Positions 1-64,000 of a stretch of DNA of 64,000 bases are shown piece after piece. Positions within the stretch are counted from its first letter, which is position 1; every line of letters begins with the position of its first letter. The translations under genes were made by a program, and so were the position numbers. The notes under the pieces are model-generated. The model was not told where the DNA came from, searched no databases, and worked only from the letters and a program-made list of their open reading frames with translations. Origin of the DNA: Panopea generosa (Eukaryota; Mollusca; Bivalvia; Adapedonta; Hiatellidae); the NCBI GenBank assembly GCA_029582155.1, contig CM055907.1, forward strand, positions 14,126,974-14,190,973. The letters are read 5' to 3'.

Positions 1-806
1 AAATCAAATGAATGGGATTGGGACTAGAACGTCCATACATACATCAAGGTTCGATTTCATTTATAACACGTAAATCAAATGTATGGGATTGGGATTAGAA
101 CGTCCATGCATACATCAAGGTTCGATTTCATTTATAACACGTAAATCAAATGTATGGGATTGAGACTAGAACGTCCATGCATACATCGAGGTTCGATTTT
201 GTTTATAGCACGTAAATTAAATGCATGGGATTGAGACTAGAACGTCCATACATACATCAAGGTTCGATTTCATTTGTAACACGTAAATCAAATGTATGGG
301 ATTGGGACTAGAACGTCCATGCATACATCAAGGTTCGATTTTATTTATAACACGTAAATTAAATGCATGGGATTGAGACTAGAACGTCCATGCATATATC
401 AATGTTCGATTTCATTTATAACACGTAAATCAAATGCATGGGATTGAGACTAAACGTCCATGCATACATCAAGGTTCGATTTTATTTATAACACGTAAAT
501 TAAATGTATGGGATTGAGACTAGAACGTCCATGCATATATCAAGGTTCGATTTCATTTATAACACGTAAATCAAATGTATGGGATCGGGACTAGAACTTC
601 CATACATACATCAAGGTTCGATTTCATTTATAACACGTAAATTAAATGCATGAGATTGAGACTAGAACGTCCATGCATACATCAAGGTTCGATTTCATTT
701 ATAACACGTAAATTAAATGCATGGGATTGAGACTAGAACGTCCATGCATATATCAAGGTTCGACTTCATTTATAACACGAAAATTAAATGCATGGGATTG
801 AGTCTA
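1..806. repeat. 71-bp tandem repeat array (about 11 copies)
   Basis: Units of 71 bp, each holding the core GGGATTGAGACTAGAACGTC and ending in TTTATAACACG, repeat head to tail from the left edge. Copies differ by scattered substitutions and the array decays near 800. It may extend left of the window. It sits just upstream of the first exon of the lectin-type gene. Confidence 0.95.
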
Positions 807-1080
807 CAACGGCAAACTGCATTTATATCAAGAGTCGAGAATCTGCGGTATTCTCAATAAGGACGATTATATACCTCTCCATATACAATACTAAATGCGG
901 AAAACGAAAGTTGACTCAATTCGATTCATTTGTTTAAAATTCATTGTTTACAATGGCAATTGTATAAACGGACTTTGGCACTTTAAGAGGTATTGTACAC
1001 CAGCTTTGTCATATTTCCTTCACTAGTGAAAAGTTACCGATTTCATTAACATTTAAATAATTGATACTACAAGACCGCCA
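807..1080 (+). promoter_or_regulatory. Putative promoter and 5' UTR of the lectin-type receptor gene
   Basis: This is non-repetitive sequence between the 71-bp array and the proposed start codon. No convincing TATA box or initiator can be fixed by eye. The start context is GACCGCCAATGG, a good Kozak match (purine at -3, G at +4), which supports the ATG at 1081. Confidence 0.35.
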
Positions 1081-1156
1081 ATGGATTATTTACGAGTATT
1101 AAATATTGCACGTTTTATTTGTGTGTATGTACTCCTATCATCGACGGTCGTTTCAG
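1081..1156 (+). CDS. Lectin-type receptor exon 1: signal peptide
   Basis: It encodes MDYLRVLNIARFICVYVLLS followed by STVVS: a short polar and basic start, then a hydrophobic core, typical of a secretory signal. The donor is G|GTACGTG, ending in phase 1, which matches the next exon. The intron that follows is about 9.9 kb. Confidence 0.75.
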
Positions 1157-4100
1157 GTACGTGACTACACTATAGTATATACTCAACGAAAAAAAATATA
1201 TATCGTGCTTTCGTTAGTTTAAACTGTGTGTTAAAATACAAATACAAATTGAAAAAAAATAATTAAAAAAGATATATTTAACGCCTCTAAAAAAGCAAAT
1301 ATGGATATTGTATAAACTTAAGATATGACATGAATGATAAATCAAAACAAAACTTCTTACCTTGTTTTTTTTTTCAATTTAAGGCTATCAATTTCATCAC
1401 TTTAACACACAAATTAAACAAATTCATTGCAATCGGCACGTGTAAACCGATAAAGATATATGAAATAGCAAATCTAGGATAAAAATATATATTTAATTGT
1501 CAAAAACTTACGTTTTTAAAATCATTGATTATGTATAAATGCATCCCTGATCACTGTCCAAGGTTGTTAATTTAAGAAAAGTTTATGTTTTAAACGAAGT
1601 TTTAAAAGGAAACGTAACCTGTGGGGTGGGGCCTATTTCATTAAGACTTACATTTCCATTCTCACAACTGAGAATTTGGAAGATACAATTACATCGGAAG
1701 AGTAAATCGTTCCATGAAAGGTATATAGTCAAACTTTAGTTGAGTAAGAATACCGTTTTATATTATGTTATACCTGGAAAACGGATATCCGCAAGAGGTA
1801 TTTTGGTATGATTTAATGGCCCTCATTTTATCAAAAATCTCACCCGCCACCACTTCCACCCATTGTTTTTAAAGAAATAAATACAAATTTGATATGTTTT
1901 CTTTGATGATACATGAATATATGTTGTATTGTTTTGTTTATTTTTTAAAAAAAAAATGAGTGTAGGTGTTATTGGGCTATAGATTTAGATATATAGACTA
2001 GATTACTAACTCGACACTAGGCCACAGTCATACCAACTTATTGCAATCAACTATTTCACCGCTCAAATTTAGAGGTTTATCTACGAAGCTAAACTAGTTA
2101 ACACTACAAATGGTTATAGTTTCCAAAACTGAAAACAAAAGACGATTTCCTTTACCGTTCTCCGTAATAAGTCGAAATGCATGAAAAATATCCAAACATT
2201 TATCGTAAGTCGAAAAACCTTTGGAACAGTTAAAATGCCAATACAACCTCGATTGATCAATAACTCTCCAAATTTGCCGGTTTTACATGTTCAACTACAC
2301 TAGACTCCCTATGTCAAACAAATGTATAACGTTACTGTGTTTGTTTACATAGATCAGTAATAATGCACTGTTAGAATTTAGTTTACCTTAAAACGCTTAA
2401 CTTCTGTATCAATGACAGAGTCTTCCGGTATCGTAGTTAAACGTGTACTGTCACTCGTACTACAATCAGGAGACTGGGAAGATCGTGCATTCATATCTCC
2501 GCACATCAGTAAATTAACACAACTATCTTAATGAGGGTGAGCTTATAAATCAGTTATATAATTAACCAAACAGTCAATCAATACATCTACCATAGATTGC
2601 CGACTACTCTAATCTGGCACCACATAACACAGGCGAACAATAAAACACATTTGCCCCTGTCTCAGTTGAAAATGCATTGTCATTAACAAAACAAATAATT
2701 TGGACATTTTGTAAAATCAACTTATTCATTATTTATTTTTAAAGAAATATCTTGAATGCGTGACAGCTCAATCCGTAATGAAACATTTTCCGGTTTATCC
2801 TAAGTTTTAGATTCTTGACCATGTGGACCAATTGAACTGGATTTGTTCCGTAATAAAGTTATAGCTACGTTCTAATTGCAATAGCCTATTTGTCCTGGAA
2901 GTCGATGGAGCGACATGCGCGCGACCTTTGCCTAACAATGAATGAATGAATGGGGGTTTACGGCGTACCCACACATTGTACGTTATCCAACGCCAACAAA
3001 TGAAGTTTTCAGGTTCGATCTACACGTACTAAAACAACACATTAACATACAGGTTAAATAAATCATATCAACAAATTAACATAGATACTTGATACCTGCT
3101 AAACTGCAGAGTTTCATCAAATTCTATCGTTTTACTCAAAGTATCGCTTCTTCCGACATGAGCCACATTGATCCTGTTATTTCAATTATCATAACTTTTA
3201 TCGGTATTGTGCTAACGTATTTACTAGGCAATCATTATTCTTCGTCAATATGTTCAGAGGTTTAAATGCCTAATCAGAACAGCTATTCGTGAATCCGATC
3301 TGATGCGAATTTATAATTTATTTGAATCGGTATATCAACGGCAATATCAGTATTACGTTCGTACACCGAACATTAATTTACAGATATACCCGGAACTTTC
3401 ATGAGTGCCCGATGAAAGCTAATGGACACTATCACTAATACATTGACGTGGTTTACTATTATCAAAGGTAGAAAAATATTGAAACATATGTTTATCACAT
3501 AGCAAAGTAAAACGTCATCCATCAATATATGTGTTAATGCAAGATAAACATTTCCTGCTGATAAAGCAAAATTTTATCTTACCACCGCTTTATTTTGTAC
3601 TATATTACATAATATTATGCTGACTTACATCTGGTTTTTATTACCATATGAGTAATACGGATACACTCTTGCAGGTGATGTGTCAAATGGAATCCCCTGG
3701 AAATTAAAGTACATAGATATAAAAACATCAAACACAATAGATAGTTGAACAATACGAATAGAAAACGAAGAACACATATAACACCAACATGAGCAAATAT
3801 TTGTTTGTTCTTATTGTGGTATATATTTTGTTACGACGTCATTGATTAATTAAGCCCTAGCTAGGTCAGAAAACAAACTGAAAGCGTGCATCTCTACCAT
3901 TATCAAGTGACGTCACTTTACCCTCAATGCTAATTGAAAAACAGGATTATTTAGATGTTGTCCTACTTTCTCTGCCATTAAAATCGCTCCATGAAATATA
4001 GAACGTTCTATTTTGAACCAACTTCCGAAGCTGCAGACAACGCTACATTTTTTTTCTACGGTTGCAAATCCACGTGATCGAAGAAAAAAATGCCCGTTTC

Positions 4101-7100
4101 TAGTAACATTTTTGTAGTTTACTTTCTTAAAATTAACATTTCATGAAAAATCACAACACGATGACGAACACAGGGTCTGTTAAAAGACGAACATTCGGTA
4201 CTATTAACATCCACGGAAAAAATTCTTTTTGGCAAATTGTGTAACGGCTTATATTATTTTTTCTGTAAATGACACCAACCCACCTTTTCAACTGAGCAAA
4301 ATAAGACGTTGTACATTTCCATGGCAACTTAGTCAGTTTAGTTTAAACTTATTACTTTTTACTTCGATTGTGAAACAAGTTACGCTCGAAGTCTTCCTTG
4401 GCAGAACCAGTATTAAACATAGGCAAAAAACAGTGTCTTGCACATATAACAGTGACGGGGGATCGAACCCACGACCCTCTGATCGTAGATCTGATCCCCT
4501 ACCACTGGACCACGTGCTCCACTTAATAGTACCGATAGGTTCATTTCCATGCAGAGACGGCGTTCGTCTTTGTTATGTGAATTTCATGAAATTTTAAGAA
4601 AGTGATTAGCAAAATATTACCTGTAGCGGACACTTTTCTTTCGATTTTTACACCAGTCCATAGCATAAGATCACGTCGATTCGCTGTCGCATGCTACTAC
4701 ATAATGATCGCAATCCCTGACTTCACAATCAACCCCAGTGCTGACCATGCCCCCTTAATCGATTTAATCCAATGAAAACAAACAAACAGTGCTAACGCGC
4801 ACGCGCTCGTGTTTGTGTTTGTTTATCAATGTTTGTTTCTTTCATCGGCTTAATTCTATAAATAAAAAAATATGTAACAAGACCATGACTGGTACCCAGA
4901 AACGAGAACGTAAGCCGGTTAGCGTAGAAAATACCATATAACTTCTAACCTATACAAAATTATCAGTGTTTTATTTCCTCATTTTCTATTCGTGTTGTTC
5001 AACTTTCTATTGTGTTTGATGTTTTTTTTATATGTATGTCCATTGTTTTACATTCTTGTCGTTAAGTTGTATATTGTGTTTGTTGATTTAATTTCCATGT
5101 TCTCAATATTTATTCCTATTGTTTAATTAAATTTGTGTTCGTTAATTTCATATAGAACAGAACAGATCATAACTTTATTCAGACTTGTAGATAGTACATC
5201 ATCATAGTATACAAACAAATTTACAATGTTAAGTCACGTTAAGTAACTTAACTTACAACTCACATAATAAATATGAAATGTTTATTATGATAATCCCTTA
5301 AAAGTATATCATTCAGTATTTTTTTTTTCCTTTCGTTTAAGGTAGGATGAACCAATAAATATGTAGCGTTATTGCTTAAAATATTAATTCTGTCTTTAAG
5401 ATAAATTCAAGTAGATTCATTTGTAGTTATCATCAATTCAATGAACTTAAACATAGAAGGTATATGGAAAAAGCACGTTTTATATAGCATTTTCTAAGAT
5501 CATTAAAACGTGGATATATACATATAAAGTCTATGTCATTACAACATACAGTATCGTTCACCTACCCGCTTGTATCCTCAGAAAATGTTAACTTATTTCA
5601 TTCTCGAAATAAAAACTCTCAAACTACTTGATAATGAATCAAGATAGGGTTCATTTTTAAGATGTTTGTAATTTTTAAGCACGATGCTTCTTTCTATTGA
5701 GATCTGTAAATTTTGTTTGAAACAATCAATTACTCGTTGATAAAAAAATGTATGGAAATGTTTTTGGATCTACATGATAATTATCCTCAACTACATATGT
5801 ATATCCATAATCACTTAACACTTTTTTAACATTTGATTTCCAGTTGGTTTAACCTTTATTGCAATGTTGTGAAACTTGATCATACACTTTTTTATTAAGA
5901 TATTATCAGATTTTATTACTTTGCACCAATATTCTATGATTCTTAAATAACGTATGATATATAAAGGAAATACTCCAAGTTCATTAGAACCAGTATTTGA
6001 TATAACATTTAAAATTCGTTTACAGAATTTCAAATGTATACCTTCTATTTCTTGAGATCGACTAAATCCCCATATTTCTACCGCAAAACCCTAATTAGAT
6101 CCCGGAAATGCATCAAGTAATTGACATTTTGTTTTAGGTTTTAAATTAAATTCATTGCACTTTGACAATAAATTGTTCAAGCTTTTAATGACTTCCCCAT
6201 TAAATGCTCCTGGTTTCATGCAAATTTACCCGTGAAATTAATAATTCCTTAATAGTTCAGATCATTCACCGATTCCAAGTTATAACCATTATAATTCCAC
6301 TCTTCGTTCTATAATAATCCTCCCCTTTTCCTGATCACCATAGTTTTTGTTTCGTCGGCAATTACCTCCAAACCCAGTTTCGAACAATTATCAAATAAAA
6401 TATCTAACTTCGCCAGTAAATCTTGGTGATTTACCTAAAATAACCATATCATCAGCAAATAATAATATAAGTGCAATATCATCTATTTCTATACCCGAAT
6501 TATTATCATATTGTAAAAAAAGCTCTTAGTCTTCTATAAAAAGGGGAAATACTATGGGGGAATTTACCTTCCTTTGCCTCAAGTACACTGCGTAGGCAAA
6601 GTTATCAGTATAACAATTGCAACACATTACACATGATTTGACATTTTCATACATGTCGCGTATTATGCGTAAAAGCTTTTCTTGGATGCCGGATTTGTAA
6701 AGTTTAAACCATAACGCATTTCTATATATAATATCAAAACATTTCTTTAGATCTAAATTCGATACGTATAAGTGTTTATTTTCATTCAAATATTTTGTTA
6801 CAATTGGATGTAAAACATACAATGCATCTACGGTTGAAGTTTTTCATATTTATGTTCTTAGTTTAACAATAAGAATGTTAAACGAATAACACAAATATAT
6901 AATTAAACCCCTTATATGTACAATTTAACGACACAAATGTTAAGTTTCAATAAGAAAAAGAGTTATACAGTTTATCAACGTCTAGCCTGCCATATATGTT
7001 TCTTTATTAGCCAATTTCCTTTAAGCAACTGTTAATCCAATCATGGCTTCAACGAGAAAAATGAATAAATGCAGATATCTTAAACATGTTCACACGAATG

Positions 7101-8131
7101 GTAAAATATTGGGACATGATTTCCAAAAATTAATCTTGATACGCAAATTGAAAATTTGAAGAGTGAGATTATATCTAACGCTGGATCTGCATCCGCCCAA
7201 ATTATCTGATATCCTTTCCAATAAAATTGAATCCCACTTACTTTAAACAATGTTATTCACGATATACATGGTAGTCTTGCATTCAATATACACCTTAAAG
7301 TAAAAGTTCAAAGGAAGATATACCAGCGTTTATGTATCTATTTTCTAGTAATAATGAGATGCTATTATAATGCGTAGATGGTGACATGTTTTTGAAGTAT
7401 TTCGTTATTAATTACATTGTATAAACAAGTTATTATTTAACTCTCCAACTCAAGCTATATATATCTATATGTATGTATGTATATAGTTAAAAGTTTTAGT
7501 TTTTAATATTTTACAGTAGGTTTTTCAGTCTGTCTGCAGTATTTTATATAAAGAAAACTGTTTATTCTTGTGTTGTTGTTTTCTTTTATTTTTGTCCTCT
7601 GATGAAGACGTAAATCTGAAAGCTAGCTAAGGATATCTCGTTATATGTTTTAGCACTGTAAAATGGTAATTCTCTCTACTGTAAATATATATGTATATGA
7701 ATAGGATTCAGTTAAGGATTCAGGAATACTCACATGCTATATAAAGGACAGATTTTATAAGCCCGTTAGATCATAGTGATACAGTGAATTCATATATATT
7801 TAATTTCGTAAAGGGAGGTAATAAAATTCACAACAACGGAATTTACGATTTTTGGGATCTTTTCAGATGCTCATTCACAATGCATGATATATATATGGAG
7901 ATAATTATTTATGAATAACCAAGACAAAAAAGGTACAGACCAGGCTACGGCGAGTGGGCATAGCTACAATGCAAACCATAGACACAATATCAAGGCCTCT
8001 GTCAAACCAAATAAATTCAGTGTCGACCATCTTTTCAGATCCCAAAAATCGTAAATTCCGTTGTTGTGAATTTAATTACCTCCCTTTACGAAATTAGATA
8101 TATATGAATTCACTGTATCATTCACAATGTA

Positions 8132-8196
<65 letters not shown>

Positions 8197-11100
8197 AGTA
8201 TAGTTGGCCAATATTTATAAAGTAAGGTATATATTTTTCCGTTGTTCCTCTGTCCGTCCGTACATACGTATGTACGTCAGACTTTCAGGAAGACATCAAC
8301 TATACTATTATATGAGTGTTGACATCTTATGTTCCATCAAAATGGTAGTTCTAACAGTGTATGTTCTAGATCTTAATAAACTATTCTTATTTTTGTTATA
8401 AAAATCATACAAAAGAAAGTTTATGTAAATTTTTAATAATAAAGTTATCAAAATATAAAACAATATATTCTGTAACCAAAATCACGAAGAATGGCTACAT
8501 ATGTACCTCAAAGATCAAGGTTACGTACATGACTCATTGGTGTTTTATATTACCATACACTGCGTTGTTGGTCGTGTCTAGCTTGTAACTTCCAAATGCA
8601 TGGAACAATTTTCAAATAAATTCATACCACAGCATGACTACGTGTGGTATGCAACGCCTAAGTAGCTACCCCAAGGGTCAATGTCGCGGGTCGGTTGTAT
8701 CTCACTTTCCCAACCTTTTAATTTAGCACCTATGCAAACAATCTCATGTTCCCAACTTTTCAATTCACACCTTCAAGTTACCTGTGTTTTTCTACACTGC
8801 TCATAAAAATTGAAAATAAAAGCGTAAACAAATTATGCATAAGGCAAACAATAATTTATTACGATAAATAATAAGCATTATGACTGATATTTGTTGATAA
8901 AAAAGTGGTTGTTTTTATATAAATGATTAGTGGATTGAAAATTAAGCAATTTATGATTGGATAATTAAAGGACTAATTTGGGTGATTAGGTTAAAGATGA
9001 CTAAATAATCCTATATCTAATGTGACAAACTGAATGACCAGAACTCACTTAAATAAGATTATAATTGATAATTACTGAAACAAAGTTAAAGTTGTACACT
9101 GCAATACAAACAAATGGCTAAGTATCATTTTAGTGCCTATACACTAGGGTCATGTTTAATATTTTATTATCATTCATGTCAATATGGCAAATGTGCAAGT
9201 CATAATAACGTTCATAGAAAACAGTCGTGGTGGACAGACTCTCATTCATAGTGAATTCATGTTCAGTCTCAAAACAAGGACACGTGACACTAGTTGCTGG
9301 AACTGCATCATAACCATCAGCAAGACCAAACTAGTATATCCTTCGCAGAAATGATGAGTAACGTCAGAAAATGAGTGAGATACTGTGGAACAAATTTCAG
9401 AAATCTACGATGAGATGATATCTTCCCTTCGTACTCCAGAATGGGACGAAAAACAGAAAAAGGATGGAAACATCATCAGGAGAATGCTTTCCCCTAGTCA
9501 ACGATGGTAATTCATCGAACTTTTAAAGAAAGAGCAATCTGTCAATGAAATTAGACTTTTGCAACATGCCAGTGGAGCTTACAGAGCAAATGATCAGCCA
9601 TTTCGTCAGATACTGCTTTTCAACTTATGAAGTTGGGACATTGAAATGTGTATGTATATTGAATAAAATAGCAAAAACAAACATTTAAGATCAGATCAGT
9701 TGTGTTTTAAATACATTGCATTATTTAATAAAATTGTTGTAAATACATAGCATTATTCAATAAAATTGTTGTAAATACATTGTATTATTCTATAAAATTG
9801 TTAGAATTATCAAAATATATATTGATTAACATAGCATTGCATTATTTAGTTACCCTATGTGTTCTTGTTATTGTTTATTGATTATTAAAATAAGGAGAAA
9901 GTGTAACTATTTTTTCACAAAAGTATAGCAATTATCACCACTTAAATCTATTGTTATATCCGAACAATACATTTTCACCACCACAACTACTTTTTCTATC
10001 TTAAACAATAGAGGTTGGGAAAGTGAGAACATACCCGCGGGTCAAGGTCGCGTACAGAATTTACGCATGCGGCAGCTGAGTATTTCTATTATAGTATGAC
10101 AATGAATTATGCCTATGGAGTGATGTCTATGAAGTAATGTCTAGCCAAATTACCTGTACGCAATTCCTGTGGCTTGTTTTGGACAGTTTCTTCTGCATGT
10201 AAACTATCACGACAGTCGGTTTAGGTTAGAATCTACTTTATTGAGTGTTGTCAAGCGGTAGGGAAATTTGTATCCATGGCAACACTTAATTCACTTGTGT
10301 ATTGTTCAATTATAAAATTGTAAAGGAGAAAGGAGAATTATTTTAGATGCTTGATAAAAATCGGTGCATTATCAAATCGTTAGATTTATATCTATAAAGA
10401 ACATATTGAAACACACATCTCAGACACGTTGGTTACAATTATCTTTAATCCTAATAGTCGTAGCAATAATTTGGCAAGGGATAATATAAAAAAAAACATT
10501 GAAAATATTGTTGGTAATATTGTATGACTAAGTATATATTTTCATTCGGACCACCTCGCCGATTATTCTAATCTAATACCGAAGGATGACGGAATTGGTC
10601 GAGTATGTACGATTGTATATTGATTTTTTATCCGATGTTCATGTTAACAACGTAACAAAGTAGCATTTCTGAGACCAGAGAGACAAGTTTGGAAGTATAT
10701 TTTCTGTGATACGAATATTTTAAATGAGATAGAGTGATATACACCATTTGTAAGTTCATAGGTCAGATGTAGAGAAAGTAAAAGGACACATACATACACA
10801 GAGAAATAGATTTAATAGTGAGGTTCAAGTATTAAAAACGGTATATTTCCAGAACAGCTTTTAGTTTTATTTGCACTTTTGTTCATATATGATTGTTTTT
10901 GTCATGTAAATAAAAAAAGTAAAACATGATCTTTATTTGCCTTTACCCCTGTTCGTTTTGTTAAACAGTATATATTATGTTGTTTTGTTTTATTTGAAAT
11001 TTTGCCTGTATTTAAACTTTTAAAAAATACATTTTAAGGCCGACCAGACTACTTTGTTAACATAACCAAAGCGACATGGGATACTGCCAAATATAGCTGT

Positions 11101-12117
11101 ACGCTGGCAACTCCTGACTTTAACGTCTCAACAGAGCGTCTCTTAGTTGATATTGAAGTGCCGGGACTAGATCTGACCGTACGAGACAAATTTTGGCTGG
11201 GGTACATCTTGACTTACAGTATATTTCAGTATATAGGTATGTGGAAGCTGCCGGTCCCGTATTCACATCTGAATCTAAGCATGCCACCAAACAAACTAAA
11301 ATTTAAAAACTGCTTCATTCAAACAATTGTGTATTATAGTATTTATATATAAAGTGTTCTAAAGACAAAGCCTGTATATAACATAGCATATTATTACAGT
11401 TCAGTTTGTTTGGAGCTTTTTCGGCAGAAACGGTAATGTCAACTTAGAAAGGAACGTTGAGCTGAGTTCATATATGAGATGTTTAAGATTGTCTATCCAA
11501 TTGAGAAAAAAATCGGTGTTCGATTTTTTTTATTTACATCTACTTTATAAAATTATGTTTTTATAAATAAATCAAATGATTTTTATTTCAGGTATTTTAA
11601 CCAAAATAAACACCTGAATTATGTTATATAGTTATGGATTTTGATTTGTTTGCACTCTTTATGTATGTTTTACTGTCGTTTATACACTAATATTATTTAT
11701 TTTTACTATTTGTATATCCCCGTGCGTTTAGGTTGTACAAAGTCAAATAATATCAACAGCATTGCCGAAGAACACTACATCCCAGAGTTCAATACGAAAC
11801 GATGTTTCTGGACATGTGGACACACAAGATATATTGGGCTAGGAAAGACCAAGGTAACGTTGAGATGAATGTTTCTTATGACGTATCACTATGTTAGTAG
11901 CATAAAGTGTCGGATGATATGATTGAAGGCGACACAAGACCTACCTACCTACCTACCTACCTATTGAACTACCTACTTACCTACTTAAATACCCACTTAC
12001 CTACCTACCTAACTACCTACCTACCAACCTCCCTACCCATACCCACCTACATACCTACCTACCTACATAACTACTTACTAAACTACCACTTACCATCCCA
12101 CTTACCTATCTACCTAA

Positions 12118-12148
<31 letters not shown>

Positions 12149-15100
12149 CCGTACCGAACTGCCCATTTACCTACCCAACTGCCAACCTACTTACCCACCT
12201 GCCCACTTATCTACCCACCTACCTACACATCTAACAACCTATCCACCTACCTACCCACATACACACCTACTTACACACCTACCCACATACCCACCCACGT
12301 ACCCACCCAACCACCCACCAACCTACCCACCTAACAACCCACCCACGTACCTACCCATTAACCTACACACCCACAAACCTACCCACGCAAAGTCTACCCA
12401 CTAAAAGCCTACCAAACTACCTAACTACAAACCGAACTACCGATCAACCGAACTACCTATCTACCTAACCACGTACGTACCTACGAACTTACGTACCTTC
12501 TTACCGAAAAACTTACCATCCTACCTACCTACCCATCCACCCAACTACCTCTCTCCCTACCTATCATCTAACCACCTACCCACTAACCAACTTACCCATC
12601 TATATACCTACCCACTTACCCGCCTACCCACATACGTAACTACGTACATTCCTACCTACATACCTACCAACCTACCTACCGAATTACCGAACTACCGAAT
12701 TACTTACTTACCGAATTACCTACCTACGTACTTCCCTACCGAACTACCTATCGAATTACATACTGAATTACCACCTACCTACCTACCAACCAACCATCCT
12801 CCCTCCCATCCTCTCTACATACCTACCCTACCTACCAAAATATTTACCTACCTACCTACCTACCTACCTACCTACCTACCTACCTACCTACCTACCTTCC
12901 TACCTAACTGCCTGCCTGCCTACCTCCCTTCCTCCCTACCTACCTACCTACCTACCTACCTACCTACCTACCTACCTACCTACCTACCTACCTACCTACC
13001 TACCTACCTACTTACCTACCTACCACCTATCTATACAACTGCCAACCTACCTACCCGCTTGCCCACCTATCTTCCCAACTACCCATTTACCCATTTACCA
13101 ACCTACCCACCTACCAACCTACCCACCTACCCACCTACCTACCTACCCTCCTACCTACCCACATACCAACCCACGTACCAATCGAACCACCATCCCACTT
13201 ACCCACCTAACTAACCCCCACCTACACACCCACCAACCTACCCACCCACTCACCAACCAACCTACCTACCTACCCACAGACGTACCTACCTACTTACCTA
13301 CCTACATACTGAACTACCTAACCACCTACCGAACTAGCTACCTACCTACCTATCTACCTTCCAACCTACCTACATACCTAACTACCTAACTACCACTTAC
13401 CACCCAACTTACATACCTACCTACCTACCTACTTACCTACCTACCAACCGGACTACCTTACGAACTATCGAACTTACCTACCTACCTACCTATCTTCCTA
13501 CCTACCGAACTACTTACCTACCGAACTACGGAACTATCTAACTACCTACCGAACTACCGAACTATTATCTACCGAATTACCTAAATACTGTCTTATTCCT
13601 CCCGAACTATGTACTGAACTACCGAACTACCTTCCGAACTACCAGCAATTGCATCACTCTAAAACACAAATTTAACAAATCAATTGCCGACAAGAATGAA
13701 AGGAGATCTTGGTTAGAAACATATTTTATATTCAATTACATTTTGAATGGCGTAGAAAAAATATATTTGATGAATGAACAGAAACACAAATCGATTCAAT
13801 AATAATGATTGTAACTTTTGTAACGAAATTGAGTATTTGATTTTTTCTTTTCCATTTCAATCTGTGATTATATATTATCGGAATATGTTGTGATTAAATT
13901 AAGTTGCGAATTAAATTATATAACTTGTTCAATGGTAAAATTAAAATCAAAATTATTTTAATTTTCAAAGGGAAAAGAAGTGTGTTATTGTGTAAACAGT
14001 CTACTAAATATAACAGAAGCCCGGGAAACAGAATGTAAACAACCATGCAGTCGTAGACATTTACTATGCGGAGGTGACAATTTTGTGTCATTATATGAGA
14101 CAGGTAATCCCAAATGTGTATTACTGTTTATTGCGTAATATATCTTTGATATCTTTTATACGTTTGGTCACGCGGATAATGTTATATCACCGCTTTTTTA
14201 TAGACTTGCTAATTCAGTTACGTATATGTACACATGTACATATGTACCTGTATAACTGCCAGTATAACTGCCACTCACGAGTGTTGAAAGAAATAAGGGG
14301 TCTCGCTTCTAAAATCAAGCTCGCGACTTTTGAACTTTTAATGCAACAATTAATAATACCGTCTTCCGTGACCTAGTGGTTAAGGCGCGCCCTCTCCACC
14401 ACCACCACCCCCTCCACTCCACCTCGGAAGCGGGAAGTCGTAGGTTCAAACTTGGGTTTTTCTACCTGTTGCGGCCGGTAGCTCATAAAGCACCTAATTA
14501 AAATAAGAGGTACCGTTTGTCTAACAGTCTGGAAAGACTGGCTTTCGGGAAGAAACCGTGTACAATATTGTGGTTAAAACGTTTTATATGATTTATCTAT
14601 AGTGTCCTTTTCCATTCCTAAACACACATTTTTGAGGAAATACAAATCAGCTTGGCATTCGTTGAAAAATCGATTTATTAGTGAAAATCAGTAGCATTTT
14701 TTTTAATTCTGTTGAATAATATTGGAAATATCTGAAACATTATTTTGCTGTGCCAACTCAAAATTATGGTTCATGAAAATTTTGCATTTGTTTTGCACAG
14801 AAACTACATTTAAAACTACAATATACTGGGAATTACTGTTTTATCAATATTTTGGCGAATTAGCTATTCCGTTCAGTATATTAAATAATGGGGAATACTT
14901 GGTCTTCCCTAAGTTTCGTGTCATGCTTCATTTCGTTATTTTTCTAGTTCCAGGTTTATCTTTCGATAACGTTAGTCCCGGTAAAGGTTTATACATTAGC
15001 AATTGTATTGTCTATGATACATCAACTGATGTCTTCAGATGGTCTGAATGCAACAACTATGATCAGGAGAGTTTTAGTTCGTTGTGCCAAACGGATAACG

Positions 15101-18100
15101 GGACACTTATTGTTGATTCTCTTCTTGTTGCAAACTGGAACGAGGCGGTTAAGAGATGCTTCGAGACTAATAGTTTCCCAGCCAGACACCACTTCATTTC
15201 GTCGATACCTAAACAACACATCAAGAATAGTAGCATGCTGTGGACTTCAATGTTTAGATTTAGCGTTCTCAGTAAATATGCTGGTAAGCCAGCTATGGGT
15301 GGATCAAATGTTGAAATCACATATCATCATAACGAGACACATACATGTTTTGGGAGAAAAGTATTTAGGTTTCACTACACAGTTGAATTTTGTTCTTTGT
15401 TCTATATAAAATAAAGTCTAGGATTTCCATGGAAAAAATGAATTTCACATAGAATGTTGTCTAAAGTTTTCACAGCAGGAATGTATATCCACAAACAAAT
15501 GCACAATAACTGGTAGGATGACCAGCGTGTTTTTTTTTATAGAGGGTGTAGTGACACCCTGATTTTTTTTTGAAAAAAAAATTCCTTAAATGCTCGTAAA
15601 TACATGCTTATGTTTAAATCCTATAAAAGTCATTTTTTAACACCATTTATGTCTTATTGTAGTATATGCTATGCCAACATTTTCTCTACTCATCTGCAGC
15701 AAGAAATCACAACTATTATGAACCATTTTGAAAATAATTAAAAACTAAATTACATGGGCCTTTTTTAAGCGTAAGAAGCATGTAACCGTGGGAAAAAAGT
15801 GGCGTAATTGTGTAGTGAGACGTAAAATATATCGGTAGATGTCCAAGATGAGAAATAGTATTCACGAGTCATGAATGTACATATGTAATGAACTAAAATA
15901 GAAACGCTCCTCTCTGCTTAAATACATCCAGAAATCCCAAAAGGTTACGGTTATAAATAATAAACGATACATAAAGTTTATTGATTTGTGGAGGATCGTT
16001 ATTAATTGAGTAAATTTTGTTAGCACGAGCATTTTTATGGTAATATCAGACACTCGTTATGTAATATCGTTAAGACAATCGAATTTTATTCAACAACTTT
16101 CGTTAATAACCTATGTGAACACCACGAGCAGTAGAACTATTGCGTGTATCCACTCATTACAATGTGTGTTTCTATAGTGTCAAGTATAAATGTATTTACA
16201 CTTGACAGTCTAATGGAATTTGAAAATAAAGAATATTTATTGTTTAACAGGACACTTGGTCCGACCAATATCAATGTTGATTATGTTATTAGCACAATTA
16301 AATGAAAGTACACATAAGTTCATGTAGCAGTCAGGTAAAGAAGTAAGGAAAAGAAGTAAAGAAAGACATGTCCTTTTATCAAAATCGATTAATTCTCTTG
16401 TGCATACCACAAAACTATGATGTTTGCCGTGATTTCAATGCAAACTTTTGTATTACGAATTTAAGATGTGTGAAATGCCTGATTTATGAAACGTTAATCC
16501 TTTTTTCTGTTTTTTATAAATATATGTTTTACATAACATAAACATACTACTTACAGAGATAGTTACGCAATATTTGCAAACGATTTAGCTCATGTTAAAA
16601 CAAAATATATGGAAGGAATTTTCAAGTTTAGAAATGTTATATTTTTCTTAAATTTATACTTTATAAAACCAAACAGTCCATTTTTTTGTTGTGGTCTTCC
16701 TATTATTTTCAAACCAGATTCAATAGTTTACAATTTTGAACAAATGAGTCAAGATCATGTGAGGATTTTCGAGAATTAATATGGCTACCTTTTTATTTGT
16801 ATTATACATGAACTACAATGTATATTTGTTTCTTGACCAGCACTTTTGGTACTAGTATTGTTTAAAGCAGCATAACTAGTATTTGAAGATATTTTTTTAT
16901 GAACAAAGAAACAAGTTGTTTATGAATGACAAACATTTTCGTGAAACCTCATGACCTTCGATGTATTTATAACAGCGGATACTTTTTTAAACGTGAATAA
17001 ATTGTGTTTTAAATATTAATTTACTGATCAGTAATTCTGGTATGCAAATTAATTCCTGCGCTGACGAACCTAGGTTTTTAAATTAGAAGCCGTTTATGGA
17101 GCACTATAGAGGAAAAACCGTGCAGATATGGAAATGAACAATTTTATTTGTAACGGAATTCAAATATGAGCGATTAGAGCGAGTTTGAATATATGTTTTT
17201 TTTGCGATAAACAATTGTATTTTGCACTATGTATGATCAAGATAGTCAATATTACAAGTATAGAAGGTATTTTATTGATTTGACAGAAAGCAAAGAACTG
17301 GTTATGCCGCTTTAAATACGTTTAACATTTTAACAACTGTAATTGTGTGAGTAAAAAAGTAGGAAGAAGTGAGTTCATATCACTAAATAATAATGATTAT
17401 ATACAACATTCATTTATGTCATACTCATTGACGTCACAGGTCAAGAGAGAAAACAAATTGAGGCATTTTGTTTCCTGAATATATGGGGTAACACAGGATT
17501 TTTGATGTTGATTGGAAGTTCTACATTGCGTTTAAAATCGGTTTGCCAGAATGGTAAAAGAGCTTTAAATCATTAATAAAGTTTCCGCACTGTAAATTTG
17601 ATATAAGAACAGCCATATTCAATGAGCAATTTTCTATTATGCAGTTTAATAGTATGGTTGATTGATTGATTGAACATTTAGCGTCATTTTATGGCATCGA
17701 GGGCTAACCAACGATTAGTTAACCTAACCACTGTTTCCTGGGATCCTGAAATGTTTACCAGTTCTCTAGTACACCCCATCTCCGTAAGTAGCTGACAATT
17801 TTCCTTCTTGAATTAGCGATGGGAGACGAATGATAATGAGACACAATGTCGTATATCAGTCATCACAAACGGAGACTGTTCCCGGGCGGAGATTCGAACT
17901 CACGACCCCAGGATTGTTTGCCAGACGCGTTACCGACTGAGCTTATCGGGCCCGGCTTAATGGTATGGATGATGTTGATAAATGTGTCACAAACGTTCCC
18001 AGAAAAGTAACTTAATACATTGTTAATACTTATGTGAGAACAAAAAATACAATATATAACCAATGCCTTTCCAAACAGCCGTAAATAATATGTTGTTATG

Positions 18101-21100
18101 TAACTACCTTGTATCTATTATTAATGTTGATGATGTTTCATAATTTTATGTAAATAATATAATTATTTATTTGTATAGGTCACTTATAGGTCAACTGGAC
18201 CGCATGTGTTGTATAAAATTGGACGTCAGTATATCATGTCACATGTACGTCACTATAATAAAATATTTAATCACTCACTCACTTACTCACTCACTTAGTT
18301 GTGTTTTGTATGCAACTACATGTATAAAAAAATTATAACTACAAGTATTTTCACATTACAGTGGTTTAACTAAATACTTCATGTATCAATATATATATAT
18401 CGTATATATACTTTTCATTTTCATTTTAGTTTGTTTATTTGTTTGTTTGCTTGTTTGTTAAGTTGGTAGTCCGTCTATGTTGTTAATAATAACTTTGAAT
18501 ATAGATTATCCTTTATTTTAATTATTGTACTTCACACACAGAAACAATACCACCAACATCCATAGATTCTGGACAAACATCAACGACTAGACCAGAATCT
18601 ACTGAAGGTAAACAACAAAATGATGATAATGCAAAACGTATCTTACGTAATAATTGTTGCTGTATGTACATTCCATATACATACATACGTCCAGTATGTT
18701 GAATGGTTATTTATTTGTCAATGTCAAATATATAACTGAATACTGTGTATGAATTTAAGTGGTCTTATCATTTGATAACACTATTTGACGGGATGACCGT
18801 GTCTAACGTGTTATCTAACACATTGTCTAACCAACAAATGTCAATGATATAAAATGAGTTTGGGTTTATTAAGCGCCGGAAAGCAGTATGTTAGAAAATA
18901 TCGCTGCTAGTTTCTAACTATAAATTAAATGAATAGATTGATTGAATATTTAGCATCATTCTTATGCCATCGAGGGCTAACAGACGATCAGATACCTTAC
19001 CACTGTTTCCTTGGATTAACCCGTACTCGAGCACATCCCATCTCCACAAGTAATTGATGACTTTCCCACTTGAATCAGTGGTGAGACACGAATGATAATG
19101 AGACACAATGTCGTATATCTATCATCACGGAGACTGTTGCCGTGCGGAAGATTGGAACTCACGACCCCTAGATTTATAGTCAGACGCGTAACAGACTGAG
19201 CTAATCGGGCCCGGCTAGAATTAATAGAAAAATATATCTTTATCATTCATAATGAAAATACGAATGATTTGGAGTTTGTAATCCGTAATTACGGGGCAAA
19301 AGACGATATTTTAATTGTGGTAAAATTAAAACGAATTTCCTACAATAAATATCACTGACATACTGTTTGGCGACCCTTCACCCAGCCATAAGGACTCTTT
19401 TTAATATAACCAATTTAAACAATGTATATCCAATAGGTCGTATGAAATTGCAATCAAAATCTATCTTAGTCTAACTTGGGCTCGTAGACCAAGTTATGGC
19501 ACCCGTTTTTAAAGTATCATTTGGTATTTTTAAATAGATATCCCTATGGCAACAAGGGCTGGGTGAATATAAATTGTTATTATATAACAATAAAAAGTTT
19601 TATAGGCAAATATACATTCTTGAAAAATCTAGATATGCTTCCTTTAATAGTACACATCTCTTTGACGTTGTGACCGTGGCTTTCTCACTGAACCCAATGT
19701 TTGGCCAACAGATAGTATATTACATTACATAATAGTCTGGGTATGTTTATAAAACGAAAGCACTTTGCTCATTGGTCACTCATATGTACGTATAGTAGCT
19801 CGAGACATAATTTGACAACTTCAAGAAATAAGTCAAAACCAATACTTTATAATCACAATCATACTCTTAATTAAACCAGATTAAGCAATATGTCGTCAAT
19901 ATCATCAATCAAATCGCAATCAAAATTAAACAACCTTATTCAATTGATATGTCACAACATATGTTGCAACTCTATTTTGATCTAATCTGTGCATGTTTGT
20001 TAGGTTAGGAGATTCCTTTTCAATTAATTATTTTTGCCGGTTAGTTATATGCTCTTTTTAACAAAAGTTCTGTGTGTATAAATAGAATAGGCATGATATA
20101 AATTGTTAAAGTATTTCTGGCCAATTTTAAATTTTGAAAACTCCGTTTATGCTTTAACTGCAAAGAACTGCATCCTTGAAGTTATGTCTGTGTACTAAAT
20201 GTTTATCTCCATGTTAGACCAATAAATGATATATGACATTGTGTTTTATAAAACATAAGTAAATGTTCTTTTTCAGATTATATTTACATCGTTGTTGCAG
20301 TTGGCGGGCTGTTGTTGATAGTTAGTATCATCACAGTGGTGGTTATAGTAAGAAATAGGTAAAACATTTTAATATTACGAATTTTGATGAAATATAGACA
20401 TTTGTAAACGAGTATTTTCAATAATTTCATTGTTTAAAAATACTATTTAGCTAAATGCTGTTTTCACTGTTTTTATTCATAATTTTTTTTTTTCAAAAAA
20501 GAGTTTATTTTAGTGAAAAAGCAATTAAATTCGGCTCATAAACATAGGCGTTTTCAAGGCATGTTTAGTCTTCAACATATAACATGTTCTATATGGCAAA
20601 TACAGTTTTATTTTGGAGGAAGACCTCACATTGAATCTTGATAGAACCAGCATCCTCGCACAAGTCACTTGCAAAGCTCTGAGGTGAAAATACTTAAACT
20701 ACTCGAACACGAAGGACAAAAAATTAAAAGCACTAACTTGATTTTATTGATTCTATAAAATATCTATAGTTTTACTTTTAAATATTTTAGGAGAAGGCCA
20801 GGGAATACAACTGATAATGAAACTAACCAACATGAGATTCCGCTTGCTGGTCCTTCTGATGCTGTTTATACAGAACTCGAACAAGCCGAAGATGTACATA
20901 CCAATATACCACCAGCTACAAGGTAAAACATTTTAATTTGGTGCTTTTTAATGAATTATAGCAATTTCTAAGTGAGTATTTTCATTAATTTCATTGTTAA
21001 AAATACTGACACTGCCAGAAGATATTTTCACATTTTTCTTTCATAAAATAAAATTTAAAAATAAGAGTTTATTTTAGTGAAAATGCAATTACATTCGGCT

Positions 21101-23203
21101 CATGAACATTGGCATTTTCAAGGCATGTTTACTTTTTCAACATATAACATGTTACACATGGCACATCCAGTTTAATTTTGTAGGAAGACCTCATAATGAA
21201 TCTGGGTAGAACCAACATCCTTCCGTAAGTCACTTGCAAAGCTCAGCGGTGAAAATACTTAAACTACTCGAACACGGAGGACATAACAATGTAAAGCGCA
21301 AACTTGGTTCAATTGATTCTATAAAATATCTATAGTTTTTTATTTTAAATATTACAGGAGAAGGCCAGGGAATACAACTGATAATGAAACTAACCAATAT
21401 GAGATTCTGCTTGCTGGTCCTTCTGATGCTGTTTATACAGAACTCGAACAAGCCGAAGATGTACATACCAATATACCACCTACTACTAGGTAAAACATTT
21501 TAATTTGATGCTTTTATGTGAATTATAGCAATTTTTCTAAGCGAGTATTTTCATGAATTTCATTGTTAAAAATACTGACACTGCCAGAAGGTATTTTCAA
21601 ATCTTTCTTTCATAAAATAAAATTTAAAAAAAAGAGTTTATTTTAGTGAAAACGCAATTACATTCGGCTCAAGAACATTGGCATTTTCAAGGCATGTTTA
21701 CTTTTTCAACATATAACATGTTACACATGGCACATCCAGTTTAATTTTGGAGGAAAACCTCAAAATGAATCTGGGTAAAAGCAACATCCTTCCGCAAGTC
21801 ACTTGCAAAGCTCAGCGGTGAAAATACTTAAACTACTCGAACACGAAGGACATAAAAATGAAAAGCGCAAACTTGGTTCAATTAATTCTATAAAATATCT
21901 ATAGTTTTTTATTTTAAATATTACAGGAGAAAGCCAGGGAATACAACTGATAATGAAACTAACCAATATGAGATTCCGCTTGCTGGTCCTTCTGATGCTG
22001 TTTATACAGAACTCGAACAAGCCGAAGCTGTACATACCAATATACCACCTATAACTAGGTAAAACATTTTAATTTGATGCTTTTATGTGAATTATAGCAA
22101 TTTTTCTAAGCGAGTATTTTCATAAATTTCATTGTTAAAAATACTGAAATTTCCAAAATATATTTTCACTGTTTTCATTCAACAAATAAAAATTTAAAAA
22201 GAGTTTATTTCAGTGAAATAGCAATTAAAATTTTGACATTTTCAAGGCATGTTTTGTCTTTAAACATATAACATGTTATATAAGGCAAATACAGTTTTGT
22301 TTTAGAGGAAGACTTCACATTGAATCTTGATAGAACCAGCATCCTCGCAAAAGTCACTTGTAAAGCTCTGAGGTGAAAGTTAAGTGGTCATCAGAGAACA
22401 GTGACTGAACCCACTCGGCCACGGAGGACAAAATAAAAAGATAATAATAAACTTTGTTTTTATTGATTCTTTAAAAAAAATGTTTTTTTTTTACTTTTAA
22501 ATATTTTAGGAGATTGTCAAGGAATACAAATGGTAATGAAAATAACCAATATGAGATTCTGCTTGCTGGTCCTTCTGATGCTGTTTATACAGAACTCGAA
22601 CACGCCAAAGCTGTCCATACCAATATACCACCAACTACTAGGTAACTCATTTTAATTTGGTACTTTTTCTATGAATTATAAACATCTCTAAGCGAGTATT
22701 TTCATTCATTTCATTGTTAAAAATACTGAAATTGCCAGAAGGTATTTTCACTGTTTTCATTCGTATATTAAAAATTTAAAGAAAGACTTTATTTTAGTGA
22801 AATAGCAATTAAATGGGTCATAAACATTGACATTTTCAAGGCATGTTTAGTTTTTCAACATATAACATGTATGGCACATCCAGTTTTAATTTAGAGAAAA
22901 CCTCATAATGAATCTGGGTAGAACCAACATCCTTCCGCAAGTCACTTGCAAAGCTCTGAGGTGAAAATATTTAAACTAATCTAACACGAAAGACAAAAAA
23001 TGAAAAGCACAAACTTGGTTTTATTGATTCTATAAAATATCTATAGTTTTACTTTTTAATATTTTAGGAGAAGGTCAGGCAATACAACTGATAATGAAAC
23101 TAACCAATATGAGATTCCGCTTGCTGATCCTTCTGATGCTGTTTATACAGAGCTCGAACACGCCGAAGCTGTTTATACAAATGTACAACGAACTACTAAG
23201 TAA
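1081..23203 (+). CDS. Predicted single-pass receptor: C-type-lectin-like and WSC ectodomain, tandem tyrosine-motif tail (12 exons)
   Basis: Exons 1081-1156, 11039-11236, 11732-11853, 13971-14103, 14954-15283, 18542-18607, 20277-20358, 20791-20922, 21358-21489, 21927-22058, 22510-22641 and 23068-23203 join in phase to 557 codons including the stop. Order: signal peptide (1-25); CTLD N-half (about 26-91; W39, C46, FWLGY); WSC module (about 92-176; CYC, CKQPC, LLCGG); CTLD C-half and a second WNEAVKRC segment (177-286); Ser/Thr/Pro stalk (287-308); membrane helix (about 311-333); five 44-residue tyrosine cassettes (336-556). All introns are GT-AG. It is probably a plasma-membrane lectin or pattern-recognition receptor with a phosphotyrosine tail. 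The family assignment rests on motifs; ligand and signalling partners are unknown. The weakest links are the end of exon 5, with a possible missing exon before the stalk, and the 3' end. Confidence 0.72.
1157..5150 (+). other. Intron 1, left part: no gene seen
   Basis: AT-rich intronic sequence without a supportable exon on either strand. A short (GAAT)n run near 2938-2952 and a tRNA-like SINE near 4385-4530 are the only structures recognised. Confidence 0.6.
4385..4530 (-). mobile_element. tRNA-derived SINE copy
   Basis: On the minus strand there is an A-box-like GGTCCAGTGGTAGGGGATC and a B box GGGTTCGATCCCC. They are followed by the module with AATACTGGTTCTGCCAAGGAAG that other SINEs in this window share. 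It reads as a retroposed tRNA-head SINE, not a working tRNA gene. Confidence 0.65.
5155..6830 (-). mobile_element. Decayed non-LTR retrotransposon (LINE), reverse transcriptase part
   Basis: On the minus strand, about 6822-6526 reads LDLKKCFDIIYRNALWFKLY and GIQEKLLRIIRDMYENV, typical of the LINE RT core. After a stop, LILLFADDMVILGKSP near 6460 carries the catalytic F-A-D-D box. Further down, 6033-5815 has FCKRILNV and ELGVFPLYI like the C-terminal LINE region. The copy has several stops and frame breaks, so it is dead. The 3' end near 5155 shows ATAAAG and a short GTTCT repeat in place of a poly(A). It lies in antisense orientation in intron 1 of the lectin-type gene. Confidence 0.8.
6831..7777 (+). 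other. Intron 1, middle part: no feature seen
   Basis: AT-rich sequence with short TATG/ATAT runs near 7456-7484. No coding signal, tRNA or clear repeat was found. Confidence 0.5.
7778..8119. repeat. Long inverted repeat (about 82-88 bp arms)
   Basis: The left arm 7778-7866 and right arm 8038-8119 are near-perfect reverse complements, sharing GATACAGTGAATTCATATAT and its complement, around a spacer of about 170 bp. The motif ATTCACAATGNATGATATAT follows both arms in direct orientation. The structure could be a foldback or MITE-type element. Confidence 0.85.
8134..8191. repeat. (TA)n microsatellite
   Basis: An uninterrupted run of about 29 TA dinucleotides directly beside the inverted repeat. 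Confidence 0.95.
8700..10028. mobile_element. Candidate DNA transposon with 17-bp terminal inverted repeats
   Basis: TCTCACTTTCCCAACCT at 8700-8716 is the exact reverse complement of AGGTTGGGAAAGTGAGA at 10012-10028, enclosing about 1.33 kb. Inside, around 9400-9630 on the plus strand, a frame with at least one stop reads EIYDEMISSLRTPEWDE and KKEQSVNEIRLLQHASGAYR, which looks like decayed coding sequence. A second partial copy of the terminus, ATGTTCCCAACTTTT, lies at about 8746. No transposase catalytic residues could be recognised and the target-site duplication is unclear. Confidence 0.6.
10029..11038 (+). other. Intron 1, right part: no feature seen
   Basis: AT-rich intronic sequence up to the acceptor TTTTAAG at 11038. 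No further exon or repeat was recognised. Confidence 0.5.
11039..11236 (+). CDS. Lectin-type receptor exon 2: N-terminal half of a C-type-lectin-like domain
   Basis: A 198-nt phase 1-1 exon with ATWDTAKYSCTLATP and later KFWLGYILTY. The spacing W-x2-A-x3-C and the later F-W-L-G are hallmarks of the first half of a CTLD. The donor is ATAG|GTATGT. An N-glycosylation site (N-I-T) lies early in the exon. Confidence 0.75.
11732..11853 (+). CDS. Lectin-type receptor exon 3: first half of WSC domain
   Basis: A 122-nt exon, phase 1 to 0, encoding GCTKSNN and FNTKRCFWTCGHTRYIGLGK. The pattern C-x3-C followed by Y-I-G-L matches the WSC family (Cx3C...Y.G). It fits only with exon 4, which supplies the CyC and CGG parts. 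Donor AAG|GTAACG. Confidence 0.75.
11938..13645. repeat. 1.7-kb CCTA-type tetranucleotide array with CCTG patches
   Basis: A nearly continuous run of (CCTA)n and variants (CCAA, CCCA, CTTA, GAACTAC), including perfect stretches at 12846-12895 and 12937-13015. The open frame rich in YLPTYLPT across 11907-12404 is a by-product. The array occupies most of the intron that splits the WSC domain. Confidence 0.95.
13971..14103 (+). CDS. Lectin-type receptor exon 4: second half of WSC domain
   Basis: A 133-nt exon, phase 0 to 1: GKEVCYCVNSLL, ETECKQPCSRRH, LLCGGDNFVSLYETG. This matches the C-terminal WSC signature (CyC...C...C...CGG...Y). Acceptor TTTTCAAAG, donor CAG|GTAATC. An N-I-T sequon is present. 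Confidence 0.8.
14368..14545 (+). mobile_element. tRNA-derived SINE copy
   Basis: An A-box-like GACCTAGTGGTTAAGGCG and a B-box-like TAGGTTCAAACTTGG, separated by an expanded CCACC run, then a shared body with TGCGGCCGGT and GAGGTACCG. A related copy lies at 53388-53530. Confidence 0.7.
14954..15283 (+). CDS. Lectin-type receptor exon 5: C-half of CTLD plus second lectin-like segment
   Basis: A 330-nt phase 1-1 exon. It encodes GLYISNCIVYDTSTDVFRW, SECNNYDQESFSSLCQT (the W..C...C end of a CTLD), then ANWNEAVKRCFETN and SMLWTSMFRF, resembling the start of another lectin-like fold. Two in-frame acceptors, 6 nt apart (after 14947 or 14953), would add or drop Val-Pro. The donor is GCTG|GTAAGC. 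The frame stays open to about 15365 (ETHTCFGRK) before a dispersed repeat begins, so a longer exon is possible. Confidence 0.7.
15366..15830. mobile_element. Dispersed repeat, family with AGGTYTCACTACACAGTTG end
   Basis: Sequence from 15366 to about 15830 is clearly homologous to 27028-27470. Both share the TTCACTACACAGTTGAATTTT start, CATCTGCAGCAAGAAA and AACCATTTTGAAA. Short copies of the first part occur at 35730-35950 and 36175-36270. Class unknown; there is no coding capacity. Confidence 0.75.
15831..17650 (+). other. Intron 5: no exon recognised
   Basis: AT-rich intronic sequence. It was searched for a missing C-half of the second lectin-like domain; no open segment with suitable phase 1-1 splice sites and cysteines was found. 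Confidence 0.45.
17655..17957 (-). mobile_element. tRNA-derived SINE (head GCCGGGCCCGATAAGCTCAG), CAAT tail
   Basis: On the minus strand the head reads GCCGGGCCCGATAAGCTCAG TCGGTAACGCGTCTG with a B box GAGTTCGAATCTC. The 3' tail is (CAAT)n at 17658-17674. It is the same family as 18938-19217 and 43200-43505. Confidence 0.8.
18542..18607 (+). CDS. Lectin-type receptor exon 6: Ser/Thr/Pro-rich stalk
   Basis: A 66-nt phase 1-1 exon encoding ETIPPTSIDSGQTSTTRPES TE. It is rich in Ser, Thr and Pro, as in a mucin-like membrane-proximal stalk. Acceptor CACACAG, donor GAAG|GTAAAC. Phase and position just before the membrane exon support it. Confidence 0.7.
18938..19217 (-). mobile_element. tRNA-derived SINE, second copy of the CAAT-tailed family
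   Basis: Minus strand head GCCGGGCCCGATTAGCTCAG, B box GAGTTCCAATCTT, body ending in GATGCTAAATATTCAATCAA. Homologous to 17655-17957. Confidence 0.8.
19218..20276 (+). other. Intron 6, right part: no feature seen
   Basis: AT-rich sequence between the SINE and the membrane exon. No exon or repeat was recognised. Confidence 0.5.
20277..20358 (+). CDS. Lectin-type receptor exon 7: transmembrane helix
   Basis: An 82-nt exon, phase 1 to 2, encoding DYIYIVVAVGGLLLIVSIIT then VVVIVRNR. A hydrophobic run of about 23 residues ends in basic residues, as in a type I stop-transfer sequence. Acceptor CTTTTTCAG, donor AATAG|GTAAAA. Confidence 0.85.
20791..20922 (+). CDS. Lectin-type receptor exon 8: tail cassette 1
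   Basis: 44 codons. The first tyrosine site is replaced by His (NQHEIPLAGPSDAVYTEL), leaving one YxxL (YTEL), then VHTNI. Phase 2-2, donor AAG|GTAAAA. Confidence 0.85.
21358..21489 (+). CDS. Lectin-type receptor exon 9: tail cassette 2 (ITAM-like)
   Basis: 44 codons with YEILLAGPSDAVYTEL, a full YxxL-x8-YxxL match to the ITAM pattern, then VHTNI. Acceptor ATTACAG, donor TAG|GTAAAA. Confidence 0.85.
21927..22058 (+). CDS. Lectin-type receptor exon 10: tail cassette 3
   Basis: 44 codons with YEIPLAGPSDAVYTEL. The first site is YxxP, so only the second is a YxxL motif; VHTNI follows. Phase 2-2. Confidence 0.85.
22510..22641 (+). CDS. Lectin-type receptor exon 11: tail cassette 4 (ITAM-like)
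   Basis: 44 codons. The N-terminal part has drifted (RLSRNTNGNENNQ) but YEILLAGPSDAVYTEL is intact and again fits YxxL-x8-YxxL. Donor TAG|GTAACT. Confidence 0.85.
23068..23203 (+). CDS. Lectin-type receptor exon 12: tail cassette 5 and stop
   Basis: It encodes YEIPLADPSDAVYTEL, then VYTNVQRTTK and TAA at 23201-23203. Unlike copies 1-4, the last site keeps Tyr: YTNV, which also fits a Grb2-type pYxN pattern. At the place where other copies have CTAG|GTAA, this one reads CTAAGTAATG. It could be a true stop, a donor AA|GTAATG, or a one-base insertion that cuts off a longer tail. Confidence 0.65.
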
Positions 23204-23631
23204 TGATATTGTTGTAGTAAACAATACGCCTAACGATGATACGGATGACGCATACGACACTATTTATAAGATTAAATCGAGTATTCAAGCTAAAGTACAT
23301 ATGAGTGAAAATACTGGAAATGCGTATACTACGTTTAATGACGTTAGTGGCAAAATTTACAACTACACAACGTTAGAAATAGAACCGGTGGCACTCTTTT
23401 TATACGAAGCAATCACACACTATCAATAATGCTATCCGCGGAGGTGAAAAAGATATCTGCGTAAACACGTATAGTCATTTGGATGGACATATCATTCAGT
23501 CTAATAAAGAAACAACATTTAAAGGGGGAAATGCCGCAGCAGAGCTCCCACAAGGTGAAACTCGTGATATCATCGTTACTAGTCCTTTATTGATATTTCG
23601 GCAACACGAGTTCGTCAATTTCATGTTTTAG
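23204..23631 (+). pseudogene. Possible out-of-frame continuation of the receptor tail
   Basis: Directly after the stop, the +1 frame is open to 23427 and reads DDAYDTIYKI, GNAYTTFND and KIYNYTTLEIE. A third frame is then open from 23377 to 23631 and contains CVNTYSHLDG. Both carry YxxL/I-type motifs and composition unlike the AT-rich surroundings. It looks like about 140 codons of former or alternative tail separated by two frame changes. It may be decay, an assembly indel or alternative splicing. Confidence 0.5.
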
Positions 23632-23859
23632 CCAAAGTATAAGTAGTCAAATAAGCTCGTTCGAACACACGACCCAAGCGGTGAAAAGTACGATATGTTG
23701 AGAGTCTTAAACCAATCGGTCAATGAGAACCTAGGGGTTAGCGATCTCGCAGTTTATAAGTCAAACTTGCATATCACCGTTGTCATCCCGTGTAACCTGG
23801 TCAAAAGTGGGACAAGCTTACACTATTTTATTAGTCTGTATAACGGACCCAGCTCTACC

Positions 23860-24040
23860 AATTGGGTCGGTGAAGTAGCAACACATTTGAACACGTTGAT
23901 TGGTCAGTTGCTTTAGAGAAAGTTTTAATGGCGTCATAGTATAGTAAGCGTTCAACTGATATAAATTGTGGGACAGGCATAAAATTCTCTGGGTTTTTTT
24001 CCATTGGGGGTTAATAGACTTGATCCTGGAGAGATATCAG
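23860..24040 (-). mobile_element. Old copy of the dispersed element behind the 118-bp satellite
   Basis: It shares ACACGTTGATTGGTCAGTTGC in inverted orientation, plus GTAAGCGTTCAA and a GGAGAGATATCAGGA-like end, with 55877-56090, 59046-59286 and the array at 50721-52490. It is diverged and lies in 3' flanking DNA of the lectin-type gene. Confidence 0.6.
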
Positions 24041-24215
24041 GATCTATATATAGACTATTATTTTATTGGAAGGCGGTATTTCATAACACATTTGTTCACG
24101 TGGATTAACCAGTATTGGTTAAAACATATTTTATTTCCAGTATTTCCAGATAAATAATTACAGTTTTCAAAATATAAAGTACTAGAATGAGAGAATACCA
24201 TTCGTATAAAGTTTT

Positions 24216-25255
24216 TCACCAAAAAAGCTTAATATGTACAGTGTAACATAGTGGTGCATTTAGGGATATGATAACACAACAGCTTAATATGTACAGTGTA
24301 ACATAGTGGTACATTTAGGGATATGATAACACAATAGCTTAATATGTACACTGTAACATATTGGTACATTTAGAGATGCGATGAAACAATAGCTTAATAT
24401 GTACGATGTAACATAGTGGTACATTTAGAGATGCGATAACACAATAGCTTATTATGTACAGTGGTACATTTAGGGATAAAATAACACAATAGCTTAATGT
24501 GTACGGTGTAACATAGTGGTACATTTAGGGATACGATAACACAATAGCTTAATATGTACGGTATAACATAATGGTACATTTAGGGATGCAATAACACAAT
24601 AGCTTAATATGTACGGTGTAACATAGTGGTACATTTAGGGATGCAATAACACAATAGCTTAATATGTACGGTGTAACATAGTGGTACATTTAGGGATGCA
24701 ATAACACAATAGCTTAATATGTACGGTGTAACATAGTGGTATATTTAGGGATGCGATAACACAATAGCTTAATATATACGGTGTAACATAGTGGTATATT
24801 TAGGGTAGCGATAACACAATAGCTTAATATGTACGGTGTAACATAGTGGTACATTTAGGGATGCAATAACACAATAGCTTAATATGTACGGTGTAACATA
24901 GTGTTACATTTAGGGATGCAATAACACAATAGCTTAATATGTACGGTGTAACATAGTGGTGCATTTAGGGATGCAATAACACAATAACTTAATATGTACG
25001 GTGTAACATAGTGGTACATTTAGGGATGCAATAACACAAAAGCTTAATATGTACGATGTAACATAGTGTTACATTTAGCGATGCGATAACACAATAGCTT
25101 AATATGTACGGTGTAACATAGTGGTACATTAAGGGATGCGATAACACAATAGCTTAATATGTACAGTGGTACATTTAGGGATACGATAACACAATAGCTT
25201 AATGTGTACAGGGTAACATAGTGGTACATTTAGAGATACGATAACACAAAGCTTT
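24216..25255. repeat. 55-bp tandem repeat array (about 18-19 copies)
   Basis: The unit contains AGCTTAATATGTACGGTGTA and ACATAGTGGTACATTTAGGG; copies at 24601 and 24656 give the 55-bp period. A few units have internal deletions (near 24456 and 25164). Confidence 0.95.
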
Positions 25256-25284
25256 TTTGTCACTGAACAAATTTGTAAATAAAT

Positions 25285-25318
<34 letters not shown>

Positions 25319-28300
25319 CATGCAATATGGGTATTGATGTTTTACTATTTGAATTGTTCAAAAGATAACTTATGGGACTTCTGGCGATGGGATCGGTGAT
25401 ATCTGGGTTCATGGTGTATATGTATATATTTGCTTATATTACGTTTACATAATACAATATTGTGTTATGACAAATTGCATAAAAATATACAGTTTTAATC
25501 TATATAGAAATTGAAATTATATATTTTATTATAGCTTTCTTACTACAAATATTTTTAACAAGTTTATTGTATTATTGAGGAGGTTTGAGAAGCTATCATA
25601 GCTTTATGGATGCATCCATGAGGATGTACGAGTAAGCATGAGTCAGTGTGAGTGCTACATATATAAAATGGATATTGATTTAAATATATGTAACGATTTT
25701 TTCAGATCTTACAGTCTTACATAAACTGATTTTTTTGTTTTGTTATGACTTTTTTGTTCAAGCGCGTTCAAGAGTGTGTTTATAGACGACAGAATTTGAA
25801 CTTTATTTGTCAAAAAATATCCGGAAATACTGATATGCTTACGTGTGTTCGTTATGTTGTTTTCTTTTATTAAAACAACATGGAAGTATGATAAGATATA
25901 TATTATTCATATATCTATAAATAAAACCAACATTCTGTTCTATTCTAAAATGTCACGTGACTGGTGTTTTTTTAATTCTGTACATATGCGCGCCTCACCA
26001 TAACGTATTATACACCTAATTGACTTGACACAAGCTGTCAATCAAACAATTTGATAATCCAATCAGCGATGGATATTGGTTGCTATCTTCCATTTTCCTT
26101 AGACAAATTAACGGTATCTATGTAAATCATATATTATATTGTTCTCGTACGCATTGTAGTGTAAATCTCATGCGTCTTTTCGTTCGATATGGTTTTTTTC
26201 TACCATTATATGTACTCGCACAATATAATCAAATATTGTATAAACACTGTAAAATAACCTTTTAATATCAATCCAGCTGGTAGAAATAAAAAATAAAGTA
26301 ACAATAGTAAATGTACATTTTAATACAACCATTTATTACATCAAGTACGATAAATCTGTCTAGTTTACTAAGATAGAAATTGTACATCAACTAATCGTTT
26401 ATACAATTAAAAGATAATACAAATTGCTATACATGTACAGAAGTGTCAAATCGTAAAAATAGTTATATACAGAAACATATACGTAGAAAAAAGGAAGTTA
26501 CGTCGCTTTCTGACGTCCTGTAGAATGAAAATGCTTTTGTTCGACTTGCATCCCGATATGGTTATGTTTAATCATATATTGTTTCATAAAGAAAAAAGAT
26601 ATGAATGTTGTTATTAAATAAAGACATAAATTATGTAGAACTTGTGTTGTAAGTCTAACGCTTGAACCAGTGTTAGGAATCGGAACAAGAAACAGAACAT
26701 AATTCGTTTTAAAGTAAAGGTATTTCAATATTGCCGCAATAAAACGCATATTTGAATAGTTAAAAGTTTGTAAAGTTGATATAATATATAATTTTCAAAA
26801 ATAAATAATGTTTAGTCAATATGGTGGTGGTCAGACACATTGCTCAAATATATTGAAACCATTCATACATAATTAACTGTCAACGTTAATTCAAGATCAT
26901 TTTGAGAGAAAGAAAGAAAACCACATGAATGTCAATGCGATTTTATGACGATCCGTATCCCCTGAAATCGACATCAACGTCGAATACTGCGTATCAGATA
27001 CCCGAGGATTCGGCACCCGATACGCATTATGTAAGGTCTCACTTCACTGTTGAATTTTGTTGTTTGCTCTATATAAAATAAGGTCTAGGGTTTCCACGGT
27101 AATATAGATTCCACATAGATTATTTCAAAATATTTTTTTTCATAGCAGAATCTATCCCCATCTCAAAAGTCACAAATAACTGGTTGGCTGACAAGCTTGT
27201 TTGTTTTTAAAAACTGTGCAGTGACACCCCAAGATCGTTTTTAAGTCCACAAATGCTCATAAATACATGTATAAACATGTATAGTCAATGTTTTAACACC
27301 AGTGATATCGTATTGCATTATATAATATGCCAGCTTTTGCTCTACTCATCTGCAGCAAGAAACAACAACCACTACGAACCATTTTGAAACACTTTTTTAA
27401 GCATAAGAATCATGTTACCTTGGTAAAAAAGGGGCTCAACTGCGTACTGAGACGTATTTACAATAGATGTCATGCTATACTGGATGTTAACGGGGATCTA
27501 CTCACTATCACGGTCTATGATTATTGTTTGTTTACCCACAAATAGTTAACATACAATGTTTATTTATGTTTGCGTGTATTAATAGTTTGTATGTGCTGTA
27601 TACGGCTACAAAATTCAAATATATGAATATACTTTAAGCCCACTGCCATAAAAACGCCATCATAATTTAGATTGTTTACAAATATGCAATATAAATGAAA
27701 TAATATCATATAGATGGACAAATAACAAACGATTATCGAGAGTTTGAGCAAAGCTAATAATGAATCAATAAACTAGTTATTCAGAAGACTAAATAATAAA
27801 AACAAATATTTATTAATTACAAATGATTACACAATTATGTAAACTATGTACAATGAGTGTTATTTAATTCTTATGTATGCATATCATGCCAGCTAATAAA
27901 TATTTTTCCAAAGTGTCATCAGATAAATACAAAATTGTTCGTATTCTAAATGTAAATGCATGTATATGTTAATTCAAAAATGGCGCATGCCTTAATCTGG
28001 GTTGCGTTCTGATCGCTTTAACAGTTATTTTGTTTGCAAACGTTTGTTAACAGAACTAAACTAAACAACATGTCCGCTATAAACGTTTGCTAACAGAGCA
28101 TTTTGTTAGTTGTTATCGTGTGTGTTTAATCATGTGATTTAAAGACAAATGGAGGGACAGCGCCGATGTAGTCCGATTTCCTTTTACTTTTCGTTTTTTT
28201 ATTTGGTTATCGTTGGCATTTACAAACAGAGTTCACATAGTTAACCGTACTGAACGCAGCCCTGCTTTAGTTTTAAATTATGTAATTATGAAATTTAACC

Positions 28301-29312
28301 CTTTACTTCATATGGACACCTGCACTGTTTTCTGCTCTATCAGAATAGATAGGTAAAATGTATCTATTCATGGAAATTGACTATGTGTGGCTTTTGAGTT
28401 TGGAAGAGTCCAGTTAAAATGCCAATGAAGTAAAGAGTTGAACACTCGCACATGAATTGATCTGGTTCGATGTTTAAGCGTACTATAAAACAATCTTGAG
28501 ATTTTGTATGTAATGGTTTCTATTTACCGCATGCATAAATATTTAGTACGCTTTTGAACATATCCGTTTCTCGATGTTCAAAATATTCATGTGTAGGAGT
28601 AACCCATGATTGCGATACAGTATATAAACAGCAATGTGCTACATTGTATAAATATGTAATAAATTGGTTCAAAATATGTAATGTTATATTTTATATATAG
28701 TCTCTTATAATTCTTTATAGAATGGTGTGGCTAGTTGTTCAATGTATTTTATATAGTGTATAAACTGTGTTTTAATCATGATGATACTTAAATAAAGAAA
28801 TATCTATCTACAATTGGCATCGATATTATCATTACCTCATGTCTACGAAACTATATCGTCGGTCTCCATACCGTGCTACGCCTTCCATCCGTGTGATAGT
28901 GGCCTTTTTATCAAACACAAAACATGTGTATAGTTATAATTAGCTATGACACAGCTTAGACCAAATGATTCAAGCGATTATCACCTATAATCCCATCTCC
29001 TAACATTTCCCTTGACTTAACTGGATAGTATACTGAACAGACATCTCTATAGTATATCCTATTTGTTCTAATTAATTCTATAGCAGTTAAAAAACATTTC
29101 TGGATACATATAATTAACTAACTGTTACATTCTATTGCGGGTGACAGTGATATGTCTACCTTCGGAACAGTATTATCAACCTCGAAATGAATTTAACAAT
29201 CACTGGACAACAATTCCCCAGAGTGACAAATTCACTATCACCCTTAGCAAAACGTATTATATATCCATTATGTACAAACTACGCTTGAGATAATATGATT
29301 TAAAACAACCAA
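25256..29312. other. Intergenic region between convergent genes
   Basis: It holds a (GA)n run at 25289-25315, a dispersed-repeat copy near 26045-26115 (AATCCAATCAGCGATGGATA), and a 440-bp dispersed repeat at 27028-27470. No exon with coding character was recognised. Possible AATAAA poly(A) signals occur but cannot be assigned. Confidence 0.55.
27028..27470. mobile_element. Second long copy of the AGGTCTCACTTCAC repeat family
   Basis: Homologous along its length to 15366-15830: TATATAAAATAAGGTCTAGG, CATCTGCAGCAAGAAA and AGCATAAGAATCATGTTACC. The apparent open frame at 27327-27545 is part of this repeat. Confidence 0.75.
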
Positions 29313-29317
29313 GTGTA

Positions 29318-29797
29318 TGTTTCTGTTGTTGTAGTTGTTGTTGTTGATGTTGTAGTTGTTGTTGTTGTCGTAGTTGTTGTTGTTGTTATTGTTGTTGTTA
29401 CTGTTGTCGTTGTCGCAGTTTTTGTTGTTGTAATTGCTGCTACTGCTGTTGCTGTTATTGTTATTGTTGTTGCTGTTGTTATTGTTGCTGTTGTTGGTGG
29501 TGGTGTTGTTGTTGGTGGTGGTGGTGTTATTGTTGTCGCTGCTGCTGCTGTTGTTGTTGTTATTGCTTTTGTTGTTGGTGGTGGTTGTAGTGGTGGTTTT
29601 ATTATTGTTGTTGCTGCTGCTGATGTTGTTGTTGTTGCTGCTGCTGCTGTTGTTGTTGTTGATATAGTTGCTGTTGTTGTTGTTGTTGTTGTTGGCGGTG
29701 GTGTTGTTGTTATTATTATTGTTGGTGATTGTGTTGTCTTGGCTGCTGCTGCTGTTGCTTTTGCTGTAGCTGCTGCTGTTGTTGTTGTTGCTTTCAA
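29318..29797. repeat. TTG/CTG trinucleotide array
   Basis: About 480 bp of GTT, GCT and GGT triplets. In every frame it gives low-complexity open frames (poly-Val/Ala, poly-Leu, poly-Asn/Ser, poly-Thr) on both strands; none is taken as a gene. It begins about 60 bp past the stop of the LRP-like gene and so probably lies in its 3' UTR or just beyond. Confidence 0.95.
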
Positions 29798-29854
29798 GCC
29801 GATACCCAATATTACCCAGCGTCACCGACAATGTTATGTGTCCTCGTTCTTCAT

Positions 29855-30050
29855 TTACATAGGAGAATATCTAACGATATTTCCGCTAGCACGCACATCT
29901 TCCGAACTACAATTAAACGAAGGGTTTTCTATTCCAGAATCGAAGTTCGGCTCGTCTTTACCTGGGTCGGGAAACGTTATCCGATAAAAAGTATCTACCC
30001 GTGAAGTGTCCTCAACCAGCAAATCGTGTCGTATTGAAGTACGTCTGAAC
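29855..30050 (-). CDS. LRP-like exon 17: cytoplasmic tail and stop
   Basis: Acceptor TTTCTTTCAG, then RFRRTSIRHDLLVEDTSRVD, TFYRITFPDP, PNFDSGIENPSFNCSSEDV and RYSPM, ending in TAA at 29857-29855. The sequence GIENPSF holds an NPxF motif, a variant of the NPxY endocytic signal of LDLR-family tails. The start phase 2 matches the membrane exon. Confidence 0.8.
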
Positions 30051-33000
30051 CTGAAAGAAAAAAATTATTATCTACTTTACATCTATAATGTTTAAATTTA
30101 AATTTGTGATCTTGTGGTAGAGCACCGGCCCCACGATCGAACAGTTGTTGGTTCGATCCTCCGCCATGACTATATATGTGTGGTGTCTTGGGAAAGGCAC
30201 TCTTTCCGCACATGCTTAATACTGGCTCTACCAAGGAAGACTTCGACCGTGATAGGTATGAGTTGTAATAAAGTGTTTCACAATAGAAGTAACATAAATA
30301 AGTTTAAACTAAACTAAAGTTTAATCGAGGTTTAACAACATGTTCAACACATTTCAGGTTATATATGGCATTTCCAGTTTTATTTGTGGAGGGAGGCCTC
30401 AGAATGAATCTGAGTAGAGCCACTGTCCTTCCACAAGTAACTGGCAAACTTTCTCACATAAAGTTTTTGGAGCGAGCGGAACTCTAACCTACGACCCCAG
30501 AGGTAAGTGATCTTGAGACGACGCCTTAGACCACACCGCCACATAGGACCCTCTTCAAAGTTTAAATACAGACCATGCTTAAAGTTGTGTTCAGCATTTT
30601 AATTTATTTCCACAATATTTAACAAAAATTAAAATGAAAATGGCAAAGATAAATTAGATGTTGTACTTCATAAAACTATAGACAATGAATGTATAAACAA
30701 AAATAGAGATTTTGTTATAAAGTATAAAATAATTCTGTTTAAAACGTAAACTAAAAAGAGAGGGAAAATGTTCGACTATATGAATGGACTCTTCCGTAAC
30801 CTTTGTCTCATGTTTCAATAATTGACCTGATACGAGAGCGACTAAAGCTCCACCAACTGGCCACGTGGCGTTGTTTATCCAAGTAAATACAATGTAATAC
30901 GATGTAGTGTTCACCTAGATACGGTTCGATTGTCTAAAGAAAATGGCAGTATAGCAACCTATTTCGATTGCTTATTGGATTAGTATCTTGTTTGACAGCC
31001 CGCGTCAGGTCAGCTAATCTTGAATGACATATTTACATGTAACTGATTGGTATTAACGTCTTACTGCTCCTAGGACATAATCCAACATTTAAGAACTATA
31101 TCCTTTGTTAGAATTCATGTAAAACCACTTTTTTAAAAAAGCTGTATACAATGATTGCTTTGATTTAGTCTCCTTCATATGATAATTCTTAAGATCACAT
31201 ACCTCATGACACCAATATAGAAACTAACTTTATAAGATTGTATATTCCGTTCTAATCCATATTTGTTCCTAAACTTATGTGTATATATGTACATTTGAAT
31301 GAATAAATATGTTTAAACCAAGACGACAATAGGATTAAACATATATTGATGATGATGATAATAAGTTGATTTATCGTCTCCTCCGATTTCCCATATGGGC
31401 AACGCCTCCAGAAGAGTATTAGTAATTTTAGATTTTTGGAGATAAGTGCAGAGAATACAGAAGACGTTTTTGTAGCGTCCCTGGTTCTTTAACATGCCTA
31501 GTGTTAAGCACCGATACATGGGACCTCAATTTTTGTGAAAGTCTCATCCGAAAGTATTGTTTTAATTGGAGGAGCGTGGTATCGAACCTGCGACCCCTGG
31601 GTTCGCAGTCCAATGCCTTAACTACATATATTGGTAAAATAACGTACCTTTTATAAACATACACCGCACCGAATGCTATTACCAACACAGCTATGACGCC
31701 GAGAACAGATAAACCAATAGCCATTGCTGGACTCTCTGGAAACAAAGGATCACAATAAACTTATGTATTCTTATAATAAAGCATAAAAACTAATCTTAAA
31801 ATATCACCGAAATGACACAATTTCTAACTCAACAAAACAGTTAAGATCTATCTTTTGTGAAACACATATCTAATGTACAAGTCAGTTGAACATTTGAGTT
31901 TAACCACCGATAACATTGTCAAAAGATAATATACGTACGCCAAAATTGATGCTGTTGTTTTTTTTTTAAATTTCAAACATTAGATGGTGGTACATTTAGT
32001 CACTCATTTAATCATCCCGTGATAGGTGTAGCAAGGTCGGGGCGAGCCACCCCGCCATACACCTTACAAAATTACATATAATATGAAATAAATATAGTTG
32101 TTAAAGTTGTAAAAGAAAAGTATGTGTTGTTTTTTTCTTTTGAAAATTATGTTGAAATATATTTAGTTTAGTGTTTAATCTCATTTGACAACCAATGAAA
32201 TCGCTTCAGTTTTTAAAATTGTGTCGCTCTTATTTGTTAAAACAGCCTACAAAATAATTTATTTATTAAGTTCGTTCTAAATTATTAAGAAGTTCGTTAT
32301 CGCTGCCCACGCTTGAATGGCATTGTACAGACTCCTCCCTTGATTCAAATCTAAGCGAGTCATCTATAAACTACAAAGCTGCGCGAGCTATGCTTAGAAA
32401 CGGCCTGAGCAAACGTCAACTTTCAAACGTCAATCATCGCATCATTCATCGTAGCTCCAGCCCAAAGTCAGTCAAATGACGTCAAACTGTCAGTCAAATG
32501 ATGTTTAACACTAATCTCCCTGCGGTCGCTCCCTTTGGGTTTCTTAATTGCTAAATCTTTGCATAATGAACACTATCACTAAAATTTAATATTTGATTCT
32601 ATCTTATGACCACATTCTTCTGATTAAAAGAAAATGTATTATGAATTTTCAAAAACGTAATATGATTTATTTATATCATTACGAGCAATCAGAACTGGTT
32701 CTACACTGTTAACTATAGTTTTGTTAAAGATAGTTTAATATAGTTAAAGATAGTTTTGTTAAAGATAGTTAGAGATAGTTTTGTTAAAAATAGTTAAAGA
32801 TAGTTAAAGACAAAAACGTATGTAATTATTTACCTCTTTCATTTTGCATATGGCTTTTAGCAGATGAAATACTATTATATACGACTTTTCGATCCGCAAA
32901 TGTTAAAAATAGTGAAAATAAGGTCAAACGGTCTAATGTAAGTCTTCGGAAAACGCCATGGTGGTAGCTGACCATTTGAATAATGCTTAAATAATTCAAA

Positions 33001-36000
33001 TTCTAACAAAAACCTATGTAACTATTTACCTCTTTCATTTTGCATATGACTTTTAGCAGATGAAACATGGACATCTATTTCTGCAACATAACCAAAGTAT
33101 CAACATTACACAAAACCTAAAAGCAATTTATAAAGAAAAGAGAAAAGACAAGGTTAGTGCCTTTCCGTACAAAGTTTATTAGGTGAGGCTTAGAAAACGC
33201 AACAATTGCGAGGTTCTGCCGAGCCATTCATGCATTTTCGTGCTGAACCTTATAAACTTTGTAGAAAAAGACATTTTATTTATACTGTTAGATAAGCAAG
33301 TAACGTTTTGAAAGAATAGAGGATTGAGATAGCAGAACTAAGCTTCTAATTATTAACTAAAAATAAAAATTAAGTATGTTTATTTGTTATGTATTTTAAT
33401 AAATTAACAAAAAAAAACAATAATATGTAATTGTTTTCTTACCATATATATCGAAATTAACTAGTAAAAATTAAAATAAATTAAAACAAACAAGTTGTTA
33501 TCAGTCGAAAGTGCCAGCTTCAGTCGCAACATCTCGGACAATGAAATTTACACGAAGAAATCCAAGTAATATGAAATTGATGTTTATTTGGTTACCCCAT
33601 TATTATATCTAATAATGACTTGTGATAGGGTGAAAGCGTTTACAAATCTTTCTCTCTCTTAATTCCATATTATCTTTATCGGAAATGTCAAACATGTAAA
33701 CAATAGCTCAAAGTCGGTCCGCTCTTTTAAGAAATACACATTTATATAGTTATTTATTTACTCGCCTTTTAAAAAAAAAAGTAGAAGTCTTTAGGAATGG
33801 TTTCAACAATACTATGAAGTTAACCCATTTATTTACGATTATTTTTGTTATTACAAAAAATGTGCATTTCGGAAGTATAACGAGTCTTTAAGACCATCAT
33901 TTAACGATAGTCTATTATATTTAATAAAAGGGTCATGTTCGAAGGAATGCTATAAAGAAAAGCATATATTTAGTGATTCATATCAATATGCTAGTCTCAC
34001 ATTAAGCAGATTTTCGTTCAAACTGTATTTATTTACAATACGTGGCCGAGTGGTCTAAGGCACCGTCTCAAGATCATTTATCGCTCACCAATAAGTCCCT
34101 CTCGCTCCAAAAACTTCATGTGAGAAAGTTTACCAGTTACTTGTGGAAAGACGGCGGTTCTACTCAGATTCATTCTGAAGTCTTCCTTAAACAAATATAA
34201 CCTGAAATGTGTTGAAAATGGCGTAGAAATATATATATAAAAAAATAAAATGATATACATATATCATGCGTCATACCATTCATTTCCCTGCAGGGAACAT
34301 TGCCGTGTTTTCCTTCGTCTGAGCATGCGCACTTATAGTCTTTTTTAGAAATCGGCAAACATAAGTGGCTGCAGGTACTTTGTAGGCATTTACTAAAAGC
34401 TGATAAAAGAGATAATATTGTCATGTCATTAACAGTATAACTTTGAACTTGACAAACTTGATATTGTTCACATACATTGTTTGCTGTTCGGTAAAATATT
34501 CGTTTGAGTTCAGTACAAATATCTTATCTCAAATCTTATTTAATTTATCCGGTAGGTAATTAAGATCTCCTTATTATATGCCCTTTAAATCATTGTGCAT
34601 AAAGCAATGGATATGTACCAACTTTCATTTAAATCCAGACAGGAATAAGCATGAAACAAACTTTTTGAAATTCACCACCTACTTAGTCAAAATTCACAAT
34701 TACATTAGGGTCAGGTATGTAGACTATTTGCAGCGGTTGAAAGTGTTATTCCATGCCTGGTTAACGTTCGAATAAAAATGCATCAAAATATGTGGATGAG
34801 AAAGATGTCTTGTTTTTTAAACAAACATCATACATATTAAATTGGGTCAAGGTCAATGAGGTCGGGAAGTATCGCCTTGTTACTGATGCAATTGTGAATT
34901 TTGACTTTGCGAGTGGTACATTTAAAATATGTTTAACATGCTTACTCCTGTCTGAATTTAAATGAAATTATCTGAAAATATGCCCAATGAATTTGTTCAT
35001 TAGAGTGTAAATTAAAATATCGAATTAGCAAACTCGTGTTGACGAAATGTCAATATATGCAGGTAACCGATTACAACTTTTGTTGAGTGTACTCTGCTAT
35101 TGCAATGAAACATATCCGTCGTGGGTTCGATTCCCCGCACCACTAAATGTGAGATGTCCTGTAGTAAAATAAACAGAAAACTATACCCAACAGGAGATGC
35201 AGTATTTAAAAGACGCCTCCACAAAAGCAGTATGAACGCAATTAATATACAGAATACTTAAAATTGGAATAAAAAGTACAATGCATATATAGATAAGAAG
35301 TGACAACAGCGGTCAACGCTTTCGAATGGCCAGTAACAAAAACGCCACGGGGGAGCGCAGACCTCGATAACAGATACACCCAACCTCGCTCTTTACCCCG
35401 GCGTCACATCATAAAATGAGATATTGTAATCAAATGTATCACCCGTCAGACTAGAATTTTACTTTTACAAATACGACAGCATCCACATGTGTATATTGTA
35501 AAACAAAGAAATGCTTAGTAATAAATATATATTTCAAACATAAAAGACAATGATGCTATATGAAGAACACTTTATCCGCATATTAATTAATTGTTATACA
35601 CAAGAACACTTTAAGGGTGACTCGATTTGTGTAAAACAAACCGTTTAAAACAATAAAAAAACACAATAAAATTATACAGATAGTGACGAAGAAAGTGCTA
35701 ACGTTATGGACAAGTATATGGAGCATTCAGGTATCACTACACAGTTGAATTTTGTTCTTGGTTCTATATAAAATAAGGTCTAAGATTTCAACGTTAAAAT
35801 TTATTTCCCATAGACTCTTTTTTAAAGTATTCTTTACGATAGCAGGAATGAATCCGTACATAAAATTGGTAATATAAAAAAAGGTCTCACTACACAGTTG
35901 AATTTTGAGCTTGGTTCTATATAAAATAAGGTCTCACTACACAGTTGAATTTTGTTCTTAGTTTATACTAATTTATTTTAGCTCAATTGCGATGAAAGCT

Positions 36001-39000
36001 CAGAGCTTATATGAACCACTCTTGAGTCCACTTCCTTGGTAGAACCAGTACTGAGTGTTGTTTAATGAGAGGCATCGGGTCGAGCTGGGGATCGAACCCG
36101 CAACCTCTGGCGTGAGCGGCAAACACTTTATCCATTAGACTACCGCCCCGCTTAATGGTTCTTGGTTCTATATAAATAAGGTCTCACTTCACAGTTGAGT
36201 TTTGATCTTGGTTTTATATAAAACAAGGTCTCACTACACAGCTGAATTTTGTTCTTGGTTCTCTTGGTTCTATATAAGCAACAACCTGTCTTAAATGGCC
36301 ACTTTTGGTCCTTCCCTTGACGGGCTTCTTAAGACAGGTTTGACTGTACTCGGTAATTAAAAATAGGGGTATTTTAAACAACGTAACTGATATTTAAATA
36401 AGATGGTACAGTAATTTGAAATATATTACCAGTTCTAATGTTCTTTTTCTGGTATGCAACGATTCCATTCAATCTTGCAAATTGCGGTGGACCAACTTGC
36501 TCTAAAGATTTCTTTCCATTTATGTTTATTCTACGAACATACCTGTAATACCAAAATAGACAATTATTCAGGATGGGATGTTGCAATGTACAATAAACTG
36601 CAACACTGTTACATGAGTAATACCAAACACTAATAGTGTACATGTGGAATGACATCAAATCCAAATGTAAACTTCACAGATTGAATTGCTTCAATTTCTG
36701 ATGGATAAAAGAGCATTTCGCAATCTTAAATCATTGTAGTTGTTATGGAATACTGGTTGTTTTATACGTGACAAAGACATGCTGTCCATAGAAATAAGGA
36801 GTTCAATTGAATAATTTAAATGCAGACAGGTAAGCACCGTGCTAAATGTAATAGAAACTTGCATATAAACAGTATGAAACGAATGCACAACACTTGGTTG
36901 TTTAAGTATAAGAATCGGCAGTTAAGAGTGTTGTACTATTGATCTGACGTGGGCTGTCAATCAGACACATCAATAATCCAATCAGCGATCGATATTGGTT
37001 GCTACGACACCACGAGAAAGCTATGTGTAAGCAAACACTACATTGTATTTACTTGGACAAAGAATGCCACGTGGTCAACGGACGGGAGTAATACTTGTTG
37101 TTACACAAAGTCAGTTATAATAAGCTCTTTGCAGTAACAATAACAGCCCATTGAAATGCTACTGTATGTAGGTGTAATCCTAAATAAGTACAACTAATTT
37201 ATAAAATACAAAGCATCGAGTTATCAACAAAAAAGGATGCAACAATACTGCAAACGTGTCACTGCGGAGTAAAATCTGGTCACTGTCGCACACTTATATT
37301 GTAATAAAAGGTTTTCTGTGTTTGAGAAGTCCAGGGCGCTGACCATATCCAATCACTAACGGCAGGGCGGTGGTTCAACTCAGGTTCATACTCGGGTCTA
37401 CCTCAACTAATAAATATGTAACGTGCAATGTGTTTAAAGGGAATATATCAGGATTTTTTCAAAATTTTTAAGTTGGTTGAAAACATTTGTTTTTCAATAT
37501 ACCAGGCCTATATACACTCACTGAACCCGTATTACCGAACAAACGTATACAATAATACATTGAAAAGGGATTTTCCTAACTTGGGTTACGCCGCTATGTT
37601 AGACTGAGATTGAACTCCCGCTTAGAATTGTAACATATTTTGTGACGTATTTAATACCATTTTAATTTCAATTTTATCCGTTTAACACGTAGTAAAATTT
37701 ATTTCATATTAAAAAGAGTCCGTATGACACTATTAAGGCAGTTAAGTGCTGTCTTTTTTATTAGAATGGGCATTTCGTTTCAAGCTTACCACTCGAATTT
37801 AAATATCAATTTTGTCACGTTTTTGGTGGATTTCAACTATAAACCAATTTTTAGATTGTATCTATTAATAATAATGAGAGGTATCCATTTTAAAATAATT
37901 GATAATTTTTATTTTTTAGAGACAATTATAGCTGATATACTCTCTTTAAAATGGCGTTAAAGATAACGACTGAGACCAGTTCACACTTACTTCTTAAACC
38001 AGTCTGTTATATAAAGGTAAGAACCCGACAGGGACAGACCAAAGAAATGCGCTTTCTCATCCTTGATTTCCAGCAAAATGTCTTCTTTATATGTATTAAG
38101 GTTAATCCATCGTATTGTTTCATTTCTTGCATCTGCCCAGTACAAGTTCATTTCTGCAAGGTAATTATTGATATAATCAGAGATGAGTTATAGCTAACAT
38201 CTAGTCTATATTTATCTTTATTTTGCCCTTTCTATATGTAAAACATACAAGAAAACATCTACATAGATATAACAAAATTCACAGACCTTCTAAATACAGT
38301 CAAACCTGTTTAAGCGGTCACCTCTATTAAGCAGCCTTTTGTGTTAAGCAGACACATTTTCTAATTCCCATTTCTATGCTTTCAGAGTAAATTAACCTGT
38401 ATTAAGTAACAACCTGTCTTAAAAGGTCAATTTTGCCCCTTCCCTTGACAGGCTGCTTAAGACAGGTTTCACTGTATGTGCAACATTGACGTTCACGTAA
38501 ACCTGCACACTACTATCTGTCCTTCTACTCATACTGCAACACCCTCTTGCGATGACCATGTGCAGGCAAAACGTGCACAGGATTACTGGCACTTGCATCA
38601 CTGATTAACAAATAGTTCAGTGAGATATTTCATGTTCACTGGGTATGACTCTCGCTGTACACGGGCCGACTGCTTTAAATTGCCTCCGAAGGATTGCATA
38701 CTTTCACAGCACTTTGCCCAAGCAGGTACTGTGGAAATGCGATTGAAAATTTCCGGACGAAACTAGGAACACGTATGCTTAACCCTAGAACACCGCAACT
38801 CCTTTACAACATGCAATTTACAAGATAAAATTACCTTCTTTATGTTACATTTTCATTGAAAACTCTAATTTGCTGAAATACCATATAAGCAGCATGATAA
38901 AGGTATAAAAGCCGGGTAGGAACTTAAGATTCCAAGATTCCGTGACATTAGCTGTGCCAAAGAGACCGGTACAGTGATGTGTGGTAATCAAAGGTCTATG

Positions 39001-39470
39001 TTATCTGCGAGTTATGGAATGCTCTACCTGGCAACATCAGAGATGCCAGTACACTGGTTGCATTTAAAAAGTTGTTTTTTCTTCTTTTATATATATATAT
39101 ATATATCGTTTCTGGTGTGTGTTTTAATCAGATTTCTTTTTCTTTTAATAGCTAATAGTTTAATCAAATAAGCAGCATTTTATCCCAGGTCTATGAATGT
39201 TTATATATATTTTATTGTTTATATTAGATTGCATGTATATTCTATTCTGTAATCACTCTTGAACGTGTACGCATAAAAAGATGGTACAATAATGATAATA
39301 ATAATATTAAAAATAATGATGATAATATTAATAATAATACTATAATAATATTATTATTAATAATAATTATGATAATAATAATAATGATGATAACAATTAT
39401 AATAATGATAATATAATGATAATAATACTAATACTACAACTAATAATAATTATAATAATAATAATAATAT

Positions 39471-39501
<31 letters not shown>

Positions 39502-42272
39502 TAACAATATGCCGATGAAAACAATGATGCTATGTTACCATCTTACTTTTTGTATCTAGTGCTATAGCATTTGGCCAGGAGTCGTTTTGTAGACGTTTGA
39601 TGACACTTCGGTTCCCACCATCCATGGTTGCGACCTCAATCTTCGGCTCCATACCCCAGTCGGTCCAGTATATCTTTCTACAATATATCATGAATATTAT
39701 TATATACCTGTAAGTGTATAGCCAGTTACATAGATGCTACCACGTGACCGTACAAGATGTAGAAATTTATGGGATCCAATAAATTTTATTTTGCACAGTT
39801 CAAAAAAACGGAAATAAATTTAGTAGAAATTTCAACGATAAAACCGTCAAAATGTTCCAAATGACAATGACGATGAGAAAATCCAAATATCTGTCACTGC
39901 AACTTCCGCTAATCGTCTGCCGATTTGAACTCACGGTTTACTTATTTAAAAGGATCTTTATTTTTCTCAGATTGAGGTATAGAATAAAAAGATCATTTTA
40001 CAGTGTAAAATATGGGAATATGTTGTACGAGTATGTATTGTGGTGAAAACCATATTGGGCGAGACGCCGTAATACGTATTGTGGTGAAAACCATATTGGG
40101 TGAGACGCCGTTATACATATTGTGGTGAAAACCATATTGGACGAGACGCGGTAGTACATATTGACCATACTGGACGAGATGCCGTAGTACGTATTGTGGT
40201 GAAAACCATATTGGACCGGACGAGGAAGTACATATTGACCATACTGGACGAGATGCCGTAGTACGTATTGTGGTGAAAACCATATTGGACCGGACGAGGA
40301 AGTACATATTGACCATACTGGACGAGATGCCGTAGTACGTATTGTGGTGAAAACCATATTGGGCGAGACGCCGTAATACGTATTGTGGTGAAAACCATAT
40401 TGGGCGAGACGCCGTAATACGTATTGTGGTGAAAACCATATTGGACGAGACGCCGTAGTACATATTGACCATACTGGGCGAGACGCCGTAATACGTATTG
40501 TGGTGAAAACCATATTGGACGAGACGCCGTAGTACATATTGACCATACTGGGCGAGACGCCGTAGTAAGTATTGTGGTGAAAACCATATTGGATGAGATG
40601 CCTACTGTGGTTTTCATCCCAATACGGACAATATATTCCCATATTGAACAAAACACTGTAAAATAACCTTATATTAGTATTGATCACAATGTCAGTAACT
40701 GTCACTATTGAACTATCCCATGACGGTGAATGCTGCCATACGTTGTACTATTTGTGATTGTGTACTTATAGTTATATTGATTTGTGTGTGTGTATATACA
40801 TATATATACGTGTGTGTGTGTGTGTGTGTGTCTGTGTCTGTGTCTGTGTCTGTGTCTGTGTGCCTTCAAATATTATGGATTTTAAGCCGTTAAATATTGA
40901 ATGCTATGCATTAGAAAATGAATATTGACCGAGACGACAGACTATTTCAATGTGTATATCATATCACATTCAACATCGGAAAACTCCATACTTGTTTTAG
41001 TATATGATTCACCACTATTTTCATAGAATACAAAATGTAAATAAAATAAACTTAGTGAAAAATGGCGAATATAAAAAAGATGCAGTTGATTACTCTTTGG
41101 GCAAATGGACCAATAAAATTTGGTTTATTTTAAGATTAAATTATAAATTCGACGGTTGGCAAAAGAAATATGCGCTCAAAAAGCGTCGCATAATAAATTC
41201 TGCCAGCTCGTTTAATAAATTCAATAATAACTGGACACTCATTAAAGATCCTCTATACAAAATAAACAAAATAAATCAAAGAAGTTTGTTTGTATGTTTG
41301 TTTGGTGTTTCTCGTCGCTTTCAACACTTTTTCAGCTATATCGCAACAATAAAGAAATAAATATGATGCATGTACCCTTGTTCTGGATGCACAATGATAT
41401 CTCTTGGTTCGTCCAAGCTGCTATTGACGATGGTTTTATAAATGGATGGATCTTTCAGTGACACTACAACGATGATGTTGTATTGGGTGCAGGTATAAAA
41501 CAGGAGTTGATTGATGTAGTCTACCGCCAATCCATCCGATACGGAATCTGCAAAAAAGTACAAGTCATAAAATAACCATAAAATGAATGCTTAGTCCAGC
41601 ACAAACTGTTTGTAATGAGTCGTCGGTAAATACGAAAGAACGCCCTTTAAATGGAACGGTTGTACACTTAATGCATGCATAGTTTACCACAAACTGTGTT
41701 AATGAGTCGGCAAATACGTAACAAACGGTAGTGCATTTCAATAATTGTTGGTCGGTCACCGGCGCAAGAAGTTCCGGCGGGTTCGATCGTTAACCCAACC
41801 CGATGACCTCTCAAGAAACAAAACGCAGTATTAGTATTATTCTACTTCGAACGTGGACTCGCTCAAAAGTCCTATATACGATTAATACATTTCACAGCGA
41901 AATTATATTTATTTGCATTAAATTGACAAATATTAAATTTATTACACGTGTGGCGATTTAACTATGCTACTGACCGCAGCGTGGATTAATAGTAGAGCGT
42001 CCGCCCCGCATGCAGAAGGTCGTGGCTTCGATCCCCGACCGGGTCATACCAAAGACTTTAAAAATTGAGAATCATCCTCGCTTGACGCTCAGCATTTAGA
42101 GGAAAGTTCTAGGTCTGGTCGGCCTAATGTCGAAATGCGACTGGGTGGGGTATCATAAAATGTGTCTGCGGCATGATACTCCAGTGTGACAGCGCTCAGA
42201 ATGCTTTCTCAAGTAGACGCCTTCATGATATGGCTGAAAAATTGTTGAAAGTGACGCTAAACACAATACAAT

Positions 42273-42314
<42 letters not shown>

Positions 42315-45300
42315 AACGACAAAGTTACTGACCGTTCCGAAAAGATGAGTGACTGACTGACCCTTGATATCACACCCTCTGAAGGTACGAATCATACATG
42401 TTATGATTATACTGTTTGTTGATTGAGCTTATGCTGTCGTGGAGGTTGTATCCTTTGAATACTGCATCTCTTTTATGCATGTTCTTATTATATTGTATAT
42501 CACAAAGCAGAACAAAATGTAGTTCCCATAACAGACATACTAGTGCAAAAGAAACACAAAACGAAAGTACGCTTTCTCGTGTTACCACCGTAGCCGCTGT
42601 CATCGGTCAAGGAATCACGGTGTTATAATAGAACTATTTTACTGTTGTAAAATATAGAAAGTATGCCATGTATAAAAACTCAATCTTTACAGTGAGAACC
42701 ATGTCCAGTTTAGAGCCGATGAGCGATATATAAAATAGTTTGTGTTAAATACTGATATGTGTAACAACAACAACAGCAGCAACAACAACACAGTGAGAAC
42801 CGTGTCCAGTTTAGAGCCGATGAGCGATATATCAAATAGTTTGTGTTAAATACTGATATGTGTAACAACAACAACAGCAGCAACAACAACACAGTGAGAA
42901 CCGTGTCCAGTTTAGAGCCGATGAGCGATATATCAAATAGTTTGTGTTAAATACTGATATGTGTAACAACACCAACAGCAACAACAACACAGTGAGAACC
43001 GTGTCCAGTTTAGAGCCGATGAACGATATATCAAATAGTTTGTGTTAAATACTGATATGTGTAACAACAACAACAGCAGCAACAACAACACTGTGAGAAC
43101 CATGTCCAGTTTAGAGCCGATGAGCGATATATCAAATAGTGTGTATCATCTACTGATATGTGTAAATGCCGCATGTAAATGAATTTCAATATAGAAATAG
43201 AGGATTTGTTTGTTTGTTTGTTTGTTTGTTTGTTTGTTTGTTTGTTTGTTTGTTTGTTTGAATATTAAGCGTCATATTTAAATTACGCAACCGAGGGCTA
43301 ACGTACGATCAGTTAATCTGACCATTCTTTTCTGGGATCATGAAAGGTTCACAACGACTCAAACACATCCATCTTCTTAAGAAACTGACGACTTTCCCAC
43401 TTTAATCAGCTTTGTGAGACGAATGGTACTATGACACAATGTCGTGTAAGAGCTGACCGGGCGGAGATTCGAACTCAAGACCCCTGGATTAGTAATCAGA
43501 CTATTATTTTAACAAATGTCAAGTTGGTACTCACAAACAGAATAAAAGGAGAAAATATGAAAATGTTCTTACCATTTGGTAGTTTTCGGAAGACAGATTC
43601 GCCGAAACCGTCAATTCCTGACGTCATAATGACGCTGACTTTGTTGTCACTCCAGAATATACTGTTTGTGATTGGATTGATATCAACAGCAACGCCCTTA
43701 TAAGATTTAGCCAATGGAATGGCATGTACGTCCCCGGTGTCGATATTTATCTGATACATCTGCTTATGGTAGGAATCCACAGCTATTACGTAATTGTCTG
43801 TTTCTACACCTGCAGACGACACATGGGACACTTTAAATGGAATATATCACGACTTTTCACAATTTAAAATTTGGTTGCTAATAACATTTTTTTCTCCAAA
43901 ATATATCATGCCCACATGTACTCACTGAACCCGTATTCCTAAAAGGATATCTACAGTGTACTTAAAAATACCAAAATGACATAATGACTAATTCAATTTA
44001 TCTCAGCGTTTAAACTACTTGAGTGTAATGGAATACCCCTAGTCGCATCTCAATCAGTAGAACAATGCAGAGTAGCGTCCCTTGTTAATAGAGGGCACTG
44101 CAGTATCCTTTCTCTTGTCAGGTCAAAATCGGAAGACTGAGGAAAAAGTTTGAGTAACTTTAAAGCTCAATTTAAACAATTTGTTGAATTGCTATACATA
44201 TAAAAACCACCATCCCATCCTAAAATGTCTGAATTCTGTCGTTAGTTTATGTTTCGGCATGCAGAAGACGAAAACCAACACTATCGTATGACTCGGCGGG
44301 GAAACTTTATAACGGCGGTGAACTAAACGGAAGATGGAGACCTGGAGTACAGACTAACAATACCAAGCGGAGTGATGACAACGAACTCTGTTACACGAAA
44401 AATTCTTCACGGCTTTAAAAGTGATAGTTCATACATATGGTTAAAACGATTATAGGTGGACATGTCTAGTTTTATATCTGTATGACCTCTGTTCACAGGG
44501 TTGAGTAAATGTAAACAAACGTGAATTTGACAATATACAATTGAGTATGAAATTCATCAATGCCCCAGCCACTGATTATTAGCACAGAGCTGGAGAATTA
44601 ACTTTGAACTTTACATTTCCTCGTGGTAATCGTTTTGAATTGAATTGAACATTGAGTATAATGTATGGAGCATGTGAATAACGACTGTATGCCTGTTGGG
44701 GCAACTGAATAATAATTGTATGCCTGTTGGAGTAACTGAATAATAACTTTATGCCTGTACGGGCAACTGAATAATGATTGTATGCCTGTTTGGGCAATTT
44801 ATATTTTTGTATGCCTGTTGAGGCAATTGAATAATTGTTGTATGCCTGTTGGGGCAAGTATATAATTTTTGTATGCCTGTTGAGGCAATTGAATAATTGT
44901 TGTATGCCTGTTGGGGCAAGTATATAATTTTTGTATGCCTGTGTATGCCTGTTGGGGCAAGTATATAATTTTTGTATGCCTGTTGAGGCAATTGAATAAT
45001 TGTTGTATGCCTGTTGGGGCAATTGAATAATTGTTGGCCCATTGGGCCATTTGAATAATAATCATAGCCGTGGACAAGGTTTCGCCAACAATAAAAGTAT
45101 AAAAATCATTTTACAAAGCTGTTACTTTCTTATGTTAATGTTTAATGAATATCAAATGCGATCACTAGTGACGAGTACACGAAAAACCTTGGGATCATTT
45201 AATCAGTTGTCTTCCTATTACCTGACATTTGTTCTTCATAAACTAAAGGTCTGAGATAATGAAAATGGCTACGCATCTAGATTAGTTCAACTAAAATAGA

Positions 45301-47440
45301 TTTCTCGTTTAAAATGACCACATATTTTGTGACTTATTAAATGAGTCACGTGATATTAATATAAGGATATTAATTTGATTTGTTATACAGATTCACACTT
45401 AGTAAATACTGTTTCATCTAGATAGAGACATATTGAAGATGGGAAGGTTGTCAAGCAGTATTTCAGTGTTGTCTATTTTAAAATGGGGATTTCATTTCAA
45501 GTTTACCACTCCAATTTAAATATATAGTTTGCGACTTTTTGGTAGATTTGAAATACCAAACCATTCGGATTGTATTTATTAATGATAATGAGACGCTTTT
45601 ATCCATTCTAAAAATAATTTTATTTCTTAATCATCAAAGATATGGTGACCCGTTTATTGACCACGTAATAGGTCAGAGGTCAAGATGTCCGTGGAGGGCA
45701 ATCCCCCTGCATACCGTGCACAAGTTGTCATGCATGTTTATATGTGTTATAAATGTGTAAGAAAAAGGCAAGAAGAAGTTTTATTACATAGTAGTCTCCT
45801 CAATGGTTAACAGAATTTTCCATTCTTAGACAATCCGATTTTGTGATTGTTCTTATTTTTGTTTCACTTAGAGTTGAAAATGGCATGTTATGTCTATTGA
45901 CTAAAGTACTTTTTTTAAAAAGTTGCTTAGACAAGTAAAATGTATGGCTGTATCTAACCTTGAGAGAACTTGGGGTCAGCAAGCCTTTTTATCTTAAATC
46001 ATATTTGACCTATACGTATGTTATATATTATAATATGTGTTTATATGGCAATAAAATATGTTTAAACTAAACTAGTAAAATGTATTATAAACCCATGAAA
46101 AATGGTGAATATTTTGTATATCAATCAATGGCAACATTTCAAAGAGCGAAAACGTCTTCCCTAGATATATATACAGTCAAACCTGTCTTAAGCAGCCAGT
46201 CAATGGAAGAAGCAAAAGTGGCATTTTAAGACAGGTGGTTAATACAGGTTAATTCACTGTGAAAGCATAGAAATGGGAAAAAGAAAAATATGATTGCTTA
46301 AGACAGGTGACTGATTAATAGAGGTGACTGCTTACACAGGTTTGACTGTACACATTACTAATTTTCGAATTGGTCGTCTGAATTTCTTACAATATCTTTT
46401 CAGGAAATTGTGACAAATATATAAATGTTATTGTTTTGGCTACTGCATTTAGAAGGGAAGACATCATGAAAATTTTATGAAAAGCATACATACAACCATG
46501 AAGTTTTATAGCATTAAAGTTTGTAATACTAAAACCAAAAGTCACAATACAATGAATTTTAGAAAATAAATGATGAAACAGATCAAATTAGTGGATAATG
46601 GCATATTTAATGAGTTGAAGAGACACAAACTTTCATTGTTTCATGTGTTTCTTAATTGCGTTATAAGATATTGAAAAAGCCTGACAGCATGATTTAATAT
46701 TTAACCTATAAAAGTCAATGTAAAAATGTGTGACCTTTAGAAGTGAGGATGATGCTGTCTACAGGATTAACTTTTTCATTGATTGTGTTATTGTTATGAA
46801 TTATTCATACATTAATAACAATGGAAATGCGTCCAACATCTACTCCTAGTTATTATGTTTACTATTTCCATTTTTTTTTTTTTTTTTTGAGAAATGCTAA
46901 CAAGAAAGTTTGATCAAAATCAGAATTTTGCTCAGTGTATATAAATTCATTGCCGGTGGTTGATAGAGAAAAAGGCTGACCACTTAATACGCTGTACGGT
47001 ACTGTTGTTCTTTTTAAACTCTTTTAAAGCATTTACTAGTACAAACCTGTCTTAAGCAGCCAGTCTAGTGAAGGAGCAAAAGTGGCCTCTTATCTTAAGA
47101 CAGGTTATTGCTTAATACAGGTTAATTTACTTTGAAATCATAGAAATCTGAATTAGAAAATATGGTTGCTTAAGACAGGTGGCTGCTTAATAGAGGTGAC
47201 CGCTTTCACAGGTTTGACTGTATTTATTTCTACAGAGTAACAGAGGCTGAACAGGCAGCTCGCATCAATATGTGGTGTGAAGAGTATATAACTACTTTGC
47301 AGTTTTATATTGTGTAGTTTGAAGAGAAAGTAAGTCGAAAAAGGATAAAAATGGACATGTAAACAGGCATTTTTTAGAAATGTAGTTATATTCATTTCAT
47401 GCTGTGTGTAGTATAAAATAATGTCTGACGAAAGGACCCC

Positions 47441-47471
<31 letters not shown>

Positions 47472-50400
47472 ACAAACACAGAACACAACCAAGAATAGAA
47501 AATAGAGTCAAACCTGTGTTAGCGGCCACCTCTATTTAAGCAGCCACTTGTCGTAAGAAATCGCACACGCTTTTCCCCATTCTTATGCTTTCATAGCAAA
47601 ATAACCTGTATTAAAAGACCAGTTTTCATCTTCCCTTTACTGGCTGCTAAAGACAGGCTTGACTGTACTCGATTTTGCCTTTTATGTATATGGGGATTAA
47701 AGAAAAATTGCAACGCCGCACTCCCTAGTACCTGGACGGTATTATATTTTCGAAAAACAATGAATGAGCTCCTTGATTTCAAAACATCAGACATAACAAA
47801 AACACAAATTCTTTAAAGCGGAGCGGTAGTGTAATGGATAGAGTGATAGCCGCTCAGGCAAGAAGTTGCGGGTTCGATCCCCCGGTTGACCAGATGTCTC
47901 TCATAAAACAACTTTCAGTACTGGTTTTACCCAGGAAGCGGATTCGAGAGCGGTTCATATAAGCTCTGAGTTTTCAACGCAGTCGAGCTAAAATAAGTTA
48001 GTATCAACTAATACAAAACCAGGTGACTTGATAAGATGCAATTGTTGCGTTTATATATATATATATAAAGAGTTTCAATTATAGTTTCATATAGCTTATA
48101 TATATATATATATTAATGTAACGACTCACTAGACAAGCACCTTCAATTGTCATCTTACTGACTATACCAACAACTCCTTAAAGGGAGTATAGCATGACTG
48201 GTCAAAAATTTAAAATTACCTAAAACCATTTTTTCCCCAATATGCCATTTCCATATATACTCACTGAGCTACGTGACAAGTAAGACATAAATAGATTTCC
48301 CGCTTAAAATTGCAACATACTTTGAGACTTATTAAATGAGTCACGTGATTTCATTTTGATTTCAAATCGGACCGTCATACAGGTTTATATGTTGTTAAAT
48401 CAGTTTTATCTCAGAAAGAGTCCAAACGACGATGTAATGGTCGTCAAGCAGTATTAAAGTGCTGTCTATTTTTAGAAAAGGATTTTCGTTTCAAGTTTAC
48501 CACTCCAATTTGCATATCAATTTTGTCACGTGCTTGTAGATTTGATATACCAAATCGTTTGGATTTTATTTATTTATGAGTATAAGATGCATTTTATCCA
48601 CTTAAAAAAATAATTTTATTTTTCAAGACATTTACAGCATTTTTCCTGATATACTACCTTTAAATGAGCATCTTACTTACTGGACGAACACCTCCTTAAA
48701 TCCTCATCTAGTGTATAACCGACTCCACATGCACATATGCGGCTGCTATTGGATGTTGGTACACACAGATGTTGACAAAGTCCGTTTAAGTCTCCACACG
48801 CACCTATAAATGTAAATTTTAAAGTGTAAACTTTATTATACTAAGCAATATTGGCTTTGGCAATTTACAACAATTTACCAAGAAATAAGAAATACAACAA
48901 GTATTATGCATTATTTGCAGCATACCCTCCACATTACAATGTATATCTTGTTTTAAATATGTTGGTGTTAACCCTTACCCTAACCCTATAGCCCATTAGG
49001 TCCGTCAGACCGTGTGCTTCATAATCAATTATTGTATGTACATTTTATATCTATTTATAATTTCCATCTCATTATCATATATGTATTTAAAGCATTTTCA
49101 TTGGACAATGTAATTTTTTTTTATTTTATTTTTTTTAAAGGCCGGGTCATACTTTAAAAATGGTACCAGAAGCTTCCTTGCTTGACGCTCAGCATTTAGA
49201 GGAGAGTTCTAGGTCTGGTCGACCCGGTGTCAGTAACGTGACTGGGTGGGGTATCATACCATATGTCTGCGGCATGATACTCCAGCGTGACAGCGCTTAG
49301 AATACTGTCTCAAGTAGACACCGTCGCGATATGACTGAAAAGTTGTTGAAAGCGACGCTAAACACCATACAACAACAACAATTTTTTAAAGACTTTTATT
49401 TTTCGATAAAACACGTGAGCCGGACTACTTTTACGTTTCTCGCGTAAACAAAGAAGCATCGACATTTTGATGGTCCGTTTAACAATATACGAACTAAAAT
49501 GACGTTCACCACGGTTCCACACTTATTTTAATAACAAAATACAACGAAAACAAATGTATAGTCCTAGCTGTTTTCATCGTTTAATTGTTTTATAGATTTC
49601 TTTGGTTCAGCGATTTAACAATCAGACGATAAGTTGTTTTGAGAAACAATGAAGTAGGTCATAAAATGTTCACATTTGAGATGTATAGTATACCATTGAA
49701 CACAACCCTGGTTTACCGAACGTGAATACTACGCGTTGACAAAAAATTCCACAGACCAATTTATTCTACAGGAAAAATGAAATAAAAACATGTACATGTA
49801 GTTGAAGTTCAGAAGCAGACGATCGTGGGACAATGTAAATACACAAACCTTGCACGTAAAAGTCGTTTAAAACGTTCCAAATTCGTATTCTCCGTCAATG
49901 AGCGTGGATTTATATTACCTTCGTAAATATTGACACATTTTTTTAAAAACTAGCGTGTAGACAAAAAGTAAACAATGATGTCAGCGTCTACACTGTTTGT
50001 GTATTTCTTGGAATTATTGATATTTTATTTGTCTAAATCGAGTGATAAAAGGCGGGTGTTTAATTTTTTCACCGCAAAATATTTCGTCATTTTACAATAA
50101 ACCAACTAATGTTACAGAGTTCATCTGATAATGGAAACATTAGCCGTAACGATGTTAGTGTATATTAGATCTCGAGAATTAAACAAGTCGATAATCCAAT
50201 CAGCGATCGGTATTGTTTCCATCGCCGCCATTTCCTTAGACAAGATGACACTATCTAAATAAACACTACATTGTATTGACTTGGACAATCAACATCACGT
50301 GACCAATGGGCTGAGCGATAGACGTTCCCCTGTCAGATCGATTATAAAAAACATGAACAAAGCTATAAATTTGACGATTAAGAATGCATATCTGTAGAAA

Positions 50401-53400
50401 GGGGATATAGATATATGTATACATTTAAAGATAAAACAGTGATGTACGGTTATTGCAATAGTAAACTTACTTTGCATATCTGGCTGATTGTTTATATCGA
50501 ATGTTATGAGGTCAGATGCCAGGCCAGCCTGTGGATGTAGGATTCCTCGGACTTTCTCCAGTTTGTCCAGTCTGGCGGCGTGGATACCGTTTTTCATATC
50601 ATCTTTATCCGTCCACAAAACATAATCCTTAATATACACAAAGAGAATTGACTATCTAGAACTCAGCAATACAAATAATAGATAAAATAAATCAATTAGA
50701 ATTTCTTTACGAGTTTTTACGAGACAACATTCAAACATGACAACGTGTTTTAATAGGTCTATCCAAGAACTTTATGCCTCCCAAGTCAGCTCTATTAACA
50801 TCCAATGAAAAATCAGGGAATTGAACGCTTACTACACTGTGACATCATTCAAACATGACATCGTGTTTTAATTGGTCAATCCCATTAACTGATACCTTCC
50901 GAGTCAGCTCTATTAACATCCAATGAAAAAGCAGGGAATTGAACGCTTACTACACTGTGACAACATTCAAACATGACATCGTGTTTCAATTGGTCAATCC
51001 AAGAACCTGATACCTCCCGAGTCAGATCTATTAACATCCAATGAAAAAGCAGGGAATTGAACGCTTACTACACAGTGACAACATTCAAACATGACATCGT
51101 GTTTTAATTGGTCAATCCCAGAACCTGATACCTCCCGTGTCAGCTCTATTAACATCCAGGAAAAAGCGGGGAATTGAACGCTTACTGCACTGTGACAACT
51201 TTCAAACATGACATCGTGTTTTAATTGGTCAATCCCAGAACCTGATACCTCCCGTGTCAGCTATGCTAACATCCAATGAAAAAGCGGGGAATTGAACGCT
51301 TACTGCACTGTGACAACATTCAAACATGACATCGTGTTTTAATTGGTCAATTCCAGAAACTGATACCTCCCGAGTCAGCTCTATTAACATCCAATGAAAA
51401 AGCAGGGAATAAAACGCTTACTGCACTGTGACAACATTCAAACATGACATCGTATTTTAATTGGTCAATCTCAGAACCTGATACCTCCCGAGTCAGCTCT
51501 ATTAACATCCAATGAAAAAGCAGGGAATTGAACGCTTACTACACTGTGACAACATTCAAACATGACAACGTGTTTTAATTGGTCTATCCTAGAAACTGAT
51601 ACCTCCCGAGTCAGCTCTATTTACATCCAATGAAAAAGAAGGGAATTGAACGCTTACTACACTGTGACAACATTCAAACATGACATCGTGTTTTAATTGG
51701 TCAATCCCAGAACCTGATACCTCCCGTGTCAGCTCTATTAACATCCAATGAAAATGAAGGGAATTGAACGCTTACTGCACTGTGACAACATTCAAACATG
51801 ACATCGTGTTTTAATTGGTCAATCCCAGAACCTGATACCTCCCGTGTCAGCTCTATTAACATCCAATGAAAAAGCGGGGAATTGAACGCTTACTGCACTG
51901 TGACAACATTCAAACATGACATCGTGTTTTAATTGGTCAATCCCAGAACCTGAAACCTCCCGTGTCAGCTCTATTTACATCCAATGAAAAAGAAGGGAAT
52001 TGAACGCTTACTGCACTGTGACAACATTCAAACATGACATCGTGTTTTAATTGGTCAATCCCAGAACCTGATACCTCCCGAGTCAGCTCTATTAACATCC
52101 AATGAAAAGCAGGGAATTGAACGCTTACTGCACTGTGACAACATTCAAACATGACATCGTTTTTTAATTGGTCAATCCCAGAACCTGGTATCGCCCGAGT
52201 CAGCTCTATTAACATCCAATGAAAAAGCAGGGAATTGAACGCTTACTACACTGTGACAACATTCAAACATGACATCGTATTTTAATTGGTCAATCCCAGA
52301 ACCTGAAACCTTCCGAGTCAGCTCTATTAACATCCAATGAAAAAGCAGGGAATTGAACGCTTACTACACTGCGACGTCATTCAAACTTTCAGTTGAAGCA
52401 ACTGACCAATCAACGTGCTCAAATGTGGCTTACCCAATATTGTTATTTAACGGACCCAATCGGGAGGGCTGGGCCCGTTCTACAGACCACGTTTAATTAA
52501 CATCATTATTGCAAAAAGAAGATTCTTTCTTGTTTAGTTGTAAAGGCACAAAATCAGCATGTATTTTTACGTTATATATCACATAATTTTGTATTTGTAA
52601 TTGATATTTTGTTTGAATAATATGCATAGTATTTATTTATAAAATTGTTCATTAGCTGTCTGCTTGTATTGCATTACCTTCATATAATCATACATTTTTA
52701 TTTGAAACGGCTTATTCTTAGAGAATTATTATAGTGATATGACAAATATTGAAAAATCGGTGCTAATCAGTTAATTCCAGATCTGATCTGGAAGGATACT
52801 CGATATTTTAAAGACATTTTTAAGCTGATCCAGCCGTTGCGTTACTTTTCTTTTCATCCTCGCCAATGTTTAATTGTTACATTTTAGGCAATATGTCAGG
52901 ATTAGCACCGGCATATCAATTTTTATGATGCAAATATGTGTACTTAAGGAAGCCAATAAATAATAGTTATCACGTAATGTTTTTTATTACAACGTAATAG
53001 CTATATGTATTATAGCAACTTGAATAGTCTTTTGTTATTCTAAATAGAATGGCAAGGTTATGTTTATATTGATTATGTTTATGTATCTTAAATGTTGTAT
53101 TCATGATGAGGCTTTAATAAAGAATAAATTCTCTACCTTCAAACAGATGAATAAATTGATCACAATTAGTTTAAATGAATCGTACCTGGTATAAACTGAC
53201 ACCAAAGAACGTAACTTGCTGGGCTACATTTTCATATATGACATCGACTTCCAACGTTACTAGGTTCACACATTTAATAGCATAGAGACCAGAGTCCGCC
53301 CAATATAAACTGGAAAATAAGGTTAAAGGTCAAGTTGTAATAAGATATCAAATGTCACGTGCATCGACATTAATGAGCACATAAACTTCCGTGGCCTGGC

Positions 53401-56400
53401 GGAAACTGGAGGTCGAGGGTTCAAATCCTGGTGGAAGCACTTGCATTTTTTCTGATGCGGCCGGTTGTTCACCCAGCAGCAAGTTTAATTGAGGGGTACC
53501 GAATATCTAACAGGTTGTATTATCTGATTGGAGGTATAGATATATTTACGAAATATTCATGTCTTGTTGTTTTTTATATAAAATAAGCGACATTATATTT
53601 GTATTTACCTACATGCTTTTGCTAGCGTTTGATATTTAAAAAAAGCACGTGATATGTGATAATAGTAATTTAAGAATACCCCACCACCTCTATATTGTGT
53701 AATAAAGGTTCACTCATTTTGTTGAAAATCAATATTTGAATATCATAAAACGTTTTATAGTTCGAGGTTAACTTCACATACGCTTGAAATAAAAATTGGT
53801 AAATATAATTGAATTGACCGTTGAAACAGATTTTGTAAATTATGTAACCCAAATGTAGTCGAAACGGAATATCACTTCTTATTACGTTTACTATATGTGA
53901 AATGAATACTTAGGCCATTAAGCGCGGTCCTAATCAAATAAATGTATTTCAATAACAGTTTCTAAGAACAAATATGTATTTTACAAAGCTTCAAATTTAT
54001 AAAAAAAAAAGAGGAGCCCTTAATATTCACAAAACTCACTCAAATCATTAAATTATTAAATTACTTTGAAATTTAAATTATATGTTTGTTTGTATTAAAA
54101 ATTTTAAAACTTGATCTTGTCTTTTTATTATTATTATTATCTATTATGGATTAAAATCCAAATTTTATGTTTGCATAGGGTAATGAAGGGCTTCTTAGTC
54201 TTGTGTTTTTCATCAACCGATGAAAGCTCACAATTCGACTTTTAATCTTTTTATTGACATTATATTTTCCAACATTTTGGATAAAACTATTAAAACGCTA
54301 TGTTTGCTATTTTGATATATTAAAGCAAATTATACGCATTAAACTGCAAATCCAATGCCATGAATGTAACGGCGACGCTGTCAACATACCGAATAAGTGC
54401 ACGCATTTGTATGGCAACTTACGGCAACGTGACGTCTCACCAGCAAAACAAAGTCGTGCAACCAATGATATGCAAATTGGTCCTTTTTAGCTCCGCCCAG
54501 CTGCAAATGTTATGCATTGGGAATGAAATGTAGTTAATATTTATAGTTCATTTAGGCCGATTGCAGTAACAATGTTAATATACTGTTTTCAATGCATTCA
54601 CTTCGCCGGGGAGTATATTATATATGCGACATCCGCTTAAATTGCTATGTATCATTCTGGCAATTAGATCCATGAACTCAGGGCTACATGTAATTAAATA
54701 AATTCTGGAAGCGAAAAACTGCGTATGTTGAGGGACATATCTTTTACTTCACAACTCGTTTCACTTGGATATATTTCCAGGTTTAGTCGATCCGCGGGGT
54801 CGTATTCACCAACCATTCTTGAGAATATTCTTAGACTTGAGCTTGAAAATCAAAATTTCAACCTTACCATGACAGATATAATAATTGCGAAATGTATTTG
54901 GCTATATACTAGGTGTCTCTACATGCTTGCAAATTTTGGTCTCAGACAACGGTCTCTAAGTGTGTTTCTCAAAATTAATAAATGTTTGGTGAATACCACC
55001 ACGGTCAATCTGATCACCTCGGCCTTTATGCTATGCAATAGACCTCTGACATAATAAGGCGCCATTTTGGAAATACTTTCAGTCACATGATAAAGTAAAA
55101 TGGCGGCCCCCTTATATACATGTACGTTGAAAATATAAACGTTTGTTAATCAAGACTGATATTTTAAATTTCCATATAAATATGACCCATGTCGAGTTTA
55201 TAAATAATAAAATCGATATAACAACGCCATATATAATCAACTTAATGACGGATACATTATTTGTTACTTTCACGCGAATGAACACAGACTTGTAACACAG
55301 GCGATTCGCGTTGGTGTATTCTAGAGCTATACACGAGGTGTATTCTACGGAGGATACGGAAATACCCGATGTTTCACGATTGCACCACGGTGTCAGCATT
55401 TTGTGCCTTTGTGGGGTATCATACACTGTGCGGCATGATACTCCAACATGGCAGCGCTCAGCATACTATCTTAGATAGATACATTCACGTTAAAAAACAT
55501 ACACCAATAATAACAACAACATCAAAACAAAAACAGCAACAATAGCAACATTAATAACAACAACAACTCACGTATTCTTTACAATGTCGAGGTACAGATG
55601 ATTCGGCATGCCGACTGCTGTATCGTTCACTAACGAGACTTTGTTGGATCCGTCCATGTCGGCCATAAATACCATGCAAGTGTCATTCTGCTCCGTCCAA
55701 AACAACTGACTAAAATGAAAATTAGGTATTCATGTTAGGGTTGTTCTACTTGTTTAGAACAGACTATCTATTCATCATAAATATATGCCAATCTCGCGAT
55801 AATTATATATGAAAAAAGTGTTGATGTTGTCGCAACAATCTGACGTGACTGTTGTTATTTATACTGCCTCGCCATACAGTCTATAGAACGAACCGAGCTA
55901 TCCCGACTGGATCCGTTATAAAGCAGTCAATCTGAGCACGTTGTCAGCTGCTTCAGTGAAAGTTTGAATGACGTCATAGTTTAGTAAGCGTGCAATTGGT
56001 ATTTATTTTGGGAAATGCATATATTTCCAGGCTTTTTTCAATGGGGGTTGTTAATAGCCCTGATTCGGTAGAGATATACCACTCGTCTTAAAATGTGATA
56101 ACGGGTGAATGACAAGATTGGGTGTACCCGTTAACCAGGTTTAAAGCCCCAACTGTTATATAAAGCCACAAGATGGCGCTGTGGCAGGTTATATATAAAC
56201 ATACACATGATTTAAATCAGGGAACCTTTTTTTTTTGAAGATATATATAATTTTTTTTTGGTTATAATTTTGCATACTTCTTAATTATTGTAAATGTATT
56301 GGCAAAAACATAGTTATCTAAAAGTATGTATTGTATGCAGTTGGAAAAACTCCAACTGCCAAAAAATTGAAATACATCCATTAGATAAGAGCTCCTGAGT

Positions 56401-59400
56401 TTATGAACTCTAAATTGTAATTAAGTACACACTGGGTCTGTGTTTATACACTCTCTTCAGGCTTGAAGCAAACGATCTTTATGACCTATTTTAGCACATT
56501 CTATCATTACTGACCAGTAAAGAATACAGCTGTTTGAACATTAGCCACGCCTACATTATTCTCTACCTTGGCAGAGATATTGGGCCTTTAAGCTTCCTAG
56601 TGTCCTCATTTGCTGCTTGCTGTTCCAAAGCGTTGACCCCTGTTTTCACGCCTTCCCCAATGTTACTTGCTGCTTTGGCTACTTCTTATCTTATATTAGT
56701 TGTTTCTTCGTCTCCTTCTCTTCTTTGCCAAGTACAACCAGTGAGGAGACATTGTTTAAACTGAATTCAATCATCTTATGTAATTTGTGCAGAATATTGA
56801 ATAAGAGCAAGAAATGTATTGGATAATTCAAATGAGGTACTAATACTAATATTTCAATCTCAATATTAATAATAATTTATATGATTTATGTGAAAACGAA
56901 CCCTCTTTCCGGATGTACTGCAAGACCTAATGGTTGGTCAAGGTTTTCAATTAGAGCTATCTGGTACATTCCGTCTTTTCTGGACATTCCAATATGGTTG
57001 TAGGTCCGGTCGGTCCAGAATAAATTACCGGTGATCCAATCTAACGCCATACCTGACAAGAAAAATGCTTCGTATTTAGTGTGAGGAGGCACGTGACGTT
57101 ACCAAATACATGGATATTTTGCACAGAAAATGACTGTCGATATCCAGTCTCGAAAACATTTCTACAACTTTCACGGTGGTACAACTTACACCGGATATTG
57201 CCCGAAAGTGATAATAAATTTTTTGCCAGCAGGGTAAGTTCAAATCCAATTACTCTACTTATTTTTGTAACTTCAACATGAACGATTCATGTAATTAAAA
57301 GGTAACTGTTGTGTAAAACGTGAAATAACTATTTTGAGATAATGAAAAATGCAATTTATTGTCAGCCTTATCATTTGATAAACGGATACCATGTCCACAT
57401 TTTGCTCAATATCGTTTTCTTTAAGCCATTTATTTGTTTAGATATAAAGACCAAATAAGCGAATTTCCAGAATGGGCTGGGGTGTGTCAAAATACTGATC
57501 ACTAATTGGTTGATCTTAATTGAATACGTCACGTCAAAATTATGAATTATTTTAAAAGGAAGTTGACATAGGACTATGTACAAAATGGTAAGTTACCTTG
57601 AATCTCGCCAACTCCTTTGATAATCGTCTCTCCCGACTTTCCTAACTCCAGAGTTACCCGTCCAATACCATTTGTAACATTCTCACTATAATACAACACG
57701 TGCTCACGAGCGTCGTATGTCAGTCCAAAATGACCACGCCCTTTTTGTAGAAAGCACTGCGACTCGAGGGTTACGTTGTTGAGAGACATATCAGGTAAGT
57801 TGACAGGATATTGACAGATCGCCTCCCTTATGGCATAGATATGACTAGGTGCACCAAATTTTTTACTAGCTGAAAGGAGAAAGACGATGTGAACAGAGCA
57901 AATGTGTATGGGTATGTACAAATCGTATACAAGTGTTTATGAAATAAGAAGGCACTTGGTACCATTTTGCCATATTTCCTAATGAAACAAAGTTGAGCAT
58001 AAATTTTTGTTTGAACGCAAACCATATTTGATAACCACTGACCCTGACTTGAACACTGAACGATTTCAATGAACTAGAAAGCATAATCTGAATAACATCC
58101 TGTATTGGATAGATATACCTAAACGCCTAGCGAACTTCAGAGTCACATTATCAAAGTATTGCAAGTGATATTTACAGTTTTAGAATATGTATGTAAAAGT
58201 ATTATTTTATTATTTTATTAATGATTTTGTCCAAAAAAATGATAATATTGACAAAATCATTAGTGAAATACCTTTACGTATATATTTTAAAACTTTAAAT
58301 ATCGCTTTCGATGGTTTGATTATGTGTCTTAAATTCACCAGGTGTTTCTTGATCCTTTCAGCCCAAGAGTACAAAACAAGCAGAAAGTTTCTAAACAAAT
58401 AGCTTTTATGTAAAGGCATGCAGTACGTGTATGAGTTAGTCTTACTCAAGCTTTAATTGACTTTTGGAAACACCAAATCAATATTTGTGACATGTGATGA
58501 TTTTATAATGTAAAAACCAGAGTTAATAATGAATGTAATGTCACACAAATAGTCACTACATTTTAAGGTCATGCCAGCTCAACCCAAAAACTTCATATGA
58601 GAAGAGTTGCCAGTTACTTGAGTAAGGACGGTGCATTTGGAAGTCTTCCTCCGTCAACAAAACTGTATATGTCATATATGTAAACTGTCATACTGTTGAA
58701 ATGTATCATATCATATCGGTCAATATCCAATTTAATGGACCTTGACCTATGTGGTATCCCCTGAGGCCGAAGACCTTGATATACGTGAATATCACATAGA
58801 TTTAGATAGTGGCCGTTGTTTTAAACAATTAACAGAACCATCGCTGTCACATGCATTTTGATTGGTCGCGCCTACATAAAAGCGGACGTGCGATTGGCTG
58901 AATATATAAATGATATTGACAGCATACACGTGATTTTGTTTCAAACAATATCACTTTGATGCGTAATCCGTAGGCCTAACTGACCAATCGTAACAGCGGA
59001 ATATACGCCTATTAGTCTTGACTTCTAATTATAATGTACAGACTTCTTTCTAGTCTATCCAAAAAATCTTATATCTCCCGAATCAGGTCTATTAACTCCC
59101 AATGAAAAAGCAGGGAATCCTATGCCTGTCCCAACATTCATAGCAATTGAACGCGTACTAAACTGTGACGTCATTAAAACTTTCAGTTGAAGCAACTGGC
59201 CAATCAACGTGCTCAAATGTGACTTTTCCAACATTGCTATTTAACTACCAAATTCGGAGAGCTTGATCTGTTCTAAAGACTAGCCTTCTATATGTATTAT
59301 TAACTCTACTCACATGCGCATGATAAGCCATTATCCTGCAGAATGTACCCCTCGCCGCATCTACATATCGGCCCCGTGAGGGGGTCGTTTATGCAAATAT

Positions 59401-62330
59401 GTTGACAACCTTTCGCGTCACATTCAGCTGAAGTAAAGAGGTCATCTGATTAGATATTTGACAATATTATATTAAATTCTAGAACAAGAACAATACATAT
59501 TATATAACATATCATTAATGAGAATTTACAAACATTTCTAAGAATGAGGATAAAGAAAAAAAGGCCATTTGTCTTGTATGAAAATAGTGACCAAATTACT
59601 ACTGATTTACAATTTTAAAATGGCGATATATAAATCATGCATTTTATTTGAGGTATTTGTAACACTATTTTAATCGCAGTTTCTCAACAGACGTAGTTAT
59701 TCCACATGAAATACACAAACTGGTTCTCTCATTATTTATTACTATTCTTTTTATTTTCTGATTGGTTATGTTGTGTTTTGTTGTTGTTTTGTAAATTAAG
59801 AGTTAGCTTTTTGACTGTAAACTTAGAAGAATCTCTACAATTCAACTATCACTTTCTTGATTTGTAGCTGAAACATTTAGCAGAACGGTATGCTAATTAG
59901 CAGTAGTTAATTTTGCAAAGTGAAACACATTTGTATTACCCTTTGTATATCTAATACCGCCATATACCTATTACCGCGAATGCCTGTATAATAACAATAT
60001 CCCAGACATGTGCAAAGCTCCAACTTCCGTTAGCGTCGGCATTTGTTTACAGTTCGTACCGGCAACTGTTTCATTACTCAGCACACTTAAGTAACTTTAT
60101 TATAGTTTATTATTGATAGGTATGACCGGTATATTATTCTGGAAAACAGATATATATTTTTATTCCATTTGTTTATTGGTTGGTACATGTATGTTGTTTT
60201 ATTGTTTTGTGTTATAGTGTTCAGTTTTGTCAGGGGAAACGTGGGGGGTAATTCAACAACCATGGAAAATAGTTCCGTCAACTGCCAGTCATTGTGGCTG
60301 TTTCGAATTAAATATACCAAGAAAATGGAGATATATTTGCATTTGGTTAATCAGCAAGGTGTATAAATTTGTTTTGTTTTTCGGAAATGTGATCATTTCA
60401 CTATCAATTTGGACCCGAAATCAATATAATAATTGACTACCGGCGTCCATCCATTTATAAAAAAAAATAATACCATTACGAAAAACAACATTTCTGTAGT
60501 AAGACAAACACTTGTTAAAAGGGTCGAAAAAGGGAGGGTTTGTTTAGAGAAATTACTTGAACATGATAAGAAGAGCGTTCTTGCTGTTATGAAAAACAAG
60601 TCGCTCGTAAATGTTAAGACTAAATTATGGTATGACATTGTGAAAAACAGTGAATTTCTGGTGTTCCATTTATAACTTTATAATAAATCTCTTTATTGAC
60701 ATAATAATTCGTAAGACTTGACCAAAACAAAAGGAAATGTAAAACGTGTTCAAGATTGTGCAAGAAAGAATTGTTTTTTATTCAGAAAACAATTTTTCTA
60801 TTTTACATTTGGCGTATTAAAGACATAGATCGCAAGGACAGGTTAGACTGTATTGAACTTTCATAGAGTATGTGCGACATTTTCTCATACAGGTGAAAAC
60901 CAAATCCTTGTCATGTGCATTTTAGCAATGTCTGATAAAAACATACATTGGAAACACAGAGCACAGTCGCGAAAAGACAAAAAAGAGTGGACCACATGGT
61001 CCATTAGTAGGGCATCCATTCCAAGTTCGATCCTGCCCCACGGCTATGTGTGGTGCCGTTAAGCAAAACACCTTTTCCGTATATGCTTAGTACTGGTTCT
61101 GCGAAGGAAGACTTTGAGCGAGATTTGCATAAGTTGTAATAAATTATTATAAATAAGTTAAAACTAAAAAAAGAGAAAATTACAGACTCGGATTCAATAT
61201 GTAAAATAATAACATATGCGATAGCTCTCACGTCCCCTTGCACCGGTTTTGGCGGTTTCTATTTTGCATTTAACGTATTATTAACTGAATAAGACCCATA
61301 ACTTCGAAGAACCAGATATAATACCAAAACTATTGAACTCCATTTATAAATGCACAATACGTGATCCAATGGTATGGAGTGGTGTAAAAATAGGATGAAA
61401 AGTGCCAGCCTCAGGTTACAATTTTCTGATAACTTTCTTTAAATTCATAAAAGTTCATGAAACAAAGACGAACGCCATCTGTGCTTAGAAATTAACCATC
61501 TGTGCTATCAAGTGGCCATACAAACCACGTATAGTTTTCAAAAAATTCAACGAGATATTTTGCTCAGTTGAAATGAAATTTGGTAGGAAGAAGTGCAATT
61601 AACAAAATATACTAGTACTCCGTTACATTTTTTGCACAAATATAGAAATATTGCATGGCTATATGTTCATCTATACATAGACGAGATTCATCTTTGCTTC
61701 GTGAATTTCGTCTTTGTTTCGTGAATTTTAGGTCAATTGGGTTCGACACTGTGTATCAGCTAGTCTTGATCATATGCGACGCTTGCTTTTCTTAAAGACA
61801 AACGTCTTGACAAGCTCGGCCGAGAATAAAAATCATTTTTATTTAGCGAAAATCAAATAATGTTTTTGATTGGTTGATTCAAACAATCGGACTACCTCAG
61901 AGATTTCAAAAAGGGTATCGTTTGGACGTTTATATCTATATTCATTATTTTTTTATTTTTATATATTTTCTATGACAAAGATCTTGTACAAGAAATCTGC
62001 CATGACTTCAGTCCGAATAAATAGTTTTAAGATAATCATTGCATAGGTGTGTTTGTTTCAGCCAATCAGATCTTACTTCCAGATTCAAAGGTTTCTTCTG
62101 CACAACTTGTCAAGACATTTGCTTTTTATAATGAAAAAACGTCACATATGATCAAGACTACGTATAAGCTGCAAGCTTGACATACATGAGTTCCCTAGCT
62201 GTAGCGTATCGTCGTACATAATGATTCCGTCAGGTATGTATCCGAGCTGGTAATTTATTTCATTATTTCCTGTCTTCTTGTCATATACACGTAAGTGACC
62301 CTGCAGCTGTTCGGTGACGAACAAGTAGTT
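29855..62330 (-). CDS. LRP-like receptor, 3' part (17 exons): propeller/EGF units, transmembrane helix, NPxF tail
   Basis: Exons in transcript order: 62330-62186, 59427-59314, 57869-57597, 57052-56902, 55709-55572, 53309-53186, 50627-50471, 48803-48681, 43809-43573, 41547-41376, 39677-39547, 38153-37991, 36542-36430, 34399-34277, 33074-33030, 31735-31648, 30050-29855. They join in phase to 831 codons including the stop. Content: last blade and EGF of one propeller (residues 1-86), propeller plus EGF (87-408), propeller plus EGF (409-721), short stalk (722-736), membrane helix (about 740-761), 65-residue cytoplasmic tail (766-830). YWTD-type motifs include LFWTD, LYWAD, VLWTD and IYWTDWG. No LDLa repeats lie between the last EGF and the membrane, as in LRP4 and unlike LRP5/6, but the sequence is diverged. 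It is probably an endocytic or signalling receptor; the ligand is unknown. The 5' end lies beyond the right edge. Confidence 0.85.
30104..30300 (+). mobile_element. tRNA-derived SINE copy
   Basis: A-box-like TTGTGGTAGAGCACCGG and B box GGTTCGATCCTCC, then a body with AATACTGGCTCTACCAAGGA and a TTGTAATAAAG end. Related to 60985-61145. Confidence 0.75.
30360..30548 (-). mobile_element. tRNA-derived SINE (TGGCGGTGTGGTCTAAGGCG head)
   Basis: Minus strand: GTCCTATGTGGCGGTGTGGT head, GGGGTCGTAGGTTAGAGTTCC B-box region, then TAACTGGC/AAGTTACTTG-type body. It is the same family as 34042-34200 (+), 58570-58665 and the relics inside each cassette intron of the lectin-type gene. Confidence 0.75.
30830..31012 (-). 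mobile_element. Dispersed repeat, family with AATCCAATCAGCGAT
   Basis: On the minus strand it carries ACTAATCCAATAAGCAATCG, TTTCTTTAGACAAT, ACACTACATCGTATT and AACGCCACGTGGCC. Copies lie at 26045-26115, 36945-37110 and 50170-50330. The open frame at 30654-30914 partly reads this repeat. Confidence 0.65.
31500..31628 (-). mobile_element. tRNA-derived SINE fragment
   Basis: Minus strand: GTTAAGGCATTGGACTGCGA and B box GCAGGTTCGATACC. It sits just downstream of the membrane exon of the LRP-like gene, inside its intron. Confidence 0.65.
31648..31735 (-). CDS. LRP-like exon 16: transmembrane helix
   Basis: 88 nt, phase 1 to 2: SPAMAIGLSVLGVIAVLVIA then FGAVYVYKR. A hydrophobic helix of about 22 residues is followed by Tyr and basic residues. 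Acceptor GTTTCCAG, donor AAAAG|GTACGT. Confidence 0.9.
31980..32820. other. Intronic sequence with a short GATAGTT tandem repeat
   Basis: Near 32700-32815 the motif GATAGTTTTGTTAAA/GATAGTTAAA repeats about seven times. The remaining sequence shows no recognised feature. Confidence 0.6.
32834..32871 (-). pseudogene. Duplicated copy of the stalk microexon
   Basis: It repeats the 3' part of exon 15 (CATATGCAAAATGAAAGAG then donor GTAAATA). Spliced at the nearby AATAG acceptor, the phase would not fit the neighbours, so it looks like a decayed or alternative duplicate. Confidence 0.5.
33030..33074 (-). CDS. LRP-like exon 15: stalk microexon
   Basis: 45 nt, phase 1-1, encoding DVHVSSAKSHMQNER between the last EGF and the membrane helix. 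Acceptor TGCAGAAATAG, donor AGAG|GTAAAT. Phase fits, but it could also be skipped without changing frame. Confidence 0.55.
33080..34040. other. Intron: no feature seen
   Basis: AT-rich intronic sequence between the stalk microexon and a SINE. No exon or repeat was recognised. Confidence 0.5.
34042..34200 (+). mobile_element. tRNA-derived SINE copy
   Basis: GTGGCCGAGTGGTCTAAGGC is a Leu/Ser-tRNA-like A-box region. The body CAAAAACTTCATGTGAGAAAG and CAGTTACTTGTGGAAAGACG matches 30360-30548 in the opposite orientation. The B box is damaged. Confidence 0.75.
34277..34399 (-). CDS. LRP-like exon 14: last EGF-like module
   Basis: 123 nt, phase 1-1: FSKCLQSTCSHLCLPISKKD, YKCACSDEG, NVPCREMN. The C..CSHLCLP..YKCAC..C pattern is typical of EGF modules that follow LRP propellers. 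Six cysteines are present. Donor AATG|GTATGA. Confidence 0.85.
35080..35225 (+). mobile_element. tRNA-like SINE fragment
   Basis: A B box GTGGGTTCGATTCCCCGC with a degraded upstream head, then AGATGTCCTGTAGTAAA and AAAAGACGCC. The A box is not clear, so it is a fragment. Confidence 0.5.
35728..36270. repeat. Cluster of short copies of the TTCACTACACAGTTG repeat, split by a SINE
   Basis: The motif CACTACACAGTTGAATTTTG or a close variant occurs at about 35736, 35888, 35937, 36187 and 36233. A minus-strand tRNA-derived SINE at 35968-36157 interrupts the series (see its own entry). Confidence 0.75.
35968..36157 (-). mobile_element. tRNA-derived SINE (GCGGGGCGGTAGTCTAATGG head)
   Basis: Minus strand: A-box region GGTAGTCTAATGGATAAAG, B box GCGGGTTCGATCCCC, body AGTACTGGTTCTACCAAGGA and tail AGCTAAAATAAATTAGTATA. 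A plus-strand copy with the same head and tail is at 47816-48010. Confidence 0.85.
36282..36350. mobile_element. Fragment of MITE family 1
   Basis: AACCTGTCTTAAATGGCCAC through CTTAAGACAGGTTTGACTGT: the 3' third of the element found complete at 38296-38477. Confidence 0.7.
36430..36542 (-). CDS. LRP-like exon 13: last blade of propeller
   Basis: 113 nt, phase 2 to 1: YVRRININGKKSLEQVGPP then FARLNGIVAYQKKN. It continues directly from TDWFKK of exon 12, as the final strand of a YWTD propeller does before its EGF. Acceptor ATTACAG, donor ACTG|GTAATA. Confidence 0.85.
36945..37110 (+). mobile_element. Dispersed repeat, AATCCAATCAGCGAT family
   Basis: CAATAATCCAATCAGCGATC, TTGGTTGCTAC, AACACTACATTGTATTTACT and AATGCCACGTGGTC match 50170-50330 and the inverted copy at 30830-31012. 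Confidence 0.65.
37425..37962. mobile_element. MITE family 2 copy with about 20-bp terminal inverted repeats
   Basis: The left end TTTAAAGGGAATATATCAGG is mirrored by GCTGATATACTCTCTTTAAA at the right end. The body (TTTCGTTTCAAGCTTACCAC, CCAATTTTTAGATTGTATCT) is shared with 45295-45650 and 48178-48666. There is no coding capacity. Confidence 0.75.
37991..38153 (-). CDS. LRP-like exon 12: YWTD blades
   Basis: 163 nt, phase 1 to 2: MNLYWADARNETIRWINLNT, then HFFGLSLSGSYLYITDWFK. Two blade motifs (LYWAD, LYITDW). Acceptor CCTTGCAG, donor AGAA|GTAAGT. Confidence 0.9.
38296..38477. mobile_element. MITE family 1 copy (TACAGTCAAACCTGT termini)
   Basis: About 180 bp with perfect terminal inverted repeats: TACAGTCAAACCTGTTTAAG at the left and CTTAAGACAGGTTTCACTGTA at the right. 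Internally there is a second palindromic arrangement around ACCTGTATTAAG. Copies are at 46172-46351, 47040-47222 and 47503-47671. Confidence 0.85.
38930..39290 (+). mobile_element. 3' end of a non-LTR retrotransposon (LINE)
   Basis: Plus strand near 39010-39080 reads LWNALPGNIRDASTLVAFKK L, the C-terminal signature of many CR1/jockey-type LINE reverse transcriptase proteins. After it come a short 3' tail and AT-rich repeats. The copy is 5'-truncated; only the last about 40 codons are seen. Confidence 0.75.
39288..39512. repeat. AAT-rich trinucleotide array
   Basis: Imperfect (AAT)n with GAT interruptions, just downstream of the LINE tail. Confidence 0.95.
39547..39677 (-). CDS. LRP-like exon 11: canonical YWTD blade
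   Basis: 131 nt, phase 2 to 1: KIYWTDWGMEPKIEVATMDG then WPNAIALDTK. The YWTDWG...I..A.MDG pattern is the most canonical in the gene. Acceptor TATTGTAG, donor AAAAA|GTAAGA. Confidence 0.95.
40020..40605. repeat. Composite tandem array of 41-bp and 33-bp units
   Basis: Type 1 units contain CGTATTGTGGTGAAAACCAT and ATTGG; type 2 units contain CATATTGACCATACTGG. Both share GACGAGAYGCCGTAGTA. They alternate irregularly over 580 bp and give three long overlapping minus-strand open frames that are artefacts. Confidence 0.9.
40817..40862. repeat. (TG)n and (TCTGTG)n microsatellite
   Basis: A GT dinucleotide run that passes into a TCTGTG hexamer run. Confidence 0.95.
41376..41547 (-). CDS. LRP-like exon 10: propeller blade
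   Basis: 172 nt, phase 1 to 2: DSVSDGLAVDYINQLLFYTC, then SLKDPSIYKTIV and LDEPRDIIVHPEQG. The L..PR.I.VHP..G segment leads directly into YWTD of exon 11. Acceptor TTTTTGCAG, donor AAGG|GTACAT. Confidence 0.9.
41975..42330 (+). mobile_element. tRNA-derived SINE with GGCAAC hexamer tail
   Basis: Head: AGTAGAGCGTCCGCCCCGCA and B box GGCTTCGATCCCCGACC. Body: GACGCTCAGCATTTAGAGGA, TGGGTGGGGTATCATAAAAT, GGCATGATACTCCAG. It ends in ACGCTAAACACAATACAATA followed by (GGCAAC)n at 42276-42320. Related copies are at 49140-49380 and 55405-55570. Confidence 0.85.
42690..43165. repeat. 101-bp tandem repeat, 5 copies
   Basis: Units begin with CAGTGAGAACCGTGTCCAGT and end in a CAACAACAGCAGCAACAACA stretch. 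Copies at about 42720, 42821, 42922, 43020 and 43121 give periods of 101, 101, 98 and 101 bp. Confidence 0.93.
43200..43505 (-). mobile_element. tRNA-derived SINE with (CAAA)n tail, head truncated
   Basis: Minus strand: TGATTACTAATCCAGGGGTC and B box GAGTTCGAATCTCCGCCC, body with CGTTAGCCCTCGGTTG, tail (CAAA)n at 43207-43260. Same family as 17655-17957 with a different tail microsatellite. Confidence 0.8.
43573..43809 (-). CDS. LRP-like exon 9: start of last propeller
   Basis: 237 nt, phase 1-1: VETDNYVIAVDSYHKQMYQI, YKGVAVDINPITNSIFWSD, VIMTSGIDGFGESVF, RKLPN. It contains G.A.D......IFWSD, a YWTD variant. Acceptor TCTGCAG, donor AATG|GTAAGA. Confidence 0.9.
43836..44005. mobile_element. MITE family 2, left-end fragment
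   Basis: TTTAAATGGAATATATCACG followed by TACTCACTGAACCCGTATTC matches the left part of 37425-37962. The rest is missing. Confidence 0.65.
44010..44680. other. Intron: no feature seen
   Basis: Intronic sequence with no recognised exon, tRNA head or tandem repeat. Confidence 0.45.
44685..45056. repeat. About 31-bp tandem repeat array
   Basis: Units contain TTGTATGCCTGTTGGGGCAA followed by CTGAATAATAA, GTATATAATTT or a variant; about 12 copies. The minus-strand open frames rich in PNRHTTIIQLPQQAY come from this array. Confidence 0.92.
45295..45650. mobile_element. MITE family 2 copy, partial
   Basis: CGTTTAAAATGACCACATAT, TTTCATTTCAAGTTTACCAC and ATTCGGATTGTATTTATTAA match 48178-48666. Ends are eroded. 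Confidence 0.65.
46172..46351. mobile_element. MITE family 1 copy
   Basis: The left end TACAGTCAAACCTGTCTTAA and the right end ACACAGGTTTGACTGTA are inverted repeats. The body is shared with 38296-38477 in the opposite orientation. Confidence 0.85.
46352..47035. other. Intron with a poly(T) run
   Basis: AT-rich intronic sequence; a run of about 20 T is at 46869-46889. Nothing else was recognised. Confidence 0.5.
47040..47222. mobile_element. MITE family 1 copy
   Basis: ACAAACCTGTCTTAAGCAGC to CACAGGTTTGACTGTA. The left terminus has lost a few bases relative to other copies. Confidence 0.85.
47438..47477. repeat. Poly(C) followed by (CA)n
   Basis: About 19 C in a row and then a CA dinucleotide run. 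This composition is prone to sequencing errors. Confidence 0.95.
47503..47671. mobile_element. MITE family 1 copy
   Basis: AGAGTCAAACCTGTGTTAGC at the left and AAAGACAGGCTTGACTGTAC at the right. More diverged than the other three copies. Confidence 0.8.
47816..48010 (+). mobile_element. tRNA-derived SINE copy
   Basis: GCGGAGCGGTAGTGTAATGG head, B box GCGGGTTCGATCCCCCGG, body AGTACTGGTTTTACCCAGGA, end GAGCTAAAATAAGTTAGTAT. Same family as 35968-36157. Confidence 0.85.
48178..48666. mobile_element. MITE family 2, full-length copy
   Basis: The left terminus CTTAAAGGGAGTATAGCATG and the right terminus CCTGATATACTACCTTTAAA are imperfect inverted repeats. Body: TATACTCACTGAGCTACGTG, TTTCGTTTCAAGTTTACCAC. 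It ends about 15 bp before the donor of the EGF exon at 48681. Confidence 0.8.
48681..48803 (-). CDS. LRP-like exon 8: EGF-like module
   Basis: 123 nt, phase 1-1: ACGDLNGLCQHLCVPTSNS, then RICACGVGYTLDEDLRRCSS. All six cysteines are present in C..C.HLC..C.C..GY.L..D...C order, the standard LRP EGF. Acceptor TTTATAG, donor TCCA|GTAAGT. Confidence 0.95.
49140..49382 (+). mobile_element. SINE copy, head truncated, CAA tail
   Basis: It starts within the body at GCCGGGTCATACTTTAAAAA and continues GACGCTCAGCATTTAGAGGA, GTGGGGTATCATACCATATG and ACGCTAAACACCATACAACA with a (CAA)n end. Homologous to 41975-42330. Confidence 0.8.
49390..50165. other. Intron: no feature seen
   Basis: Intronic sequence with no recognised exon or repeat. 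Confidence 0.45.
50170..50330 (+). mobile_element. Dispersed repeat, AATCCAATCAGCGAT family
   Basis: GATAATCCAATCAGCGATCG, CATTTCCTTAGACAAGATGA, AACACTACATTGTATTGACT and AACATCACGTGACC. Shares these blocks with 36945-37110 and 30830-31012. Confidence 0.65.
50471..50627 (-). CDS. LRP-like exon 7: last blade of middle propeller
   Basis: 157 nt, phase 0 to 1: DYVLWTDKDDMKNGIHAARL then LASDLITFDINNQPDMQ. VLWTD is a YWTD variant; the N-x-Q-P-D linker leads into the EGF of exon 8. The acceptor ATATTAAG is weak in pyrimidines. Confidence 0.88.
50721..52490. repeat. 118-bp satellite array grown inside a dispersed element (about 14 copies)
   Basis: Units of 117-118 bp contain CCAATGAAAAAGCAGGGAAT, TGAACGCTTACTACACTGTG and GTGTTTTAATTGGTCAATCC. 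The last unit runs into unique element sequence CTTTCAGTTGAAGCAACTGA and GGGCCCGTTCTACAGACCAC, the same end seen in the single copy at 59046-59286. Confidence 0.95.
52495..53180. other. Intron: no feature seen
   Basis: AT-rich intronic sequence. GGCTTTAATAAAGAATAAAT near 53109 could be an old retroelement 3' end, but nothing firm is visible. Confidence 0.45.
53186..53309 (-). CDS. LRP-like exon 6: YWTD blade
   Basis: 124 nt, phase 2 to 0: LYWADSGLYAIKCVNLVTLE then QQVTFFGVSLYQ. LYWAD is a YWTD variant and FGVSLYQ precedes DYVLWTD of exon 7. Acceptor TTTTCCAG, donor CCAG|GTACGA. Confidence 0.92.
53388..53530 (+). mobile_element. tRNA-derived SINE copy
   Basis: TTCCGTGGCCTGGCGG head (A box damaged), B box AGGGTTCAAATCCTGG, body TGCGGCCGGTTGTTCACCCA and GAGGGGTACCGAATATCTAA. 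Homologous to 14368-14545. Confidence 0.7.
53535..55400. other. Intron: no gene seen
   Basis: Intronic AT-rich DNA. The plus-strand open frames at 54254-54490 and 54725-55054 have no recognised domain and no exon context. A TAT-rich run lies near 54120-54145. Confidence 0.45.
55405..55570 (+). mobile_element. SINE fragment, same family as 41975-42330
   Basis: TGTGGGGTATCATACACTGT, CGGCATGATACTCCAACATG and CAGCGCTCAGCATACTATCT, then an AACAACAACA tail. 5'-truncated. It stops right beside the donor of exon 5. Confidence 0.75.
55572..55709 (-). CDS. LRP-like exon 5: propeller blade
   Basis: 138 nt, phase 2-2: QLFWTEQNDTCMVFMADMDG, then MPNHLYLDIVKNT. LFWTE is a YWTD variant and M.DG is conserved. 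Acceptor CATTTTAG, donor ATAC|GTGAGT. Confidence 0.92.
55877..56090 (-). mobile_element. Single copy of the element behind the 118-bp satellite
   Basis: In inverted orientation it carries AGTCTATAGAACGAACCGAG, GAGCACGTTGTCAGCTGCTT, TGACGTCATAGTTTAGTAAG and GGTAGAGATATACC, collinear with 59046-59286 without tandem growth. Confidence 0.75.
56091..56895. other. Intron: no feature seen
   Basis: Intronic sequence with no recognised exon or repeat. Open frames at 56534-56826 have no domain features. Confidence 0.45.
56902..57052 (-). CDS. LRP-like exon 4: propeller blades
   Basis: 151 nt, phase 1 to 2: MALDWITGNLFWTDRTYNHI, MSRKDGMYQIALI and LDQPLGLAVHPERG. Canonical LRP layout: A.D...G.LFWTD...I......G......I..L..P.GLAVHP..G. 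Acceptor CTTGTCAG, donor GAGG|GTTCGT (unusual T at +3). Confidence 0.95.
57597..57869 (-). CDS. LRP-like exon 3: start of middle propeller
   Basis: 273 nt, phase 1-1: KKFGAPSHIYAIREAICQYP, CFLQKGRGHFGLTYDARE, HVLYYSENVTNGIGRVTLEL, KGVGEIQ. LYYSEN replaces YWTD in the first blade. Acceptor TCCTTTCAG, donor CAAG|GTAACT. Confidence 0.92.
58570..58665 (+). mobile_element. SINE fragment (body only)
   Basis: CAAAAACTTCATATGAGAAG, CCAGTTACTTGAGTAAGGAC and GGAAGTCTTCCTC match the body of 34042-34200. The tRNA head is missing. Confidence 0.65.
59046..59286 (+). mobile_element. Intact single copy of the element behind the 118-bp satellite
   Basis: About 240 bp from CTAGTCTATCC to GTTCTAAAGACTAG, with short terminal inverted repeats CTAGTCT/AGACTAG. 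It contains one copy of the block AATGAAAAAGCAGGGAATCC ... AATTGAACGCGTACTAAACT, which is repeated about 14 times at 50721-52490. Confidence 0.75.
59314..59427 (-). CDS. LRP-like exon 2 (in window): EGF-like module
   Basis: 114 nt, phase 1-1: ECDAKGCQHICINDPLTGPI then CRCGEGYILQDNGLSCA. Six cysteines in EGF order with GEGY.L. Acceptor TTACTTCAG, donor GCAT|GTGAGT. Confidence 0.92.
59430..62180. other. Intron between first two exons in the window
   Basis: It contains a SINE at 60985-61145. A plus-strand open frame at 60433-60675 (QTLVKRVEKGRVCLEKLLE) has somewhat protein-like composition but no recognised domain; it may be a transposon scrap. Otherwise nothing was recognised. Confidence 0.45.
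60985..61145 (+). mobile_element. tRNA-derived SINE copy
   Basis: GGACCACATGGTCCATTAGT head, B box CAAGTTCGATCCTGCC, body TATGCTTAGTACTGGTTCTG and GAAGGAAGACTTTGAGCGAG, end TTGTAATAAA. Related to 30104-30300. Confidence 0.75.
62186..62330 (-). CDS. LRP-like exon 1 (in window): last blade of an upstream propeller
   Basis: 145 nt, phase 0 to 1: NYLFVTEQLQGHLRVYDKKT then YIPDGIIMYDDTLQLGNS. LFVTE stands in the YWTD position. Its 0-to-1 phase equals that of exon 7, the last blade of the next propeller. Acceptor CATTTTCAG, donor TCAT|GTATGT. Upstream exons lie beyond the right edge. Confidence 0.85.
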
Positions 62331-62794
62331 CTGAAAATGGACAATTGAGTAACAATCAATTAATAATTTTCACTCTCCAAAATAAGTCAATACATATGAA
62401 AGATAAGTACATATATATTCAACTCTAAACATGAATATTCACTATGTCAACCCAATCACCCTCTATAGAAAAATCAAAGTACTTTACCGTACTAATAGCC
62501 GATCTTTAATGAATATTCATACGCCGTCCAAATTTGATTGATATGACTGTAGCGTTTGGTTTATTTTAAGCAACATGTTTTAAAAATGACACAATACAAT
62601 GTCCCCAGTTTATCTGTATTGTTTGATTTGTTTCTGCATGCTTATATCAAAAATACATGGGAAATATCGAGGAATAAAAAGTAGTCCGTTTTGCGAATGA
62701 ACATTTTGGCGGTGATCCACATTGCATAGCTTGATCACGACGAAATAATCAGTAATATGCCTTTGACATCAAGTCCGGCTAAAAATTGCTCATT

Positions 62795-64000
62795 ACACAA
62801 TTAGTACATTAGACATCTGTCATGTCATAGGGTAAATAGCATATGGTATCTACATGGAAACTATCATAGCATAGGCAAATAGTACATTGGACATTTGTCA
62901 TATCATAGGGTAAATAGTATATGGTATCTACATGGAAACTATCATAACATAGGCAAATAGTACATTAGACATCTGTCATGTCATAGGGTAAATAGCATAT
63001 GGTATCCATATGGAAACTATCATAGCATAGGCAAATAATACATTGGATATATGTCATAACATACGGTAAATAGCATATAGTATCCACATGGAAACTACCT
63101 TAGCATAGGCAAATAGTACATTGGACATCTGTCATACCATAGGGTAAATAGCATATGGTATCCACATGGAAACTATCATATCATAGGCAAATTGTACATT
63201 GTACATCTGTCTTATCATAGGGTTAATAGCATTTGGTATCCACATGGAAACTATCATAACATAGGCAAATAGTACATTGGACCTCTGTTATACCATAGGG
63301 TAAATAATTCATGGTATCCGCATGGAAACTATCATAGCATTGGCAAATAGTACACTGGACATCTGTGATGTCATAGGGTAAACAGCATATGGTATTCATA
63401 TGGAAACTATCATATCATAGGCAAATAGTACATTGTACATCTGTCTTATCATAGGGTTAATAGCATTTGGTAGTCACATGGAAACTATCATAACAAAGGC
63501 AAATTTTACATTGGACGTCTGCCATACCATAAGGTAAATAATTCATGGTATCCGCATGGAAACTATCATAGCATAGGCAAATAATACATTAGGTATATGT
63601 CATAACATATGGTAAATAACATTTGGTATCTACATGAAAACTATCATAACATAGGCAAATAGTACATTGGACAACTGTTATAGCATAGGGTAAATAACAT
63701 TTGGTATCCACATGGAAACTATCATAGCATAGGCAAATTGTACATTGGACATCTGTTATACCATAGGGTAAATGATTCATGGTATCCACATGGAAACTAT
63801 CATAACATAGGCAAATTGTACATTGGACATCTGTTATACCATAGGGTAAATAATTCATGGTATCCACACGGAAACTATCATAACATAGGCAAATTGTACA
63901 TTGGACATATGTTATACCATAGGGTAAATAGCATATGGTATCCATATGGAAACTATCATATCATAGGTAAATAGTACATTGTACATCTGTCTTATCATAG
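62795..64000. repeat. 78-bp tandem repeat array (about 15 copies), runs off the edge
   Basis: The unit contains AGTACATTGGACATCTGTCA, TCATAGGGTAAATAGCATAT and CATGGAAACTATCATAGCAT. Sub-variants alternate (CATATGGTATCC and TTCATGGTATCC types). The open frames at 63589-63974 are artefacts. Confidence 0.95.

Follow-up and report, generated by a model that had tools for sequence, protein, structure and literature searches.

In Panopea generosa, a predicted receptor gene carries five tandem copies of one tyrosine-motif tail exon, here called a cassette, and the number of cassettes ranges from 1 to 7 when sister genes of the same genome are compared. The repeated tail exon was first noticed in a 64,000-nucleotide stretch of contig C14 (C14:14126974-14190973; the window) and is confirmed here, and cassette number is found to vary between sister genes. 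With a probability of roughly 0.55, we read the gene as encoding a type I membrane receptor with a rebuilt tail, in which duplicated YxxL cassettes act as SH2 docking units and their copy number is evolving rapidly. This copy-number system at the level of the exon is more interesting than the ITAM that it contains. The original prediction did not cover the 26 other members of the gene family on this contig, nor the frame-broken remnant of a longer tail directly past the stop.

All five cassettes of the window (20791-23199) are 132 nt long and have an AG acceptor and entry phase 2 (Table 1). The introns ahead of them measure 432, 435, 437, 451 and 426 nt, and identity among the copies is 86-96% for cassettes and 80-95% for introns; these positions and identities agree with a five-fold intron-exon duplication following the transmembrane exon. 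The earlier description of five exons, all of phase 2-2, holds for cassettes 1-4, which have GT donors. Cassette 5 is followed by AAG TAA, with the stop TAA at 23201-23203, and its donor-like site, TAA/GTAATG, has a predicted U1 pairing energy of -2.6 kcal/mol, compared to -6.4 to -6.8 for cassettes 1-4. Because of this poor pairing, cassette 5 is better taken as the terminal exon.

Table 1. Features of the predicted receptor gene, in window coordinates (a slash within letters marks an exon-intron border)
Feature	Position	Strand	Description
Ectodomain exon 1	11039..11236	+	phase 1-1; W..A...C....WLGY pattern
Ectodomain exon 2	14954..15366	+	3' end approximate; 79-85% identical and open in 6 sister loci
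Stalk exon	18542..18607	+	phase 1-1; Thr/Ser/Pro-rich; AG and GT borders; copies in sister genes
Transmembrane exon	20277..20358	+	82 nt; phase 1-2; donor AATAG/GTAAAACATTTTAAT
Cassette 1	20791..20922	+	HEIP...VYTEL
Cassette 2	21358..21489	+	YEIL-x8-YTEL, exact ITAM pattern
Cassette 3	21927..22058	+	YEIP...VYTEL
Cassette 4	22510..22641	+	YEIL-x8-YTEL, exact ITAM pattern
Cassette 5, read as terminal coding exon	23068..23203	+	ends TTK-stop; YEIP...VYTEL plus VYTNV
Distal-tail relic, out of frame	23204..23600	+	counterpart open in 6 single-cassette sister genes; predicted 3' untranslated

Ten tyrosines are predicted for the tail, with a single one in cassette 1, a pair in each of cassettes 2-4 and three in cassette 5; a gene model built from the sequence places the motifs on the cytoplasmic side, downstream of the transmembrane segment. 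Cassettes 2 and 4 contain YEILLAGPSDAVYTEL, which fits the ITAM pattern YxxL/I-x(6-12)-YxxL/I; the exact YxxL-x8-YxxL in these two copies, and its partial form in copies 1, 3 and 5, had been correctly read. The probability that a shuffled 44-aa cassette resembling copy 2 shows the pattern (x6-8) by chance is 0.0011, and cassettes 2 and 4, being related by descent, do not count as independent occurrences.

Other features of the window include a minisatellite directly past the receptor gene (24226-25254; 55-bp units, ∼19 copies) and a reverse transcriptase fragment (6526-6840, minus strand; Pfam RVT_1, E 1e-7). Exons of a protein of the LDL-receptor-related type lie at 31428-59446 on the minus strand, with Pfam matches to Ldl_recept_b at 39530-39733 (E 1.8e-11; two further matches, at 55568 and 56886, fall below the cut-off) and to an EGF-like domain at 59306-59446 (minus strand). 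Six other minus-strand ORFs had no Pfam match, and Rfam gave nothing above gathering score within the window.

A cassette query against the 1.47-Gb assembly (39 contigs) gave 82 matches with E values no higher than 0.001; every one falls on C14, either at 1.85 Mb or within 13.4-15.0 Mb. Including the window, the family consists of 27 gene copies (26 further places retrieved) on this one contig, with 86 distinct cassettes; the cassette table has 88 rows, two frame-shifted L026 cassettes having been entered twice. Broken cassettes included, nine genes have one cassette and 18 have 2-7 (77 cassettes). We scored a cassette as intact if it had an AG acceptor, a GT or AT donor, an open frame and a length divisible by three. 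Sixty-three of the 77 cassettes in multi-cassette genes pass, 60 of them with a GT donor and three with AT (L012, L020 and L025, where the donor of cassette 2 has mutated from GT). The other 14 lack an acceptor at the matched place, contain a stop or frame shift, or are fragments, and some family members look like pseudogenes. Two pairs with nearly identical 5' flanks, L015/L034 (99.9%) and L016/L024 (99.7%), might be assembly duplicates. By match places on C14, each of the nine single-cassette genes has a multi-cassette gene of the same orientation ∼19-33 kb downstream of it, an arrangement that would be expected had such neighbours been duplicated jointly as a pair; of the 18 multi-cassette genes, nine lack a single-cassette neighbour of that kind. 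The single-cassette gene directly upstream of the window (L021, C14:14116000-14125500) has an open 216-aa tail, but the 9.5 kb examined there yielded no transmembrane exon.

Closely related copies differ in cassette number. L027 and L029 have 5 and 6 cassettes, counted with or without broken ones, and 5' flanks that are 99.4% identical. With broken cassettes included, the counts are 6 versus 3 for L011 and L012 (5' flank 97.7%; intact only, 5 versus 3), 3 versus 7 for L012 and L015 (97.3%; 3 versus 6), 5 versus 4 for the window and L031 (96.8%; 5 versus 3), and 5 versus 3 for the window and L020, whose 3' flanks are 99.2% identical. Cassette number thus differs across flanks of 97-99% identity and is therefore still changing. 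In a tree of the 425 nt ahead of each cassette, first cassettes come together in one region for 17 of the 18 genes, that of L009 lying apart, and cassettes of the RRLSRNTNG type cluster. This tree suggests that several cassette types predate the spread of the gene copies.

The single- and multi-cassette genes differ in what follows the cassette. In six of the nine single-cassette genes, the cassette is the start of an intact 216-aa terminal exon whose open frame encodes further tyrosines; the remaining three have a terminal exon that ends at 56 aa. Where a multi-cassette gene has a recognisable terminal cassette, as 15 do, the distal sequence behind it is out of frame every time, and hence the stop past the cassette is common to the family and not an error at a single place. 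Relic matches are spread over two or three frames in 14 of the 15 (in the other, L026, they occupy one frame, from 345 nt only), and eight have a stop within the first part of the relic. L011, L015 and L034 have a degenerate cassette and then a match to the last 38 residues of the tail only. At the cassette/tail junction, the single-cassette gene L010 reads ACTAAAGGTAATG and the window ACTAAGTAATG, two bases apart. The long tail is probably the older state. No outgroup was found to order the tail states, and a 101-aa tail query gave 83 matches at E up to 0.001, none outside C14.

The splice donors hint at how the exon multiplied. Introns behind intact internal cassettes start with GTAAAACATTTTAAT or close variants, like the intron behind the transmembrane exon, and no such start was found behind terminal cassettes or the cassettes of single-cassette genes. 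This shared donor suggests a possible route, the simplest account being that unequal exchange fused the cassette end (ACTA) to the AG/GTAAAAC of the transmembrane exon. Tandem duplication of intron plus cassette with this junction would have made a symmetric internal exon from what had been part of a terminal one. As the internal cassette comprises 44 codons and is symmetric in phase 2, its gain or loss leaves the reading frame intact. In L018, L027 and L029, five ITAM-type cassettes have a weaker donor, GTCAAAC (predicted U1 pairing -4.0 versus about -6.7 kcal/mol), which might favour cassette skipping. The accessible part of PMC4974935 describes how tandem duplication can hand splice signals to new introns. 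Duplication of exon borders, as described there, likewise supplies ready splice signals; here, in contrast, part of a terminal exon would have become repeatable coding cassettes, several times over. The family would be a clear example of a borrowed neighbouring splice donor making part of a terminal exon into a repeatable internal one.

Across the family, the ITAM is not a conserved motif. Exact ITAMs, formed by the first and second tyrosines, occur in 18 of 63 intact cassettes (13 of 42 distinct DNA sequences) and in none of the 18 first cassettes. The commonest two-tyrosine form is YxxP-x8-YxxL (31/63, and 15/18 first cassettes), the commonest single element is YxxL at the second tyrosine (50/63), and the first tyrosine is kept in 62 of 63. 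For the second and third tyrosines, YxxL-x6-YxxI is found in 2/63, with Val replacing Ile in 10/63. Asn occupies the first-tyrosine position in all nine single-cassette genes, eight of which lack the second tyrosine; the second is also gone from cassette 3 onward in the arrays of L011, L015 and L034. The ITAM reading of the original prediction therefore stands for copies 2 and 4 of the window, but describes a minority form in the family. Among the 56 cassettes of 132 nt, codon 18 reads CCG in 33, CTG in 17 and TCG/TCA in 6; in the single-cassette genes it is CCG in 1, CCA in 5 and CTG in 3. Since Pro and Leu alternate here, the exact ITAM depends on a readily changing residue. CpG decay was considered as the source of this alternation and set aside: the codons CCG and CTG fit, the change recurs with reversals, and the argument is weak because the observed/expected CpG ratio of the window is 0.90. 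A hemITAM is a single YxxL after an acidic stretch, DEDG; PSDAVYTEL has YxxL with one Asp at -3.

Fifty-six SH2 matches were found in the genome, and 29 of these were examined. For one exon, the best PDB match is SYK (E 1e-17), with ZAP-70 at 7e-14 and SHP-2 as the first match outside that family (2.4e-8); for another, it is SHP-2 (E 3e-36). Exons of activating and inhibitory reader types are therefore present, the SYK-type evidence being a single SH2 exon with neither a second SH2 domain nor a kinase domain located. Coupling of the cassette tail to Syk is plausible but unproven, and the tail itself would be a signalling one.

The cassettes diverge less than the 425 nt upstream of them (0.099 versus 0.177; the exon is lower in 92.5% of 1537 pairs, leaving out three pairs identical in both). 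Counted on the upstream tree, and roughly so given recombination between exon and upstream sequence, replacement changes number 136 and silent ones 48 over the whole cassette (omega 1.00). Omega is 1.37 in codons 1-14 (30 replacement, 7 silent), 2.9 in codons 15-31 (31 and 4) and 0.74 in codons 32-44 (75 and 37); for codons within the first 93 nt it is 2.2, with an uncorrected P value of 0.018 in one of 12 frame-and-region tests. Purifying selection at the amino-acid level was not found in these counts. So few silent changes suggest gene conversion or constraint at the base level and are not evidence of conserved protein function. Replacement changes in the second-tyrosine motif are estimated at 2 for Y, 1 for L and 7 for the middle residue (codon 29). 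Ratios of mean dN to mean dS between single and multi cassettes are 1.03 for L019 and 2.06 for L010 (56 comparisons each). Dual coding of the open second frame was rejected: no constraint was seen, the phase-1 frame having an omega of 0.80 over the first 93 nt.

These observations leave room for other readings. YTEL, YTDL and YEIL fit YxxPhi, the endocytic sorting signal recognised by AP-2, and the YxxL/YEIL units might mainly be such signals for this clathrin adaptor, with their number tuning uptake rather than kinase signalling. The prevalence of YxxL at the second tyrosine would agree with this, as would a horse CEACAM tail with a reported tyrosine-based sorting signal (accessible part of PMC5856374). 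However, AP-2 needs neither a further well-kept tyrosine nor the YEIP setting found in about half of the cassettes, and sorting is unlikely to be the main role. Phosphorylated YxxP is a Crk site, and the predominance of YxxP-x8-YxxL among two-tyrosine forms, particularly in first cassettes, could mean that the cassettes recruit Crk-type adaptors at YEIP; together with the SHP-2-matching exon, it could also mean that they recruit an inhibitory SHP-2-type phosphatase. The receptor would then be adaptor-coupled or inhibitory. The window copies nevertheless depart, by eye, from the ITIM consensus S/I/V/LxYxxI/V/L (accessible part of PMC5856374), with Ala at -2 before YTEL (DAVYTEL) and Asn before YEIL (NQYEIL), and we hold this alternative to be improbable as well.

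A different possibility, about which we are doubtful, is that most of the array has no adaptive role and reflects a recent cluster of segmental duplications, in which intron-exon units multiply by unequal crossing over, gene conversion homogenises them and many copies retain little function. Such a cluster might show the whole-cassette omega of 1.00, the values >1 across the first two thirds of the exon, the ratio of 0.90 for ectodomain exon 2 and the low silent change in the motif, and the 14 failed cassettes and three GT-to-AT donors point the same way. Yet 63 of 77 cassettes still pass the intactness tests, cassettes diverge less than the sequence preceding them, and ectodomain exon 2 is open in seven of the eight loci where it was found. 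We favour SH2 docking by the duplicated cassettes.

The ectodomain is less readily placed. Exon 1 is possibly the divergent N-terminal half of a C-type-lectin-like domain and has 54 matches in the genome, its own included (53 further), on C7, C10, C11 and C14. Pfam matched neither ectodomain exon, alone or joined, up to an E value of 5. When six sequences of exon 1 were combined into a profile, PDB gave seven matches at E up to 5 (CLEC4C, three; CLEC4A, one; ceruloplasmin, three), the best being CLEC4C (E 0.15), with ceruloplasmin at 0.75. Other PDB sequence matches, to a mannose-recognizing lectin (E 1.5) and RIF1 (E 0.17), were dismissed as being at chance level. A divergent C-type-lectin fold is possible, but the 'lectin-type' label of the original prediction is weakly founded, with Pfam blank and the family profile grazing C-type lectins at E 0.15. 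Exon 2, broken in L026, has an overall dN/dS ratio of 0.90 among seven open copies. Its first 45 codons have dN 0.149 and dS 0.105, compared to 0.062 and 0.096 for the remainder, which gives only a hint of a variable recognition region, because the boundary was chosen by hand and seven copies make a small sample. A long ACCT-type microsatellite occupies 11939-13558 in the large intron between exons 1 and 2.

Several known receptors resemble this family in part. CD3-zeta, an adaptor chain with three ITAMs, and other multi-ITAM chains also have several tyrosine motifs per tail, whereas in the window family every motif sits on an exon of its own and sister genes differ in how many they carry. Drosophila Draper has an unrelated ectodomain and is not known to have a repeated tail exon. 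It is comparable as an invertebrate ITAM-bearing receptor with a Syk-type partner, the Syk orthologue Shark (accessible part of PMC5138034). In multi-ITAM chains, motif identity affects signal strength, according to the accessible part of PMC11779709. Oyster CgCLec-TM1 and CgCLec-HTM, described in the accessible parts of PMC13027682 and PMC12842671 as transmembrane C-type lectins with a hemITAM and Syk-ERK signalling, bear out the idea of Syk-coupled lectin receptors in invertebrates. They too are invertebrate membrane receptors with a tail tyrosine motif and a Syk partner; in contrast to the window gene, those texts give them one hemITAM each, mention no repeated tail exons, and report a recognised lectin domain, where the window ectodomain is unrecognised by Pfam. 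The CEACAMs of bat and horse are likewise a rapidly duplicating receptor family with motif-bearing tail exons, ITIM/ITAM exons being lost through mutated donors or splicing, but the accessible parts of PMC5594555 and PMC5856374 describe no tandem array of a single tail exon. Botryllus has allorecognition genes with members of ITAM/ITIM pathways (accessible part of PMC12065747); the accessible part of PMC5877582 added nothing on ITAMs. Within the accessible parts of the open-licence literature, we met no tandem array of one tyrosine-motif tail exon.

Taken from sequence, the proposed mechanism runs as follows; we infer the order of events, expression, phosphorylation, the partner and the effect on signal strength. 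A sister form has a single cassette, with which its 216-aa terminal exon begins. In multi-cassette genes, the frame directly past the last cassette is different, and because of this difference the protein would end there and the distal tail decay. Most cassettes contain one YxxL (YTEL, YTDL or YTKL) along with another tyrosine whose surroundings vary more (YEIP or YEIL). Upon ligand binding, a Src-family kinase would phosphorylate several cassette tyrosines, and the phosphorylated sites would dock SH2 proteins such as Syk, with docking capacity set by the number and type of cassettes. More tentatively, the family may be an evolving signalling rheostat, in which recombination adds and removes phosphotyrosine exons, giving each sister receptor 1 to 7 docking units (YxxP-first, then YxxL/ITAM), internal units could be skipped in frame, and the array became the whole signalling output once the old distal tail was lost. 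Antigen-receptor output is thought to be influenced by motif number, mostly on the basis of engineered changes. With motif number varying exon by exon between sister genes of a single genome, the effect of copy number on receptor strength could be tested directly outside the vertebrates.
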